64,000 nucleotides of DNA from Oscillospiraceae bacterium (lineage in GTDB: Bacteria > Bacillota > Clostridia > Oscillospirales > Oscillospiraceae). The notes beneath the pieces are model-generated. The model saw only the letters and a list, made by a program, of their open reading frames with translations, did no database searches and was not told where the DNA came from. A program made the position numbers and the translations under genes. Below, one piece after another: positions 1 to 64,000 of this stretch (within the stretch, counting starts at the first letter, position 1; every line of letters begins with the position of its first letter). The stretch spans positions 338,687 to 402,686 of the forward strand of contig SVMG01000001.1 in assembly GCA_015067545.1 (NCBI GenBank), read 5' to 3'.

Positions 1-314
1 CAACCAAGCCAGTCCACGCACACAAGCAAAATTGCGGTTTCCAGTGCGCCGGAACCGATCCGGCAACCGACAAACTTCGTCAGCTCCGGCCAGACAGTGC
101 TCCCGGACCAGTCATGACTATGAAACACAAAGGGCTTATTGGTCACAAATGCGAACGCAACAGCCACGCACCATGCAAGCACATTGCTCAGCCACGCGCT
201 CCACCCAAGCAGGTTATAGCAAGGAAGATAGATCAGGTAGTTGACCACCGTGGTCAGCACGCCGAAGAACAGGTAGGACAAAACATCCCAATACTTTTCG
301 AGTATTTTTTTCAT
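1..314 (-). CDS. GtrA family membrane protein, partial (runs off the left window edge); not in the supplied ORF track
   Basis: Minus-strand translation from ATG at 314: MKKILEKYWDVLSYLFFGVLTTVVNYLIYLPCYNLLGWSAWLSNVLAWCVAVAFAFVTNKPFVF..., GtrA-like (FGVLTTVVNYLIY, AWCVAVAFAFVTNKPFVF). Start overlaps the aminotransferase stop by 4 nt. Confidence 0.85.
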   Translation of the reverse strand, partial: MKKILEKYWDVLSYLFFGVLTTVVNYLIYLPCYNLLGWSAWLSNVLAWCVAVAFAFVTNKPFVFHSHDWSGSTVWPELTKFVGCRIGSGALETAILLVCVDWLG

Positions 315-1615
315 ACCAATTTCTCGTCCAGATATTTTTCCAGTGCCGCCAGCTTCAGGCAGACGCAAAATACATTCATCGCAGCCTCCAGCTCCTCAAC
401 AGGAGGATAACTGGGAGCAAGCCGGATCATGGAATCCTCCGGGTCGATGCCCTTGGGATGCGTTGCGCCGGCGGGTGTGAAGGTCACGCCCAGCTGCTTG
501 CACAGCTCCAAAGTACGCTTTGCCGTTCCGGGCATTGCGGCCACACATACAAAGTAACCGCCCACAGGATGATGCCAGTGTGCGATACCCTTATTGGTCA
601 GTTCACTTCTGAGCATCTTCAGAACCATCCGAAACTTCGGCTGCAAAACCCGCGCGTGACGCTTCATCAGCTCAAGGGTATGGGCCTTATCCTTCAAATA
701 CTGAACATGGCGCAGCTGATTGATCTTGTCATAGGAGATATTCTGCACCCCGGCCAGCTTGCTCCAATAGGCAATGTTTTCCTCAGAGGAGGCGATCACG
801 GAAATACCCGCACCCGGGAAGGTGATCTTGGACGTGGATGCAAATTCATAGACCATATTGGGTCTGCCTGCATCTGCGCACAGGGAAATGATATCACGAA
901 AAGGTTCAAATTCCCCCTCAAACTCGTGAACACAGTAGGCATTATCCCACATGATCACAAAATCCGGTGCCGCGGGCTTCAGATTTGCAAAGCGGTCAAC
1001 GGTTTCCTCTGAATAGACATATCCCTGAGGATTGGAGTATTTCGGAACACACCAAATGCCCTTTACTGCCGGGTCCTTTACCATTTCCTCAACGGCATCC
1101 ATGTCCGGACCGTCAGGAGTCATGGCAACCGGGATCATTTCAAAGCCATAGGTCTCAGTGATCCGAAAATGCCGGTCATAGCCGGGTACCGGACAGAGGA
1201 ATTTCAGCTTCTCCTCCTTGCACCAGGGCCGGGGAGAGTTCACAAGGCCGTGGGTAAACCCACGGGCGATCAGGTCATGCATCAGGCTCAGGCTGGCATT
1301 GCCGCCCACAAAGGTCTGAGAGCTCTTGCAGCCCAATACATCCGCCCAGTACTCTCTGGCGCATTGAAGACCGGCCAAATCGCCATAGTTGCGGCAGTCA
1401 CTGCCGTCGATCATGCACTCTTCGCCCTTCTGCAAAACCGTCAGCAAGTCACTGACCAGATCCAGCTGGCTGCTGCTGGGCTTGCCGCGGGACATATCCA
1501 GCTTCAGATTTTTATCCTTCAAACCCGCAAAACGGGCAAGCAAGTTTTGTGCTTCACTTTCCAATTCCTCCCGGTTTCTGCAAGCATACGCACTCACATC
1601 CATCATTCCTTTCAC
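311..1615 (-). CDS. Aminotransferase class I/II (PF12897-like aspartate/alanine aminotransferase)
   Basis: ORF 434 aa; SRGKPSSSQLDLV, GNASLSLMHD, CVPKYSNPQGYVYS, STSKITFPGAGISV motifs. Confidence 0.88.
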   Translation of the reverse strand: MKGMMDVSAYACRNREELESEAQNLLARFAGLKDKNLKLDMSRGKPSSSQLDLVSDLLTVLQKGEECMIDGSDCRNYGDLAGLQCAREYWADVLGCKSSQTFVGGNASLSLMHDLIARGFTHGLVNSPRPWCKEEKLKFLCPVPGYDRHFRITETYGFEMIPVAMTPDGPDMDAVEEMVKDPAVKGIWCVPKYSNPQGYVYSEETVDRFANLKPAAPDFVIMWDNAYCVHEFEGEFEPFRDIISLCADAGRPNMVYEFASTSKITFPGAGISVIASSEENIAYWSKLAGVQNISYDKINQLRHVQYLKDKAHTLELMKRHARVLQPKFRMVLKMLRSELTNKGIAHWHHPVGGYFVCVAAMPGTAKRTLELCKQLGVTFTPAGATHPKGIDPEDSMIRLAPSYPPVEELEAAMNVFCVCLKLAALEKYLDEKLV

Positions 1616-1764
1616 GAATAATCCGTATTTACTTGGCTTATTATATGTTATTCACCTCAAAAATGCAATACGAAACTCCAAAAATTTCATTTTTTATTAT
1701 GCGGATTTACAAATTTTGTCTATTTCACCACATTACACAAATTTATCCTTGCTTTTTTGATGGT

Positions 1765-1786
1765 TATGCCATAAAATTATGGCATA
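1765..1786 (+). promoter_or_regulatory. 22-bp dyad TATGCCATAA-AA-TTATGGCATA over the putative glnN -10 (TTGCTT 1749-1754, N17, TAAAAT 1772-1777)
   Basis: Perfect 10-bp inverted repeat, read directly; RBS GAAAGGA then ATG at 1812. Confidence 0.6.
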
Positions 1787-1811
1787 GTATGTTCTGAAAG
1801 GATGCGTTAAC

Positions 1812-3896
1812 ATGAGTCACATCATCAATGTACCCGAGATCTTCGGCTCCGATGTATTTAATGAGGCTACCATGCGCGAGCGACTGGAGCCCGAGACCTA
1901 TAACGCATGGAAGCAGTGTATCTGCACCGGCTCTGCCCTCCCTCTTGAGGTGGCAAACAAGATCGCCGAGGCCATGAAGCTTTGGGCAACCCAGAAGGGT
2001 GCAACCCACTATACCCACTGGTTTCAGCCCATGACCGGCATCACCGCCGAAAAGCACGACTCCTTCATCTCTCCCACCGGTGACGGACGTGTCATTATGG
2101 AGTTTTCCGGCAGTGAATTGGTACGCGGTGAGCCCGATGCCAGCTCCTTCCCCTCCGGTGGCTTGCGTGCAACTTTTGAGGCCCGGGGCTATACCGCTTG
2201 GGATCCCACTGCTTTTGCTTTTGTAAAGGATGGAAGTCTTTACATTCCCACCTGCTTCTTCTCCTACACCGGAGAAGCCTTGGATAAGAAAACACCCCTC
2301 CTGCGCTCTTTGGATGAGATTTCCCGGGAAGCTGTGCGTATTCTGCGTCTGTTCGGCGATACTGAGACCCAGCGCGTCAAGGTCTCCGTTGGCCCGGAGC
2401 AGGAGTATTTCCTCATCCCCAAGTCCCTGTATGCTCAGCGGCTTGATCTGCGACTGACCGGCCGTACCCTGTTTGGTGCACCTGCACCCAAGGGTCAGGA
2501 GCTGGACGATCATTATTTTGGCACCATCCGTACCCGTGTCTCCAGTTTTATGAAGGATCTGGACGAACAGCTGTGGCGGTTGGGTATTTTGTCCAAGACC
2601 AAGCATAACGAGGGTGCTCCCTGCCAGCATGAGCTCGCCCCCATTTACTCCGACGCAGGCAATGCCTGCGATTCCAACCAGTTGATCATGGAGATCATGA
2701 AAAAATGCGCCGCCAAGCACGACCTGGTATGCCTGCTTCATGAAAAGCCCTTTGCGGGTGTGGCCGGCTCCGGCAAGCACAACAACTGGTCTCTTTGCAC
2801 GGATACCGGCAAGAACCTGTTTAAGCCCGGCAGAACGCCCCGGCAAAACGCGCAGTTCTTGGTATTCCTGGCAGCCTTCCTCAAGGGTGTGGACGAATAT
2901 CAGGATTTCCTTCGCTCCACAGTCGCCTATGCAGGCAATGACCACCGCCTGGGCGTCAGCGAAGCTCCCCCTGCGATCATTTCCGTCTTCCTGGGCGATG
3001 AGCTCACCGGTGTGGTCAATTCTATCATCAACGGCACAAACTACACTGATCCCCAAAAGAGCCTGCTGCGTATTGGTGTGGACGTCCTGCCCTCCATCCC
3101 CAAGGACACTACAGACCGCAACCGCACCTCTCCCCTTGCCTTCACCGGTAACAAGTTTGAGTTCCGTATGCTGGGCTCATCCCAGTCCGTAGCCGGCCCC
3201 AATATTGCACTGAATACCATCATGGCGGAGGAATTGGGCAAATTTGCGGATATTTTGGAAAATGCCGCGGATTTCGATGCCGCCCTGCAAAAGCTGGTCT
3301 GTGACACCTTCACCGCCCACCAGCGGATCATCTTCAACGGCAACGGCTACTCTGAGGAGTGGAAACAGGAGGCTGTCGGTCGCGGTTTGAGCAATCACAG
3401 CAACACCGCTCAGGCTCTGCCCACCTATGTTTCCCAAAAGAACATCGATCTGGTCACAAAGCGCGGCATTTTCACGGAGTCCGAGTTCCGGGCCCGGTAC
3501 GAGATCCATATGCAGTCCTACCGCAAGGTCATCGCCATTGAGGGCCGCACCTGTGTGGATATGGCGTTGCATCAGATCCTCCCTGCTGCATTGCACTACA
3601 CCCGGGATCTGACAAAATCCATCATTGACAAAAAGGCCATCGGCGCATCCTGTACGGCAGAGCAAGCCCTTGTGGAACGGCTCAGCACCGCCTGCGACAG
3701 CGTGTATGAAAAATCCCAGGATTTGTCCGGCAAGCTGAACAGCATCCCCGCTGAGACCGAGGCCGCCGCAGACTACATGAGCAATGTAATCGTACCTGCC
3801 ATGGAAAGCCTGCGCGTGGACGCTGACACTTTGGAACAGCTCACCGATAAGTCCTACTGGCCTTATCCCACCTATTCCGATCTGCTGTTTTACTAA
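1812..3896 (+). CDS. glnN: Glutamine synthetase type III
   Basis: 694 aa; GPEQEYFLI, KHNEGAPCQHELAPIY, GSGKHNNWSL, NRTSPLAFTGNKFEFRMLGSSQS. Confidence 0.96.
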   Translation: MSHIINVPEIFGSDVFNEATMRERLEPETYNAWKQCICTGSALPLEVANKIAEAMKLWATQKGATHYTHWFQPMTGITAEKHDSFISPTGDGRVIMEFSGSELVRGEPDASSFPSGGLRATFEARGYTAWDPTAFAFVKDGSLYIPTCFFSYTGEALDKKTPLLRSLDEISREAVRILRLFGDTETQRVKVSVGPEQEYFLIPKSLYAQRLDLRLTGRTLFGAPAPKGQELDDHYFGTIRTRVSSFMKDLDEQLWRLGILSKTKHNEGAPCQHELAPIYSDAGNACDSNQLIMEIMKKCAAKHDLVCLLHEKPFAGVAGSGKHNNWSLCTDTGKNLFKPGRTPRQNAQFLVFLAAFLKGVDEYQDFLRSTVAYAGNDHRLGVSEAPPAIISVFLGDELTGVVNSIINGTNYTDPQKSLLRIGVDVLPSIPKDTTDRNRTSPLAFTGNKFEFRMLGSSQSVAGPNIALNTIMAEELGKFADILENAADFDAALQKLVCDTFTAHQRIIFNGNGYSEEWKQEAVGRGLSNHSNTAQALPTYVSQKNIDLVTKRGIFTESEFRARYEIHMQSYRKVIAIEGRTCVDMALHQILPAALHYTRDLTKSIIDKKAIGASCTAEQALVERLSTACDSVYEKSQDLSGKLNSIPAETEAAADYMSNVIVPAMESLRVDADTLEQLTDKSYWPYPTYSDLLFY

Positions 3897-3898
3897 GC

Positions 3899-3928
3899 AA
3901 AAATCCGGGTCTTTCGACCCGGATTTTT
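3899..3928. terminator. Bidirectional rho-independent terminator between glnN and dut
   Basis: AAAAATCCGGGTC-TTTC-GACCCGGATTTTT; overlaps the dut stop codon. Confidence 0.85.
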
Positions 3929-4365
3929 TATTTTCCAGTAGAACCGAAACCACCTGTGCCGCGGCCGGTATCGGTTAGCTCTTCTGCCTCTTCATACGCA
4001 GGTGTCAGCACAGGTGTGATCACCAGCTGTGCGATCCGCTCGCCGGGCGAAACAGTCTGTGCCACCTTTCCGTGATTATGCAGGACAACAGAAATTTCGC
4101 CCCGGTAGTCGCTATCGATGACGCCGACCTTATTTGCCGGTGCGAGACCGCGCTTTGCACCCAAGCTGCTTCGGGCATACACCAGTCCTGCACAGCCCTT
4201 GGGCACTTCCATGGCAAGGCCCGTAGGGATAAATACCGTTTCTCCGGCCTCGATGGTCACCGACGCATCCAGACAAGCGTACAGATCTGCGCCTGCGGCA
4301 TCACGAGAGCCATAGGTGGGCAAAATTGCATTCGGTCTGACTTTCTTTACTGCAATGGTACTCAT
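3928..4365 (-). CDS. dut: dUTP diphosphatase
   Basis: 145 aa; AGADLYA, YARSSLG, VGVIDSDYRGEI, PGERIAQLVI, GRGTGGFGSTGK. Confidence 0.96.
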   Translation of the reverse strand: MSTIAVKKVRPNAILPTYGSRDAAGADLYACLDASVTIEAGETVFIPTGLAMEVPKGCAGLVYARSSLGAKRGLAPANKVGVIDSDYRGEISVVLHNHGKVAQTVSPGERIAQLVITPVLTPAYEEAEELTDTGRGTGGFGSTGK

Positions 4366-4913
4366 GTGTGCATCCCCTTATCTTCCCAAAGAATTACCTT
4401 TTTCGCCTGCAGCGATGCAGGCACATCGATCAACCGCTGATTCTCTGAACCGCGAAAACGCAGGTTCAGATTTTTCTTTTCTTCCACAAACGGGCCATCC
4501 ACCAAAACATCCAGATAATCAAGATATTCTTTCGTGATTGTCCAATCCCCCAGTGTGCCGGAGGTGATCTTATCAAAAAGGTATCCGGAAAATGCCCAAA
4601 TACTCTTGTTTGGCATTTGGGATTTGATCCTCCGGAGCAACTGCAAAATCGGCTCCTGATTTTGGGGTTCGAAAGGCTCTCCGCCCAATAAGGTCAAGCC
4701 CTTGATATAGTCCGGGCGGAGCATATCCAAAATGGTTTGGATGGTTTCCTCAGTAAAGGGTGTGCCGTATTCAAAATCCCAGGCAACCTCGTTGAAGCAC
4801 CCCTTGCAATGATGCGTACAGCCGGATACAAACAGGCTCACCCGGACGCCCGGGCCGTTGGCAATATCGCAGTTTTTGATGGTTGCGTAATGCACAGCCT
4901 CACCCTCTTCCAA
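4362..4913 (-). CDS. nrdG: Anaerobic ribonucleoside-triphosphate reductase activating protein (radical SAM)
   Basis: 183 aa; GPGVRVSLFVSGCTHHCKGCFN (CxxxCxxC), LTLLGGEPF. Confidence 0.95.
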   Translation of the reverse strand: MEEGEAVHYATIKNCDIANGPGVRVSLFVSGCTHHCKGCFNEVAWDFEYGTPFTEETIQTILDMLRPDYIKGLTLLGGEPFEPQNQEPILQLLRRIKSQMPNKSIWAFSGYLFDKITSGTLGDWTITKEYLDYLDVLVDGPFVEEKKNLNLRFRGSENQRLIDVPASLQAKKVILWEDKGMHT

Positions 4914-4945
4914 AAAGTGATGCCATTATATCACAAAATCCCACA

Positions 4946-5872
4946 TTAAGCAACGGCTACCGCCAGATATTCTTCAATTTCGTGCGCCGCCACAGCGCCG
5001 TCAGCCGTAGCCGTGACGATCTGGCGAACTGCCTTGGTACGGACATCTCCCACCGCATACACACCGGGCAAATTCGTTTCGGTGGACTCCCCTGCTACGA
5101 TATAGCCGGCCTCATCCAGCTCCAACTGATTGGCGAACAACTCCGTTGCGGGCGTTCTGCCAATGCTGACGAAAACGCCATCACACGGAATATTCTCACT
5201 TTCGCCGGTAACCTTGTTGCGCAGCACCACGCCCTCCACACGGTCATCGTGCAAGAGGGATGCAACTTCACTGTTCCACCGGAATTCCAGGTTTTCTGCC
5301 CTCTCCAGAGGCTCGTGATAGATCTTGGAAGCCCGCAGGGTATCTCTGCGATGGACAAGGATCACTTTCTTCGCAACTCTGGCCAATGTCAGCGCATCGG
5401 CCACCGCAGAATTGCCTCCACCGACCAAGACCACCGTCTTGCCCCGGTAGAACATCCCGTCGCAGGCAGCGCAGTAGTGCACGCCCCGGCCGGTCAGTTC
5501 CTGCTCCATGGGAAGGCCCAGCTTCCTGGGATTAGCGCCGGTTGCAACGATGACCGTGCGCCCATAAAACGTACCCTGATCCGTTTGCAATTCTTTTATT
5601 TCCTGATTCAGTTTTACAGACTGGACATCGGCATACACCGTTTCCGCACCAAAGCGCTCTGCGCCCTTTTGCATGCGCATGCCCAAATCAAAGCCGTCCA
5701 CACCCTCGTCAAAACCGGGGTAATTATCCACTTGATGGGTCAGCGCCATCTGGCCGCCTGCGGCCAATCGTTCCAAAACCGCCACCTGCAAACAGGCTCT
5801 TGCCGCGTACATTGCCGCCGTGTATCCCGCCGGGCCACCGCCCAGCACCAAAACATCATATACCTTTTCCAT
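4946..5872 (-). CDS. trxB: Thioredoxin-disulfide reductase
   Basis: 308 aa; GGGPAGYTAAMYAAR, HYCAACDGMFYRGKTVVLVGGGNSA, GVYAVGDVRTK. Confidence 0.93.
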   Translation of the reverse strand: MEKVYDVLVLGGGPAGYTAAMYAARACLQVAVLERLAAGGQMALTHQVDNYPGFDEGVDGFDLGMRMQKGAERFGAETVYADVQSVKLNQEIKELQTDQGTFYGRTVIVATGANPRKLGLPMEQELTGRGVHYCAACDGMFYRGKTVVLVGGGNSAVADALTLARVAKKVILVHRRDTLRASKIYHEPLERAENLEFRWNSEVASLLHDDRVEGVVLRNKVTGESENIPCDGVFVSIGRTPATELFANQLELDEAGYIVAGESTETNLPGVYAVGDVRTKAVRQIVTATADGAVAAHEIEEYLAVAVA

Positions 5873-5948
5873 AACCTTACCTCCTGTTTTTTCTTTAGTA
5901 TATCCGAAAAGCGGCGGCTTTACTGTGATATTGTCACGATAAAGGAAA

Positions 5949-5972
5949 AGCCCACTGCCGAAGCAGTGGGCT
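5949..5972 (-). terminator. Rho-independent terminator downstream of trxA
   Basis: AGCCCACTG-CCGAAG-CAGTGGGCT followed by TTTTCC on the minus strand. Confidence 0.75.
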
Positions 5973-5982
5973 CTGCGGGTAT

Positions 5983-6291
5983 TTACGGAAGCATCGCGAG
6001 GATCTGCGCCTTGGATTTTGCGCCGGTGGACTGAGTCAAGACTTTGCCGTCTTTCATAACCACCAGCGTGGGGATGCTGTACACCTGGAACTTGGTTGCA
6101 AGCTCCGTCTGTGCATCCACATCCACCTTGCCCACCACGATGTGCTCATTTTCTGCGGCAATCTCATCGATGATAGGGCTTACCATCCGGCAGGGGCCAC
6201 ACCATGTGGCAAAGAAATCCAGCAGAACGACCTTCTCGCTCTTAACAACTTCGTTTTCAAAATTTTCCTTGGTGATATTCAGAACTGACAT
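5983..6291 (-). CDS. trxA: Thioredoxin
   Basis: 102 aa; ATWCGPCRMVSP, VYSIPTLVVMKDG. Confidence 0.97.
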   Translation of the reverse strand: MSVLNITKENFENEVVKSEKVVLLDFFATWCGPCRMVSPIIDEIAAENEHIVVGKVDVDAQTELATKFQVYSIPTLVVMKDGKVLTQSTGAKSKAQILAMLP

Positions 6292-6371
6292 CTTTTTGTC
6301 CTCCTTGTTTTGTTTTGTAGCCTTATTTTACCCCAAATTTCGGAGGACTTCTGTGATAATGTCACATTGAG

Positions 6372-8573
6372 TTATTTATTGTTCAATTCCTTCAGTACAG
6401 CGCCAAAACTGCTTGGCTCATCGGTGATTTTATACCACGTGTCATCCTGTGCTTTTACAAATCCACCAGCGTCATAGATAAAGCACACAGTATCTCCGTT
6501 TTCATATATAAGCGTTACGTTCCATATAATATATGCTGATTGCTGAGGCTTGTTCTCGAAGTCGGTTGTCAGATCCAGGCTTGAGAAGTAAGCGGCAACA
6601 ATATTTGCATCGTTTTCTGTAAAAGAATACTGATATTTTCCCTTGGCATCCGCTACCATTGCAACAAGAAGCTTTCCATTTTCTTTCAGCCCAAGCAACT
6701 CTGCGTCGTCTCCCTTAAAGAAATAAATCGGCTTCAGATCAAACCTATCAGGACTGAAAACATAGAGAAAATCGTCAATAACCACACCTCTGACTTGATC
6801 GAGAATACCCTTGATTTCCCCAATTCTCAGTTCCCGCAGCTGACTGCCCGTAAATTGTAGGAGCACATAGCCGTCATATGTGGGAATACCGAACAGATTA
6901 TTCTCCCTGTCAATGTAGTAAGCCTTATAATCGGTTGCAAACCTCGCATCCTTGACATAGGAACAAACAGAGGTCACGCCATTTTCGGTCTCTTGATAAA
7001 CTTCAACTTTTAAGCACCGCTTTTCGTCAAAGCCGATGCCCATAAGATAACCGTCCTTTAGTTGGATCAGGGAGCTGGAATATCCTTCGATTGTGCCGGT
7101 ATCCTTGACTGTGATATTTCCAAGATCAGTCATATCGAAAAAGAATACCGGATCCCTCAGCGTTACCACAACTGCGGTGCAGACATAGGCATAGTCTCCA
7201 TCAAAACGGACGGATTCTACCGTTTCACCCTCGGGGGCGAAATCCTTCACTTCTGCGAGTTTTTCCCATGTATCCACCTCGAAGCAGGTTAAATTGGCAT
7301 TCTGGTAAGTTGGAGGCAGCGGCATGGGCTCGCCGACAGGCGGAGCGGTATTTCCATAAGCATCCGTTGCGGGATTGGTGTTGCCGGATGCTCTGTAACG
7401 GCGGTTTGTGCCGGTAACGATGCGAAATACTCCGTTATGCTCATCCATGCTGTACTGATTCTTGATTGTACCCTCCACGCAGAAGGTGCCTTTCAGGGTC
7501 AGGCCGTTCTCGCCGTAACCCACACAGGCGATCTCGGTCATGGACTTGGTTGCAGTGATATGTTCTGCAATTTCTTCCTTATCTGTATAACCGCGGGTCA
7601 CATAGATGTTATCCCTGGATACATACAGCTGTCTGGAGTAGGACATAAATGCACCGGCATCAGTGACCGAAAGATCCTTGGTATCCAACAGGTTGATAAC
7701 TGTATAACTGTCACTTGTCAACTGTTCTGGAACGACAATGTTTTCTGCCGGGATGGGGTTCATATCCTCCGGCGTGCCATACTGGGGCAAATAACTGGAT
7801 TCGTCATCAAAATCCACTTGATATTTCATGCTGTAGCGGGTCATGACCATCAGCTGATCTCCTACCATCCGGGAGGATATCAGGCTGCCAGTCAAATAAA
7901 CTGTCTTCTGATCAATTACATGTTCCGGATCCTGCACATCCAGTAATACGATCTTCACAAAGTTTTTCCAACAATTATCTATCAGTTTATCTCCTGGAAT
8001 CAATAGAGTCACTCGGGATGCGTCCGCAGACAAATATATTTCCGGGCTATTGTAATATGCCTCTATGTCTCGTTTTAAATTCCAACTACTGACGATATGA
8101 GAATTACTACCATCGATGGAGTAAATATTCAAAGAGTACCCATCAAAGTAGAAGATATGGGTTTCGCTCCGTTTGATCAAGTCCCCTTCGTGGACACCTG
8201 CTACCTGGTGATCGGTGATCTCTATGGAAGTATTTGCGGAACTGCCGTTACTCGGTGCGTCACCTTGGAACAAAACATCTTCATTATTATCCTGATCCCA
8301 CTGCATATATTCTTCCCAGGTGAGTCCTTGCGCCTTATCCGGCAAATCCCGGCTGATAGCTTCAATGACCTTAAAATACTGGCTGTCGCTATATTGGGAA
8401 ATATCGATCCCGGGCTCAACAGGCACACCCTCATTACTCCCTTTTGGAAGCAACAAACCGGCCACAATGCACAGGCACAGCATGCCTGCTGTTGCCATCA
8501 GGGCCTTGCGTTGGGTTTGCTTTTTCTTGAGCTTGCCCTGAACGGATTGCATCCTTTCTTCATATGTCTTCAT
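6372..8573 (-). CDS. Membrane-anchored beta-propeller domain protein (PF09826-like), putative partner of the adjacent ECF sigma factor
   Basis: Long ORF; likely start MKTYEERMQSVQGKLKKKQ (8573); single TM ALMATAGMLCLCIVAGLLLP; extracellular SADASRVTLLI..., DIEAYYNS..., GFDEKRCLKV repeats. Confidence 0.75.
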   Translation of the reverse strand: MKTYEERMQSVQGKLKKKQTQRKALMATAGMLCLCIVAGLLLPKGSNEGVPVEPGIDISQYSDSQYFKVIEAISRDLPDKAQGLTWEEYMQWDQDNNEDVLFQGDAPSNGSSANTSIEITDHQVAGVHEGDLIKRSETHIFYFDGYSLNIYSIDGSNSHIVSSWNLKRDIEAYYNSPEIYLSADASRVTLLIPGDKLIDNCWKNFVKIVLLDVQDPEHVIDQKTVYLTGSLISSRMVGDQLMVMTRYSMKYQVDFDDESSYLPQYGTPEDMNPIPAENIVVPEQLTSDSYTVINLLDTKDLSVTDAGAFMSYSRQLYVSRDNIYVTRGYTDKEEIAEHITATKSMTEIACVGYGENGLTLKGTFCVEGTIKNQYSMDEHNGVFRIVTGTNRRYRASGNTNPATDAYGNTAPPVGEPMPLPPTYQNANLTCFEVDTWEKLAEVKDFAPEGETVESVRFDGDYAYVCTAVVVTLRDPVFFFDMTDLGNITVKDTGTIEGYSSSLIQLKDGYLMGIGFDEKRCLKVEVYQETENGVTSVCSYVKDARFATDYKAYYIDRENNLFGIPTYDGYVLLQFTGSQLRELRIGEIKGILDQVRGVVIDDFLYVFSPDRFDLKPIYFFKGDDAELLGLKENGKLLVAMVADAKGKYQYSFTENDANIVAAYFSSLDLTTDFENKPQQSAYIIWNVTLIYENGDTVCFIYDAGGFVKAQDDTWYKITDEPSSFGAVLKELNNK

Positions 8574-9099
8574 AAGTGATTCCCACCTTTTCAAGCAAAG
8601 ATTTCAGAGATGTCTTTGCCCGGGCAAGCAGGTTATACACCTGCTTTTTCGACCGGGACATGATGGCACAAACCTCATCGGGAGTAAAGCCGTCAAAATA
8701 GGTCAGCATCAACACCTGGCGATACTGCAATGGCAGTTCCTGCAAGCAGGCAAACACCGCCCTGTCGCGCTCCTTTTTGATAGCGTCCCCCTCCAGATCC
8801 CCTGCCGAGAGCACAGCTTCCACATCCTCCAACGGAACATTTTTCCGGTGGAAGCGCAGGTAATTTAAGCACCGATGGCGAATCGCCTTGTAAAGATATG
8901 CTTTGAAATGGGCCTCATCGTTAAACTTTCTGTCCCTGATCAGCACATCTGCCAGCGCGTCTTCCATCAGTTCCTCGGCAACAGATTCGCTCCCTACAAA
9001 ACTGCAGGCAAAGCGCACCAAGGGGTCTGAATATGTACGGATAATCGTTTCCAGAGAAGCAACTTCTCCAAAACCAATTTTTATACCAAATTGGGCCAT
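8560..9099 (-). CDS. ECF-type RNA polymerase sigma factor
   Basis: DPLVRFACSFVGSESVAEELMEDALADV...; YRQVLMLTYFDGFTPDEVCAIMSRSKKQVYNLLARAK; start at 9099 favoured by AGAGGTG RBS. Confidence 0.88.
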   Translation of the reverse strand: MAQFGIKIGFGEVASLETIIRTYSDPLVRFACSFVGSESVAEELMEDALADVLIRDRKFNDEAHFKAYLYKAIRHRCLNYLRFHRKNVPLEDVEAVLSAGDLEGDAIKKERDRAVFACLQELPLQYRQVLMLTYFDGFTPDEVCAIMSRSKKQVYNLLARAKTSLKSLLEKVGITYEDI

Positions 9100-9271
9100 T
9101 ACGATCACCTCTTCATCCTTATAACACCTGAACTGTGGAAATTACTCACGATAATTTTCAAAAAATTCATCCATATCCCATTTCTTGTAGTATAATGCAA
9201 ATAAGGAACAATTGCAATGACTGCCCTCTGCCTGGGTATAATAAAAAAGCATCTTTTGAAAGGAGCAACCT

Positions 9272-9991
9272 ATGTTCGGATATTATTACGGTTTTGATCT
9301 GACATACATCGTACTGGTGCTGCCTTGCGTGATTTTGGCCATGATCGCCAGCGCCAATGTCAATTCCACTTTTAAGCGCTATTCCGAAAAGCATTCTTAT
9401 CGTCGCATCACCGGCGCGCAGGCCGCAGAGCGCGTGCTTCGTGCAAACGGCGTGGCAGGGGTCCGCATCGAACGGATTCGCGGCAATCTGACAGACCACT
9501 TTGACCCCAAGACTAATGTCATTCGTCTTTCTGACAGCGTGCACGATTCCACATCTGTTGCCGCCATCGGTGTTGCCTGTCACGAAGCCGGTCACGCAGT
9601 ACAGTACGCCCAGCACTATGGCCCCATCAAGCTCCGCGCCGCCATCATTCCCATTACGAACATCGGCAGCAAACTGGCCATGCCCCTGATTTTGCTTGGT
9701 CTGCTGTTTAGCTTTGGTGAAACGGTTTCCTACGGTTTTGTGTACGCCGGTATCGCCTGCTTTGGCCTTTCCTTGGTATTCCAGTTGGTCACATTGCCTG
9801 TGGAGTTCAACGCCAGCCGCCGGGCCATGCAGGCCATTGAATCGGCTGAACTTCTGACAGAAGACGAGCAGCGCGGTGCGCGCAAGACCCTCACCGCGGC
9901 CGCCATGACCTATGTGGCTACCACGGCGGTTGCCCTCGCTCAGCTTGTTCGCTTGCTGGCTATTTTCGGCGGCAGACGGCGCAATGATTAA
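9272..9991 (+). CDS. Zinc metallopeptidase, YugP family (PF04298)
   Basis: 239 aa; GVACHEAGHAVQYA (HExxH-type), MFGYYYGFDLTYIVLVLP. Confidence 0.92.
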   Translation: MFGYYYGFDLTYIVLVLPCVILAMIASANVNSTFKRYSEKHSYRRITGAQAAERVLRANGVAGVRIERIRGNLTDHFDPKTNVIRLSDSVHDSTSVAAIGVACHEAGHAVQYAQHYGPIKLRAAIIPITNIGSKLAMPLILLGLLFSFGETVSYGFVYAGIACFGLSLVFQLVTLPVEFNASRRAMQAIESAELLTEDEQRGARKTLTAAAMTYVATTAVALAQLVRLLAIFGGRRRND

Positions 9992-10080
9992 CCGAGCCAG
10001 TGCGCACACTGGCGTGGGAATCCCCTTGATCGATTGAGATTGCCACACCAGTCTGAGGACTGGTTCGCAATGACAGAAAT
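9992..10080. repeat. Dispersed intergenic repeat-like unit with two CCAGTN hairpins
   Basis: CCAGTG-CGCA-CACTGG (9997-10012) and CCAGTC-TGAG-GACTGG (10048-10063) in '...ATTGCCACACCAGTCTGAGGACTGGTTCGCAATGACAG'. Confidence 0.55.
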
Positions 10081-10081
10081 T

Positions 10082-10110
10082 ACCGCTCCGGTATTGACAA
10101 CCGGGGCGGT
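10082..10110 (+). terminator. Hairpin terminator of the yugP-like gene; its loop contains the -35 of the next promoter
   Basis: ACCGCTCCGGT-ATTGACA-ACCGGGGCGGT then TTTTCTG. Confidence 0.7.
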
Positions 10111-10122
10111 TTTCTGTATAAT
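10094..10122 (+). promoter_or_regulatory. Consensus sigma-A promoter TTGACA-N17-TATAAT driving the abrB-like gene
   Basis: TTGACA 10094-10099, 17 bp, TATAAT 10117-10122. Confidence 0.85.
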
Positions 10123-10170
10123 CTTTGGGTGTGAAAAGTATGAAAAGTATGAATTCAAAGGAGTGGTGAA

Positions 10171-10410
10171 ATGCCTGGAGGCAAACACATTTTAGGAAAA
10201 ACCAACGCCCGCCGGGTCTTCGGCACTGCCAAGGTCGGTGACCGGGGGCAAATCGTGATTCCCAAGGAAGCCCGGGAAATGTTTAACATTCAGCCCGGAG
10301 ATACCTTGCTGATTCTGGGTGAATCCGATGCCGGTCTGATCGTCTCCCGGCCGGAGACGCTGAATGACTTGGCTGACAAAATACTGAACAATGTAAAAAC
10401 AGAGGATTGA
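10171..10410 (+). CDS. AbrB/MazE/SpoVT-family DNA-binding protein
   Basis: 79 aa; VGDRGQIVIPKEAREMFNIQPGDTLLILGE; AAAGGAGTGG RBS. Confidence 0.93.
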   Translation: MPGGKHILGKTNARRVFGTAKVGDRGQIVIPKEAREMFNIQPGDTLLILGESDAGLIVSRPETLNDLADKILNNVKTED

Positions 10411-10414
10411 TACA

Positions 10415-11698
10415 ATGGAAGATTTATTGGCTCTTTACGGCGGAATGGGTATTTCCCCCGCTGTCTACAACTACGGCGAGGCCGCTCTGAAGAAGCTGCA
10501 GGCGCGTTTTGCCGAAATCGATAAGGTAGCGGAATACAACCAGGCAAAGGTGATTTCCGCCATGCAAAAAAACCGGGTCAGCGCCGCCTGCTTCGCTGCA
10601 ACCACCGGTTACGGCTACGATGATATGGGCCGTGACAACTTAGAGCGGGTCTATGCGGATGTGTTCCACACGGAGGCCGCTTTGGTACGCCCGCAGATCA
10701 CCTGCGGCACCCATGCGCTGACCGTTGCACTTTCTGCTAACTTGCTCCCGGGAGACGAACTGCTCTCCCCTGTTGGCCTGCCCTATGACACCTTGCAGGA
10801 GGTCATAGGCATTCGTCCCAGTCCCTGCTCCTTGGCAGAGTACGGCGTGACTTACCGCCAAGTGGATCTGCTGGAAGACGGCACTTTTGACTACGAAAAT
10901 ATTCGCAAGGCCATCAATGAAAAGACAAAACTCATTACCATTCAGCGCTCCAAAGGCTATGCCACCCGCCCCACCTTCTCCGTGAAGCAGATCGGTGAGC
11001 TGATCGCATTCTGCAAATCCGTCAAGCCCGATGTGCTGGTAATGGTGGACAACTGCTACGGCGAATTTGTAGAGACCATTGAGCCTTCCGATGTGGGCGC
11101 AGATATGACGGTGGGCTCTCTGATCAAGAACCCCGGCGGCGGCCTGGCTCCTATCGGCGGTTACATTGCCGGCACACGGGAGTGCATTGACCGCTGCGGT
11201 TATCGCCTTTCTGCTCCCGGCTTGGGCCAGGAAGTGGGTGCAAATTTGGGCTTGATGCCCGCCCTTTACCAAGGCTTTTTCCTTGCTCCGACTGTGGTTG
11301 CAGGTGCTGAAAAGGGCGCGATCTTTGCCGCCAATCTGTATGAGCCTTTGGGCTTCCGCTGTGTTCCCAATGCCACCGAAAGCCGCCACGACATCATCCA
11401 GGCAGTGGAGCTGGGCAGCGAAGCCGGCATGATTGCTTTCTGTAAGGGCATCCAGGCGGCGGCACCTGTGGATTCCTACGCCGCACCCATCCCGGGTGAC
11501 ATGCCCGGTTATGACAGCAAAGTCATCATGGCCGCCGGCGCATTTGTACAGGGCTCGTCCATTGAGCTTTCTGCGGACGGCCCCATCCGTCCCCCCTATG
11601 CGGTGTATTTCCAGGGCGGTCTGACCTGGTGTCACGCAAAGCTTGGTATCCTAATGAGCCTGCAGAAAATGGTGGATGCAGGGCTTGTAAATATATAA
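10415..11698 (+). CDS. Methionine gamma-lyase family / aluminum resistance protein (PF06838)
   Basis: 427 aa; CFAATTGYGYDDMGRD, QRSKGYATRPTFSV, VDNCYGEFVE, GSLIKNPGGGLAPIGGYIAG. Confidence 0.9.
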   Translation: MEDLLALYGGMGISPAVYNYGEAALKKLQARFAEIDKVAEYNQAKVISAMQKNRVSAACFAATTGYGYDDMGRDNLERVYADVFHTEAALVRPQITCGTHALTVALSANLLPGDELLSPVGLPYDTLQEVIGIRPSPCSLAEYGVTYRQVDLLEDGTFDYENIRKAINEKTKLITIQRSKGYATRPTFSVKQIGELIAFCKSVKPDVLVMVDNCYGEFVETIEPSDVGADMTVGSLIKNPGGGLAPIGGYIAGTRECIDRCGYRLSAPGLGQEVGANLGLMPALYQGFFLAPTVVAGAEKGAIFAANLYEPLGFRCVPNATESRHDIIQAVELGSEAGMIAFCKGIQAAAPVDSYAAPIPGDMPGYDSKVIMAAGAFVQGSSIELSADGPIRPPYAVYFQGGLTWCHAKLGILMSLQKMVDAGLVNI

Positions 11699-11711
11699 GG
11701 AGGAAACTACA

Positions 11712-12638
11712 ATGTCTTGGCTATTCTTTTCCATTGCAACCGCTGTTTTGTGGGGTGCTGCAGAACTGTTTTACAAAAAGGGCGCTCTCCCCAACGAAAA
11801 ATATTCCCACCTGAAGATCTGCATCTGTGTTGGCGCAGTGATGGGCCTTCACGCCATCTTCACCCTGCTGACCCAGGATATCAACTACAATCCTATCAAT
11901 ATCATCCGTTATCTTCCCGTTTCCCTGTTTTACATTATCTCCATGGCCTTCTCCTATTTCGGCATGCGTTTCCTGGAGGAATCCATTTCCGATCCCATTG
12001 AGAACACCGCCGGTGTCATTTGCACCCTGCTGTTTGTCATCTTCCTGCAGGAAGAGATCTCCTGGCTGACCTGGGTCGCGATCGGTGTCATTACCGTTGG
12101 TGTTTTGGGTGTCAGCTTCCTGGAAAACCACGGCGAAACCACAAGAAAAAAGAATTATGGTAAAACCCTGGCTATCGTGGCATTCTGTATGCCCTTTGTG
12201 TACGCCCTGCTGGATGCCTTCGGCACATTCCTGGATGATGCTTTCTTCCTGATTGAAGACGTTGCCAATTCTCCCTTGGTGGATGTGACCGAGGAAACCA
12301 TTGAAGATGTGGCCAATACCAGCTATGAGCTGACGTTTGCCATGTTCGCCCTGGGCCTGTTCATCTTCCTGAAGGCCAAAAAGGTAAAGTTTGGCCCCAT
12401 TCCCCAGCATAAGGACAAGATTTTGGCCGCTGTATTTGAAACCGCCGGTCAGTTTACATACGTATACGCCCTGGGCGGAGTAGATGCCATTGCTGCCCCC
12501 ATCCTCTCCTCTGTTTGCGTAGTGTCCCTAGTGCTTTCCCGTATTTTCCTGAAAGAAAAGCTTTCCTGGAAAACTTATGCTTTCATTGCTGTCGTGATCG
12601 TCGGTATCCTTTTGCTGGCAGTGAGCGAGGAACTATAA
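11712..12638 (+). CDS. DMT/EamA-family transporter
   Basis: 308 aa hydrophobic; MSWLFFSIATAVLWGAAELFYKKG; two EamA-like halves. Confidence 0.85.
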   Translation: MSWLFFSIATAVLWGAAELFYKKGALPNEKYSHLKICICVGAVMGLHAIFTLLTQDINYNPINIIRYLPVSLFYIISMAFSYFGMRFLEESISDPIENTAGVICTLLFVIFLQEEISWLTWVAIGVITVGVLGVSFLENHGETTRKKNYGKTLAIVAFCMPFVYALLDAFGTFLDDAFFLIEDVANSPLVDVTEETIEDVANTSYELTFAMFALGLFIFLKAKKVKFGPIPQHKDKILAAVFETAGQFTYVYALGGVDAIAAPILSSVCVVSLVLSRIFLKEKLSWKTYAFIAVVIVGILLLAVSEEL

Positions 12639-12658
12639 AAAATTTATAATATCTAACC

Positions 12659-12689
12659 AAAAAGTCGTCGGATTTTCCGACGACTTTTT
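12659..12689 (+). terminator. Rho-independent terminator
   Basis: AAAAAGTCGTCGGA-TTT-TCCGACGACTTTTT. Confidence 0.9.
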
Positions 12690-12703
12690 ACATGTAAACT
12701 TTG

Positions 12704-12732
12704 TTGACACCGCACCCTTTGCATGGTATAAT
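12704..12732 (+). promoter_or_regulatory. Consensus sigma-A promoter of the pyr operon
   Basis: TTGACA 12704-12709, N17, TATAAT 12727-12732. Confidence 0.9.
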
Positions 12733-12778
12733 ATGCGGGATAAGAAAGTTACATATTCGCGCTGCGAAAGGAGTTTGT

Positions 12779-14014
12779 ATGACTATGCAGAATCAGAACG
12801 CAACAATGCTCGATGCCCTCTGTGGCAGCAGTGTTCGTGTTTCTATTTTGGACCGTCTTTCTTCCGTTGACCTGTGTACTTTCAATTCCCCTGAATATGC
12901 TGTTTTTCCCGGCTTTTGTGATGTGCATGTGCACTTCAGAGAGCCGGGCTTTTCTTATAAAGAGACCATTTTCTCCGGCTCTTTGGCAGCAGCTCACGGT
13001 GGATACACAGCGGTCTGCACAATGCCCAATCTGGACCCCGTTCCGGATACCAAGGCACATCTGAAAGAACAGCTTGATCTCATCAAGCAGGACGGTCTGA
13101 TCCACATTTATCCTTACGGCTCTATTACCATGAGCTCAAAGGGCGAAGCACTTTCCGAAATGAAAGCCATGGCGCAGCAGGTCATCGGCTTTACTGATGA
13201 CGGCAAGGGCGTACAGCGCGACGATATGATGCGCGCCGCCATGAAGCAGGCCAAGCAGCTGAACAAGCTGATCGTTGCCCATTGTGAGGTCAACGATTTG
13301 CTGAACGGCGGCTACATCCACGATGGCGACTACGCCCGGGAGAATCACCACCGGGGCATCTGCTCCGAAAGTGAATGGAAGCAGGTGGAGCGGGATCTGG
13401 CTCTTGTCAGGGAGACCGGCTGCGCCTACCATGTGTGCCACATCTCTACAAAAGAATCTGTGGAGCTGATCCGCAAGGCAAAGGCACAGGGCCTCAATGT
13501 CACCTGTGAAACTGCCCCCCACTATCTGCTCATGGACGATTCCTACTTGCAGGAAGATGGCCGTTACAAGATGAATCCCCCTCTGCGGGATCGATCCGAC
13601 CGGGAAGCACTGATCGCCGGCATCCAGGACGGCACCATCGACATGATCGCCACCGACCATGCCCCTCACTCAGAAGAGGAAAAGAGCAAGGGCTTGGACG
13701 GCAGCAGCTTTGGCATTGTGGGCCTGGAGACTGCATTCCCCCTGCTGTACACCTACTTGGTGAAGGAAAACATCATCTCTCTTGAGAAGCTCCTGCAGCT
13801 GCTGGTCACCAATCCCCGGAAGCGTTTCCGCATCCCCATGACCACGGACTTTTCCATTTGGGATATGCGTCAAAGCTACCTCATTGATCCCGAGGAATTC
13901 CAGTCCCAGGGCAAATCCACTCCCTTCGCCGGCTGGAAGGTTTGGGGCAAGTGTATGGCCACCGTATGTGACGGCAAGCTGGTTTGGTTAGAAAAGGTAA
14001 GAAACAGCAAATAA
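12779..14014 (+). CDS. pyrC: Dihydroorotase
   Basis: DVHVHFREPGF, HCEVNDL, ATDHAPHS; start at 12779 (GAAAGGAG RBS), because the ORF-track start at 12701 lies upstream of the -35. Confidence 0.93.
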   Translation: MTMQNQNATMLDALCGSSVRVSILDRLSSVDLCTFNSPEYAVFPGFCDVHVHFREPGFSYKETIFSGSLAAAHGGYTAVCTMPNLDPVPDTKAHLKEQLDLIKQDGLIHIYPYGSITMSSKGEALSEMKAMAQQVIGFTDDGKGVQRDDMMRAAMKQAKQLNKLIVAHCEVNDLLNGGYIHDGDYARENHHRGICSESEWKQVERDLALVRETGCAYHVCHISTKESVELIRKAKAQGLNVTCETAPHYLLMDDSYLQEDGRYKMNPPLRDRSDREALIAGIQDGTIDMIATDHAPHSEEEKSKGLDGSSFGIVGLETAFPLLYTYLVKENIISLEKLLQLLVTNPRKRFRIPMTTDFSIWDMRQSYLIDPEEFQSQGKSTPFAGWKVWGKCMATVCDGKLVWLEKVRNSK

Positions 14015-14044
14015 TACTTGAAATAGATTTATGGAGGCTTTCAT

Positions 14045-17000
14045 ATGGCAAAGCGTACAGATATTAAGAAGATCATGATCATCGGCTCCGGCCCCATTGT
14101 TATCGGCCAGGCCGCCGAATTTGACTACGCCGGCACACAGGCTTGCCTTGCCCTGCGGGAAGAAGGCTATGAAGTGGTTTTGGTGAACTCCAATCCCGCC
14201 ACCATCATGACCGACACCACCGTGGCGGACAAGGTATACATGGAGCCGCTGACTTTGGAATACGTTGCAAAGATCATCCGCTACGAGCGCCCCGATGCCA
14301 TCGTCCCCGGCATCGGCGGTCAGACCGGTCTGAATCTTGCCATGCAGCTGGAGAAAAAGGGCATTCTAAAGGAATGCCGCGTGGAGCTTTTGGGTACTTC
14401 CAGCGCATCCATCGAGCGCGCGGAAGACCGCGAGCTGTTTAAGGAGCTTTGCCAGTCCATTGGCGAGCCTGTCATTCCCTCTGAGATCACCTACTCCATT
14501 GAGCAGGCCAAGGAAGCCGCAAAGCGCATCGGCTACCCTGTGGTTCTGCGTCCTGCCTTTACCCTGGGCGGCACCGGCGGCGGCTTTGCTTACAATGAAG
14601 ACGAGCTGGTGGAGGTGGGTCTGAATGCCTTTAAGCTCTCCCCTGTTCATCAGGTTTTGGTAGAAAAGTCCGTCAAGGGCTACAAGGAGATCGAATTCGA
14701 AGTCATGCGCGACGGCAGTGACCACGCCATCACCATCTGCGGCATGGAAAACATCGATCCTGTGGGCGTCCACACCGGCGACAGCCTGGTGGTCGCACCC
14801 ATCATGACCCTCAGCCCCGAGGATGAAAAAATGCTCAACGATTCTGCCATCAAGCTGATCCGCGAGCTGAAGATCGAGGGTGGCTGTAACGTCCAGTTTG
14901 CACTGAACCCCTATACTTCCGAGTATTACCTCATTGAGGTCAATCCCCGGGTCTCCCGCTCCTCTGCATTGGCATCCAAGGCATCCGGCTACCCCATCGC
15001 CAAGGTCACTGCAAAGATTGCAGTGGGCATGACCTTGGAAGAAATCAAGATCGCCAACACCAACGCCGCTTTCGAGCCTCAGCTGGACTACGTGATCGCC
15101 AAGCTCCCCCGCTTCCCCTTTGACAAGTTCACCTCTGCTCCCAACCTGCTGGGCACACAGATGAAGGCCACCGGCGAGGTCATGGGCATCGGTTCTACCC
15201 TGGAGGAGGCTCTTTTGAAGGGCACTCGCTCCCTGGAAGTGGGCGTCAACCACATCTACCACGCCAAGTTCGACAATATGACCGACGACGAACTGCTGGA
15301 TTATATCAAGGATTTCCGCTCTGATAACATCTTCGCCATTGCGGAGCTGCTATACCGCGGCTTAACAGTTGCAAAGATCCACGAAATCACGCAGATCACC
15401 CCCTACTTCCTGGAAGCCATTAAGCGGATCGTGGACATGGAAGAAACTCTGAAGTCCCACGTCAATGACCTTTCCGTGCTTACCGCTGCCAAGAAGATGG
15501 GCTTCAGCGACAAGTATGTTGCCCGCATGTGGAAGTGCAGCGAGCTGGATGTTTACAACTTCCGCAAGGCAAACAATCTGTTCCCCGTATTCAGAATGGT
15601 GGACACCTGCCATACGGGCGCCTATATCCCCTACTTCTACTCCTCTTACACCGGTGAGAATGCATCACGCCTGACGGATAAGAAGAAGATCGTGGTGCTG
15701 GGCGCAGGTCCTATCCGTATCGGCCAGGGTGTGGAATTTGACTACTCCACTGTCCATGCGGTTATGACCATCAAAAAGGCGGGCTACGAGGCCATCATCA
15801 TCAACAACAACCCGGAAACCGTTTCCACGGACTATACCACTGCGGACAAGCTGTACTTCGAGCCGCTGACTCCGGAAGATGTGATGAACATCATCGAGTT
15901 TGAAAAACCCATCGGTGTCATTGCCTCCCTTGGCGGTCAGACTGCCATCAACCTGGCACAGCCGCTGACCGACCGCGGCGTGACCATCATCGGCACGGAC
16001 TGCGCCGCCATCGACAAGGCTGAAGACCGCAACGCCTTTGAAAATCTCTTGAACGAGCTGGACATCCCCCGGGCAAAGGGTCAGGCTGTCACCAAGATCG
16101 AGGACGGCATCAAGGCCGCCGCTGAGATCGGCTATCCTGTGCTGGTTCGTCCCTCCTTCGTACTGGGTGGCCGGGCGATGCAGATCGTCGCCAACGAGCA
16201 GCAGCTGCGTCACTATCTGAAGACCGCTGTTGAGATCGACGAGGACAAGCCTGTGCTTGTTGACAAGTATATTGAGGGCCGCGAGGTGGAGGTTGACGCC
16301 ATCTGTGACGGTCGAAATGTGTTCGTTCCCGGCATCATGGAGCTGGTAGAACGCACCGGCGTTCACTCCGGCGACTCTATTTCTGTGTATCCTTCCTTCT
16401 CCATTTCCGACAAGGTCAAGGGTACGATCCTGCAGTACGCCAAGAAGCTGGGCCTGGGCATTGGCATTGTGGGCCTCTACAACATTCAGTTCATTGTGGA
16501 CAAGGATGACAATGTCTTTATCATTGAGGTCAACCCCCGTTCTTCCCGTACTGTCCCCTTCCTCAGCAAGTCCACCGGCTACTCTCTGGCTGACATCGCC
16601 ACCGAGGTGATCCTGGGCAAGAGTCTGAAGGAGCTGGGTCTGTTCGATATTTACCCCGATGAGAAGGAGCGCTGGTATGTAAAAGCACCCGTATTCTCCT
16701 TTAACAAGATCCGGGGTCTGGATGCCTACCTGTCTCCCGAAATGAAATCCACCGGCGAAGCCATTGGCTACGACAAGACCATGAACCGCGCCCTTTATAA
16801 GGCTTTGCAGGCATCCGGTATGCATCTGCAGAATTACGGCACGATCCTTGCAACCATCGCCGACAAAGACAAGGAAGAAGCACTGCCCCTTATCCGTCGG
16901 TTCTATAACCTGGGCTTCAACATTGAGGCAACAGAGGGCACTGCAAACTATCTGAAGGCCAACGGCATCCGCACCCACGTGCTGAAGAAGATCAGTGAGG

Positions 17001-17212
17001 GCAGCGAAGAGATCCCCAACGCTCTGCGCCAGGGCCACATTGCCTATGTGATCAACACCCGCAACCCCGGCTCCAGCCAGGATGACGGTGTGCAGATCCG
17101 TCAGATCGCTACCGAGCACAATGTGACTATGTTCACGGCGCTGGATACTGCCCGCGTCCTTCTGGACGTGCTGGAAGAGACCACGCTGACCATTTCGACT
17201 ATTGATGCCTGA
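14045..17212 (+). CDS. carB: Carbamoyl-phosphate synthase large subunit
   Basis: 1055 aa; duplicated ATP-grasp halves; IIGSGPIVIGQAAEFDYAGTQA and VLGAGPIRIGQGVEFDYSTVHA. Confidence 0.98.
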   Translation: MAKRTDIKKIMIIGSGPIVIGQAAEFDYAGTQACLALREEGYEVVLVNSNPATIMTDTTVADKVYMEPLTLEYVAKIIRYERPDAIVPGIGGQTGLNLAMQLEKKGILKECRVELLGTSSASIERAEDRELFKELCQSIGEPVIPSEITYSIEQAKEAAKRIGYPVVLRPAFTLGGTGGGFAYNEDELVEVGLNAFKLSPVHQVLVEKSVKGYKEIEFEVMRDGSDHAITICGMENIDPVGVHTGDSLVVAPIMTLSPEDEKMLNDSAIKLIRELKIEGGCNVQFALNPYTSEYYLIEVNPRVSRSSALASKASGYPIAKVTAKIAVGMTLEEIKIANTNAAFEPQLDYVIAKLPRFPFDKFTSAPNLLGTQMKATGEVMGIGSTLEEALLKGTRSLEVGVNHIYHAKFDNMTDDELLDYIKDFRSDNIFAIAELLYRGLTVAKIHEITQITPYFLEAIKRIVDMEETLKSHVNDLSVLTAAKKMGFSDKYVARMWKCSELDVYNFRKANNLFPVFRMVDTCHTGAYIPYFYSSYTGENASRLTDKKKIVVLGAGPIRIGQGVEFDYSTVHAVMTIKKAGYEAIIINNNPETVSTDYTTADKLYFEPLTPEDVMNIIEFEKPIGVIASLGGQTAINLAQPLTDRGVTIIGTDCAAIDKAEDRNAFENLLNELDIPRAKGQAVTKIEDGIKAAAEIGYPVLVRPSFVLGGRAMQIVANEQQLRHYLKTAVEIDEDKPVLVDKYIEGREVEVDAICDGRNVFVPGIMELVERTGVHSGDSISVYPSFSISDKVKGTILQYAKKLGLGIGIVGLYNIQFIVDKDDNVFIIEVNPRSSRTVPFLSKSTGYSLADIATEVILGKSLKELGLFDIYPDEKERWYVKAPVFSFNKIRGLDAYLSPEMKSTGEAIGYDKTMNRALYKALQASGMHLQNYGTILATIADKDKEEALPLIRRFYNLGFNIEATEGTANYLKANGIRTHVLKKISEGSEEIPNALRQGHIAYVINTRNPGSSQDDGVQIRQIATEHNVTMFTALDTARVLLDVLEETTLTISTIDA

Positions 17213-17415
17213 TGGGATTCCTTTGGAATCCTCGATATAAATTCCCTTCGGTAATTTTTGATATATGCATCGCATTCGATATATCCTAACGGATTCGATA
17301 TGCGCTGAAGCGCAAGAGGGGAATTTATGTCATATCGAAGCGCAGCTACATCGAATTTGCGCCAGGAAATATATCGAATGGGCGAAGCCCATATATCGAC
17401 ATTGGAGGAGCTCCC
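17213..17415 (+). repeat. Multi-hairpin dyad-rich element with three TCGATAT and three ATATCGA motifs upstream of the four-helix-bundle ORF
   Basis: GGATTCC-TTT-GGAATCC (17215-17231); ATAAATTCCC (17237-17246)/GGGAATTTAT (17319-17328); GATATAT (17260-17266)/ATATATC (17279-17285); TGCGCT-GA-AGCGCA (17301-17314); GCGCA (17340-17344)/TGCGC (17358-17362); ATGGGC-GAA-GCCCAT (17378-17392). Confidence 0.75.
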
Positions 17416-17778
17416 ATGGCTGATAGCAAAAGTCAACTCCGCGAGGATAGTATCAATTTCGCTATTACCGTATCAGACGTATGTGATGAAATCAGGGGTT
17501 GCTCCGTGTATGTTAATCAACTTCTGCGCTGCTCCTCTTCTATTGGTGCAAACATTCATGAGGCGAAATATGCACAAAGTCGCGCAGATTTTGTCAGCAA
17601 ATTAGAAATAGCATTAAAAGAAAGTTCTGAGACAGATTACTGGTTGGAATTACTCTACCGAAAGCATAAACTGTCAGATGAACTTTATACCACTCTAAAA
17701 AATCAATGCGGTAGTATTCGCAGAAAATTGATTGCATCCGTTACCACCGCAAAGGCTAATAGTGGAGGAAAGCAATGA
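17416..17778 (+). CDS. Four-helix-bundle protein, 23S rRNA intervening-sequence protein (S23/IVP) family
   Basis: 120 aa; IRGCSVYVNQLLRCSSSIGANIHEAKYAQSRADFVSKLEIALKESSETDYWLELLYR; stop overlaps pyrK start (ATGA). Confidence 0.93.
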   Translation: MADSKSQLREDSINFAITVSDVCDEIRGCSVYVNQLLRCSSSIGANIHEAKYAQSRADFVSKLEIALKESSETDYWLELLYRKHKLSDELYTTLKNQCGSIRRKLIASVTTAKANSGGKQ

Positions 17779-18506
17779 AGCAAAGTATTTTCACTGTCAT
17801 CAGCAATGATGCGCTGACGCAGAATGTCTACAAAATGGTGCTTGGCGGAGACACCTCTGCCATTACAGCACCCGGTCAATTTGTCAACATTCAGCTGGAC
17901 GGACTGTTTTTGCGTCGGCCCATCTCCGTCTGTGACTACGACGAAAAGACTCTTACCATCATCTACAAGGTGGTGGGCAAGGGCACGGAAGCCATGTCCG
18001 CTATGTCCGCAGGGCAAGAGCTGGACATTCTCACCGGACTGGGTAATGGCTATGATCTTTCCCTGTCCGCAGATGCCCCCGTCCTGTTAGGCGGCGGTGT
18101 AGGTGTACCTCCCATGTATAACCTGGCCAAAAAGCTGGTAGCGCAGGGCAAGTCCGTCTCTGTCATTTTGGGTTTCAATACTGCCAGTGAAGTATTCTAT
18201 GAAAGCGAGTTCAAGGCTTTAGGCTGTGGAGTCCAGGTGACTACTGTGGATGGCTCTTACGGCAAAAAGGGCTTCGTCACCGATGCCCTGCCGGAAAGCT
18301 ATACCTATTTCTACACCTGTGGCCCGGAGCCCATGCTGAAAGCCGTCTATAAGGCGACCCACACCTCCGGCCAGATGAGCTTTGAAGAGCGGATGGGCTG
18401 CGGCTTCGGCGCATGCATGGGTTGCTCCTGCAAGACTCTCACCGGCTACAAGCGCATCTGTAAGGAAGGCCCTGTGATGAAAAAGGAGGAGATCTTATGG
18501 GATTGA
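17775..18506 (+). CDS. pyrK: Dihydroorotate dehydrogenase electron transfer subunit
   Basis: 243 aa; GGGVGVPPMYNLAKKL, CGFGACMGCSCKT. Confidence 0.95.
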   Translation: MKQSIFTVISNDALTQNVYKMVLGGDTSAITAPGQFVNIQLDGLFLRRPISVCDYDEKTLTIIYKVVGKGTEAMSAMSAGQELDILTGLGNGYDLSLSADAPVLLGGGVGVPPMYNLAKKLVAQGKSVSVILGFNTASEVFYESEFKALGCGVQVTTVDGSYGKKGFVTDALPESYTYFYTCGPEPMLKAVYKATHTSGQMSFEERMGCGFGACMGCSCKTLTGYKRICKEGPVMKKEEILWD

Positions 18507-19411
18507 ATGTAAATCTGTGCGGCATTGAGCTGCGTAATCCCGTGATCCCTGCCTCCGGTACATTCGGCTACGGCTATGAGTTTGCAGAGCTTTATGACAT
18601 CAACGAGCTTGGTACATTCTCCTTTAAGGGAACGACTAAGGATGCCCGTTTTGGAAATCCCACGCCCCGGATCGCAGAGTGCACCGCCGGTATGATCAAT
18701 GCCGTTGGTCTGCAGAATCCCGGTGTGGAGAAAGTTATCGCAGAAGAACTGCCCAAGCTGAAACAGTGCTTCCATAAGCCTGTCATGGCCAATGTTTCCG
18801 GTTTTTCCGTAGAGGATTATGCCTACACCTGCGAGAAATTGAACAAAGAAGAGCAGGTGGGCTGGCTTGAGGTAAATGTCAGCTGTCCCAATGTTCACGG
18901 TGGCGGCATGAGCTTTGGTACATCCCCTGCCGCAGCTGCAGAGGTGACCAAGGCGGTCAAGGCCGTCACCACAAAGCCCGTGATCATCAAGCTCTCCCCC
19001 AACGTCACTGACATTGTTTCCATCGCAAAGGCCTGTGAAGATGCAGGTGCAGACGGCATCAGTCTGATCAACACCATGCTGGGCATGCGGATCAATCTAA
19101 GCACCCGCAAGCCCATCATTGCCAATACCATGGGTGGTTTCTCCGGGCCGGCCATCTTCCCCGTTGCATTGCGGATGGTCTACCAGGTGGCGCACGCAGT
19201 TGAAATCCCCGTCATTGGAATGGGCGGCGTCAGCAGCGCCGAAGATGTGATTGAAATGATGTTGGCAGGTGCGACCACTGTGGAAGTGGGCGCCGCCAAC
19301 CTGGTGAATCCCTACATTTGTCGCGATATTATCCGGGATCTGCCCCGGGTGATGGAAAAATATAGAATCGAAAATCTGAAAGACATTATAGGAGGCGTTA
19401 AAAATGGGTAA
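18497..19411 (+). CDS. pyrD: Dihydroorotate dehydrogenase, catalytic subunit
   Basis: 304 aa; NPVIPASGTFGYG, VNVSCPNVHGGGMSFG, IGMGGVSSAEDVIEMMLAGA. Confidence 0.96.
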   Translation: MGLNVNLCGIELRNPVIPASGTFGYGYEFAELYDINELGTFSFKGTTKDARFGNPTPRIAECTAGMINAVGLQNPGVEKVIAEELPKLKQCFHKPVMANVSGFSVEDYAYTCEKLNKEEQVGWLEVNVSCPNVHGGGMSFGTSPAAAAEVTKAVKAVTTKPVIIKLSPNVTDIVSIAKACEDAGADGISLINTMLGMRINLSTRKPIIANTMGGFSGPAIFPVALRMVYQVAHAVEIPVIGMGGVSSAEDVIEMMLAGATTVEVGAANLVNPYICRDIIRDLPRVMEKYRIENLKDIIGGVKNG

Positions 19412-20102
19412 GGACGTAATCGTAGCCTGCGACTTTTCTTCTGCAGAGGCAACCTTCGCATTTCTGGACAAATTCCAAGGCAAAAAGCCCTTTGTGAAGA
19501 TTGGCATGGAGCTTTACTATGCCGAGGGCCCCAGCATCGTCCGGGAGATCAAGGCCCGCGGCCACAAGATCTTCCTGGATCTGAAGCTTCACGACATTCC
19601 CAACACAGTGAAAAAGGCCATGGCCGTTCTGTCTCATTTGGATGTGGACATCTGCAACCTGCACGCTGCCGGCACAACCGCTATGATGAAAGCCGCGCTG
19701 GAAGGTCTGACCCGGGAGGACGGAACCCGTCCCCTGCTCATTGCGGTCACACAGCTGACCTCCACCGATCAGGAAAGCATGGAAAAGGATCTGCTGATCA
19801 AGGCTCCCATCGACCAAGTGGTCATGCACTACGCAGAAACTGCAAAAAATGCCGGTCTGGACGGTATCGTCTGTTCCCCTCTGGAGGCAGGCAAGGTCCA
19901 CGACCGCTGCGGCAAGGACTTTTTGACCGTCACTCCCGGCGTGCGCTTTGCTGACGGAGATGTGGGCGATCAAAAACGAGTCATGACACCCGCTGCTGCA
20001 AAGGCCATCGGCTCTGATTACATCGTGGTAGGCCGTCCCATTACCGCTGCCGCAGACCCGGTTGCCGCCTATGAGCGCTGCGTGGCAGAATTTTGTGATT
20101 AA
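19404..20102 (+). CDS. pyrF: Orotidine-5'-phosphate decarboxylase
   Basis: 232 aa; VACDFSSAEATFAFLDKF, FLDLKLHDIPNTVKKA, VTPGVRF. Confidence 0.96.
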   Translation: MGKDVIVACDFSSAEATFAFLDKFQGKKPFVKIGMELYYAEGPSIVREIKARGHKIFLDLKLHDIPNTVKKAMAVLSHLDVDICNLHAAGTTAMMKAALEGLTREDGTRPLLIAVTQLTSTDQESMEKDLLIKAPIDQVVMHYAETAKNAGLDGIVCSPLEAGKVHDRCGKDFLTVTPGVRFADGDVGDQKRVMTPAAAKAIGSDYIVVGRPITAAADPVAAYERCVAEFCD

Positions 20103-20113
20103 GGAGATAGAAT

Positions 20114-20770
20114 ATGGAAGCCTACAAAAGAGAATTTATCCAGTTCCTGCAGGGTGCAGGCGTGCTGAAATTTGGTGACTTCACCGCAAAATCCGGCCGC
20201 AAGATCCCCTACTTCATCAATGCCGGCATGATCAAGACCGGAGAGGAGATCGCAAAATTGGGCGAATTTTACGCCAAGGCCTATTTTGAAAAAGTGGGCA
20301 ACAAGCCCACCGTCCTCTACGGCCCTGCTTATAAAGGCATCTCCATCGCCGTTTCTGCCGCAGTTGCTCTGAGCAAGAATGGGCTGAATGTGCCCTTCTT
20401 CTTCAACCGCAAGGAGGTTAAGGACCACGGCGAGGGCGGCGTATTTGTGGGTTATGTTCCTCAGGCCGGTGAGGAAGTGGTCATCGTGGAAGATGTGATC
20501 ACCGCTGGCACAGCTATCCGGGAGAGCATGGCAATTTTGAGCCATCTGGACGGCGTCAAGGTCGCCGCAACCTTCGTCATGGTGGATCGCAAGGAAAAGG
20601 GTCAGGGCGAAAAGGGTGCAATGCAGGAGATTGAGGAAGAATTCGGCTTCCCTGTCTACTCCGTGGTCGATGTGTATGACATCATCGAATACCTCGAGGA
20701 AGATCCTGCCAACGAAGAAAATGTCACCCGGATCAAGAATTACCTGGCCGTGAACGGAGCAAAGGCATGA
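20114..20770 (+). CDS. pyrE: Orotate phosphoribosyltransferase
   Basis: 218 aa; [32 protein letters not shown]. Confidence 0.95.
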
Positions 20771-21849
20771 GAAGTTTGATCAGTATTTTGGATTTTTCTG
20801 TGGCAGAGCTGGATGCGCTCATTGCCACTGCCAAGGACATCATCGCCCATCCTGAAGATTATCGGGAAAAATGCCGATATAAAAAGCTTGCGACGCTTTT
20901 TTACGAGCCCTCCACCCGTACACGACTGAGCTTTGAAGCCGCCATGCTGGATCTGGGCGGCAGTGTGCTGGGCTTCAGTGAGGCCAATTCTTCCTCCGCG
21001 TCCAAGGGCGAGAGTATGGCGGACACAGCCAAGATCCTATCCTGCTACGCAGACATCATGGCCATACGCCATCCCAAGGAGGGCGCGCCATATGTTGCAT
21101 CCTGTAATGCAACTGTGCCTGTGATCAACGCCGGTGACGGCGGCCACAACCATCCCACTCAGACACTGACGGATATCCTCACCATTTCCCGGGAAATGGG
21201 CCGGCTGAACAACCTGACCATCGGCCTGTGCGGCGACTTGAAGTACGGACGCACAGTTCATTCACTGATTGAGGCCATGGCCCGGTATGAAGGTGTCAAA
21301 TTCGTACTGATTTCGCCGGAAGAACTGAAAATCCCCGGTTTCATCCGCTTCAATGTGCTGGAACGCTACGGCATTGCCTACGAGGAGGTCTCTTCTCTGG
21401 ACGAAGCCATGCCCGAGCTGGATGTGCTGTATATGACCCGGATCCAAAGGGAGCGCTTTGACTCCCAGGAGGAATACGACCGGCTGAAAAACAGCTATAT
21501 TCTGGATCCCGGCAAGATGGCCTTGGCAAAGAAGAACATGTGTGTCCTACATCCTCTGCCCCGTGTCAATGAGATCAGCGTGGCTGTGGACAGTGATCCC
21601 CGGGCGGCCTATTTCCGCCAGGCTCTGAACGGCAAGTTCGTGCGCATGGCGCTGATCCTTAAGCTGCTCCAGGAAGCGGAGCAGAATCCGGTACGGCAGA
21701 CTGTGGACACCAGCGGCTATCTGAAGGATCGTGTCTGCACCAACCCCAAATGCATCTGCCAGACTGAGCAGGAGCTGCCTCACTTGGCTAAGCTCACCGA
21801 TCCCAAAGCAAATATTTATCGCTGTATCTATTGCGAACATAAGGTATAA
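20767..21849 (+). CDS. pyrB: Aspartate carbamoyltransferase catalytic chain with C-terminal PyrI-type zinc domain
   Basis: 360 aa; [38 protein letters not shown]-terminus [38 protein letters not shown]. Confidence 0.95.
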
Positions 21850-21879
21850 CAAACGGCTGTCTCAAAATGATTATTTGTA

Positions 21880-21982
21880 GGGACACCGCTCCTGCGGTGT
21901 CCGATAATAACGGGAAATAGCAGAAAAATCGGCACAAATTGTGCCGATTTTTCTGTTTCGGACACTCCGGAGGAGTGTCCCC
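21880..21982. repeat. Composite repeat: two GGACAC-type hairpins flanking a 35-nt perfect palindrome/terminator
   Basis: GGACACCGC-TCCT-GCGGTGTCC (21881-21902); CAGAAAAATCGGCACAA-A-TTGTGCCGATTTTTCTG (21921-21955); GGACACTCC-GGA-GGAGTGTCC (21960-21980). Confidence 0.7.
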
Positions 21983-22030
21983 ACGGTATTGTCTTTAGGG
22001 ATGATGACTTACCCTTTCTCTACATAAAAA

Positions 22031-22055
22031 CAGGGGCGCGGTAATCGCGCCCCTG
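22031..22055 (-). terminator. Rho-independent terminator of the 2975-aa protein gene
   Basis: CAGGGGCGCG-GTAAT-CGCGCCCCTG; minus-strand 3' TTTTTATG. Confidence 0.85.
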
Positions 22056-22066
22056 CCTTTTCATGA

Positions 22067-25000
22067 TTAGGTTGTTCCGTTCCAGGTACTGTCAGAAGTT
22101 ACACAGAACTGGTCGATGATGCTATGCTGCTGTCTGGCTCTTAGGTTCACAGAATATACTTCATTTACATCCGTCCAGTTACAGGTAGCAATCTTAACCC
22201 ACTTGTACTGCGTGGTCTCGCCCCATTGTGCATATTTCCAGGTCTGTGCACTATTGTTCTTGTCACCCTTGATCAGTGTCAAGACAGACGGAGTTGCAGA
22301 CTCTTTTTTCACCTTAGCCCAGATGTAATAGGTGCCGCCAGTGCTCACCTTTACATCGAAGCTGACATGGGCAGGATAGTCTGCCACCGTACCGCCAATC
22401 ACTGCAGTATTCGTTCCGCCCATATATACGGCCTTGCCGTCGTCATACAGTTTCGTGGGAACGAAGTTCGCATAAGTTGAATCCTTTTCGGTAAACAGCT
22501 TCACGCTCTCAGCCTCAATATAGGCAGGAGTGCTGCCTACAGCATAGAAACCAACCTTGCCACATTCGCACACGCCGGTGGTACCGAAGTTGTGCTCAGC
22601 CTTGTCTTTCAGCGCTGTGCAACCGGCAAAGGTGCACTTGCGACCGTGATGGGTTTCATCACTACCCCACTCAGCGCCGTATGTATGCACATGAGGTGTG
22701 GTTATTTGAGAATCAGAGGTTACCATGAACTGATCAATCAGGATGGCTCCGGCCTGTCTGCTTCTGAGGCGGACTCCATAGGTCTTGCCAGCCTCCCAGT
22801 TACAGGTTGCAATCATGACCCACTTAAAACCATCCGTCGTATTGAAGGTATCATAAGACCAACCACCTGCTGTAACATTCAAATTGCCGGTTCTCTTGGT
22901 AATACCATCAATATAGGACCAGATGTTTGCGCCGCTCTGGCTCACCTTTGCCCAAACGTAATAGGTTCCGGTCTCGCTTGCCTTTACTTCAAAGCTGACA
23001 TGGGCAGGATATGCGGACAGATCATTGGAATTGATCGTGGTATAGTTGGCATTACCTGCTTGCGGCAGCTTGATATAATTGCCGCCGGATACATTGCTGT
23101 CAGCTACCAGTACGACGGGAATCTGGTTGGCATAGGTAGAGTCGTTTGTTGTAAAGATGTCTACATCCTCTGCCTCAATAAAGAGTTGATCGCTGCTGCC
23201 CACATACACCAGAGGTGCGCCGCAGGTGGTACACAGCTTATTCGCGCCAAAGGTGTGCTCTGCCTTATCGGACACCTTATTCGTGCATCCGCAAGTGGAC
23301 GCGTGCCAGTGGTAGGTGTCGTCATGGCTCCATTCGGAGCTGTAGGTGTGGATGTGCACAACTCTTGTGTAGCCACAGGTATTACAGGTAGCGTCCGTAT
23401 CATTGTCATATACGTGCTCACCCTTATCGGCGATCAGCTCGGTGTGTCCGCAGGTGGATGCGTGCCAGTGGTAATCTGCATCCGTGCTCCAGTCGGTGCT
23501 GTAAGCATGCTCATGAGGCTTGATGCCCGCGAAGCTGCTGTCAGCTGTTACATAGAGCTGGTCGATCTTGGTTGAGCCGTTTCTGCCGATCAGCCGGACA
23601 TAAATGGTTTCATTTGCTCCACCGGTTTCATATGCACCGACCAGATACCAACCTGCATACTGAGGTGTGTACTTCTTATCCAGTTCATAGTAGGAATAGG
23701 TATGATCCTTCGCAGAACCGGAGATAGATGTAAACAGGGTTCCTGCGCTGTCGAACTTCGCCCACACATAGTACTTGCCAGGTGTGGCAGCATTGATTTG
23801 GAAGCTTAAGTGTGCGGGTGCGCCCTGTGCACTCAGGAAGGCCGTAGATGTGCCAACAAAGCCATTGAAGTTGACGTGCTTTTCATTGCTTGCGGTAGCA
23901 CTTTCTTCCACATTTACCCGGGTGTAATCCAATGTGGTATCCTCTGCCTCGATCACAGTATCCGGTGCAAAGGATGCCATGGGGTCATCCTGGTTCGGTG
24001 CGTAGGTGTTATCCATGGTCACTACGAACTGGTCAAATACGATCCGTCTGCCGTTTCTTGCTCTGAATCGGACGGAGTAGGTCTTTCCGGCTGTCCATTC
24101 ACAGACACCGATCCGGACCCAAATGAAGTCCTCTTCGTTTGCGCTGCAGTAATCATCGGTACCCCAGAGGTCGTACTCCCAACCGGTGCCGGTGGCAGAT
24201 GTACGCTGACCCTTGTAGGTATTGCCGTCAATGTAGGACCAGATATTGGTATCCTTGTCTACGCATACACGTGCCCAGACGTAGTGCAGGCCTGTCTTGA
24301 GTGCCTTCACATCGAAGCTGATATGGGCAGGATATGCGGTCAGGTTAGAGGCATTCTCGCCCATCGAGACACCGTAAGCAAGATTTTCGGTCCAGGACCA
24401 CTGGGCAACCTTGCCACCGGATGCAAACGCATTGTCCGCGATCATAACGGGTGCCTTGCTGTGCCCGAAGGTCGTATCCTTCTCCAGGAAGAGGTTGACA
24501 TCCTCTGCCTCAATGAAGGTCATTTCGTTGTCGCTGACGAACTCCTGCTCTGCGCCGCAGACCGTACAGCGCTTATCTGCGCCATAGCTATGGTATGCCT
24601 TCTCAGAGACCTTATTGGTACAGCCGCAGGTAGCTGCGTGCCAGTGATAACGCTCATTGCTGGTCCATTCTGTGCTATAGGTGTGCGGATGGACTGCACG
24701 GACATGGCCACAGGTGTTACAGGTGGTGTCCATATCATCGTCATAGATGTGCTCTGCCTTATTGGAGATCAGGTCGTCATGGGGACAGGTTGCAGCGTGC
24801 CAATGGTAATCCGCATCCTTGCTCCAATCGGTGCTGAAGCTGTGCTGGCAGCGAGGTACGCCAACAAAGTTGCTGTCCGTAGTTACGTAGAACTGCTCGA
24901 TGATGTTGGTGCCGTTTCTGCCGTTCAGACGAACATATACGCTTTCGCCTGCTTCTGTCACATCGTATGTTCCGATGAGATACCAGCCTTCGACAGTTGC

Positions 25001-28000
25001 TTCCATCTTCTGATCCGGCTTGTAGTACTTGTAGGTAAAGTCGTTGCCATAGCCGGAGACGGATGCATACAGAGTGCTGAACTTATTAAACTTGCCCCAT
25101 ACATAGTAGGTGCCAGCCTTGTCAGCCGTCAAACGGAAGCCGATCGCAGGAGATGCACCGCCAGTGTACAGATACAGGTTGTCGTAGAAGTGCTGTCTTT
25201 CCAGCTTGACCTGCAGTACGCCCTTTTCGGTCTCGCTCAAAACGATATCCGAACGCAGAGGATCTGTGGTCACTTCTATTGCTTCCACAGTCCGGTCGGG
25301 CTTGATGGTTACCAGCTCATCCTCCATGGCGGGTGCAAAGCCAGGATCAGTAGTAACTACGAACTTATCGTAGGAAATACCACCGTCACGGCCACGCAGG
25401 CGCACGGTATAGGTCTGACCCTGCTGCCATTCACACACAGCCAGCCGGTACCACACATAGCCGCCTTCGACCTTGGTGCTGTTGTAGTCTTCCGCATCAC
25501 CCATCATATCGTACAACCAGCCGGTTTTCGCTGTGGTCATACTGTTAACAAAGACATTGCCATCTGTATAGGAACTGATGGTGGGTGTTGCACTGGAGCA
25601 CTTGTAGCGCACCCATACAAAGTGCGTTCCGGATTTCTCTGCCTTCACACTGAAACTCAGGTGAGCAGGGTTCGCGGTTAGATCTGTGCTCTCGGTGATC
25701 GTACCTGTGGCAAACCGACCGCTCCAATCCAGCTTGGCTACCTTGCCGCCGGAAGCATTATCATCCTCAGTAACTGTAACGACATCCTTGGTCAGATTGG
25801 TGGTCTTGCCGTTACCATCGGTAGCATACATAGAAGAGTCGGGACCCTGATGCAGAGTTGTGTCCTCTGCCTCGATCTCCATATAGAACGGAGGATTGGG
25901 ATTAAACAGGGCAATATCAGCCAGATTGATCCAGCCCTCCAAATCCTCAAAGATGATACGGCCGTAAACGACACCGTAAATATCCTTGGTCTGGACGATC
26001 TCAACTGCTGCGCCGAAGGGCAATGTACCCATAACTGCGGCGGTCAGGGAGGAACGGTTGTAAACCTTCGTTCCGTTTTGTGCACTGACCGTTCCGGACT
26101 CCACAGAGAATTCATCGGGATCAGCTGTTAGGGCAACGTCCGTCATATTGATCCAGCCCTGATAGCCGTTGAAATCAACAAGGGCATAGGTGACGCCATT
26201 GACCATTTGCGTCTTGACGATCTTGATGGCTGTACCCGCACTCATCTGTCCCAACACGGCTGCGTCGGTCCAGGGAGCGTTCTTGACTGTGGTGTTGGCG
26301 ACCACTCTACCAGTGTCACGGATCCGTGCTTCAGCATCACTGTAGATGGCGATATGCGCCAGGCGGACCCAAGCATAACCGTCGTTCCAGGCGATCTTTG
26401 CCCAGGAAACATTGTCAATGACCTGCGTGCGGACCACATCCACCTTTGCGCCCTTTGCCAGGGTGCTCAGCTGGTCACCGCCAACAGTTGCGTAGACGGT
26501 TGTGCCATTGGAATTGATGACCTCAGCTGCCTGAGTGGGAACGCCGACAAATACGACCTCCTGCCAGTTGAACCAGTTGTTGTCCGGCACATTGCCGTAG
26601 CCGACCAGCTTTACATAGCGGGCCTGCAGATCCTCAGGCATCGTATAAGATTGCCAGACATATTCTTCCTTTGTCTTCTCAGACTTGAATCTCTTGCCAC
26701 CGCTGAGCTCAGTAAAGTTGACACCGTCCTCGGAAACAAGAATCTCAAAGGTGTAGATACGGGTCTTACACTGGCCAAACATAAAGTGGATGGCTTCCAA
26801 AGTGTACACTCTGCCGAAGTCATATACACCGCCGGCTTCGCCGAGATAACCGGCAAGTGCCGTGTAAGATGCAGAGGAATTATCCAGCGTGTTGACCAGA
26901 CCGCTGCTGTCGGATGTATCGACACTGCCTGTACCCTTTTCATCTGTCAGATACACGTTCTCGACCTGGATTGCATTGTCGAAGTCGCGCTTTTCCTCGG
27001 GGATGTAGGCAGGGGCCTTGGCTGTGACATAGGCGCATTTTGAGCGGGCATTCCATTCTGCCTCGCCATAATCCTTGGTGATCAGCAGTCCCAGATCCTC
27101 AACGGGCAGGAGAATCTCATCGCCAACGACCTGCAAGGCGGAAACATCCACCTTCTTATCGTTCACAGTTGCGGTTTTATTCGCCGTGTCGATCACAATA
27201 TGCTGCAAGCCCATGTACTCGATGGAAACGACTGCGCCCTCGCGGGTGATGACGCTGTCGAAAATCTCAAAGGTCTCGAGCACGGGAACCAGAACGGTAT
27301 CGCCACTCTTTACGGGCTTGACTTCCGTGATCACATAGTTGCCGTTGACATTGTACAGCAGGATGTCATTCACGGGCTCACGGTGGTCCACCGTGTCAAA
27401 GGTCTTGTTGCTGTTGTCGTTCTTGCGGGTAATGGTAACCTTACCGGCAGGTGCATCGAAGTACAGCATACCGCCGTCCTCAGAGGCAACGCAGTCCACG
27501 GTCTTGCCGCCTGCAGACACGGTCCATGTGCCTGCCTTCATGCCAGCTACATTGACCTTAAAGGTGGAATGACCGGCGCTTGCAGGAATGGTAAAGCTAA
27601 CAGTGCTGCTGATACGGTTGTTGCCGTCCATGTTGAACATCGCCACATGGTTGAGCAGCTGTGCGCCCATGACGCCATTGCCCTTGATCAGGGTAGCAGG
27701 CACCACCTCGGTGCTGCCGTCAGCATCGCTGACATACATGACGTTGAGCATATAGTCCGTCTGATTGGTGTTGGTGGTAGTGGTGGTGATCTCCAAACGA
27801 CCCCAACCGGGCTCATACGCCATGTTATCCGCCATGGTACTTTCATTGGGGTGGTTCTTGCCGTTGTACCAGTATTCCTTATCCTCACCGCCGAGGCGCT
27901 TGATCTTATAGATGGGATCTGCAGCATCGGCAGCACCCACATACAGGACCTGATTCACCAGCTTGCCGCTGTAGCCTTCCTCGGTGTTTTCAATGATAAT

Positions 28001-30994
28001 GGTATTGCCGTTAACCACCGGTCTGGTCTGAGAATGGAGCAGGAAGCTCTTGGTAGAGCCGGCCTCTGCTGTCTTGATCTGATCAAAGACAATGAACGCA
28101 CCGGGATACTTCGTATTGCCGTCCAACTCCAGGTTCAGGAACAGCATACTACGGATCGCTTCCTGGGTATTGTCATCGTACGCACCGGCAACATCACCTG
28201 CGATGTAGGTATAGTCCGGAGTATAAATATTGGGACCGAATTCCTGACCTACGATCTTGGAGCGCAGATATTTGCTGCTGGGGTCTGGGTTGAGCAGATC
28301 ATCCACAGAAACTTTTTGGACTTGTACGCCTGTGGGATTTGCCAGGGAGGAAATGGACAGAGTATTATGGGCAACGGACAGACCGTAATAATCAGTATCA
28401 TGATCGCAGCCCATCAAGACATAGTAGCCGGAGTCACCGGTGAGCAGACCCTTGTAGTAGATCTGGAAGCTACCGGTATCCTCATGCTGGTGACCGCCGA
28501 TCTCTCTTTGTGTCATCTGCATGGAAACTACGATGTCATTGGAGGTCTTACCCCATTCCCAACCGGTACGGGCGATCATGCCGCCGTAGGGCGTGGGCAG
28601 ATATCTGGAAAGGGGCAGATTGCCAACCTCTGTATTGCCGGTGGCATTATCCAAAATGCTGGGATCGTTCAGGATCAGTGTCATAACAGGAGAGTAAATG
28701 GTCGTTCCCGCGCCGGGCTGTACTCCGGGATTTTCCCGCAGCAGCTCCTGATACAGAACAGGATCCTTGTAGAAGTTGGCTACATTGAATATGATCGATT
28801 TCATGGAGTCAAACCAGGTATCATCCTTGGTTTGGGTCATCTCATAGTCGTCGCCTTCGGTCATGATCTTACCGTCAGCACGGCGGGTGTAGATCCACTG
28901 ATAGATGACCTGGGATGCCTCATCAATGAACACCCGGATACCGTCGGCCTTGCCGTCACCGTCCAGGTCGTTCTTGCCGCCGGTCATCTGGTAGATCAGC
29001 CACTGACCCCACATATCCGCATCAAAGCGGTAGGTGCCGTAGGCACTGCCCTGGTGGTAAGCCATGGACTTATACCAAACATTACGGGTATCGATGTACA
29101 GATCAAAGTACATACCGGCAATGTAATCGTAGATGGAAGGATAATCATCTGCAATTGCAATCGCAAAGGCCAGCCAGCACTGCTGGACCTGATACTCCGA
29201 GTCGTGGCCGTTATTGGCCAGGGCCTGGGTTGTTGTGGGTGGGAAGCCTGCTTCGATCATGGATGCCTGGATCTGTGCACCGGCAACAAGCAGGTCCTTC
29301 TCGTGATCGTCCAGCAGATCGTAGCACCAGTCATAGACCTCTGCAACGGTGAACAGGGTCGAACCGATATAACGGTAGTCCATTCCTTGGCCGGAGAAGG
29401 TAACGGTCTGCAGGAAGTTGATCATGGCTTCAACCGCTTCGTCACCGTGGGTCAAAGCGGTCCGCTTCTTCCACTCATTGTCGCTGTTCTTGTAAATGGC
29501 ATAATCAAAGGCTTTTGCCTCAATGATCTGCAAGTAGCTTTCGCTGTAGTTGCTGGCCGCCTTCACATCCGGCAGCACACCGTCGAAGTCCGAACCGCGC
29601 TTTTTGTCGAAGGCTACCCGCGCAGCTTCGTTGTCCTCGTGTTCCATTCTCTCCAGAATGCTGGGGATATCCGCCTCGGTGAACATCACACGGGGATGCT
29701 GATTTGCTGTGGGGTAGATAAGAGGATCCGGGAATTCCTCTGTATCAAATTCCGTCACCTTATCCCAGACCAGCTGGCCGGGCAGTGTGCCCACGCCTGT
29801 GGGAAGATAGGCAACGTTATCGGTGATGATGAATTTGTCGATCTGACCGCCCATATGTCTGGAACGGATGCGGATGTCGAGTATGTCACCCGCCTCACAG
29901 TCAACTGTTGCAATGCGCGTCCACTTGAAGTCGCCCTCCTCAGGCACGACTTCCACCATACGGGTGTACTTGTACTCCTCGCCATTGGAGGAAACAATAC
30001 AGCTGATCGCGTTACTCGAAGCATACATTCTTGCCCAAACAACATAGGTGCCGGTAGTATCCGTATGGATGCGGAAGCTCATCTGAGCAGCAAGCGTCTC
30101 GCTGTAGTCGGCATAGTCGGGCTGGCCGTCGCCGTCGTTATCCTCCGCGGCCTTGGCCATATGTGCTACCTTACCGCCGGAAGCATTGGCGTGATCCTTA
30201 ACCACAATGCGCTCCTGGCCGGGCAGGATCTGATCCTCCGCCTCGAACATGGCGCGGCTGTGATCGGCCTCGTACACACGTACGCCATCCTCGGCTACCG
30301 TATACTTTGCCACGTAATCTTCATAGGTAAGGGTCGCTTTGAGCGTGACTTCCTTACCGGCAACAGTGATATTCTTGATGGCAACGACGGTTTTGTTCTC
30401 ATCCGCCGCATTGACCTCCAGGGGCGCCATCATAGGGATCAGGATGCCGGCGCACAGAATGATAGCGATCATCGCCGTCACCTTTCTGCGCTTGATGAAC
30501 ACAAACACCACACCTGCGATGACCGCTGCACCCAGCAGTGACCACAGAATGATGTTCACGACGTTGACGCCGTCACTGGGCTCTTCCTCAGTGCCGGTGG
30601 CATCGTCTGAGCTGCCGGGCGTCTGATCATTGCCCGTGTTGCCGTTCTGTGTGTCCTCGACGACTGTGACAGCCTTGCGGAACCAAGTCATTCGGAATTC
30701 CTCATGAACACCCACGGAGAACGCACCGGAAACCGGCTCGCCCGTGGTAAACTTGACTCCATCCGGGAGTTCCACAGAATATGTAAAGGTCTTCTCTGTG
30801 TTGTAATTGTTGGTTACAGCCAGAGTCAGCCGCATTTCGTCGTATTCGCCAAAGGAGTCACTGGAGGTGATCCATTCGGCTGCAACGCCCTCTTCTGTGG
30901 TTGTCGCCGCGTAGGTCAGGATCACTGTGGAGAAAATCACAGCAATCATGAGCAACGCAGAAACAATACGGTTTAACGTGGATTTGTTTTTCAT
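22067..30994 (-). CDS. Giant secreted heparinase II/III-like (polysaccharide lyase-like) multidomain protein: Ig-like N-domain, TM hairpin, lyase core, discoidin-like, three SH3b-like, CBM35-like modules and Cys/His-rich repeats
   Basis: 2975 aa; N-terminal signal sequence; ANQHPRVMFTEADIPSILERM, GGHQHEDTGSFQIYYKGLLTGDSGYY; ARYVKLVGYG; WAKIAWNDGYAWV, QGWINMTDVAL, EGWINLADIAL; IEAEDV... CBM-like repeats; HTYS.EW....YHWHA..C repeats. Confidence 0.85.
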   Translation of the reverse strand: MKNKSTLNRIVSALLMIAVIFSTVILTYAATTTEEGVAAEWITSSDSFGEYDEMRLTLAVTNNYNTEKTFTYSVELPDGVKFTTGEPVSGAFSVGVHEEFRMTWFRKAVTVVEDTQNGNTGNDQTPGSSDDATGTEEEPSDGVNVVNIILWSLLGAAVIAGVVFVFIKRRKVTAMIAIILCAGILIPMMAPLEVNAADENKTVVAIKNITVAGKEVTLKATLTYEDYVAKYTVAEDGVRVYEADHSRAMFEAEDQILPGQERIVVKDHANASGGKVAHMAKAAEDNDGDGQPDYADYSETLAAQMSFRIHTDTTGTYVVWARMYASSNAISCIVSSNGEEYKYTRMVEVVPEEGDFKWTRIATVDCEAGDILDIRIRSRHMGGQIDKFIITDNVAYLPTGVGTLPGQLVWDKVTEFDTEEFPDPLIYPTANQHPRVMFTEADIPSILERMEHEDNEAARVAFDKKRGSDFDGVLPDVKAASNYSESYLQIIEAKAFDYAIYKNSDNEWKKRTALTHGDEAVEAMINFLQTVTFSGQGMDYRYIGSTLFTVAEVYDWCYDLLDDHEKDLLVAGAQIQASMIEAGFPPTTTQALANNGHDSEYQVQQCWLAFAIAIADDYPSIYDYIAGMYFDLYIDTRNVWYKSMAYHQGSAYGTYRFDADMWGQWLIYQMTGGKNDLDGDGKADGIRVFIDEASQVIYQWIYTRRADGKIMTEGDDYEMTQTKDDTWFDSMKSIIFNVANFYKDPVLYQELLRENPGVQPGAGTTIYSPVMTLILNDPSILDNATGNTEVGNLPLSRYLPTPYGGMIARTGWEWGKTSNDIVVSMQMTQREIGGHQHEDTGSFQIYYKGLLTGDSGYYVLMGCDHDTDYYGLSVAHNTLSISSLANPTGVQVQKVSVDDLLNPDPSSKYLRSKIVGQEFGPNIYTPDYTYIAGDVAGAYDDNTQEAIRSMLFLNLELDGNTKYPGAFIVFDQIKTAEAGSTKSFLLHSQTRPVVNGNTIIIENTEEGYSGKLVNQVLYVGAADAADPIYKIKRLGGEDKEYWYNGKNHPNESTMADNMAYEPGWGRLEITTTTTNTNQTDYMLNVMYVSDADGSTEVVPATLIKGNGVMGAQLLNHVAMFNMDGNNRISSTVSFTIPASAGHSTFKVNVAGMKAGTWTVSAGGKTVDCVASEDGGMLYFDAPAGKVTITRKNDNSNKTFDTVDHREPVNDILLYNVNGNYVITEVKPVKSGDTVLVPVLETFEIFDSVITREGAVVSIEYMGLQHIVIDTANKTATVNDKKVDVSALQVVGDEILLPVEDLGLLITKDYGEAEWNARSKCAYVTAKAPAYIPEEKRDFDNAIQVENVYLTDEKGTGSVDTSDSSGLVNTLDNSSASYTALAGYLGEAGGVYDFGRVYTLEAIHFMFGQCKTRIYTFEILVSEDGVNFTELSGGKRFKSEKTKEEYVWQSYTMPEDLQARYVKLVGYGNVPDNNWFNWQEVVFVGVPTQAAEVINSNGTTVYATVGGDQLSTLAKGAKVDVVRTQVIDNVSWAKIAWNDGYAWVRLAHIAIYSDAEARIRDTGRVVANTTVKNAPWTDAAVLGQMSAGTAIKIVKTQMVNGVTYALVDFNGYQGWINMTDVALTADPDEFSVESGTVSAQNGTKVYNRSSLTAAVMGTLPFGAAVEIVQTKDIYGVVYGRIIFEDLEGWINLADIALFNPNPPFYMEIEAEDTTLHQGPDSSMYATDGNGKTTNLTKDVVTVTEDDNASGGKVAKLDWSGRFATGTITESTDLTANPAHLSFSVKAEKSGTHFVWVRYKCSSATPTISSYTDGNVFVNSMTTAKTGWLYDMMGDAEDYNSTKVEGGYVWYRLAVCEWQQGQTYTVRLRGRDGGISYDKFVVTTDPGFAPAMEDELVTIKPDRTVEAIEVTTDPLRSDIVLSETEKGVLQVKLERQHFYDNLYLYTGGASPAIGFRLTADKAGTYYVWGKFNKFSTLYASVSGYGNDFTYKYYKPDQKMEATVEGWYLIGTYDVTEAGESVYVRLNGRNGTNIIEQFYVTTDSNFVGVPRCQHSFSTDWSKDADYHWHAATCPHDDLISNKAEHIYDDDMDTTCNTCGHVRAVHPHTYSTEWTSNERYHWHAATCGCTNKVSEKAYHSYGADKRCTVCGAEQEFVSDNEMTFIEAEDVNLFLEKDTTFGHSKAPVMIADNAFASGGKVAQWSWTENLAYGVSMGENASNLTAYPAHISFDVKALKTGLHYVWARVCVDKDTNIWSYIDGNTYKGQRTSATGTGWEYDLWGTDDYCSANEEDFIWVRIGVCEWTAGKTYSVRFRARNGRRIVFDQFVVTMDNTYAPNQDDPMASFAPDTVIEAEDTTLDYTRVNVEESATASNEKHVNFNGFVGTSTAFLSAQGAPAHLSFQINAATPGKYYVWAKFDSAGTLFTSISGSAKDHTYSYYELDKKYTPQYAGWYLVGAYETGGANETIYVRLIGRNGSTKIDQLYVTADSSFAGIKPHEHAYSTDWSTDADYHWHASTCGHTELIADKGEHVYDNDTDATCNTCGYTRVVHIHTYSSEWSHDDTYHWHASTCGCTNKVSDKAEHTFGANKLCTTCGAPLVYVGSSDQLFIEAEDVDIFTTNDSTYANQIPVVLVADSNVSGGNYIKLPQAGNANYTTINSNDLSAYPAHVSFEVKASETGTYYVWAKVSQSGANIWSYIDGITKRTGNLNVTAGGWSYDTFNTTDGFKWVMIATCNWEAGKTYGVRLRSRQAGAILIDQFMVTSDSQITTPHVHTYGAEWGSDETHHGRKCTFAGCTALKDKAEHNFGTTGVCECGKVGFYAVGSTPAYIEAESVKLFTEKDSTYANFVPTKLYDDGKAVYMGGTNTAVIGGTVADYPAHVSFDVKVSTGGTYYIWAKVKKESATPSVLTLIKGDKNNSAQTWKYAQWGETTQYKWVKIATCNWTDVNEVYSVNLRARQQHSIIDQFCVTSDSTWNGTT

Positions 30995-31069
30995 AGTTGT
31001 CCACTCCTTCTCTTCTTAGGATGCACCCATTGCACTTTTGTACAAAAGGTGCATCTTATAGATGCTTTC

Positions 31070-31132
31070 ATTGTATCACATTCACCAATCAATTACTGTG
31101 CATATCTTGCATTGTTTTCTGCGTAAATTGCT
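31070..31132 (-). promoter_or_regulatory. Putative activator-dependent promoter of the 2975-aa gene (box 31096-31132, -10 TACAAT at 31070-31075)
   Basis: 29/37 identity with the region upstream of the paralogous gene at 61781-61817, with the same 21-nt offset to a -10-like hexamer. Confidence 0.6.
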
Positions 31133-31245
31133 AAAAATGCCAATAATACTAATAGCAATTATGCGCAATCGGCTTATTTTTTTGTATAATCTGCTTTTTG
31201 TGTAAAAAAAGCAGGCTGTGCAAGTTGCACAGCCTTCTTTTGCTA

Positions 31246-31845
31246 TCAAATTTCCTGTCTGCCTTCCAATGCCCGGGACAGCGTAACCTCATCGGCATAT
31301 TCCAGCTGACTCCCTACACTCATGCCGTAGGCAAGGCGCGTCACCTTGACCTCCATCGGCCGTAGGAGACGAGAGATGTACATAGCAGTCGCTTCGCCCT
31401 CCGTATCCGGATTCGTGGCCATAATGACCTCCCGTACCTCTCCGGATGCCACCCGCATCAAAAGCTCCTTGATGCGGATATCATCCTGGGTCACATGGTT
31501 CAGCGGCGAGATCACACCGTGAAGCACATGGTACAGACCGTTGAATTCCCGGCTGCGCTCCATAGCGATCACATCCTTAGGCTCGGCCACCACACAGATG
31601 GTGCTGCGATCACGCATTTCATTGTCACAAAGGGGGCAAATATCCCGATCCGTCAAATTCTGGCACACCGGGCAGGTGTGGACATCCTGCTTGGCTGCGA
31701 GGATCGCATCCGCAAACGCCTTGGCGTCCGCATCATCCAGCTCCAAAACATGAAACGCCAACCGCTGAGCGGTCTTTCCGCCAATGCCAGGAAGCCTTGC
31801 GAACTGATCCGCAAGCTCCTGCAGTGCTGTGGGAAAGTACTGCAT
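31246..31845 (-). CDS. recR: Recombination mediator protein RecR
   Basis: 199 aa; FARLPGIGGKTAQRLAFHVL, CPVCQNLTDRDICPLC, NPDTEGEATAMYISRLL. Confidence 0.97.
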   Translation of the reverse strand: MQYFPTALQELADQFARLPGIGGKTAQRLAFHVLELDDADAKAFADAILAAKQDVHTCPVCQNLTDRDICPLCDNEMRDRSTICVVAEPKDVIAMERSREFNGLYHVLHGVISPLNHVTQDDIRIKELLMRVASGEVREVIMATNPDTEGEATAMYISRLLRPMEVKVTRLAYGMSVGSQLEYADEVTLSRALEGRQEI

Positions 31846-32189
31846 CAGAACAGGCCTCCCAGGTTCAGGCCGCCGGTGAGTCGGGACATGTTGTTGGCAG
31901 CTTCTGCATCTGCAGCGCGCATGGCTTCATTCACGGCGGCGATCACCATATCCTGGAGCATTTCCACATCATCGGGGTCAACTGCCTCGGGATTGATCTG
32001 CAAATTCACAACCTCATGCTTGCCATTGACGGAAGCGGAAACCATACCGCCGCCAGCGGTAGCTGTGTGGATCTTATTCTCCTGCTCCTCCTGCATACGC
32101 AGCAGCTCCTGCTGCATCTTCTGGGCCTGCTTCATCATAGCAGCCTGGTTCATGCCACCGGGCATACCCCGGAAATTATTCTTTGCCAT
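31845..32189 (-). CDS. YbaB/EbfC family nucleoid-associated protein
   Basis: 114 aa; MMKQAQKMQQELLRMQEE, DVEMLQDMVIAAVNEA. Confidence 0.94.
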   Translation of the reverse strand: MAKNNFRGMPGGMNQAAMMKQAQKMQQELLRMQEEQENKIHTATAGGGMVSASVNGKHEVVNLQINPEAVDPDDVEMLQDMVIAAVNEAMRAADAEAANNMSRLTGGLNLGGLF

Positions 32190-32199
32190 AATTGACTCC

Positions 32200-33828
32200 T
32201 TAATTATCCTTAATGTTTACAATATTGCTGTGGGTACGGCCAAAATCCATCAACCGTTCCATTTTTTTACTCACTTGGGGCTTTGCGGTCATATCTTCGG
32301 CCTTGGCGACAACATTCCTGCCCAGGATCGCGGACGCCTTCCGGGCGACCATATCCAATACATTGGGCTTATTGACCATTTCCATAGTAAAGCCGTTATT
32401 ACACCGGAGCACCACTTGATTGCCGCGCAGCACTCCCTGTATCGGCGCATTCTCTCCGGTGGTAAAAAAGCCCACCAGCGGAGGCCGCATCTCCTGCCGG
32501 ATGGACGCGACCAACTCCGCCCAAAAACCCACAGGGGTGGTGTCTGCAACTTGTGCCGGCAGGACCGACTCGTCCAACACCGGAGGTGCATCAGCATCAT
32601 CCGGCATAGGCGGAATTTCGTCTTCAAATTCTGCAGCTGTTACCTGCGGTGCAGGGGTTGCGGTTACAAGCACACCGCTTTTCAGCTGTTCCTCCAATCG
32701 GGTCAGCCGGGCATTCAAACTTTGTGCATCCAACTGAAGCTCCGGCTGGCACAGGCGAATGAGACACAGCTCTGCATCCATCCGGCGGCTGGCACTGCGG
32801 GTAAAACCGGACATGGTTGCTTCCAAACTCTCCATGATCTGCACCAGTTCGCCACCGGAAAGACGCTTAGCCAGTTGCACTGCTTCTTTATCCGAGGCCA
32901 CCCCGGACAGCATGGTAAGCCCTGCATCCGGCGCAGTTTTCAGCACCAACAGATCCCGGGCAAGACAGGCCAGCTCGTCCAGAAGCGCTCCCAGCTCCTT
33001 GCCTTCGGAATAGAGCTTGTTCAAAAGCTCCAGCGCCTTTGCGGTATTGTGATCCGCAATGTAGCCCATAAGCTCCGCAGCGCGGCGCTCACCGGCGATG
33101 CCCAAACAGGCGTAGACCCGTTCGGCAGTCAGTTCGCCCACGGTAGCAGAAGCACATTGGTCAAGCAGGCTCAGACCGTCGCGCATACCGCCATCAGCCA
33201 TACGGGCCAAAACGCGGGCTGCAGAATCGTCCAAATCGATACTTTCCTGATACGCCACATACTGAAGCCGCTGAGCAATATCCTCCTGACTGATGCGACG
33301 GAAGGAGAATCGCTGACACCGGGACAAAATTGTGGCCGGAACCTTATGGAGCTCCGTAGTCGCCAAAATGAACAGCAGATGCTCCGGCGGCTCTTCTATG
33401 ATCTTGAGCAGCGCATTAAAGGCGGAAATGGACAGCATGTGCACCTCGTCGATGATGTACACACGCATTTTCACCTGAGAAGGCGTATAAATGGCATCGT
33501 CGCGCAGGTCGCGGACATTGTCCACGCCGTTGTTGGAAGCGGCGTCGATCTCCAGCACATCCATACATGCGCCGGAATCAATGGCGCGGCACGCCTCACA
33601 GCAGTTACAGGGATTGCCGTCCTGGGGATTGAGACAGTTGACCGCCTTTGCCAAAATTTTGGCGCAGCTGGTTTTACCCGTACCCCGGGAACCTGTAAAC
33701 AGGTAGGCATGGCTCATTTTTCCGCTGATCAGCTGGGTCTTCAGCGTTTGCGTCACCGCCAGCTGACCGGAAACGTCATCAAAGGTCTGGGGACGGTATT
33801 TACGGTATAATGCTTGGTAGGCAGACAT
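32200..33828 (-). CDS. dnaX: DNA polymerase III subunit gamma/tau
   Basis: YQALYRKYRPQTFDDVSGQ, LFTGSRGTGKTSCAKILAKAVNC, EIDAASNNGVDNVRDLRD; ATG at 33828 with AAAGGAGG RBS. Confidence 0.96.
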   Translation of the reverse strand: MSAYQALYRKYRPQTFDDVSGQLAVTQTLKTQLISGKMSHAYLFTGSRGTGKTSCAKILAKAVNCLNPQDGNPCNCCEACRAIDSGACMDVLEIDAASNNGVDNVRDLRDDAIYTPSQVKMRVYIIDEVHMLSISAFNALLKIIEEPPEHLLFILATTELHKVPATILSRCQRFSFRRISQEDIAQRLQYVAYQESIDLDDSAARVLARMADGGMRDGLSLLDQCASATVGELTAERVYACLGIAGERRAAELMGYIADHNTAKALELLNKLYSEGKELGALLDELACLARDLLVLKTAPDAGLTMLSGVASDKEAVQLAKRLSGGELVQIMESLEATMSGFTRSASRRMDAELCLIRLCQPELQLDAQSLNARLTRLEEQLKSGVLVTATPAPQVTAAEFEDEIPPMPDDADAPPVLDESVLPAQVADTTPVGFWAELVASIRQEMRPPLVGFFTTGENAPIQGVLRGNQVVLRCNNGFTMEMVNKPNVLDMVARKASAILGRNVVAKAEDMTAKPQVSKKMERLMDFGRTHSNIVNIKDN

Positions 33829-33860
33829 TTCGTCCCCTCCTTTCAATGTGTAAAATAAAA

Positions 33861-34159
33861 CCGGCTCATAACAAGATCGCACACCCACATTTGAACCTGC
33901 TGTGTACCCGGTAACAACGCAGCCAGCTCAGAACCGGCAACCCCGCGGCACACGGAAAGATCCGCTTAATGCTGCTTGGTTCCCCACCTGACATGGTTCA
34001 CGGGATTCCGTTGCGCAAGACCGGTTCGTCAACACCGCTTGCGAAGGCCGGACGGCACGCAAACAAGCCCGGGTGTGGGAATTCATCCCTGCTATAGCGG
34101 ATTGCAGGCAACAGGGCACCGCTATCTCCCCGATTAGTGCGACCTTGTTATAAGCCGGT
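33861..34159 (-). ncRNA. ffs: Signal recognition particle RNA, large Firmicutes type (scRNA)
   Basis: Minus strand GGGGAGATAGCGGTGCCCTGTTGCCTGCAATCCGCTATAGCAGGGATGAATTCCC..., S-domain ATGTCAGGTGGGGAACCAAGCAGCATTAAG; termini CCGGCTTATAACAAGGTCGCAC/GTGCGATCTTGTTATGAGCCGG pair; adjacent to dnaX. Confidence 0.93.
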
Positions 34160-34186
34160 CAGCCATAACAAGGCTATTTGGTTAAA

Positions 34187-34408
34187 TTAGTTGAGCTTGG
34201 AGTCGATGAAGGCAGCCAGCTCACCAAAGGTGGCGATCTTCTGATCCTCCAAATCCAGTTCCACACCCAGTTCGGACTCCAGATCCATGATCATCTCAAC
34301 GATATCCAGAGAATCAATACCCAGGCTCTCAAAGCTGCTGTCGGGAGTGATCTCACTGGGATCCAGCTCCAACTGCTTTGCCGCGTAGGAAACAAGTTTT
34401 TCGTACAT
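34187..34408 (-). CDS. acpP: Acyl carrier protein
   Basis: 73 aa; SFESLGIDSLDIVEMIMDLESELGVEL. Confidence 0.97.
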   Translation of the reverse strand: MYEKLVSYAAKQLELDPSEITPDSSFESLGIDSLDIVEMIMDLESELGVELDLEDQKIATFGELAAFIDSKLN

Positions 34409-34470
34409 AATCTATACCTCCAAATTACATTGGGTTTCTTCAAGTATTTTAGTATAAGATACGGAATTTG

Positions 34471-35697
34471 TCAATGCTGTATTTCAGCCGCCGCCAGGCC
34501 TGCCGCATAGGCCGTTGCCCAGGCGATCTGCAGATTGAAGCCGCCGGTATAGGCATCACAGTCTATGATCTCACCGGCAAAATACAATCCCGGCACCAAT
34601 TTGGACTGCATGGTCTTAGGATCGATTTCCGAAACTTTTATACCTCCGGAGGTGATGATCGCCTCAGAAACCGGTCGTTTTCCCGTAATTTCCACAGAAA
34701 ACGCTTTCAGAAGCTCCACCATGCTGCGGCGTTGCTGCCGGGTCAGAGAATTGGCCTGCAGCATGGGGTCAATGCTCAGTCTGCGCAAAACAACGGGAAT
34801 CATACTTCTGGGCAAAAGATCCGTCAGCGCGTTTTCCATGGTTCGGTTTTGATACATCTCAAGATCCCTCAGAATGCGCCCATCCAGCTTTCCTTCATCC
34901 AGAGCAGGCTTCAAATCGATGACCAGACGGCAGTTGCCCTTCAAATGGGCGCTTGCGGACAAGACCGTAGGCCCGGAAACGCCGAAATGGGTAAAAAGCA
35001 ATTCACCGAAGTCCTTAAAGAGCACCTTATTCTTCTCATTGACCAGCTTGACCGCCACATTGCGCAGGCTGAGTCCCTGCATATCCGGGCAGTCATCCCC
35101 GGCTGTCTCCAAAGGCACCAATGAACCAACAACCGGCGTCACGGTATGACCCAATTCCCTGGCCATTTCATAGCCATCGCCGGTTGAACCGGTGGTGGGG
35201 TAACTCAGTCCGCCGGTGGCCAGGATCACCCGGGATGCTTCATGAATGCCCCCATCTGTGGACACCCCGCAAACCTCACCATTTTCCGTAAGGATCTTAC
35301 GAACACGCTCTGTTTTCACTGTCACATGATTTGTGCGCAGTTCATTGCGCAGGCAGTCGAGTACAGAACTCGCCTTGTCAGACACAGGAAACACCCGGTT
35401 GCCCCGTTCTGTTTTCAGCGCACAACCGTGCGCTTCAAAAAACTTCTTAACAGAGTCCGGCGGGAACGCTGCCAGAGCGCTATACAGAAACCGTCCATTC
35501 CGCGGAATGTTCTGCAAGACTTCCTGCACATCGCAGTCATTTGTCACATTGCAGCGGCCCTTGCCGGTGATCAGCAATTTCTTTCCCAAGCGGTCATTGC
35601 GCTCCAGCAAAAGCACCTTGCTCCCCTGCTGGGCTGCAGTGATCGCCGCAAGCATACCTGCCGGACCACCGCCGATCACAATCACATCAGCTTTCAT
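34471..35697 (-). CDS. HI0933/BaiN-family NAD(P)/FAD-dependent oxidoreductase
   Basis: 408 aa; VIGGGPAGMLAAITAAQQG, GKGRCNVTN, GLYFAGEIIDCDAYTGGFNLQIAWATAYAAG. Confidence 0.93.
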   Translation of the reverse strand: MKADVIVIGGGPAGMLAAITAAQQGSKVLLLERNDRLGKKLLITGKGRCNVTNDCDVQEVLQNIPRNGRFLYSALAAFPPDSVKKFFEAHGCALKTERGNRVFPVSDKASSVLDCLRNELRTNHVTVKTERVRKILTENGEVCGVSTDGGIHEASRVILATGGLSYPTTGSTGDGYEMARELGHTVTPVVGSLVPLETAGDDCPDMQGLSLRNVAVKLVNEKNKVLFKDFGELLFTHFGVSGPTVLSASAHLKGNCRLVIDLKPALDEGKLDGRILRDLEMYQNRTMENALTDLLPRSMIPVVLRRLSIDPMLQANSLTRQQRRSMVELLKAFSVEITGKRPVSEAIITSGGIKVSEIDPKTMQSKLVPGLYFAGEIIDCDAYTGGFNLQIAWATAYAAGLAAAEIQH

Positions 35698-36563
35698 CCG
35701 TTTTCTTCCTGCTTTTCGTAAACATTATACTCAGACCAAACATGCTCCAATTCCTGGAATGTTTTGGACAGTTCCTTTTCCTTCTTCGCGGCTATGGCCA
35801 CGATCAGCGCATTGACTACGCTCAGCGGCGCAACCAGAGAATCCACCAAAGAAACCATGTCGCTCTTTGCAACCAACACATGGTCACTGCACTGACCCAG
35901 GGAGGACAGCTTTGTATCTGTCACGCCGATCACCGTTGCACCGGTGCTGCGGCAGTACTGAGCCGTTTTCAAGGTGGTGGCAGAATATCTGGGGAAGCTG
36001 AACGCGATCACGGCATCCTTGGAATTGACACCCACGATCTGCTCAAACATCTCACTTGCGCCGGAAGTCGTCAAAATGTGCACATTTTGGAACATATAGT
36101 TCAGGTAATAGCCCAGAAAATTTGCCAGGGGTGCGGCAGAACGCACGCCGATAATGTATACCCGCTCTGCTCCCAGCACAGCATTGACTGCTGCTTCAAA
36201 TGCTTCCCTGTCCACGGTCTCCCCTGTTTGACGCAGTTTTTCCATATCGGACTGCAGCACCATGGACAGTACATTTTGCCCGACCATACGGTCATTGGTC
36301 ACCTCGATCCGCTGAGCAGCGGTCAATCTGTTCACAACCATCTCCTGCAATGCTTTCTGCATGCTGGGATAGCCGTCATATCCCAGCTCCACTGCAAAGC
36401 GCACCACAGTGGATTCCGAAATGCCCACGGTTTTTCCCAATGTGTTGGCGGTCATAAAGGCGGCCTTGTCGTAGGATTCCAGAATGTACTGGGCGATCCG
36501 CCGCTGGCCTTTGGAAAAAGTAGCTTCTTTGGATTTCAAAACAGAAAGAATATCTTGGCGCAT
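35694..36563 (-). CDS. MurR/RpiR family transcriptional regulator (HTH + SIS)
   Basis: MRQDILSVLKSKEATFSKGQRRIAQYILESYDKAAFMTANTLGKTVGISESTVVRFAVELGYDGYPSMQ; SIS domain; ATG at 36563 has GAGGTG RBS. Confidence 0.93.
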   Translation of the reverse strand: MRQDILSVLKSKEATFSKGQRRIAQYILESYDKAAFMTANTLGKTVGISESTVVRFAVELGYDGYPSMQKALQEMVVNRLTAAQRIEVTNDRMVGQNVLSMVLQSDMEKLRQTGETVDREAFEAAVNAVLGAERVYIIGVRSAAPLANFLGYYLNYMFQNVHILTTSGASEMFEQIVGVNSKDAVIAFSFPRYSATTLKTAQYCRSTGATVIGVTDTKLSSLGQCSDHVLVAKSDMVSLVDSLVAPLSVVNALIVAIAAKKEKELSKTFQELEHVWSEYNVYEKQEENG

Positions 36564-36652
36564 GTTCAACACCTCACAGAATTTATGCAATCACTATAAC
36601 AGAACTCTTGCATTTTTGCAAGAGCAATTGCAGAAAAATGCAAATTGCAGGA

Positions 36653-37354
36653 CTAATACAGTCCTGCAATTTCATCTTCTGTTAAATTACGCCATTTTCC
36701 GAGAGGGAGATCCCCTAACATCAGACTCCCCTCTTGGATGCGGCGCAGCCGTGTCACGGTCATTCCTGCGGCCTCGCACATCCTGCGCACCTGCCGATTG
36801 CGCCCTTCATGAATGGTAACCAGCAGCTTCGCTTTCTCCCCTTCTGCGCGCACAAGCTTCACCTGGGGCCGGCGAATCGGATAGCCGTCCAGTTCAATCG
36901 GTCGGCTCAGCAGCATCTGTGCCGCATCATGATACCCCCGCACTGTAACCTCATAGGTCTTATTCACCTCATGCTTGGGGTGCATCAGCCGATTGGCAAA
37001 TTCCCCATCATTGGTCAGCAAAAGCAGACCTTCGGAATCCATATCCAAGCGGCCAACGGGATAGACGCGAACACTGCAATCCGCCACCAGCTGGGCTACA
37101 TTCTGCCGACCCTTTTCATCCGAAAGGGTGGTCACATAGCCTCTGGGCTTATTGAGCATAATGTACACATGCGCTTCCATGGACGGGATCGGCTTCCCGT
37201 CCAGTAAAATCTCATCCATATCCGGGTCAGCGCTGTCACCCAGCTGTGCGGTGCAGCCGTTGACCTGCAACCGTCCATTTGCTATCCACTCCTCCGCCTT
37301 TCGACGGGAGGCAAGGCCTCTTGCAGAGAGGATCTTTTGTAATCTTTCTTTCAT
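36653..37354 (-). CDS. rluB: Pseudouridine synthase, RluB/RsuA family
   Basis: MKERLQKILSARGLASRRKAEEWI, VGRLDMDSEGLLLLTNDG; start at 37354 after GGAGGCGGCAA. Confidence 0.93.
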   Translation of the reverse strand: MKERLQKILSARGLASRRKAEEWIANGRLQVNGCTAQLGDSADPDMDEILLDGKPIPSMEAHVYIMLNKPRGYVTTLSDEKGRQNVAQLVADCSVRVYPVGRLDMDSEGLLLLTNDGEFANRLMHPKHEVNKTYEVTVRGYHDAAQMLLSRPIELDGYPIRRPQVKLVRAEGEKAKLLVTIHEGRNRQVRRMCEAAGMTVTRLRRIQEGSLMLGDLPLGKWRNLTEDEIAGLY

Positions 37355-38451
37355 TTGCCGCCTCCAAATATACGCTCCCAAATGGTGGGCTTTTGGGGCT
37401 CTACCGTGCGCTCCACCGTTTCACCGTATATAAGCTTTACTTTGCCCACTGCACCATCACCGATACAGACATAGGCATAGCCTGCCGTCTTTCCCTTGAC
37501 TACCGGTGCATAAACAAAGCCCGGACCGGACAAAACGATTTGTGCCTGCTCCTCTTTTGACAACGGAAAGGAAAAATCTTCTGCCGCGACCAAGGACACC
37601 TGTGCTTCCCTGCCTGAAAATACCGTGGCATATCCAAGGCAGTCCCCTTCGCGAATCAGCTGCTGCACGCAGTAGTTGGAAAATCCCTTTTCCAGCAACA
37701 TACTGTGATCCGCCCAGTCGTTTCCGTCATTGACGGTCACACAAATCAGCCGCCGGCCATCCCGGGTGGCACTGGAGACCAGGATCCGACCTGCAGCCTT
37801 GGTATAGCCGGTTTTTACCCCGTCAGCTCCTTCCACGCGCCACAAAAGCTTGTTGTGGTTTTGCATGGTGCGGCTGCCTACCCGGACGGATTTGCTGGAA
37901 ACGGTCTGATAAAAAATCGGGTTTTTCATGGCATAAGCCGTCAGCAACGCCAGATCCCGGGCTGTGGAATAGTGATTGGGGCTGTCCAGACCATGGGGAT
38001 TTTCAAAATGCGTACCATCCAGTCCCAGCTGCCGGGCCTTGTCGTTCATCATGGCCGCAAAGCCTTCCACAGTGCCGCCGCAGTAAATCGCCAGCGCCAC
38101 CGCCGCATCATTGCCGGAGCGGAGCATCAGCCCATACAGCAGCTCCTGGAGGCTGAGGATCTCCCCCTCCTGCAGGTACATGGATGAGCCCTCGATGCCA
38201 ACGGCTTCTTTGGGGATCTTCATGCGATCCAAAACATTGCAGTGCTCGCAGACGATCAGCGCAGTCATGATCTTTGTGGTGCTGGCAATGAGGCTGCGGC
38301 TGTCCGCATCCTTTTCGTACAACACCCGGCCGGTCTGTGCATCCAGCAAAATTGCCTTTTGTGCCGAGATCGCACCCACCGGAAGACTTAAAAACAGGAC
38401 GGCAGCCATTATAGCCGCCGTCCCGGCAATAAATCGTTTCATTTCTCTCAC
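37351..38451 (-). CDS. D-alanyl-D-alanine carboxypeptidase (DacF/DacB-like)
   Basis: 366 aa; SLIASTTKIMTALI (SxxK), SGNDAAVAL, DGVKTGYTKAAG (KTG). Confidence 0.94.
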   Translation of the reverse strand: MREMKRFIAGTAAIMAAVLFLSLPVGAISAQKAILLDAQTGRVLYEKDADSRSLIASTTKIMTALIVCEHCNVLDRMKIPKEAVGIEGSSMYLQEGEILSLQELLYGLMLRSGNDAAVALAIYCGGTVEGFAAMMNDKARQLGLDGTHFENPHGLDSPNHYSTARDLALLTAYAMKNPIFYQTVSSKSVRVGSRTMQNHNKLLWRVEGADGVKTGYTKAAGRILVSSATRDGRRLICVTVNDGNDWADHSMLLEKGFSNYCVQQLIREGDCLGYATVFSGREAQVSLVAAEDFSFPLSKEEQAQIVLSGPGFVYAPVVKGKTAGYAYVCIGDGAVGKVKLIYGETVERTVEPQKPTIWERIFGGGK

Positions 38452-38481
38452 CCGGGGATAGTTTGACCCGGAATGAAAGAA

Positions 38482-38874
38482 TTATTCTGCGTTTTTCTTA
38501 CTGTGAGAGTCGATAAAAGCAGAAACCTTGTCCAAAGTATCGGGGATCATTTCCACCAAACGGTCAGCAGTGGTATTTGCAGGCGTTGCCACCGGCAGCA
38601 TGCGCACATTCCCCTCTTTTACGATCAAAAATGCAATAGGGGTCACGCTGACACCGCCGCCTGCACCGCCGCCAAAGGGATTCTCCTGCTTGTTGGCATT
38701 CTTGGAAACATAGTCCGAACCGCCGCCGCCAAAGCCAACACTGACCTTGGAAACAGGAATGATGGTCACACCGTCAGCCGTGGTAATCGGTGTGCCGATG
38801 ACGGAATTTACATCCACCATCTGTCGGATCTTCGCAATGGTATTCTCCAGCATATTGGGAATATTCTGACTCAT
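38482..38874 (-). CDS. GerW family sporulation protein (YtfJ-like)
   Basis: 130 aa; VIGTPITTADGVTIIPVSKVSVGFGGGGSDY, GGGAGGGVSVTPIAFLIV. Confidence 0.94.
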   Translation of the reverse strand: MSQNIPNMLENTIAKIRQMVDVNSVIGTPITTADGVTIIPVSKVSVGFGGGGSDYVSKNANKQENPFGGGAGGGVSVTPIAFLIVKEGNVRMLPVATPANTTADRLVEMIPDTLDKVSAFIDSHSKKNAE

Positions 38875-39479
38875 TTAACAGCACCGCCTTTTCGTTTGTT
38901 TGTAATTTTCAAAAATTCTTTCAGGGCCCGCCAGCCATACCGCAAAAGCAGCCCCAAGAGTCTGCCCAGGGTGATGGTGATATCCGCCCGTACATAAACG
39001 GTCGTCGAGGTCTGCGTAAAATCACAGCAAACCTGCACATCCCGCTTTTTGATCACAAAAAGCCGCTCCAGCTGGGGCATCAGATTGCCCACCGCCGCCC
39101 AGGCTCTTCCGTAATTGATGGCCAGATCACAAGGATCGCCGCCGGCCATGCACAGCAGCAGTTCAAAACGTTTGACACGCAGCTTCCTGCGAAAATCCCC
39201 CAAAAAATCCGTAGCCACCCGGACCAACGGCAGAAAATCCGTAAGCTTTCCGCCCTCTTTCTTTTCGGGCGCAGGTTGCTCTGTCTGCACAGCCGCTGCA
39301 GGACTTTCCTGCTGTGCAGAACTCGCTTTTTCCTTCTTCTTTTTCCGGGGGTACACAGTGAGCTTCACCGGTCCGATAAGCAGCCTGGCAATCGGCCCGG
39401 AGGCTTCATAGATCCCGCTGATCCCCAGGGGCAGGCATCCCAGTATGAGCAGAATGCCCAGTGCGATCAGCCAGCCCAT
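38871..39479 (-). CDS. DUF2953 domain protein (YtfI-like)
   Basis: 202 aa; adjacent to GerW; N-terminal TM; INYGRAWAAVGNLMPQL. Confidence 0.8.
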   Translation of the reverse strand: MGWLIALGILLILGCLPLGISGIYEASGPIARLLIGPVKLTVYPRKKKKEKASSAQQESPAAAVQTEQPAPEKKEGGKLTDFLPLVRVATDFLGDFRRKLRVKRFELLLCMAGGDPCDLAINYGRAWAAVGNLMPQLERLFVIKKRDVQVCCDFTQTSTTVYVRADITITLGRLLGLLLRYGWRALKEFLKITNKRKGGAVK

Positions 39480-40057
39480 CAGACTTCCTCCGTTGCAGGT
39501 TCCTGGATCTCAGTCTGCTCCATAAGCTCGATGGGTTCTCCAAAATTGATCTTCTCAATGGACGGCAGTTCCTCTAAAGAGGAAATACCAAAGGTGCGAA
39601 GAAAATCCGCAGTAGTCTTATACTGAATGGGACGGCCAGGCACATTCAGACGGCCTGATTCCTCGATCAGCTTCTTGTTCATCAGTGCAGAAATGGAATA
39701 GGAGCTGTCCACCCCGCGAATCTGCTCGATCATGGCCTTGGTGGCCGGCTGATAGTAAGCAACGATGGTCAGTGTCTCCAACTGGGAAGCGGAGAGCTTC
39801 GGGGGTTTGCGGGTCTCCAGCGCCTTAGTGACGAAATCTGCCATCTCACCGGAAGACACCATCTGATAGCCCTTTTCCAGCTTCAGAATGCGGATGCCCC
39901 GCCGTTCAAAGGACAGTTCGTCCATCAGCTTGTCCGCCGCGGCCACAATATCCTTGGGATCCGCTTCCAGCGCCATGGCCAGCCGGCTTACCTCGATCCG
40001 CTCTCCTGCGGCAAAAAGGATGGCCTCAATGGCTCTTTGCAGTTCTGTTTGTTCCAT
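39479..40057 (-). CDS. scpB: Segregation and condensation protein B
   Basis: 192 aa; AIEAILFAAGERIEVSRLA, ETLTIVAYYQPATKAMIEQIRGVDSSYSI. Confidence 0.95.
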   Translation of the reverse strand: MEQTELQRAIEAILFAAGERIEVSRLAMALEADPKDIVAAADKLMDELSFERRGIRILKLEKGYQMVSSGEMADFVTKALETRKPPKLSASQLETLTIVAYYQPATKAMIEQIRGVDSSYSISALMNKKLIEESGRLNVPGRPIQYKTTADFLRTFGISSLEELPSIEKINFGEPIELMEQTEIQEPATEEV

Positions 40058-40854
40058 CAGGTCATCTCCTCTACATTCACATTTGTGCTGTCAACCAGGC
40101 GGACATTGGGGTTCTCGCCGTTAACATCATCTTCCAAATTGACGGAATTGGTCTTGCACAGCTCCAGCACCGCCAAAAAAGTTGCCACGATCTCCGAACG
40201 GCTCTTGTTGCCCTTAAACAGGTTCTTCAGCCGCTCCACGCCACGCAGGATCAGCCTTCTGACCACTTCTGTGGCTTTCTTCGTCACGGGATAGCGTTCC
40301 TTGCCCACAATGCCCTTAAAGTTCACTGTCGGTGGCGGCAGACGCTGCTGATTTCGCTCTGCGATCTCATCCAAAGAACGGAGCAGATCGTTAACCTCAT
40401 GCTGATAGCGATAGGTCTGATCCTTGCGCAGGGGTTCCGGCTCCTTGGTAAACAGGCAGCGACCTATCTCATTTCTCGGCTCCAGCCAGGTAATGGCAAT
40501 GCGGATCTGCTCAATAGCTTCCTTGCGCTGGCGCTCAATCAAGGATTGACGCAGCAGATCCAGCTCGCTCTCCGCTTCTGCCTGTTCGGCGGCGGAAAGC
40601 AGCATTTTGGTCTTAATGAGCATCAAATGAGAGGCCATGGTGATAAACTCACTGGCGATCTCCATATCCAGCCGCTTCATCTCGTCCAAATACGCAAGGT
40701 ACTGCTCCAAAATGGCCGTGATGGACACATCCTGGATCTCTATTTTATTTTTGCTGAGCAGCAGAAAAATAACGTCCAGCGGACCTTCAAAGTCCTCCAT
40801 CCCCTCATTGCGGGTGCGGACGATTCCCTCCAGGCGGTATTGCGGTTCTCCCAT
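40057..40854 (-). CDS. scpA: Segregation and condensation protein A
   Basis: 265 aa; EDFEGPLDVIFLLLSKNKIEIQDVSI, ASEFITMASHLMLIKTKMLL. Confidence 0.95.
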   Translation of the reverse strand: MGEPQYRLEGIVRTRNEGMEDFEGPLDVIFLLLSKNKIEIQDVSITAILEQYLAYLDEMKRLDMEIASEFITMASHLMLIKTKMLLSAAEQAEAESELDLLRQSLIERQRKEAIEQIRIAITWLEPRNEIGRCLFTKEPEPLRKDQTYRYQHEVNDLLRSLDEIAERNQQRLPPPTVNFKGIVGKERYPVTKKATEVVRRLILRGVERLKNLFKGNKSRSEIVATFLAVLELCKTNSVNLEDDVNGENPNVRLVDSTNVNVEEMT

Positions 40855-40941
40855 AACGGCTCCTTATCCATACTTATCCACAATAATTTCGTTTATTATA
40901 CCACCAAACGAGACAATACGCAAGTATTTCCATACAGAAAA

Positions 40942-40965
40942 ATCCCCAACCATGCGGTTGGGGAT
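40942..40965 (-). terminator. Rho-independent terminator of the YitT-like gene
   Basis: ATCCCCAACC-ATGC-GGTTGGGGAT then TTTTTCTG on the minus strand. Confidence 0.8.
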
Positions 40966-40970
40966 CCTTA

Positions 40971-41825
40971 TTAAGACAGCGGTTTGAATCCATCGCCTTG
41001 TATATCGTTGGTAGTTCCCACAATGACAAAAGCAACCGGATCGATCTGCTTGATCATCTTCTTCACCTTCACAGCCTCGCGCTTATCCATGACAGATATG
41101 ATCATTCTCTTTTCATTGTTGGTATATGCACCCGTACAATTATTTACCACACTGGCACCACGCTCCAGATCATGCATGATGTAGTGCAGGATTTTTTCTT
41201 CCTTGTCCGTGATGATCATAAGGAACTTGGAGGAATTGAAGTTTTCAATCGCGCCATCCACCACAAAGGCACGGATGACGATGGCAAACAAAGAGAGAAT
41301 ACCTGTTTCCGTTCCAAAAGCAGAAAATGCCAGGAGGATCACGATGGAGTCCACCAAAAGCAGGGCCTTTCCCACATTGATCCTGGTATACTTCTTAAGG
41401 ATCATGGCAACCACATCCGTGCCGCCGGAGCTGCCGTCCTCATTGAAAATCAGCGCCGCACCCACAGAAACCAGGATCATATCGATAAACAGCTCCACCA
41501 CTTTCTGTCCGGTGAAGGGTTCCGTAACGGGCACAAGCTGTTCAAACAGATTCAACAGTAATGTCAGCAGCAGAGAGCAGTAGATCGTTTTGAAGGTAAA
41601 TGCTTTGCCCAACACAATCATGCCAACAGCCAGCAAAACCACATTGAAGATACTTGCCAGCTGTGCAGGAGTCAAAAAGCCCGTCATTTCGCTGATCATC
41701 TGCGCCAGACCTGCCGTACCACCTGTAGAAAAATCGTTGGCAAATTCGAAGAAATACACACCCACTGCCATTAAAACCGTGCCAAGGGTTATCATCAAAT
41801 AGGATCTTATATTTTTGAAATTCAT
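40971..41825 (-). CDS. YitT family membrane protein (DUF2179 C-terminus)
   Basis: 284 aa; FFEFANDFSTGGTAGLAQMIS, DGSSGGTDVVAMILKKY. Confidence 0.92.
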   Translation of the reverse strand: MNFKNIRSYLMITLGTVLMAVGVYFFEFANDFSTGGTAGLAQMISEMTGFLTPAQLASIFNVVLLAVGMIVLGKAFTFKTIYCSLLLTLLLNLFEQLVPVTEPFTGQKVVELFIDMILVSVGAALIFNEDGSSGGTDVVAMILKKYTRINVGKALLLVDSIVILLAFSAFGTETGILSLFAIVIRAFVVDGAIENFNSSKFLMIITDKEEKILHYIMHDLERGASVVNNCTGAYTNNEKRMIISVMDKREAVKVKKMIKQIDPVAFVIVGTTNDIQGDGFKPLS

Positions 41826-42039
41826 CGCCGTGCCTGCCTTTCATATCAAGCTGTCGTCCATATTGTCAACAGTGATATTTTATCGAAGAAAATAAAAAAG
41901 CACAACTAAAGTTTCTTTCAAAAATCTCACAAAAATCTATGATTTTTTGCAGAGTGACCCCATCTGTACAAATTCAGCGGACATCCTCGAAAGGACTGTA
42001 CCCAACGGCCAAAAGTATTCTTTCATACCGTGACTTAAG

Positions 42040-42570
42040 TCAAATCATTCCGCTGATCCAATAATCCAGCGCCAGATATGTAAAGTAAAAGGGTATACAG
42101 GACGCCAAACCCAATATCACATCCATCACCACTGCGCCGACGGATGCATTCTTCCGTCTGATTCGGCAGTATAAATATCCCAACATCAGAAAGATGCTCA
42201 AGCTGATCATGCCGACGCAAAGGCTGGCCGGGAAGCGTATCGGGTGTCTGGCCGGGTTCGTGAGGAAGAAGCAGGATAAAAAAGAAAGCATGCAATGAGC
42301 CCCCAGACTTGTCACTGCTGAGATCCCCAAAGTCACAGTGGTGGTCTTCCAGTTGCAATACTGCGCAATTCTTTTATGGAAAATCACACCGGCGATCCCG
42401 TACAGAATGGTCACGCCGCCCCCGGTCAGTGACGCAAAGGCGACACATTTGGCCACTTGCACCAGATGATACTCTGTGATTTTTTCGACCGGAAACAAAA
42501 CTGGGCAAGTCAACCCGGCAGCAAACAGAACCACGCCAATCAGCAAGGTAGCAAAATATGTTTTCTTCAT
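42040..42570 (-). CDS. Hypothetical multi-TM membrane protein
   Basis: 176 aa hydrophobic, with an N-terminal TM; no family recognised. Confidence 0.6.
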   Translation of the reverse strand: MKKTYFATLLIGVVLFAAGLTCPVLFPVEKITEYHLVQVAKCVAFASLTGGGVTILYGIAGVIFHKRIAQYCNWKTTTVTLGISAVTSLGAHCMLSFLSCFFLTNPARHPIRFPASLCVGMISLSIFLMLGYLYCRIRRKNASVGAVVMDVILGLASCIPFYFTYLALDYWISGMI

Positions 42571-42692
42571 AGCACATCCCTCCTTATTCAGTATAGCATG
42601 GACTGCTCATAGATTCAAGACTTTGCTATTCGCTTCTTTTGCACAGTTGCATCTACATCCGTTCTAAGCCCCAACCTACTGTTTCCTATAAA

Positions 42693-42720
42693 AAAACACC
42701 CATCCGAAGATGGGTGTTTT
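42693..42720 (-). terminator. Terminator following tRNA-Ser
   Basis: AAAACACCCATC-CGAA-GATGGGTGTTTT. Confidence 0.85.
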
Positions 42721-42721
42721 A

Positions 42722-42813
42722 TGGCGGAGAAGGAGGGATTTGAACCCTCGATACCCTTTTGGGGTATACACGATTTCCAATCGTGCGCGCTCGGCCAGCT
42801 ACGCGACTTCTCC
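42722..42813 (-). tRNA. tRNA-Ser (anticodon GGA), CCA encoded
   Basis: Minus strand GGAGAAGTCGCGTAGCTGGCCGAGCGC...CACGATTGGAAATCGTG...GGGTTCAAATCCCTCCTTCTCCGCCA; long variable arm. Confidence 0.95.
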
Positions 42814-42906
42814 ATGCGCTTTTGTTCAGCCTGCATATAATACTACATTTGACATGGTTTGTCAACCCCTATTTTTGGAAAATCGGGGCATTTTCTGCCC
42901 CGATTT

Positions 42907-44649
42907 TTACACCTGTGCAAACTGGCTGTTATAGAGCTTCGCGTAGAAACCATTGGCCTCCAGCAGAGCATCATGGCTCCCCTGCTCTACGATTTTCCCA
43001 TCCTTCATAACAAGGATCACATCCGCTTCCCGGATCGTAGACAGCCGGTGGGCAACGATGAAGGAAGTCCTTCCCTCCATCATGGCATCAAAGGCCTTCT
43101 GAATCCGCATTTCGGTACGGGTATCGATGGATGATGTTGCTTCGTCCAGGATCAGCATAGGCGGCAGACACAGCATCACCCGGGCAATGCACAGCAGCTG
43201 CTTCTGCCCCTGCGACAGGTTGCCTCCGGATTCACCGATAACGGTATCGTATCCCTTAGGCAGCCTCTTGATAAAGCTGTGGGCATGGGATTTTTTTGCT
43301 GCTTCAATGATCTGCTCATCCGTTGCATCCGGCTTTCCCATAGCGATATTTTCCCGAATCGTGCCGGCCTTCAGCCAAGTATCCTGAAGCACCATGCCGA
43401 TACAGCTGCGCAGCTGCCCGCGAGCCATGTGGCCGGTATCCACACCATCGAGTGCGATCTGGCCGCCCTGTGGGTCGTAGAAGCGCATGAGCAGGTTGAT
43501 AAAGGTGGTCTTGCCACAGCCTGTAGGGCCAACGATAGCCACGCGCTGGCCCGGTTCAACCGATAAAGTGAACTCAGAAATCAGCGGTTTGTCCGGGGTA
43601 TAGGAGAAGGTCAGGTCCTTGATTTCCATTGCGCCGCGAACCGTATCCGGCTTTTCCGGTGTTTGCGGCTCCGGAGTTTGGGCTGGTGCTTCAATGAGGT
43701 CGAATACCCGCCCGGCGCAGGCCAGGGCATTCTGTAATTCAGCGATCACGCCGGAAATTTCATTAAAGGGTTTTGTATACTGGTTTGCATAGCTCAAAAA
43801 GCTGGATAGATGACCCACAGAAATGCCGCCACCGATCGCCATAAACGAGCCCACAAGCGCAACGCCTGCATAGACCAGGGCATAGACAAACCGGGTGCTG
43901 GGATTGGTCAGGCTTGAATAGAAAATCGCCCGCAGGGATGCCTTTTCCAAACGGTCATTTACTTCATCAAAGGCATCCAGCGCAGCACTTTCCCGATTGA
44001 ACGCCTGCACCACCTTGATCTGACCTACTGTTTCATCGATGATGGCCGTTTGCTCGCCCCGGGTCTTGGCCTGCAGCGCAAACAGCGAATGGGTGCGCCC
44101 GGCAATGAACGCTGCCACCACCAAAGACAGTGGCGTAAGCACAATAACCACCAAAGCGATCTTCCAGTTGATCAGAAGCATCAGCACCAGTGTACCCACA
44201 ATGGTCATCACGCCGGTAAACAGTTGTGTAAATCCCATAAGCAGGCCATCGGCAAAGGTATCCACATCCGCGATCACCCGGCTGACAGTATCGCCCTGGG
44301 GGTGCGTGTCCAAATAGCTTAGCGGCAGGATCTGCAGATGCCGAAACGCCTCATTGCGAATATCCCGGGTAACACAATAGGTGATGCGGTTATTGATCAG
44401 CGTCATCAGCCATTGGGCAAGGCCACCGATTCCGGCGCACAGAGCAATGGTAACAAGCTCTGCAGACATAGCTGCAAAGTCCACTTTTCCGGCATCCACA
44501 ATGCAGTCGATAGCACGGCCCACCAGGATGGGAATATACAGGCTCATGGCGACATAGGCGGTTGCCATCACCAAAGCGGCTACAGCCGCCGGGATATATC
44601 TGCGCAAGCGGCGCAGAACTTTTCCAAGAACAGTGGTTTTCTTATGCAT
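42907..44649 (-). CDS. ABC transporter ATP-binding/permease protein (exporter type)
   Basis: GPTGCGKTTFINLLMRFY, GGNLSQGQKQLLCIARVM, LDEATSSIDTRTE; start MHKKTTVLGKVL at 44649. Confidence 0.93.
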   Translation of the reverse strand: MHKKTTVLGKVLRRLRRYIPAAVAALVMATAYVAMSLYIPILVGRAIDCIVDAGKVDFAAMSAELVTIALCAGIGGLAQWLMTLINNRITYCVTRDIRNEAFRHLQILPLSYLDTHPQGDTVSRVIADVDTFADGLLMGFTQLFTGVMTIVGTLVLMLLINWKIALVVIVLTPLSLVVAAFIAGRTHSLFALQAKTRGEQTAIIDETVGQIKVVQAFNRESAALDAFDEVNDRLEKASLRAIFYSSLTNPSTRFVYALVYAGVALVGSFMAIGGGISVGHLSSFLSYANQYTKPFNEISGVIAELQNALACAGRVFDLIEAPAQTPEPQTPEKPDTVRGAMEIKDLTFSYTPDKPLISEFTLSVEPGQRVAIVGPTGCGKTTFINLLMRFYDPQGGQIALDGVDTGHMARGQLRSCIGMVLQDTWLKAGTIRENIAMGKPDATDEQIIEAAKKSHAHSFIKRLPKGYDTVIGESGGNLSQGQKQLLCIARVMLCLPPMLILDEATSSIDTRTEMRIQKAFDAMMEGRTSFIVAHRLSTIREADVILVMKDGKIVEQGSHDALLEANGFYAKLYNSQFAQV

Positions 44650-46366
44650 GGTCTGCCACCTCCTTGGGGAACTGGGAGTAGTAGATCTCCTGGTAAACAG
44701 CGCAGCCGGCCAGCAATTGCTCATGTGTTCCCTGCCCCGCCAATACACCGTCGTCCAGCACAAGGATCAGATCCGCACAGCGCACAGATGCGGCGCGCTG
44801 AGAGACGATAAAGGTTGTGGGCGGATTCTTCATACGCCGAATTGCACCGCGCAAAGATGCGTCCGTGGAATAGTCCAAAGCCGATGCGCTGTCATCCAGA
44901 ATCAAAACGGATGGCTTTCGCACCAATGCTCTTGCAATTGTCAGCCGTTGGCGTTGTCCACCGGAGAAATTCGTGCCACCCTGTGCCACTTCCCCATCCA
45001 GCTTGCCTTCCTTATCTTTCACCACATCTGCAGCCTGGGCGATCTCCAAGGCCTGCCAAAGCTCTTCGTCCGTGGCATCTTCCCTGCCCCAAAGCAGATT
45101 TTCACGGATCGTTCCGTGGAACAGCACTGCCTTTTGAGGCACGATGCCAATGCTCTGCCGCAGTGCGTGCTTGTCCAGCTCCCGGACATCCACGCCATCC
45201 AGCAGAACCTGTCCGGAAGAGGCATTATAAAGTCCGGGTATCAGATTCACGAGGGTAGTTTTGCCGCTGCCCGTGCCGCCAATAATGCCGATAGTCTGCC
45301 CCGGCTGAGCAATGAAGCTGATATTCTCCAATGATGCCTCTGCCGCGCCCTCATAGGTAGCAGAAACATTCCGAAACTCCACCTTGCCACGGCAAGAGAG
45401 AGATTTTTCTCCTGTTACAGCTTCCACCGGAATCTCCAGCACGGACTCGATCCGGTTGGCACACACAGCCGCCTTGGTCATGGTAATGATCAGATTGGCC
45501 ATCTTGATCAGCTCCACCAGGATCTGAGACATGTAATTATACAGCGCAATGACCATGCCTTGGGTCAGAATGCCGCCGTCCACCTTCATTGCGCCAACCT
45601 TGATCAGCACGACCACAGCAAGGTTCACAATCACAAAGGTAACGGGATTCATCAGCCCTGAGATGCGACCTGCAATCTGCTGACGGCGAGTCAGCTCCTG
45701 CGTGCACTGCTCAAAATCATGCACTTCATTATCTTCCCTGCAAAAGGCCCGCAGAACCCGCACGCCAGCCAAATTCTGACGGGTTGCAGCTGTTACACCA
45801 TCCAGCCCCTCCTGCACCTTGCGGTACATGGGCATGGTGATCAGCATAATGCCGAACACCACGATGCACAGCACCGGGATCACCCCGGCGAAGACAAGCG
45901 CCGCATCAAAATCGATGGTAAAAGCCATTACCATCGCACCAAACACCACAAAGGGCGAACGCAGTAACAGCCGCAGCGCCAAATTCACACCGGTCTGCAC
46001 CTGATTGATGTCTGAAGTCATCCGGGTGATGATGGTGGAATAGCCCACATGATCGATCTGGGTATAGCTCAGCCCCAGCACCCGCTCCATCACATTGTGA
46101 CGCAGGCGGGCTGCCACACCCACTGCTGCCTTTGCTGAGAAATATTGGGCCACGATGGCGCAGATCAGTCCCACAATGCCCAGCGCCACCATAACGATGC
46201 ACATTTTAACGATATAGGACCCATCTGCATTGGCGATACCGATATCTACAATGGCCGCCACGACCAAGGGGATCAGCAATTCAAAGGTTGCTTCCAGCAT
46301 CTTAAAAAGCGGTGCCAGAATACTTTCCCTGCTGTACCCTTTCATCAATTTCATCAAAGTTTTCAA
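44642..46366 (-). CDS. ABC transporter ATP-binding/permease protein (exporter type, likely heterodimer partner)
   Basis: GGTGSGKTTLVNLIPGLY, FSGGQRQRLTIARALVRKPSVLILDDSASALD; TTG start (LKTLMKLMKGYS) fits GAGGAG RBS. Confidence 0.9.
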   Translation of the reverse strand: MKTLMKLMKGYSRESILAPLFKMLEATFELLIPLVVAAIVDIGIANADGSYIVKMCIVMVALGIVGLICAIVAQYFSAKAAVGVAARLRHNVMERVLGLSYTQIDHVGYSTIITRMTSDINQVQTGVNLALRLLLRSPFVVFGAMVMAFTIDFDAALVFAGVIPVLCIVVFGIMLITMPMYRKVQEGLDGVTAATRQNLAGVRVLRAFCREDNEVHDFEQCTQELTRRQQIAGRISGLMNPVTFVIVNLAVVVLIKVGAMKVDGGILTQGMVIALYNYMSQILVELIKMANLIITMTKAAVCANRIESVLEIPVEAVTGEKSLSCRGKVEFRNVSATYEGAAEASLENISFIAQPGQTIGIIGGTGSGKTTLVNLIPGLYNASSGQVLLDGVDVRELDKHALRQSIGIVPQKAVLFHGTIRENLLWGREDATDEELWQALEIAQAADVVKDKEGKLDGEVAQGGTNFSGGQRQRLTIARALVRKPSVLILDDSASALDYSTDASLRGAIRRMKNPPTTFIVSQRAASVRCADLILVLDDGVLAGQGTHEQLLAGCAVYQEIYYSQFPKEVADHA

Positions 46367-46429
46367 TGAAATATCTCCTCTGTTTGCATTTGCATTATCA
46401 TAGCACAACTGTCAAAAATAAGCAAGAAA

Positions 46430-46461
46430 AACACATCCGCCGGGGTTTCGGCGGATGTGTT
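46430..46461 (-). terminator. Rho-independent terminator of the phosphatase gene
   Basis: AACACATCCGCC-GGGGTTTC-GGCGGATGTGTT followed by T-rich sequence on the minus strand. Confidence 0.8.
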
Positions 46462-46511
46462 ACAGAGCACAGCAGCGAAGCATTTCATTACTCCCGCAAA
46501 GCTCACCTGCT

Positions 46512-47198
46512 TTATTTTCCGTATATATTCTGCACATCAATGCCATTGGTGTGTCTGGCATCATTGAGTAATTCCATAGCCGGGCAGATCAGTGCCCCTT
46601 CGTCGCCCTCCAATGTGACAACAGAGATCGCAGTGAATTTCGGTTGGATCGTCTTGCACACAAAGGGAAACGGAAGATTGAAAAGATGGGACAGAACCGC
46701 CGACGAAGCTCCGCCGTGGCTTGCCATGACGACTGTCTGTGAATTGTTCTCCTTGACCCGATAATAGTTCCCCTCGCGGACATATCCCAATTCTGCAAGC
46801 CAGGGATCGAACCCACCTATGACTCTTTGCACGCTCTCGATTATTACATTATTTTGGAAAACCGGGTGCTCCATCCAGTCAGGAAGCATCACATCCTCTC
46901 CCCGGGAAACCATGGCATTGGTGGTCGCCCATGGCTGCCCAAAAAACGGGATCTCTTCGCCGTTGGCAGACCCCCAGTTCAGTTCCCGCATAAAATCACA
47001 TTGGTGGCAGGAAAGTCCAAGCTTTGCTCCAATATGCTGGGCGGTTTCCACCGCACGACCGGACGAGGAGGTGAATATACGGTCGATTCCCTCATTGCAC
47101 AGTCTTTCCGCTGCGGCCTCAGCCTGCAGGTGACCCAACTCAGTAAGACAGTCCTTTTCGTAGTTGGGATGTCCATGCCGGACAAAAATCAATCTCAT
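46512..47198 (-). CDS. Histidine phosphatase (phosphoglycerate mutase) family protein
   Basis: 228 aa; MRLIFVRHGHPNYEKDCLTELGHLQA, TSSSGRAVETAQHI, VVMASHGGASSAVL. Confidence 0.92.
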   Translation of the reverse strand: MRLIFVRHGHPNYEKDCLTELGHLQAEAAAERLCNEGIDRIFTSSSGRAVETAQHIGAKLGLSCHQCDFMRELNWGSANGEEIPFFGQPWATTNAMVSRGEDVMLPDWMEHPVFQNNVIIESVQRVIGGFDPWLAELGYVREGNYYRVKENNSQTVVMASHGGASSAVLSHLFNLPFPFVCKTIQPKFTAISVVTLEGDEGALICPAMELLNDARHTNGIDVQNIYGK

Positions 47199-49387
47199 TA
47201 TACTTCCTCCAAACTATGTCCTGCTTTTTCACCGTTGCGCGCCTGCACCGGTGACATGCCGAACTTTTTGCGGAATGCGGTAGAAAAATAGCTTGCGCTC
47301 TCAAAGCCCACATTACGGCCAATTTCCACAACATTTTCGCTGGTAGTACGCAGCAATCGGTATGCCGTTTCCAGTCTTTTGGAGGTAATGTACTCCTTAA
47401 AGCCAACTCCCGTCTTTTCCTTGAACAGACGGCTTACCGCATAAACTGACATGTTCATGTGGTCTGCGACAGACATCAGGCACAGCTCACAGTTGGTCAG
47501 ATTCTCATTCACGTAATCCATAAGCTTCATCTGCAGCTTTGCGCTGTTGAGCTCCTGGGTGGATGCTACGGTATCGCAGTATTTTTCCACCGTAGTCCGC
47601 AGAAGGGCAAACAGTCTGGTGGGGTTACGGAAGGTCATCAGTGCATCGATCTCTTCCTCCGGCAGCGGCACCTGGCTGTCCTTAACACTTGTCAGAAATG
47701 TTGTCAGCAGCTTGTAGCAGTAGTACAGGCGGTATGCAGGACGGATCCTTCGCACCGCCAAAATCACCTCGATCTTTTCCAGGGACAGCAGTGCCTTTTC
47801 CTTTTCACCTGTACAGACCTGCTGCACAAAATACTGCACTTCCTTCACCGGATAATCACCCACGGGGGTAACATCCTCACTCTCCTGCTGATACACCTGC
47901 TCGGAGAAGGAGCTGTAATAGGATTTACGAAGCTCCTGCAGATTCTGCACGACTTCACCCATGCGCACATCACCCTCGCAGTTCGCGGCATCCCGCAAGC
48001 TATGGTGCATATTCATTTTTGCAAGGATCGGGTCAATGGCACTGGGCGAAAGTAAAATAAACAGCACATGAGGACGGTTTGGCATACTGGTGGTATACAC
48101 ATCCACATTTTCCATGCTTTTGCTCAGGTGGTCCGCCACTGCATTTGCCTGACTGGCGGTCAGCTCCACGGAGCTGACAGTGATCACCGCAAAATACCGC
48201 AGACGGTCGCAGTCGAACTGCTTATTGAGCAGATCATCTTCCACCGGCGAACCGTAGATCAGGTCGCCCAGCACAAAGCTGGCCAGCAGTGCCTGTTGGT
48301 CAGATATCTTGGCATCCCGGGCAAAAAATGCCGAATCCAGGAGCTCCAGCTCCGAAAGGTTGCTTGCGCCCAGAGCCGCTGAGTGGCGGGAGATCAGCCG
48401 TTTCACCGGGTTGTAGTTGATATATACCGCCGTTGCAAACAGGACCACAGTCAGCATCAGTGACACGGCAATGAAGCCCGCCATGCGGTTGACATACTCT
48501 GTCATTTCCTTTCTGGAATCCGCCTGGGTAACGGATGCCAGGAAAACATTGCCCGTGATTTCATCGGTGTACTTATAAATATCCAGGCGTTCCTGGTCAT
48601 AGGTCAATTCAAAGTAGGGCTGATCATCGTCTCCCAGGAATGCGGCAAAAGCGCTTCCCTCGCAGGCCGAGACCGGGAAGCTGGCATTGTGCACCAACCA
48701 GTCCCCCTCTTTGTTCACAATGGCCAAATTCGAGCCGGATGGGATATTTGCCTGGAAGGTTCGCAGAAGATTATCCGCATCCAGAACATAGATCACCACG
48801 CCCTGAAAGGCGGTCCAGGATTTCAGATACACCGGCTTAGCGATGAGAAATCTGCCGTAGGTGTTGGTATTTTTCACAAAGAAGACATCCATCTGCGTAA
48901 GCTCGTTCAGGAAAGCCATAAGGCTCTGCTGCACCTGCTCTTCCTCAGCGCCAACGTTGCTGAAAAACAGCTCCTGTGATGGGCGGTAGCCGCTCATAAG
49001 CACGCAGTCCTTGCTGGGATAATAAAAACCGATCTCCTCCACGGAAGGCAATCCCACACTGTAGTTCTTGACCACCTGTGCGGCCTTGAACAGATCATAA
49101 CCGGTGGCCTTGGGGTCCAGCGGATCGCACATTGCGGTGTCGGCGCTGATCTTCAGGGCATTGTAGTCCAGCATTTCCAGCTGGGCGTTCCAGGAGTGGG
49201 CATTGCTGCGCAGGGCGGCCACAAATGCATCGGTATTGTTGGCGCTGATCTCGGTAGTGGATTGTCTGACCAGCCAAAGCTGCACTGTGACCAGTGGGAT
49301 GCAGATCAGGACAATAATGGAAACGATCATCGTCAGAAGAAAAGATTTTCGAATAAACCAAGGTCTGTGTTTGAGTTTTCCGGTCAT
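47198..49387 (-). CDS. Membrane-bound AraC-family transcriptional regulator (extracellular Cache-like sensor, two TMs, C-terminal HTH)
   Basis: 729 aa; N-terminal TM SFLLTMIVSIIVLICIPLVTVQLW, second TM MAGFIAVSLMLTVVLFATAVYI; LTNCELCLMSVADHMNMSVYAVSRLFKEKTGVGFKEYITSKRLETAYRLL...NVGFESASYFSTAFRKKFGMSP. Confidence 0.93.
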   Translation of the reverse strand: MTGKLKHRPWFIRKSFLLTMIVSIIVLICIPLVTVQLWLVRQSTTEISANNTDAFVAALRSNAHSWNAQLEMLDYNALKISADTAMCDPLDPKATGYDLFKAAQVVKNYSVGLPSVEEIGFYYPSKDCVLMSGYRPSQELFFSNVGAEEEQVQQSLMAFLNELTQMDVFFVKNTNTYGRFLIAKPVYLKSWTAFQGVVIYVLDADNLLRTFQANIPSGSNLAIVNKEGDWLVHNASFPVSACEGSAFAAFLGDDDQPYFELTYDQERLDIYKYTDEITGNVFLASVTQADSRKEMTEYVNRMAGFIAVSLMLTVVLFATAVYINYNPVKRLISRHSAALGASNLSELELLDSAFFARDAKISDQQALLASFVLGDLIYGSPVEDDLLNKQFDCDRLRYFAVITVSSVELTASQANAVADHLSKSMENVDVYTTSMPNRPHVLFILLSPSAIDPILAKMNMHHSLRDAANCEGDVRMGEVVQNLQELRKSYYSSFSEQVYQQESEDVTPVGDYPVKEVQYFVQQVCTGEKEKALLSLEKIEVILAVRRIRPAYRLYYCYKLLTTFLTSVKDSQVPLPEEEIDALMTFRNPTRLFALLRTTVEKYCDTVASTQELNSAKLQMKLMDYVNENLTNCELCLMSVADHMNMSVYAVSRLFKEKTGVGFKEYITSKRLETAYRLLRTTSENVVEIGRNVGFESASYFSTAFRKKFGMSPVQARNGEKAGHSLEEV

Positions 49388-49474
49388 ACCGTCCTTGCTC
49401 CTCTCCGTACTTGTTTGTTTATTTTAGCACAATACGGCTTGTTTTGCAACGGACAAAATACGCAGAAAAAACAA

Positions 49475-49502
49475 CGCCCCAGCCGGATAACCGGCTGGGG
49501 CG
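49475..49502 (-). terminator. Rho-independent terminator downstream of the small ORF
   Basis: CGCCCCAGCCGG-ATAA-CCGGCTGGGGCG then GTTGTTTTTT on the minus strand. Confidence 0.9.
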
Positions 49503-49557
49503 CCCTTCTGACCTGTCACACAGCAGCCCTATGCGGCAGAGAAGAAAATCGTATTAG

Positions 49558-49683
49558 TTAGGGAAACTCGTCAGGGGGAAGAACAACACCGTTGTCGCCG
49601 TCAACGAGATCACCACTGGTGGTGATAACGTCCTCGACCCGGAAGAGCAGCACATTCAGTTTGGGTTCCAGAAAATCTTTCAT
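49558..49683 (-). CDS. 41-aa small protein/peptide with VITTSGD motif; not in the supplied ORF track
   Basis: AAGGAGGTAATACAC-ATG; MKDFLEPKLNVLLFRVEDVITTSGDLVDGDNGVVLPPDEFP*; followed by a strong terminator. Confidence 0.8.
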   Translation of the reverse strand: MKDFLEPKLNVLLFRVEDVITTSGDLVDGDNGVVLPPDEFP

Positions 49684-49699
49684 GTGTATTACCTCCTTA

Positions 49700-52600
49700 T
49701 CAGGATGCGTAGGCTGCGGCGCTGTCGCCGTACTTCATCATAGCCTTGACCAGGTTGCCCAGATTGGTAGCCTGCTTGTTGTAAGCATAGGTCTCGACGC
49801 TGTAGAGCAATGCACAGCTAACAGCAGTATCGCCATTGTTAACTTCTGCATAAATCTCTTCGCTCATCTGTGCAGCATTCAGACCGTTGAAGTCAACATA
49901 GTAGGTATTCTCCGCACTTTCGTCCTTAACGGGAACCAGGTTCCAGGTGTTGCCTGCCGCCTGGATCTCCACAGTAACATTGGAAATATCCAGCTCTGTC
50001 TTGAAGGTCAGACGAACGGTAACCGCATCGTTCAGGATCAGGGAAGCGGACTTCCAGGTAGCAGCATTGTCCGACTCACCGACAAACTCCAGCTCGCTCA
50101 CCAGCTCCCGGTCAGTTGCGGTAGCGGCGCTGAGATCCAGGTCTGTGGTATCCAGAGGTTCCTGGCCCAGGGCCTTCTGCAGCTCCACGCCGTAGTTGAT
50201 CAGGTCAGCCAGCAGGGTGTCCAGCTTGGCATCGCCCTCGCCCATCTTGTTCTTGCAATAGGTCAGAACACTGTAATCGCGAGTGTCCAGCACTACATCG
50301 ACACCATTGAAGGTGGCGTGCAGGGTGGCGGTGATATTGTCAGCGATCTCGTGAGGAGCAATGTTCTTAAACCAGAAGACATAGCTGTCACCATCTGCAA
50401 CACCCTCAACGGTGGTTTCCTCGCCGTTCATGGTGAAGACCACATAGGGATCGGTGAAGTCTGTGCCAAACTTATCAGCCAAAGCGGTGTACTTGATGGC
50501 CAGATTGTTCTGCAGAGCCAGAGAAGCATTCTTGATGGTGGGCTCATCCAGGCCGGCCAGTTCAAGCTTCAGAGGAACCAGTTCAAAGTTGTCCACGTAT
50601 ACAAGGTCATTTGCGTGACCAGTACCTGTCATGATGATCTTAAACTGGAAATGCTTGTCAGTTCCGTCAAGGTAACCGGACGCGCCGATCTTAGTCCACT
50701 CTGTATTGCTTACATTGATGTACTTGCGATCTGTAATTGTCCGAGTACTATCAAAAGAGGCCGAACCCGAAGTATATTCTGTCGTTGTCCGAAGCAGTGA
50801 TGCATAAGCAGACATGGCAGAAGCAGTGGCATTGGCATCAACAGTGTCCTCACCGCGCATCAGGGAAAAACCAAACCAATAATCACCCGCACCCTTCTCT
50901 GCTACCACAGCCGGCAGAATGTTGGAGTAATTCCAGTTTGCATGGCTGTAAAGGTGCTCATGTCCACCGCCATCCGCGCGGGTGCTCTTGACGATCTGAT
51001 AGGCAGCATACTCACCGTGACATACGGGATCGGTAACAAAACCGGGTGCGTAATTTGCAACTGGATCGTTCCATGCCCAACCGGTAGAAATATTTTCAAA
51101 ACTGCCGCCGTAGTATGCGGATGCCAAATTCTCATAAGGATGGACATAGATGACCTGCTCCACGGTCAGCTCACCGGTAATAATGTACTCGTTGGAGCTG
51201 ACAGTACCGGTCACCACATAGCGGCCCAGCTTGGACACATCCAGAGTAGTGAGATCCCAGGTCACATCAGCCTTGCCGGTGGTGCTATTGCTCAGAGCTA
51301 CATCTACCTGCGCGGGCAGAGCCAAAGCGGTCTGCCAATCTACGCCTGCGTAGGTATTGTAATCCTTGATCACAGACAGAGCAGTCGGCGTGGAGGTGAC
51401 CTTGGTAACGATTGCCGGAACCTCAGCCAGCTCAATCTTCAGAGGAACCAGTTCGAAGTTATCCACATATACGCGGTCATTTGCGTGACCCTGACCTGTA
51501 ATAGTAATCTTGAACTGGAAATGCTTATCGGTTCCATCCAGATAGCCTGTCAAACCGATTTTTGTCCACTCTGTATCGCTCACCGGAATGTACTTTCCAT
51601 CTCTGTATCGGCGAGTTGAATCAAAAGAGGCACTTCCACTGGTATACTCTGCTGTAGTACGTTCCAGCACTACCAAGGCAGAAAGACTGGAAGCTGTAGC
51701 ATTGGCATCAACAGTGTCCTCACCGCGCATCAGGGAAAAACCAAACCAATAATCACCCGCACCCTTCTCTGCTACCACAGCAGGCAGAATGTTGGAGTAA
51801 TTCCAGTTTGCATGGCTGTAAAGGTGATCAGATCCACCGCCATCCGCGCGGGTGCTCTTGACGATCTGATAGGCAGCATACTCACCGTGACATACGGGAT
51901 CGGTAACAAAGCCCGGTTTGTAATCTGCAACCGGATCGTTCCATGCCCAACCGGTAGCAATATTTTCAAAACTGCCGCCGTAGTATGCGGATGCCAAATT
52001 CTCATAAGGATGGACATAGATGACCTGCTGCACGGTCATGGGCGCTCTCATAATATATTCGTCAGAGGTCACCTTACCGGTGAGCACATACCAGCCGGGG
52101 GTGGTCAGATCCAGCTTGGTGTAATCCCACTCCACGGAAGCCTTGCCGGTGCCGCCGTTGTCCAGAGTTACATCCACCTCAGTGGGCAGACCCAGAACCT
52201 CTTTCCAATTCTCACCTGCATAGGTATCGTAATTCTTGATCACGGAGTAAGCAGGAATCTCAGAAGTGACAGCGGTGATGACGGGAGGAAGCTCGGTCAG
52301 CGCCAGCTTCAGAGGAACCAGTTCAAAGTTGTCCACATATACGCGGTCATTTGCGTGACCCTGACCTGTAATAGTAATCTTGAACTGGAAATGCTTATCG
52401 GTTCCATCCAGATAGCCTGTCAAACCGATTTTTGTCCACTCTGTATCGCTCACCGGAATATACTTTCCATCTCTGTAGCGGCGAGTCGAATCAAAAGAGG
52501 CACTTCCACTGGTATACTCTTGCGTAGTACGGTCTAACACTACTAAGGCAGAAAGACTGGAGGCTGTAGCATTGACATCAACAGTGTCCTCACCACGCAT

Positions 52601-53212
52601 CATAGAGAAACCAAACCAATAATCACCCGCACCCTTCTCTGCTACCACAGGAGGCAGAATATTGGAGTAATTATAATTCGGATGGCTGTAAATGTGATCA
52701 GATCCACCGCCATCCGCGCGGGTGCTCTTGACGATCTGATAGGCAGCATACTCACCGTGGCATACGGGATCGGTAACAAAGCCCGGTGCGTAATTTGCAA
52801 CCGGATCGTTCCATGCCCAACCGGTAGAAATATTTTCAAAACTGCCGCCGTAGTATGCGGATGCCAGATTCTCGTACTCCCGAACCTGCACCGGGAAGTA
52901 AACAGCCTGCGCAACGCCGTTTACGGTACCGGGAACAAAGTAGTAGCCGGGAGTCTTCAGGTCAACATACTTGGCAGCATCTGCCCACTGGACATCGGCC
53001 TCGCCGTCACTTGTGGTGACCTTGGCAGGCATGCCCAGCTGTGCGACCCAATCCTCGCCAACGTAGCTATCATAGTTTTCTACGATAGAAACGCCTTGCG
53101 GCTGGGTAATGGTCGCCTCAGTTGCCTTTGCCGTAAATACTACGCCGGGAATGCAGGAAATGAGCATCGCCAGGCACAGAAAAACGGCAAGTGTTTTGCT
53201 GAGTCTTTTCAT
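49700..53212 (-). CDS. Secreted protein with three near-identical ~290-aa modules and a C-terminal duplicated exoprotein domain
   Basis: 1170 aa; signal peptide MKRLSKTLAVFLCLAMLISCIPGVVFTAKA; PYENLASAYYGGSFENI(S/A)TGWAWNDPVA repeated three times. Confidence 0.85.
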   Translation of the reverse strand: MKRLSKTLAVFLCLAMLISCIPGVVFTAKATEATITQPQGVSIVENYDSYVGEDWVAQLGMPAKVTTSDGEADVQWADAAKYVDLKTPGYYFVPGTVNGVAQAVYFPVQVREYENLASAYYGGSFENISTGWAWNDPVANYAPGFVTDPVCHGEYAAYQIVKSTRADGGGSDHIYSHPNYNYSNILPPVVAEKGAGDYWFGFSMMRGEDTVDVNATASSLSALVVLDRTTQEYTSGSASFDSTRRYRDGKYIPVSDTEWTKIGLTGYLDGTDKHFQFKITITGQGHANDRVYVDNFELVPLKLALTELPPVITAVTSEIPAYSVIKNYDTYAGENWKEVLGLPTEVDVTLDNGGTGKASVEWDYTKLDLTTPGWYVLTGKVTSDEYIMRAPMTVQQVIYVHPYENLASAYYGGSFENIATGWAWNDPVADYKPGFVTDPVCHGEYAAYQIVKSTRADGGGSDHLYSHANWNYSNILPAVVAEKGAGDYWFGFSLMRGEDTVDANATASSLSALVVLERTTAEYTSGSASFDSTRRYRDGKYIPVSDTEWTKIGLTGYLDGTDKHFQFKITITGQGHANDRVYVDNFELVPLKIELAEVPAIVTKVTSTPTALSVIKDYNTYAGVDWQTALALPAQVDVALSNSTTGKADVTWDLTTLDVSKLGRYVVTGTVSSNEYIITGELTVEQVIYVHPYENLASAYYGGSFENISTGWAWNDPVANYAPGFVTDPVCHGEYAAYQIVKSTRADGGGHEHLYSHANWNYSNILPAVVAEKGAGDYWFGFSLMRGEDTVDANATASAMSAYASLLRTTTEYTSGSASFDSTRTITDRKYINVSNTEWTKIGASGYLDGTDKHFQFKIIMTGTGHANDLVYVDNFELVPLKLELAGLDEPTIKNASLALQNNLAIKYTALADKFGTDFTDPYVVFTMNGEETTVEGVADGDSYVFWFKNIAPHEIADNITATLHATFNGVDVVLDTRDYSVLTYCKNKMGEGDAKLDTLLADLINYGVELQKALGQEPLDTTDLDLSAATATDRELVSELEFVGESDNAATWKSASLILNDAVTVRLTFKTELDISNVTVEIQAAGNTWNLVPVKDESAENTYYVDFNGLNAAQMSEEIYAEVNNGDTAVSCALLYSVETYAYNKQATNLGNLVKAMMKYGDSAAAYAS

Positions 53213-53349
53213 TTTTGTTTTACCTCCTTAAATATTTACCCGGGGCAGGGCTGCCACCCCGTAGTATACAAAAATGCAGTTTGGGGCACGATCGTTTCCG
53301 TCGTTATCCCCGGTTGGGGAGGCGTGTCGCCTCCCCTATCCGCTTTTGG

Positions 53350-56300
53350 TCATTCTGCCAGAGGCAGCTTCAGGGGCACCAGCTCAATGTTATCCAGATA
53401 CAGGATATCATTGGCAACACCCTTGCCGGTGTTGACGTAGAACCGCAGGTGCTCATCCAGGCCATCCATATTGGCAACCATACCCACACGCGTGAAGCCG
53501 TCCGCATTCAAGGTCACATCAGCGGTGGTCAGTTTGCGGCTGCTCTCGTATGCCACGGAGTTGTTGTTTTCACCCAACTGATCCAGTCCGGGCACCAAGG
53601 TGGTGGTTCTGTGCATGGCCATGTTGATGGTGAAGTTGTCATTCACCTCACCGGTCACGGTGTTCGCACCGATCATTGCCCATACACCAAACCAGTATTC
53701 GCCGGCCTGTGTCACCGTATTGGCGAACATTTCGGAATACTTGTTGTAGGAGTATGCGGGCTGACCACTAACCGTCGTCCAGCCGGAGGGCATGATCTGC
53801 TTGGTGGCATACTTGCCGTGGTATACGTGCTCCGTGGTAAAGCCCTGGTTGCGCAAGGACCAATAATTGGGCTTATTCTCCAGGCTGCCGTTGTAATTCT
53901 CCAAAAGGTTGCTGTAGGCACGAACCTCGACCTTGAAGTAAACCGCCTTTTGCACGCCCTTTACTGTGCCGGGCACTGCATAAGAGCCTACCACATCCGG
54001 GTTGACGTAGTCTGCTACGTTCTCCCACTGAACATCCACTTCCACGCCGGCTACCTTCACCTTCGTGGGCAGGCCCAGCTTGGCGATCCAGTCTGCGCCC
54101 ACATAGCCGTCGTAATCCTCGACGATGGAAACGCCGGTGGGTGTTTCCAGATCCTTCAGCGTGCTGCAGACAGTACATATGCCGTCTTCGAACCGGTGCT
54201 CTTCATATCCCGGCTTCGCGCCGCAGATACATTCGTGCCAGTGGTGGGTGGTATTGGAATGCCATGCTTCATCCGGAGTACACACGTGAGCCGGTCTCTC
54301 GTAGCCGCAGACATCGCAGGTCCTGTCAAGGACATTCTCGAAGGTATGCGCATCCTTGTCACGGAACAGCTCATCGTGGCCGCAGTCAGCCTTGTGCCAG
54401 TGATCGTTCTCGTCAGACTCCCATTCGGTGCTGTAGGTATGCACATGGGGGATGTCGTTGGGATCGTTGGTGATGTAGATCTGGTCGATCTCGACATTTT
54501 CCGTCACAGACCGGAATCTCAGCACGTAGGATTTGCCGGCAGTCCAGTTATAGACCTTCTCAGCACCATAGGCGCCTTCCTTATTACCAAGCGTCTGCAT
54601 GTGGTACGCCTGTTTCAGCCGCACCCAATAGAAATCGTCCTCCGCCACAGAGTAGGTTCCGTCTGCCTTCGCCAACGGCTGACGCCAATAGTAGGTGTCC
54701 GTTCCGTTGTCATCCTCGATCATGCAGAAGATGCCATCCTGGTAATTGACGCTGTTTCGCTCAGACGTGGAAACCTTCAGCCAGATATAGACCTCAGATG
54801 TCGTGTCAGAGTGAGCCGCATAGACCAGGTGTGCATTGGGCCTGTTGCCCTGATTCATCATAGCGTAGGTCAGGTTGAAGGTCCATTTTGTCTGCATGGT
54901 CAATCCGCCCGAAGCTGCGCTATTGGTCTTCACGCCCATGGGATGGGTGGTCACGATCTTGTTATAGTGATTGGTGTTCACATAGTATGTGTTCAGGAAA
55001 TTCTCCTGACCGATGGGTGCGATCGCGCCCTCCTCTGCCTCAATGGTCAGCTTGCCGCCGGTCATGTTGTACGCAGTACGCATACCGCAGGCGCTGCAAA
55101 CGCCGTCCACAAAGGTGTGCTCCGCCGTATCCTTCTTGTGGCCGCAAGCACATTCATGCCAGTGGCTGTATGCGTCGAAGCTCCACAGGTCGCTATAGGT
55201 ATGCTCGTGAGGAGGCCGCACATAGCCGCAGTCATTACAGGTGGTATCCAAAAGATCGTTGTAGGTGTGTGCTTCCTTTTCGGTAACCAAACCGTCATGG
55301 CAGGAAGATGTCCACCAGTGGTGATTCTCATCAAAGCTCTTCAGCGAATTCCATTCATGGCTATGCGGAATGTCGCTGGCACTGTTGGTGATGTAGATCT
55401 GATCGACCTGAACATTGGCAACCGCACCTCTGAGGCGGATCTTATAGGTCTGGCCTGCAGTCCAGTTGTAGGCGTGGTCTGCCTGCTTTACAGTCTCAGA
55501 GCGCCACTCCTGATTCAGGCACACCCAGTAGTAGTCGCCTGCGCCCTTGGAAATGCCATTGAGATCCAACGGCTGACGCCAGTAGTGGGTATCTGTGCCA
55601 CCATCGATATAGGCGTAGATCTTGGCACCGTAGGTCAGGTTTGCAGGAGAATAGACCCTCAGCCAGATATAGTACTGTCCGGATTTATCCGGGGTCACCA
55701 GTGCGCTGATATGGGGGATCGGTGTTGTACCGGCCTCCAGGAAGGTGTTCCAGCCAGAGTTGGTATTGATGATCTGAACCGCCTTGCCGGAAGAGGCATT
55801 GGTCTGCTCCACCACCTTGACAACAGGCTTGTTGTGCTGATTCGGAATGTGGTTTTCCTTGTCATCCGGAGCCAGCATCAGATCCTCTGCTTCCAAAGTC
55901 AGCTTGCCGCCGGATGTTGCAAAGGGCGGTAAACCGCCGCAGATCGTACACTTGCCATCCACATAGTTGTGGGGTGCGTAGTTGGGGTTCTTGCAGCCAC
56001 AGGTGTTGCATTCGTTGTCGGTGTGGTCCTCAAAGTAATGCTCACCGTAGAAACGCAGGGGGGCATCCGTACAGCCACATACAGGCTGATACCAGTGATG
56101 GGTGTTATCATGACTCCAGGTTTCCGCATACTTGTGGTTGTGAGGTGCTTCGCCCGGATCATTGGTAATGAAGATCTCGTCCACCTGCACACCTGCATAC
56201 ATACCTCTGAGATTGATGGTATATACACGCCGCGCGGTCCACTCATACAGATGCTCTCTGGTCAGCTTTACGCCGTTCTGGCATTCCTGATACAGTCTGA

Positions 56301-59300
56301 CCCAAATATAGTTGTCCGCATCTGCAGAATAGGTCTCCAATGTCAGAGGCTGACGCCAGTAGTAGTAGTCATCGCCACCCTCGATCCAGGCATACAGACC
56401 GGTCTCCTTCTGGGCGTACACCTTTGCCCAGATGTAGTACTCACCGCTCTCGTCGGGCATGACCCGGAAGCTGAGGTGCGATGATGCCTCGGAGGTGACA
56501 CGCATCAAATTGTACCAGTTGGTATATGTCTTCAGGAACTCGACCGCCTTACCGCCGGCAGCGCTTTCCCGTTCGACGATCTTGGAAATATCGCCTTCGT
56601 AGTACTGATTCGGATTGAACTGATCCGGAATGATCTCCTCCACGCCGGGTCCCTGCAGCTTGGCGTCCTCTGCCTGTACAGTAACGCTGCCACCGGTCAT
56701 GAGATGCACACCGGTGATCGGTCTGCAGGTAGTGAAAATCTTGCCAACAGTCATGCCCTTGTCACAGGTCTTGATCCGAACGTAGATGGATTCACTTGCC
56801 TGGATCTCGATCTCACCGAGCTTCACCTTCAGGTAACCGTTTTCGGATTCGGTCTCCATTTCGCTCAGGTCGCCCAGAGTATACTCGAAATCCTCGTTAT
56901 TGGCAGAAACAGCATAGAAGAATCTGTCAGCAGCTGCACTTGCCGCCTTCAGGGTAGCCCAAACGCTGAACGTACCGCTGGTATCCGTGATGATATTCAG
57001 GGTGATATCACCGGGCATATTCTTGGTGTTCAGCACATAGTCGATATAGGCCTGGCTCACGCTGCCATCTGCACTGACACTCTGCAGCTTTGCTGCTGTG
57101 CCGGAGGGCTTGGCCATGGAATACTCATAGATCGCATCCTTGGCATTCACAGACACCTCACCGCTGATATTGGTCTGCTTGCTGTAGCAATCCTCATAAG
57201 GAACATAAGAAGCCTCAGGCGAGATCACGAAGCAGTCGATGATCAGACCGTCGCAACCGGAAATAACCGAAAGGTCATACTCTTCGTTTGCGTTCCATAT
57301 TGCACCGACTAACTGGTCTTCGTACTGACCCAGCTTGATCCATTCAAAGCCATCCTTGTCCTTCTTGCCAACGTTGACCTTTTCGGCGTAATAGGTATCA
57401 CCGGTCACGCCTTCAATGTTGACCCACAGGCAATCTCCGGAGGTCACCTTGGAGGTGTTGACCTTCGCCCAAATATAGTAGGTTGCTGTCTTGTTGGGGA
57501 TGAAGGTCGCCCACAATTGCGGCTTCGCGGCTGTCACCGTGCCGGGATTGGTGGTGTAGCCCACCTTCATGGTCACGCTCTCCTTGCCGGAGGCCTGTGT
57601 ATTTCCTTCTGCAACAGCAGTATCCTGCATATGGAAGCATTCTGCCTCAGCCAGCAGCTTATTGCCGATGATCTCAGCGCCATCGGGGTCGATCACAGAC
57701 TTCTGCAGGAACAGAATTTCCTTAATGATGGTCCAGCCGTTGTCCACAGAAGCATTGGGCTTGCCGGCATTGGTGTATCTGTAGCGTCCCTGACCAACGA
57801 TCTTGACAAATCGTGCATCATTGTTCATGGGGAAGCTGATATAGGTGTTCGCAGTTGTCTTGTAGGCGATCTCACCGGAGCGGGTGTTCTTGTATACCTC
57901 TTCCCAAGTCACTCCATCTATAGAAACATAAAGATCAAAGATGTAGTCACTGTACAGGGTTTCTTCCGTGAAGAACATGACCAGCATATCCGTAAGCGGT
58001 ACGACCTTACCGAAGTCAAAGATCGCTTCACAGATATTGTTGCCGGACTTCTGACTGGTCCAACGGGTCGTAGCGTCGCCATCCAGACAGTTGCTCAGAG
58101 GCATGGTAGAGTAGCCATTGTCAATGATTGCCTCCACCTGAACAGCGGTGGGGTATTCATAAAGTACATCCTTGGAAAGCTCCGGGATGCCCACCTGTGC
58201 CTCCACGTTAATGCGGATCCGGTTGATGAAGCGGTCGTAGTACATCTTGCCGCTTTCACCGACCAGCGCCTGCATGGTGGCCATGTCCACCAAAAGATCG
58301 CCTGCTTCCGCACGGATCTCCTTGAACGCAACAGCTTCCCCATTCTTGGTGATGGAGGTGGCTGTCAGTTCATAGGTGACGCCTTTGTAAAGCACGGAGT
58401 ACTTGGAACCGTCTCTGCTCCAGGAACCCTTGCCGTTAAGTGCATCAAATACCAAAGATGCGGGGATCAGGTAATCGTCACCGGATTGCACGGGGTGTGC
58501 ATCGGTGTAGTAATAGAAGTTGTTGACCATGATGCCGATGGGTTCTTCATCGGTATTGGGTGTCTCATCAAAGGTCTTGTTGCTGTTGGCATCGGTGTAG
58601 ACCAGCTTCACAGTACCGGCAGCTGCCTCGAAGTAGATCATGCCGCCGTCTTCGGAGGCGATCTGATTTCCAATGGACTTACCGTTCACATAAACAGTCC
58701 ATGTACCTGCCTTCAGGCCGGCCACATTGACCTTAAAGGTGTTGTAGCCCTCATTGGCAGGAATGGTAAAGGTGGTTGTTTCTGCGATACGGTTGTTGCC
58801 GTCCATATTGAACATGGCAACATGGTTCATCAGCTGTGCGCCCATCAGCACACCCTGACCGTCATAGATCAGCTTGGCGGGAACGAGCTGTGCATCGCTG
58901 TCACCGTCACTGACGTACATAACATTGAGCATGTAGTCAGTCTGATTTTCCTCGGTAGTCTTGGTGGTGATCTCCACACGGCCCCAGCCCTGCTCCTGAG
59001 AGAGTGTGCTGGCGATCGTGTCATTATGTGCATAGTTGTACTGGCCAACCAGGAACTGCTTGCCATCGCCGCCGATCACACTGATGGTATAATCAGCATC
59101 CGCCTTGGCAGCAGTACCCATATACAGCACCTGGTTTGTCAGCTGTCCGTTATAACCGTGTCTTGTGTTCTTGATGGTGATCACATTGTCATCCACAGTG
59201 GGTTCCTGCTGCATATGTAACAGGAAGCTCTTCTTGGAGCCCACCTGGGTGGTCTTGATCTGGTCAAATACCACGAATGCACCGGGGTGCTCGGTATTGC

Positions 59301-61680
59301 CGTCCAGCTCCAGGTTTAGGAACAGCATGCTTCTGACTGCCTCCTGAACATTGTCATCGTAGGACTTTGCAATGTCACCGGCCAGGTAAGAATATTCCGG
59401 CTTGTAGGTATTGGGGCCGTACTCATGGCCAACAACGGTGTTGACGATCTCCATGTAACCCGGAGTACCCCAACCTCTGACTTCTGAATTGTTCTGAACA
59501 CCGTAGCGGTTCTGAACCGAGGTGATCGACAGGGTGTTGTGCGCAATCGAAGACTTGGTGTAGTTCAAATCGTGGGGTGTGGCATAATTCACATAGTAGC
59601 CGCTTTCGCTGGCCAAAATGCCCTTATAGTAGATCTGGAAGTTACCTGCGTCGTGGTGCTGGTGGTTGTTCACGTACACCTGTGACAGCTGCATCTTCGC
59701 GATCACATCATTGGAATCCGTACCCATGTCCCAACCGGTCCGGGCGATCATGGAGCCGGACGGTGTACCAAAGTACTTCGTGTAGGGCATATTGTAGTAG
59801 GACTCAGTGTCCACCTCGGTATCATGGGTCACCAGCAGATAGAAAGCATCCGTGCCGGTGAACTTCAAGTTCTTCAATTCCAGGGCCAAACGGCGGTATA
59901 CACCGTTCTTATAGAAATTAGCACGCCGGGCAAATGTGTTTGCATTCGCATCCCAAAGCTCCGTTCTGTCGGTCTGGTTTTCTTCCCAGGTATCGCCTTC
60001 CCGGAGGAACTGACCGTCCGGACGCAGGCTGTACAGCACCTGATCCGCAGATTTTTCTACGATCGGATCCAGAGAAATGAAGCCGTCGTCCTTGCCGTCA
60101 CCGTCCCGGTCATTGTCACCGCCGGTCATGGCATAGATCAAATACTGGGCGTTCAAATCCGCATCACCACGGCCACCGACGCCGTAGCTGATGCCCTGGT
60201 GGTGAGTTTCGGAAACATACCAAATATTTCTGGGCGCCAAATACAAATCGAAGTATGCGCCGCCCACATATTCGTAGAAAGTGGGATATTCGTCGTACAT
60301 GGCGATGGCGATTGCCAGCCAATACTGCTGGACCAGATTGCCGCCAATGTGGCTGACAACGGTATCCTTGGATTCGCCGATCTTGATAGGCCAGCCTGCC
60401 TCGGAGGGCGCACCGACTCTGATCGCACCGGCTGCGATATTCTGCTTGTCCTCATGGGTCAGCAGATCATAGCACCAGTCATAGACCTCGGCTGCTGCCA
60501 GCTGGCAGTCACCGCGATAGTAAATATCGTAATCATTAGGAGCAAAAGTTACTGTCTCCAGCGCCTTCTGAATAGCACGGACAGCCTGTTTGCCGTAGTA
60601 GCCGGCCATGTGGGCGTCCTTCTCATTATCACTGTCCTTAAACAGTGCATAATACAGTGCCTTTGCACGAATGGAATACAAATTATCGGCACTATAGTTT
60701 CTCTCGATGACCACATTTCCGTTCTCGTCAACAGTCTCCTTGGGTGTGCCAAAAGAACCGTTAAAAGTAATACCCAGGTAGCGATAGAACGCGCTGACGA
60801 GCTCTGCGCACTCCTCAGACTCCATTGCCTTGATGATACCGGGAATATCATCCTTGGTAAACATCAGACGGGGGTGTTCACCAATGGTTGGGCTGATCGT
60901 GGGATATTTATACTCCACCCAATCAAGAACGGACATGGAGCTGTGCATGGCTTCAACCACGGTCTCGGTCTGATCAGCCATCTCATAGTTGATGGTGGCA
61001 GTAGCCTCGTATTCCTTGCCGTCGACAATGAACTTGACCGACGCGTTCATGGTGTTACCCTCACCCACGACGATCTCACCGGAATTCAGCTCGACCGCGC
61101 TCACATCCACCGCAGGGATGCAGGGCAGCAGCATACCCAGCACCAGCACCAACGCGATGCAGGAAATGATGCCTCTGCGCTTAAGGATAAGAAAAACGAT
61201 GCCGCCAATGCCTGCAAAAGCCAGGACGATCAGGACGATCAGCACAACGACCGTGCCTACAGAGGGGCCTTGCTCCTCCACATCCGTATCCACAGGCTCA
61301 GTGGGCGCCGGTTCCGTTGCGGGAGGTGTCTCCTCCTCGGGAGGATTGACGACCTTCATCATCCGCAGATTGATGGCCGCCCGCTCGCCGACCTCAACCA
61401 CTTGCGCGCCTTCAATATCACCGCTCATCAGCGTCAGCTCGTCCATGGGGACCTGCGCTGTCCAGGAAATATTTGCCAGCTTCATATTCTGGTTGTAGTT
61501 TTTCGCCAGCAGGATGATCTGGATCTCTTCATTCACACCATACTCAGCTTTGGATGTGACGATCTCAAAGGTCATTCCGTCTCCGGCAGCATATTCTGCG
61601 GCGATTGCAGAAATCGCGCACACAGCTGCCAGTGCCAGGACCAAAGCGATCAGAGATCTGAGAAGCTTACTTTTTTTCAT
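53350..61680 (-). CDS. Giant secreted heparinase II/III-like multidomain protein, paralogue of the 22067-30994 product; C-terminal module shared with the 1170-aa protein
   Basis: 2776 aa; GEHPRLMFTKDDIPGIIKAM, NHQHHDAGNFQIYYKGILASESGYY; discoidin-like ARFVKIVGQG; CBM-like and Cys/His-rich repeats; C-term GVSIVEDYDGYVGADWIAKLGLP. Confidence 0.85.
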   Translation of the reverse strand: MKKSKLLRSLIALVLALAAVCAISAIAAEYAAGDGMTFEIVTSKAEYGVNEEIQIILLAKNYNQNMKLANISWTAQVPMDELTLMSGDIEGAQVVEVGERAAINLRMMKVVNPPEEETPPATEPAPTEPVDTDVEEQGPSVGTVVVLIVLIVLAFAGIGGIVFLILKRRGIISCIALVLVLGMLLPCIPAVDVSAVELNSGEIVVGEGNTMNASVKFIVDGKEYEATATINYEMADQTETVVEAMHSSMSVLDWVEYKYPTISPTIGEHPRLMFTKDDIPGIIKAMESEECAELVSAFYRYLGITFNGSFGTPKETVDENGNVVIERNYSADNLYSIRAKALYYALFKDSDNEKDAHMAGYYGKQAVRAIQKALETVTFAPNDYDIYYRGDCQLAAAEVYDWCYDLLTHEDKQNIAAGAIRVGAPSEAGWPIKIGESKDTVVSHIGGNLVQQYWLAIAIAMYDEYPTFYEYVGGAYFDLYLAPRNIWYVSETHHQGISYGVGGRGDADLNAQYLIYAMTGGDNDRDGDGKDDGFISLDPIVEKSADQVLYSLRPDGQFLREGDTWEENQTDRTELWDANANTFARRANFYKNGVYRRLALELKNLKFTGTDAFYLLVTHDTEVDTESYYNMPYTKYFGTPSGSMIARTGWDMGTDSNDVIAKMQLSQVYVNNHQHHDAGNFQIYYKGILASESGYYVNYATPHDLNYTKSSIAHNTLSITSVQNRYGVQNNSEVRGWGTPGYMEIVNTVVGHEYGPNTYKPEYSYLAGDIAKSYDDNVQEAVRSMLFLNLELDGNTEHPGAFVVFDQIKTTQVGSKKSFLLHMQQEPTVDDNVITIKNTRHGYNGQLTNQVLYMGTAAKADADYTISVIGGDGKQFLVGQYNYAHNDTIASTLSQEQGWGRVEITTKTTEENQTDYMLNVMYVSDGDSDAQLVPAKLIYDGQGVLMGAQLMNHVAMFNMDGNNRIAETTTFTIPANEGYNTFKVNVAGLKAGTWTVYVNGKSIGNQIASEDGGMIYFEAAAGTVKLVYTDANSNKTFDETPNTDEEPIGIMVNNFYYYTDAHPVQSGDDYLIPASLVFDALNGKGSWSRDGSKYSVLYKGVTYELTATSITKNGEAVAFKEIRAEAGDLLVDMATMQALVGESGKMYYDRFINRIRINVEAQVGIPELSKDVLYEYPTAVQVEAIIDNGYSTMPLSNCLDGDATTRWTSQKSGNNICEAIFDFGKVVPLTDMLVMFFTEETLYSDYIFDLYVSIDGVTWEEVYKNTRSGEIAYKTTANTYISFPMNNDARFVKIVGQGRYRYTNAGKPNASVDNGWTIIKEILFLQKSVIDPDGAEIIGNKLLAEAECFHMQDTAVAEGNTQASGKESVTMKVGYTTNPGTVTAAKPQLWATFIPNKTATYYIWAKVNTSKVTSGDCLWVNIEGVTGDTYYAEKVNVGKKDKDGFEWIKLGQYEDQLVGAIWNANEEYDLSVISGCDGLIIDCFVISPEASYVPYEDCYSKQTNISGEVSVNAKDAIYEYSMAKPSGTAAKLQSVSADGSVSQAYIDYVLNTKNMPGDITLNIITDTSGTFSVWATLKAASAAADRFFYAVSANNEDFEYTLGDLSEMETESENGYLKVKLGEIEIQASESIYVRIKTCDKGMTVGKIFTTCRPITGVHLMTGGSVTVQAEDAKLQGPGVEEIIPDQFNPNQYYEGDISKIVERESAAGGKAVEFLKTYTNWYNLMRVTSEASSHLSFRVMPDESGEYYIWAKVYAQKETGLYAWIEGGDDYYYWRQPLTLETYSADADNYIWVRLYQECQNGVKLTREHLYEWTARRVYTINLRGMYAGVQVDEIFITNDPGEAPHNHKYAETWSHDNTHHWYQPVCGCTDAPLRFYGEHYFEDHTDNECNTCGCKNPNYAPHNYVDGKCTICGGLPPFATSGGKLTLEAEDLMLAPDDKENHIPNQHNKPVVKVVEQTNASSGKAVQIINTNSGWNTFLEAGTTPIPHISALVTPDKSGQYYIWLRVYSPANLTYGAKIYAYIDGGTDTHYWRQPLDLNGISKGAGDYYWVCLNQEWRSETVKQADHAYNWTAGQTYKIRLRGAVANVQVDQIYITNSASDIPHSHEWNSLKSFDENHHWWTSSCHDGLVTEKEAHTYNDLLDTTCNDCGYVRPPHEHTYSDLWSFDAYSHWHECACGHKKDTAEHTFVDGVCSACGMRTAYNMTGGKLTIEAEEGAIAPIGQENFLNTYYVNTNHYNKIVTTHPMGVKTNSAASGGLTMQTKWTFNLTYAMMNQGNRPNAHLVYAAHSDTTSEVYIWLKVSTSERNSVNYQDGIFCMIEDDNGTDTYYWRQPLAKADGTYSVAEDDFYWVRLKQAYHMQTLGNKEGAYGAEKVYNWTAGKSYVLRFRSVTENVEIDQIYITNDPNDIPHVHTYSTEWESDENDHWHKADCGHDELFRDKDAHTFENVLDRTCDVCGYERPAHVCTPDEAWHSNTTHHWHECICGAKPGYEEHRFEDGICTVCSTLKDLETPTGVSIVEDYDGYVGADWIAKLGLPTKVKVAGVEVDVQWENVADYVNPDVVGSYAVPGTVKGVQKAVYFKVEVRAYSNLLENYNGSLENKPNYWSLRNQGFTTEHVYHGKYATKQIMPSGWTTVSGQPAYSYNKYSEMFANTVTQAGEYWFGVWAMIGANTVTGEVNDNFTINMAMHRTTTLVPGLDQLGENNNSVAYESSRKLTTADVTLNADGFTRVGMVANMDGLDEHLRFYVNTGKGVANDILYLDNIELVPLKLPLAE

Positions 61681-61754
61681 ATCCGGGCCTCACTTTCGTT
61701 TTCTTGCAGAAAGGTTCAATTTTTTACAGCCGCAAAAAATCAAAACCCACAATA

Positions 61755-61817
61755 ATTTTACAACATGAATAAAAAAATTGCTGTGCATATCCTGCAAGAA
61801 TTTCTGCGCAAACAGCT
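61755..61817 (-). promoter_or_regulatory. Putative activator-dependent promoter of the 2776-aa gene (box 61781-61817, -10 TAAAAT at 61755-61760)
   Basis: CTGTGCATATCcTGCAagaaTTTCTGCG block shared with 31096-31123; identical 21-nt offset to the -10-like hexamer. Confidence 0.6.
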
Positions 61818-61885
61818 TTCTTGTAACAAAATGGACAAAATGCCGCAAGAAATTGAAAATTCCTTGCGGCATTTGCACCAAAAAA

Positions 61886-61917
61886 TAGCCGGACTCGGCA
61901 TACACCAAGTCCGGCTA
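61886..61917 (-). terminator. Rho-independent terminator of the substrate-binding protein gene
   Basis: Minus strand TAGCCGGACT...AGTCCGGCTA-TTTTTTGG. Confidence 0.85.
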
Positions 61918-62027
61918 CTGGGTAGATTATGCGTTTGACATCGTTGCAGCTCGCGCTGCCACGATCTCATTAGAAATGCATCTCAATTCTCACTAAGGGG
62001 AATGGATACAAATATGTTCATGAAAGC

Positions 62028-63674
62028 TTAGTTGTGACGGTCGTAAGCAGCCTGATAGGTGTCGATCAGGTCGATAGCGCCGATGCTCTCCAGACCGTTC
62101 ATGTACTCAGTCCAGTTGTTGGCAACGGTCCACTCACCGGTCATGAACTTAGCAAAAGCGGATTCCATGTACAGGTTCAGCTCGGTGTTGACATCAGCAG
62201 CATCCAGGGACTCGTCCTCAGTCAGGAACAGACCGGAGGTGCTCCAGCGCTCCACCAGGTGGGGCCACAGCTTGTCGCGGACCTCAGTCTGCTTGCAGTA
62301 GAAAGCAGTGTTGGCCTTTTCGACATCCTGGAACCAGCTGAGGTACAGAGCGGTGTTGCAAACCTCGTTGTTGGCCCATTCACTGGGGGTCTTGTACTCT
62401 TCCCAGTTGATACGCTCGTAGTGGCCATCGCCCAGATCTCTCCAGTGAACGTTCTTCTCGCCCAGGTAGAGGTAGTTACCGTAGATGGTTCCTTCCTCGT
62501 TCAGAGGATCTTCAGCGGTAGCGTAAGCAGCGTCGAACCACTGTACCAGAGTGATGATGTCTTCCTCGGGCAGCTCAGCATTGATGCAGTTGAGCATCCA
62601 GCCGGGCACGGTGTTGTTGGTCCAGATCAGCTGGTCCTGCCACTGAGAGGTCAGGGGCTGGATCAGGGACAGCTCCACAACGCCGGACTTGAAGTTGTTG
62701 GCATTGACGCTGGAGGCAGGGAAGATAGCAGCCTGGTTGTTGGCAGTCTTAGCCTTGTTGGCAGCGGTGCAGTCAGCAGAGAAGATGTCCTGCTCGCAGG
62801 CGCCGGAGGCGTAGACCCAGGAAATGAACTCGATGTAACGCTTGTACTGCTCGGTGGTGCAGCCCAGGACGACCTTGCCGTCCACCAGGTCATAACCGGT
62901 CTGCAGAGCTTCCTTACCGAAGACGGGGAAGAAGAAGTTGTCCATGTAGCCGTTCCACTCGATGTAGCCCCATTCGCCGCCCATCAGGAAGTTCAGAGCC
63001 TTGAAGCCATCGATCTTGTCCTCGTAGTAAGCCTGCATATCCAGAATGAACTGCTTGAACTCGTCGATGGTGGTGGGCATGGTCAGACCGGCCTCTTCCA
63101 CCATATCGTCACGGACATACAGCAGGTTAGCAGGAGAACCAACGCCTGCGGACTGAGCAGGCAGGGAGTAGAAGGAGCCGTCCTCATTCAGATAGTTGGT
63201 CAGAGCCACGGGATAAGCCTGCAGCATCTTCTGGAAGTTGGGCATGTACTGCAGATACTCAGCAAAGTTGACCAGCTTGCCAGCCTTGCCGTATTCGTAA
63301 ACAACTTCCTTATCTACGCCCCAAGAGATGCAGATGGCATCGGGCATATCGCCGCCGGCCATGACCTGGGACAGCTGGTCACCCTTCAGGTCGATCCAGT
63401 TCACATCGACGCCGGTGACCTCGTTCCAGCCGACCATAACTTCACGCTCGTTGGGTGTTTCCATACGGTTTGCGATGGTGAAGGTCTTGCTGGATTCCAG
63501 GGGGTAGCGCTCTGCATTGGACTTGCCGACAAGGCTGGGGTGGATGTCGACGTTGTTAACAGAGGGCTTGGTGCCTTGGGTCTCATTTACGTCCTCTTGT
63601 ACACAACCGGCAAACATGCCCATGCACATGACCAGCGCCAGCATCAGAGCAAGCACTTTCTTGACATTTTTCAT
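62028..63674 (-). CDS. ABC transporter extracellular substrate-binding lipoprotein (carbohydrate, LplA-like)
   Basis: 548 aa; lipobox MKNVKKVLALMLALVMCMGMFAGC; LSQVMAGGDMPDAICIS, LYVRDDMVEEAGL. Confidence 0.92.
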   Translation of the reverse strand: MKNVKKVLALMLALVMCMGMFAGCVQEDVNETQGTKPSVNNVDIHPSLVGKSNAERYPLESSKTFTIANRMETPNEREVMVGWNEVTGVDVNWIDLKGDQLSQVMAGGDMPDAICISWGVDKEVVYEYGKAGKLVNFAEYLQYMPNFQKMLQAYPVALTNYLNEDGSFYSLPAQSAGVGSPANLLYVRDDMVEEAGLTMPTTIDEFKQFILDMQAYYEDKIDGFKALNFLMGGEWGYIEWNGYMDNFFFPVFGKEALQTGYDLVDGKVVLGCTTEQYKRYIEFISWVYASGACEQDIFSADCTAANKAKTANNQAAIFPASSVNANNFKSGVVELSLIQPLTSQWQDQLIWTNNTVPGWMLNCINAELPEEDIITLVQWFDAAYATAEDPLNEEGTIYGNYLYLGEKNVHWRDLGDGHYERINWEEYKTPSEWANNEVCNTALYLSWFQDVEKANTAFYCKQTEVRDKLWPHLVERWSTSGLFLTEDESLDAADVNTELNLYMESAFAKFMTGEWTVANNWTEYMNGLESIGAIDLIDTYQAAYDRHN

Positions 63675-63728
63675 AGTTTTTTCCTCCTATTTTTTATATG
63701 TAGTCAGGTTTCCCTGTTGCTACTGTGT

Positions 63729-64000
63729 TTAGCCCTTCACAGAGCCAAGCATTACGCCCTTGTCGAAATACTTCTGGACGAAGGGGAAAATCACAAGCAT
63801 CGGTACGGATGCCACAACGATAACAGAGTACTTGATCTTGTTCAGCAGCTCTGCGTAGTACACTGCGTCTTCACCCTGCATGGTAACCGAGTTCTGGGCA
63901 CGCATGATCAGATCACGCAGCACCATCTGCAGAGAGTGGTACTCCGGAGTCATCGTCTGGTAGTACAGGCTGGGAGTAAAGCCGTTCCACTTTGCCACTG
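63729..64000 (-). CDS. Carbohydrate ABC transporter permease (LplC/MalG-like), C-terminal part; runs off the right edge
   Basis: NKIKYSVIVVASVPMLVIFPFVQKYFDKGVMLGSVKG*. Confidence 0.9.
   Translation of the reverse strand, partial: VAKWNGFTPSLYYQTMTPEYHSLQMVLRDLIMRAQNSVTMQGEDAVYYAELLNKIKYSVIVVASVPMLVIFPFVQKYFDKGVMLGSVKG

Follow-up and report, generated by a model that had tools for sequence, protein, structure and literature searches.

The linear polyphosphorylated peptides (LPP) are RiPPs described by Popov et al. (2026) from the lppAKBSDN genes of Paenibacillus alginolyticus, which encode LppA, LppK, LppB, LppS, LppD, and LppN, and LPP clusters are located in capsule loci (PMC13381572). The LPP kinase was shown to add phosphates to Ser3 of the core, and removal of the leader by the SpI-like LppS was shown to be RRE-assisted (PMC13381572). 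The role of LPP and of the paeninodin-type phosphorylated RiPPs is stated to be unknown, as are the fate and the final product of LPP, and the main text of the LPP paper mentions neither Clostridia nor exoproteins (PMC13381572). Here we describe a 41-aa peptide gene in a stretch of 64,000 nucleotides (the window, meaning the whole stretch that was analysed). Taken as a whole, the gene is best explained as the precursor of an LPP-like RiPP, with the maturation read from homology and, more tentatively, a docking role from the genomic context, and we give this reading a probability of roughly 0.78. At the level of sequence, it is carried by peptides that divide into a predicted leader, a near-invariant Ser, and a variable acidic tail, by a single predicted maturation cassette elsewhere in the genome, and by seven scattered precursors lying beside secreted proteins with a common C-terminal domain (CTD).

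The gene lies on the minus strand at 49558..49683 (ATG at 49683, stop at 49558) and encodes MKDFLEPKLNVLLFRVEDVITTSGDLVDGDNGVVLPPDEFP. Its ATG follows, after a 7-nt spacer, the Shine-Dalgarno sequence AAGGAGGT (49691..49698, minus strand), and it is separated by 16 nt from the stop codon of a co-directional upstream gene for a secreted 1170-aa exoprotein with Big_4 repeats (49700..53212, minus strand). The row of genes that ends in the peptide is headed by a 2776-aa secreted heparinase II/III-like protein (53350..61680, minus strand), and the operon is closed by an intrinsic terminator (49473..49504, minus strand) with a 14-bp stem containing 11 GC pairs and a T-run; the region contains four terminator-like sites, whereas shuffled sequence would yield 0.3. 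A sequence-only reading had claimed this arrangement, with AAGGAGGT-N7-ATG, the ORF, and a strong terminator, as well as the position between the exoprotein and the terminator, and all of its details hold on the minus-strand sequence. It had also described the peptide correctly as free of Cys, lacking a signal peptide, and acidic at its C-terminus. Beyond the terminator lies the gene for a 729-aa membrane AraC-type regulator (47198-49387, minus strand), and similar regulators of 722-743 aa are encoded close to L030, L032, and L033, three further peptide loci.

No family was found for the window peptide in Pfam and NCBIfam searches, a full-text literature search for EDVITTS or DVITTSG returned no paper, and viral contigs contained no relatives. 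Profile searches of its own 1.8-Mb genome recovered it with E values of 1.8e-20 (A1) and 6.6e-14 (A2) and gave seven copies in all, the window peptide counted. Relatives were present in 14 of 151 genomes of the family, 33 of 101 of the genus, and 47 of 391 of the class. A single genome may carry as many as 18 copies, and the distinct relatives across Clostridia number about 100 (107 in the core statistics); most of the genomes surveyed are MAGs, and the locus counts are not phylogenetically independent. The named relatives are mostly MAGs from herbivore guts, assigned to Oscillospiraceae, Ruminococcus, and other Clostridia. The motif that the sequence-only reading had placed beside secreted proteins in gut Clostridia is real. 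Conservation of the frame, which that reading had left to be checked, was seen in the paralogue pair L030/L031, where dN/dS was 0.073/0.536 = 0.14 and not near 1, with a value for the core that was also low (0.09/0.95, about 0.10). The 41-residue ORF is a real gene and a member of a conserved family, a large hidden one of small genes in uncultured gut Clostridia. At another locus (L169, G213:C8, 7007-8100), five tandem peptide genes differ in their variable parts and have the common end NPNCENEGPAGDAFL, of which further copies occur at L173 and L185.

The 48 aligned relatives conform to the pattern [FY]xxPx[LMI]E[VI]xxFxxED[VI]ITTS, without gaps from the F/Y to the Ser. Conservation by column was 48/48 for [FY], 39/48 for P, 46/48 for F, 41/48 for D, and 47/48 for Ser; over the 107 peptides, the candidate acceptor position was Ser in 106 and Thr in the other, the search pattern admitting only S or T there. 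Downstream of the Ser the sequences are hypervariable, 96% of the 107 cores being net acidic, and their lengths range from 5 to 46 aa (median 20 aa). From the profile and the ungapped alignment, the window precursor comprises a leader of residues 1-22 (49618..49683, minus strand), with a predicted RRE-binding motif FxxPxL at residues 4-9 followed by FxxEDVITT; the candidate phosphoacceptor Ser23 (49615..49617, minus strand), by analogy with Ser3 of LppA; and, as residues 24-41, the acidic tail GDLVDGDNGVVLPPDEFP that forms the core and contains a D/E-x-LP motif (49558..49614, minus strand, stop included).

The peptides lie next to secreted proteins. Upstream sequence was sufficient for 107 distinct peptides, and in 86 of them an ORF of 150 aa or more precedes the peptide gene by no more than 250 nt (median gap, 22 nt). 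The 1170-aa exoprotein ends in a tandem Ig-like/helical CTD of 278 residues (49703..50536, minus strand), modelled by AlphaFold2 with a pLDDT of 93, for which no Pfam entry was found. A genome-wide profile search of the peptide's own genome returned exactly seven CTDs, one per peptide, and all seven peptides adjoin secreted CTD proteins, a result that carries some ascertainment bias in that the CTDs used to build the profile came from the vicinity of peptides. In the genus, 29 genomes have peptides, 25 have CTDs, and 20 have both (Fisher p 4e-10); in other genomes, many CTD proteins lack a peptide neighbour, and the exoprotein next to some peptides has no CTD. As far as we found, such a one-to-one pairing of precursors with secreted proteins having a common tandem domain is unreported. 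A PDB fold search with the CTD gave only low-coverage Ig/FN3-like matches and nothing receptor-like, so a receptor function could not be read from the fold. A crude signal-peptide test was positive in 45% of control genes and was not counted as evidence. Some genomes of the same genus (G177, G215, G221, and G236) carry 20 or more copies of the CTD. In G165 and G177, 20-24 CTD proteins and a PqqD gene were present with no peptide detected, and these genomes may hold a differently built precursor. The window also encodes a second giant secreted heparinase II/III-like protein (22067-30994, minus strand; 2975 aa; HepII_C, F5/8, and SH3_3), which has neither a CTD nor a peptide beside it.

The ends of the peptides recur in neighbouring proteins. 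At several loci, the product of the next gene is little more than an anchor joined by a long linker, rich in Pro/Thr or Gly/Ser, to an end in which that of the peptide recurs; anchoring is by a lipobox, a membrane helix at the N-terminus, or SLH domains (PF00395, seen in L017 and L026). The pairs of peptide and neighbour tails include DEDELPPVVIG and DDDELPPVPVG (L048), LDTPIG and VDTPIG (L059), GGAGNED and GGAGTED (L047), ENMTDKG and DNMTEKG (L017), and LPPNTTDLF and YPPNMTPLY (L147). For 15 automatically chosen tail pairs, the mean similarity exceeded that of all 100,000 permutations (p<1e-5). A D/E-x-LP motif is recurrent in the tails, LP occurring within the last 14 aa in 20 of 107 peptides against 6.8+-2.3 in shuffled ones, and the tail of the window peptide also has an LP motif (GVVLPPDEFP). 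A search of its own genome with tail motif A3 found three peptides and a 2360-aa exoprotein only, with no lipoprotein, and no tail-matched lipoprotein for the window peptide was found in that genome. At L032 (7044-16635, minus strand), a 2360-aa heparinase-type protein ends in the acidic DGSEGSIILPDYETDILGRG, like the peptide behind it (..DDDGNIVTPGYGI). The pairing and the tails bear on a possible, if doubtful, reading in which an LPP-like RiPP is exported as a signal or an antimicrobial peptide and its adjacency to exoproteins reflects shared regulation only. The RiPP cassette does contain an exporter, and the fate and role of LPP are stated to be unknown (PMC13381572), but two observations point to a role in surface architecture: in the own genome each peptide is paired with one CTD protein, and tails match those of proteins at the same locus that are anchored in the membrane or the wall.

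In relatives, the peptide gene is often followed by genes for an HprK-like kinase, a PqqD-type RRE, a small S24/S26 peptidase, and an ABC exporter, in this order, and sometimes by NTP_transf_5. Within the genus, 28 of 54 peptides have a PqqD gene no more than 10 kb away, compared with about 1.4 expected, a count that treats related loci as independent. At loci picked solely by the motif FxxEDVITTS, the kinase was present in 10 of 22 and the kinase, RRE, and peptidase together in 8 of 22; since some of the seeds for the profiles of these three proteins came from these very loci, their E-values are not independent, although their presence is. The own genome has a single such cassette (contig C6, 3447-6661), comprising an MsbA/HepA-type ABC exporter, an HprK-like kinase, a PqqD-type RRE, and a Ser-His-Asp SpI-like peptidase. 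It is off the window's contig and linked to none of the seven precursors, and it must therefore act in trans on all of them; apparently, one maturation cassette serves many dispersed precursors. Its neighbours are capsule-synthesis genes, encoding a CpsB-type phosphatase, a tyrosine autokinase, and a chain-length protein. NTP_transf_5 (PF14907) occurs twice in the genome, on contig C7 and unlinked to the cassette, one copy lying in a polysaccharide locus.

The individual proteins of the cassette fit these assignments. The RRE matched PF05402 (1.6e-16, C6:3913-4125), and its profile matched the lasso RRE TbiB1 (1.8e-10) and PDB entries 9x90, 9x8z, and 6jx3. The model of the kinase (pLDDT 96) resembles the PEP carboxykinase (PEPCK) and HPr kinase (HprK/P) folds. 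In the peptidase, Ser33, His72, and Asp86 are invariant in 17 homologues; the L044 protein matched TIGR02228, and the own-genome peptidase itself had no family match. A modified-peptide precursor, one of the roles proposed in the sequence-only reading, is thus well supported by the conserved RRE-binding leader, the near-invariant Ser, and the variable acidic core, together with RRE, kinase, peptidase, exporter, and nucleotidyltransferase genes that are adjacent in relatives and in trans here. An unmodified small secreted or cytosolic partner of the exoprotein, acting as a chaperone or adaptor without RiPP chemistry, would suit the strict pairing with secreted CTD proteins in the own genome and a short, translation-coupled gene, but it leaves the split into leader and core, the near-invariant Ser, and the recurrent adjacency of kinase, RRE, and peptidase unexplained, and we consider it improbable. 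A lasso-peptide precursor, with a YxxPxL leader, cleavage after the TT region, and a macrolactam core closed from Gly/Ser to an acidic residue, is very improbable: paeninodin-type lasso clusters (PMC8498205) also have the leader motif, a PqqD-type RRE, the kinase, NTP_transf_5, and the exporter, but this assignment is disfavoured because no match to the transglutaminase-like B2 leader peptidase (PF13471) was obtained in the own genome and its convincing stand-alone matches are confined to 2 of 101 genus genomes, both without the peptide. Further, among the genes listed for cassettes L105, L111, L115-L118, L040, L041, and L044, no cyclase-like one was noticed, and the cores range from 5 to 46 aa in length.

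For an LPP-like RiPP, homology with LPP suggests a plausible course of maturation. The RRE would grip the leader, the kinase would phosphorylate Ser23, the peptidase would cut off the leader near a putative site at TT/S, and the exporter would secrete the acidic peptide; the nucleotidyltransferase may put a sugar or glycan on the phosphate. The genomic context further hints that the tail could be a docking tag holding the neighbouring exoprotein at the cell surface, since the same tail is found, at the end of long linkers, on lipoproteins and SLH wall proteins of sister loci. On the simplest reading, the tails would bind a common extracellular partner, for which the CTD exoprotein is the obvious candidate, and the RiPP would be one of three ways to display such a tail. 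The sequence-only reading had suggested an adaptor for the upstream exoprotein, which is plausible in this changed form; the roles of chaperone and signalling peptide found no support. The precursors are physically paired with secreted exoproteins of carbohydrate-active type, and they share their tails with proteins anchored in the membrane or wall at the same locus. This leads to a direct, testable idea of function, and the neighbourhood is the first to offer a concrete clue to the purpose of such peptides. A fuller picture, speculative and on balance rather unlikely, is that the LPP-type RiPPs found in gut Clostridia serve as docking tags on the surface, in which a phospho-Ser end extended by the nucleotidyltransferase would sit on an envelope glycan and the acidic LP C-tail would capture secreted enzymes via the tandem Ig-like CTD, in parallel to the same-tailed lipoproteins and SLH proteins, in a cellulosome-like arrangement with the RiPP as scaffold.

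Among known systems, SynChlorMet (ScmC/ScmD) resembles the cassettes in kinase-like and PqqD-like proteins that appear among their NCBIfam matches, but these matches are far below the curated cut-offs, and other Scm genes were not seen in the cassettes. Lasso systems of the paeninodin/pseudomycoidin type share the YxxPxL leader logic, the PqqD-type B1, a Ser-acting HprK-like kinase, a nucleotidyltransferase, and an exporter; here, in contrast, the peptidase is SpI-like, B2 is absent from the own genome, and no cyclase was seen in the cassettes. With LPP, the family shares a short precursor with a conserved [FY]xxPx-hydrophobic leader, a conserved Ser, and a variable core, and also a discrete PqqD-like RRE, an HprK-like kinase, an archaeal-type SpI peptidase (Ser-His-Asp), an MsbA-like exporter, an NTP transferase, and the placement of the cassette beside capsule genes. 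The RRE-binding motif [Y/W]xxPx[L/V/I/A/F/Y] is represented as [FY]xxPx[LMI] in most of the 48 relatives, the F of the window peptide not being among the published residues at the first position. Of the full LPP leader consensus YxxPxVLxHQxIxFETxxS, only the first part is present, with no HQ and no FET; the leader here reads FxxEDVITTS instead of HQxIxFETxxS, its anchor is F or Y, and the spacing from Tyr/Phe to Ser is one residue longer. Moreover, the hosts are Clostridia, seven precursors in trans to one cassette are dispersed beside secreted exoproteins, and the short acidic cores end in tails that match surface-anchored proteins. Since every LPP gene class is shared, but the leader consensus is partial and the precursors are dispersed and tied to exoproteins, we regard the family as one that probably works like LPP and as a new variant of it, rather than a proven member.
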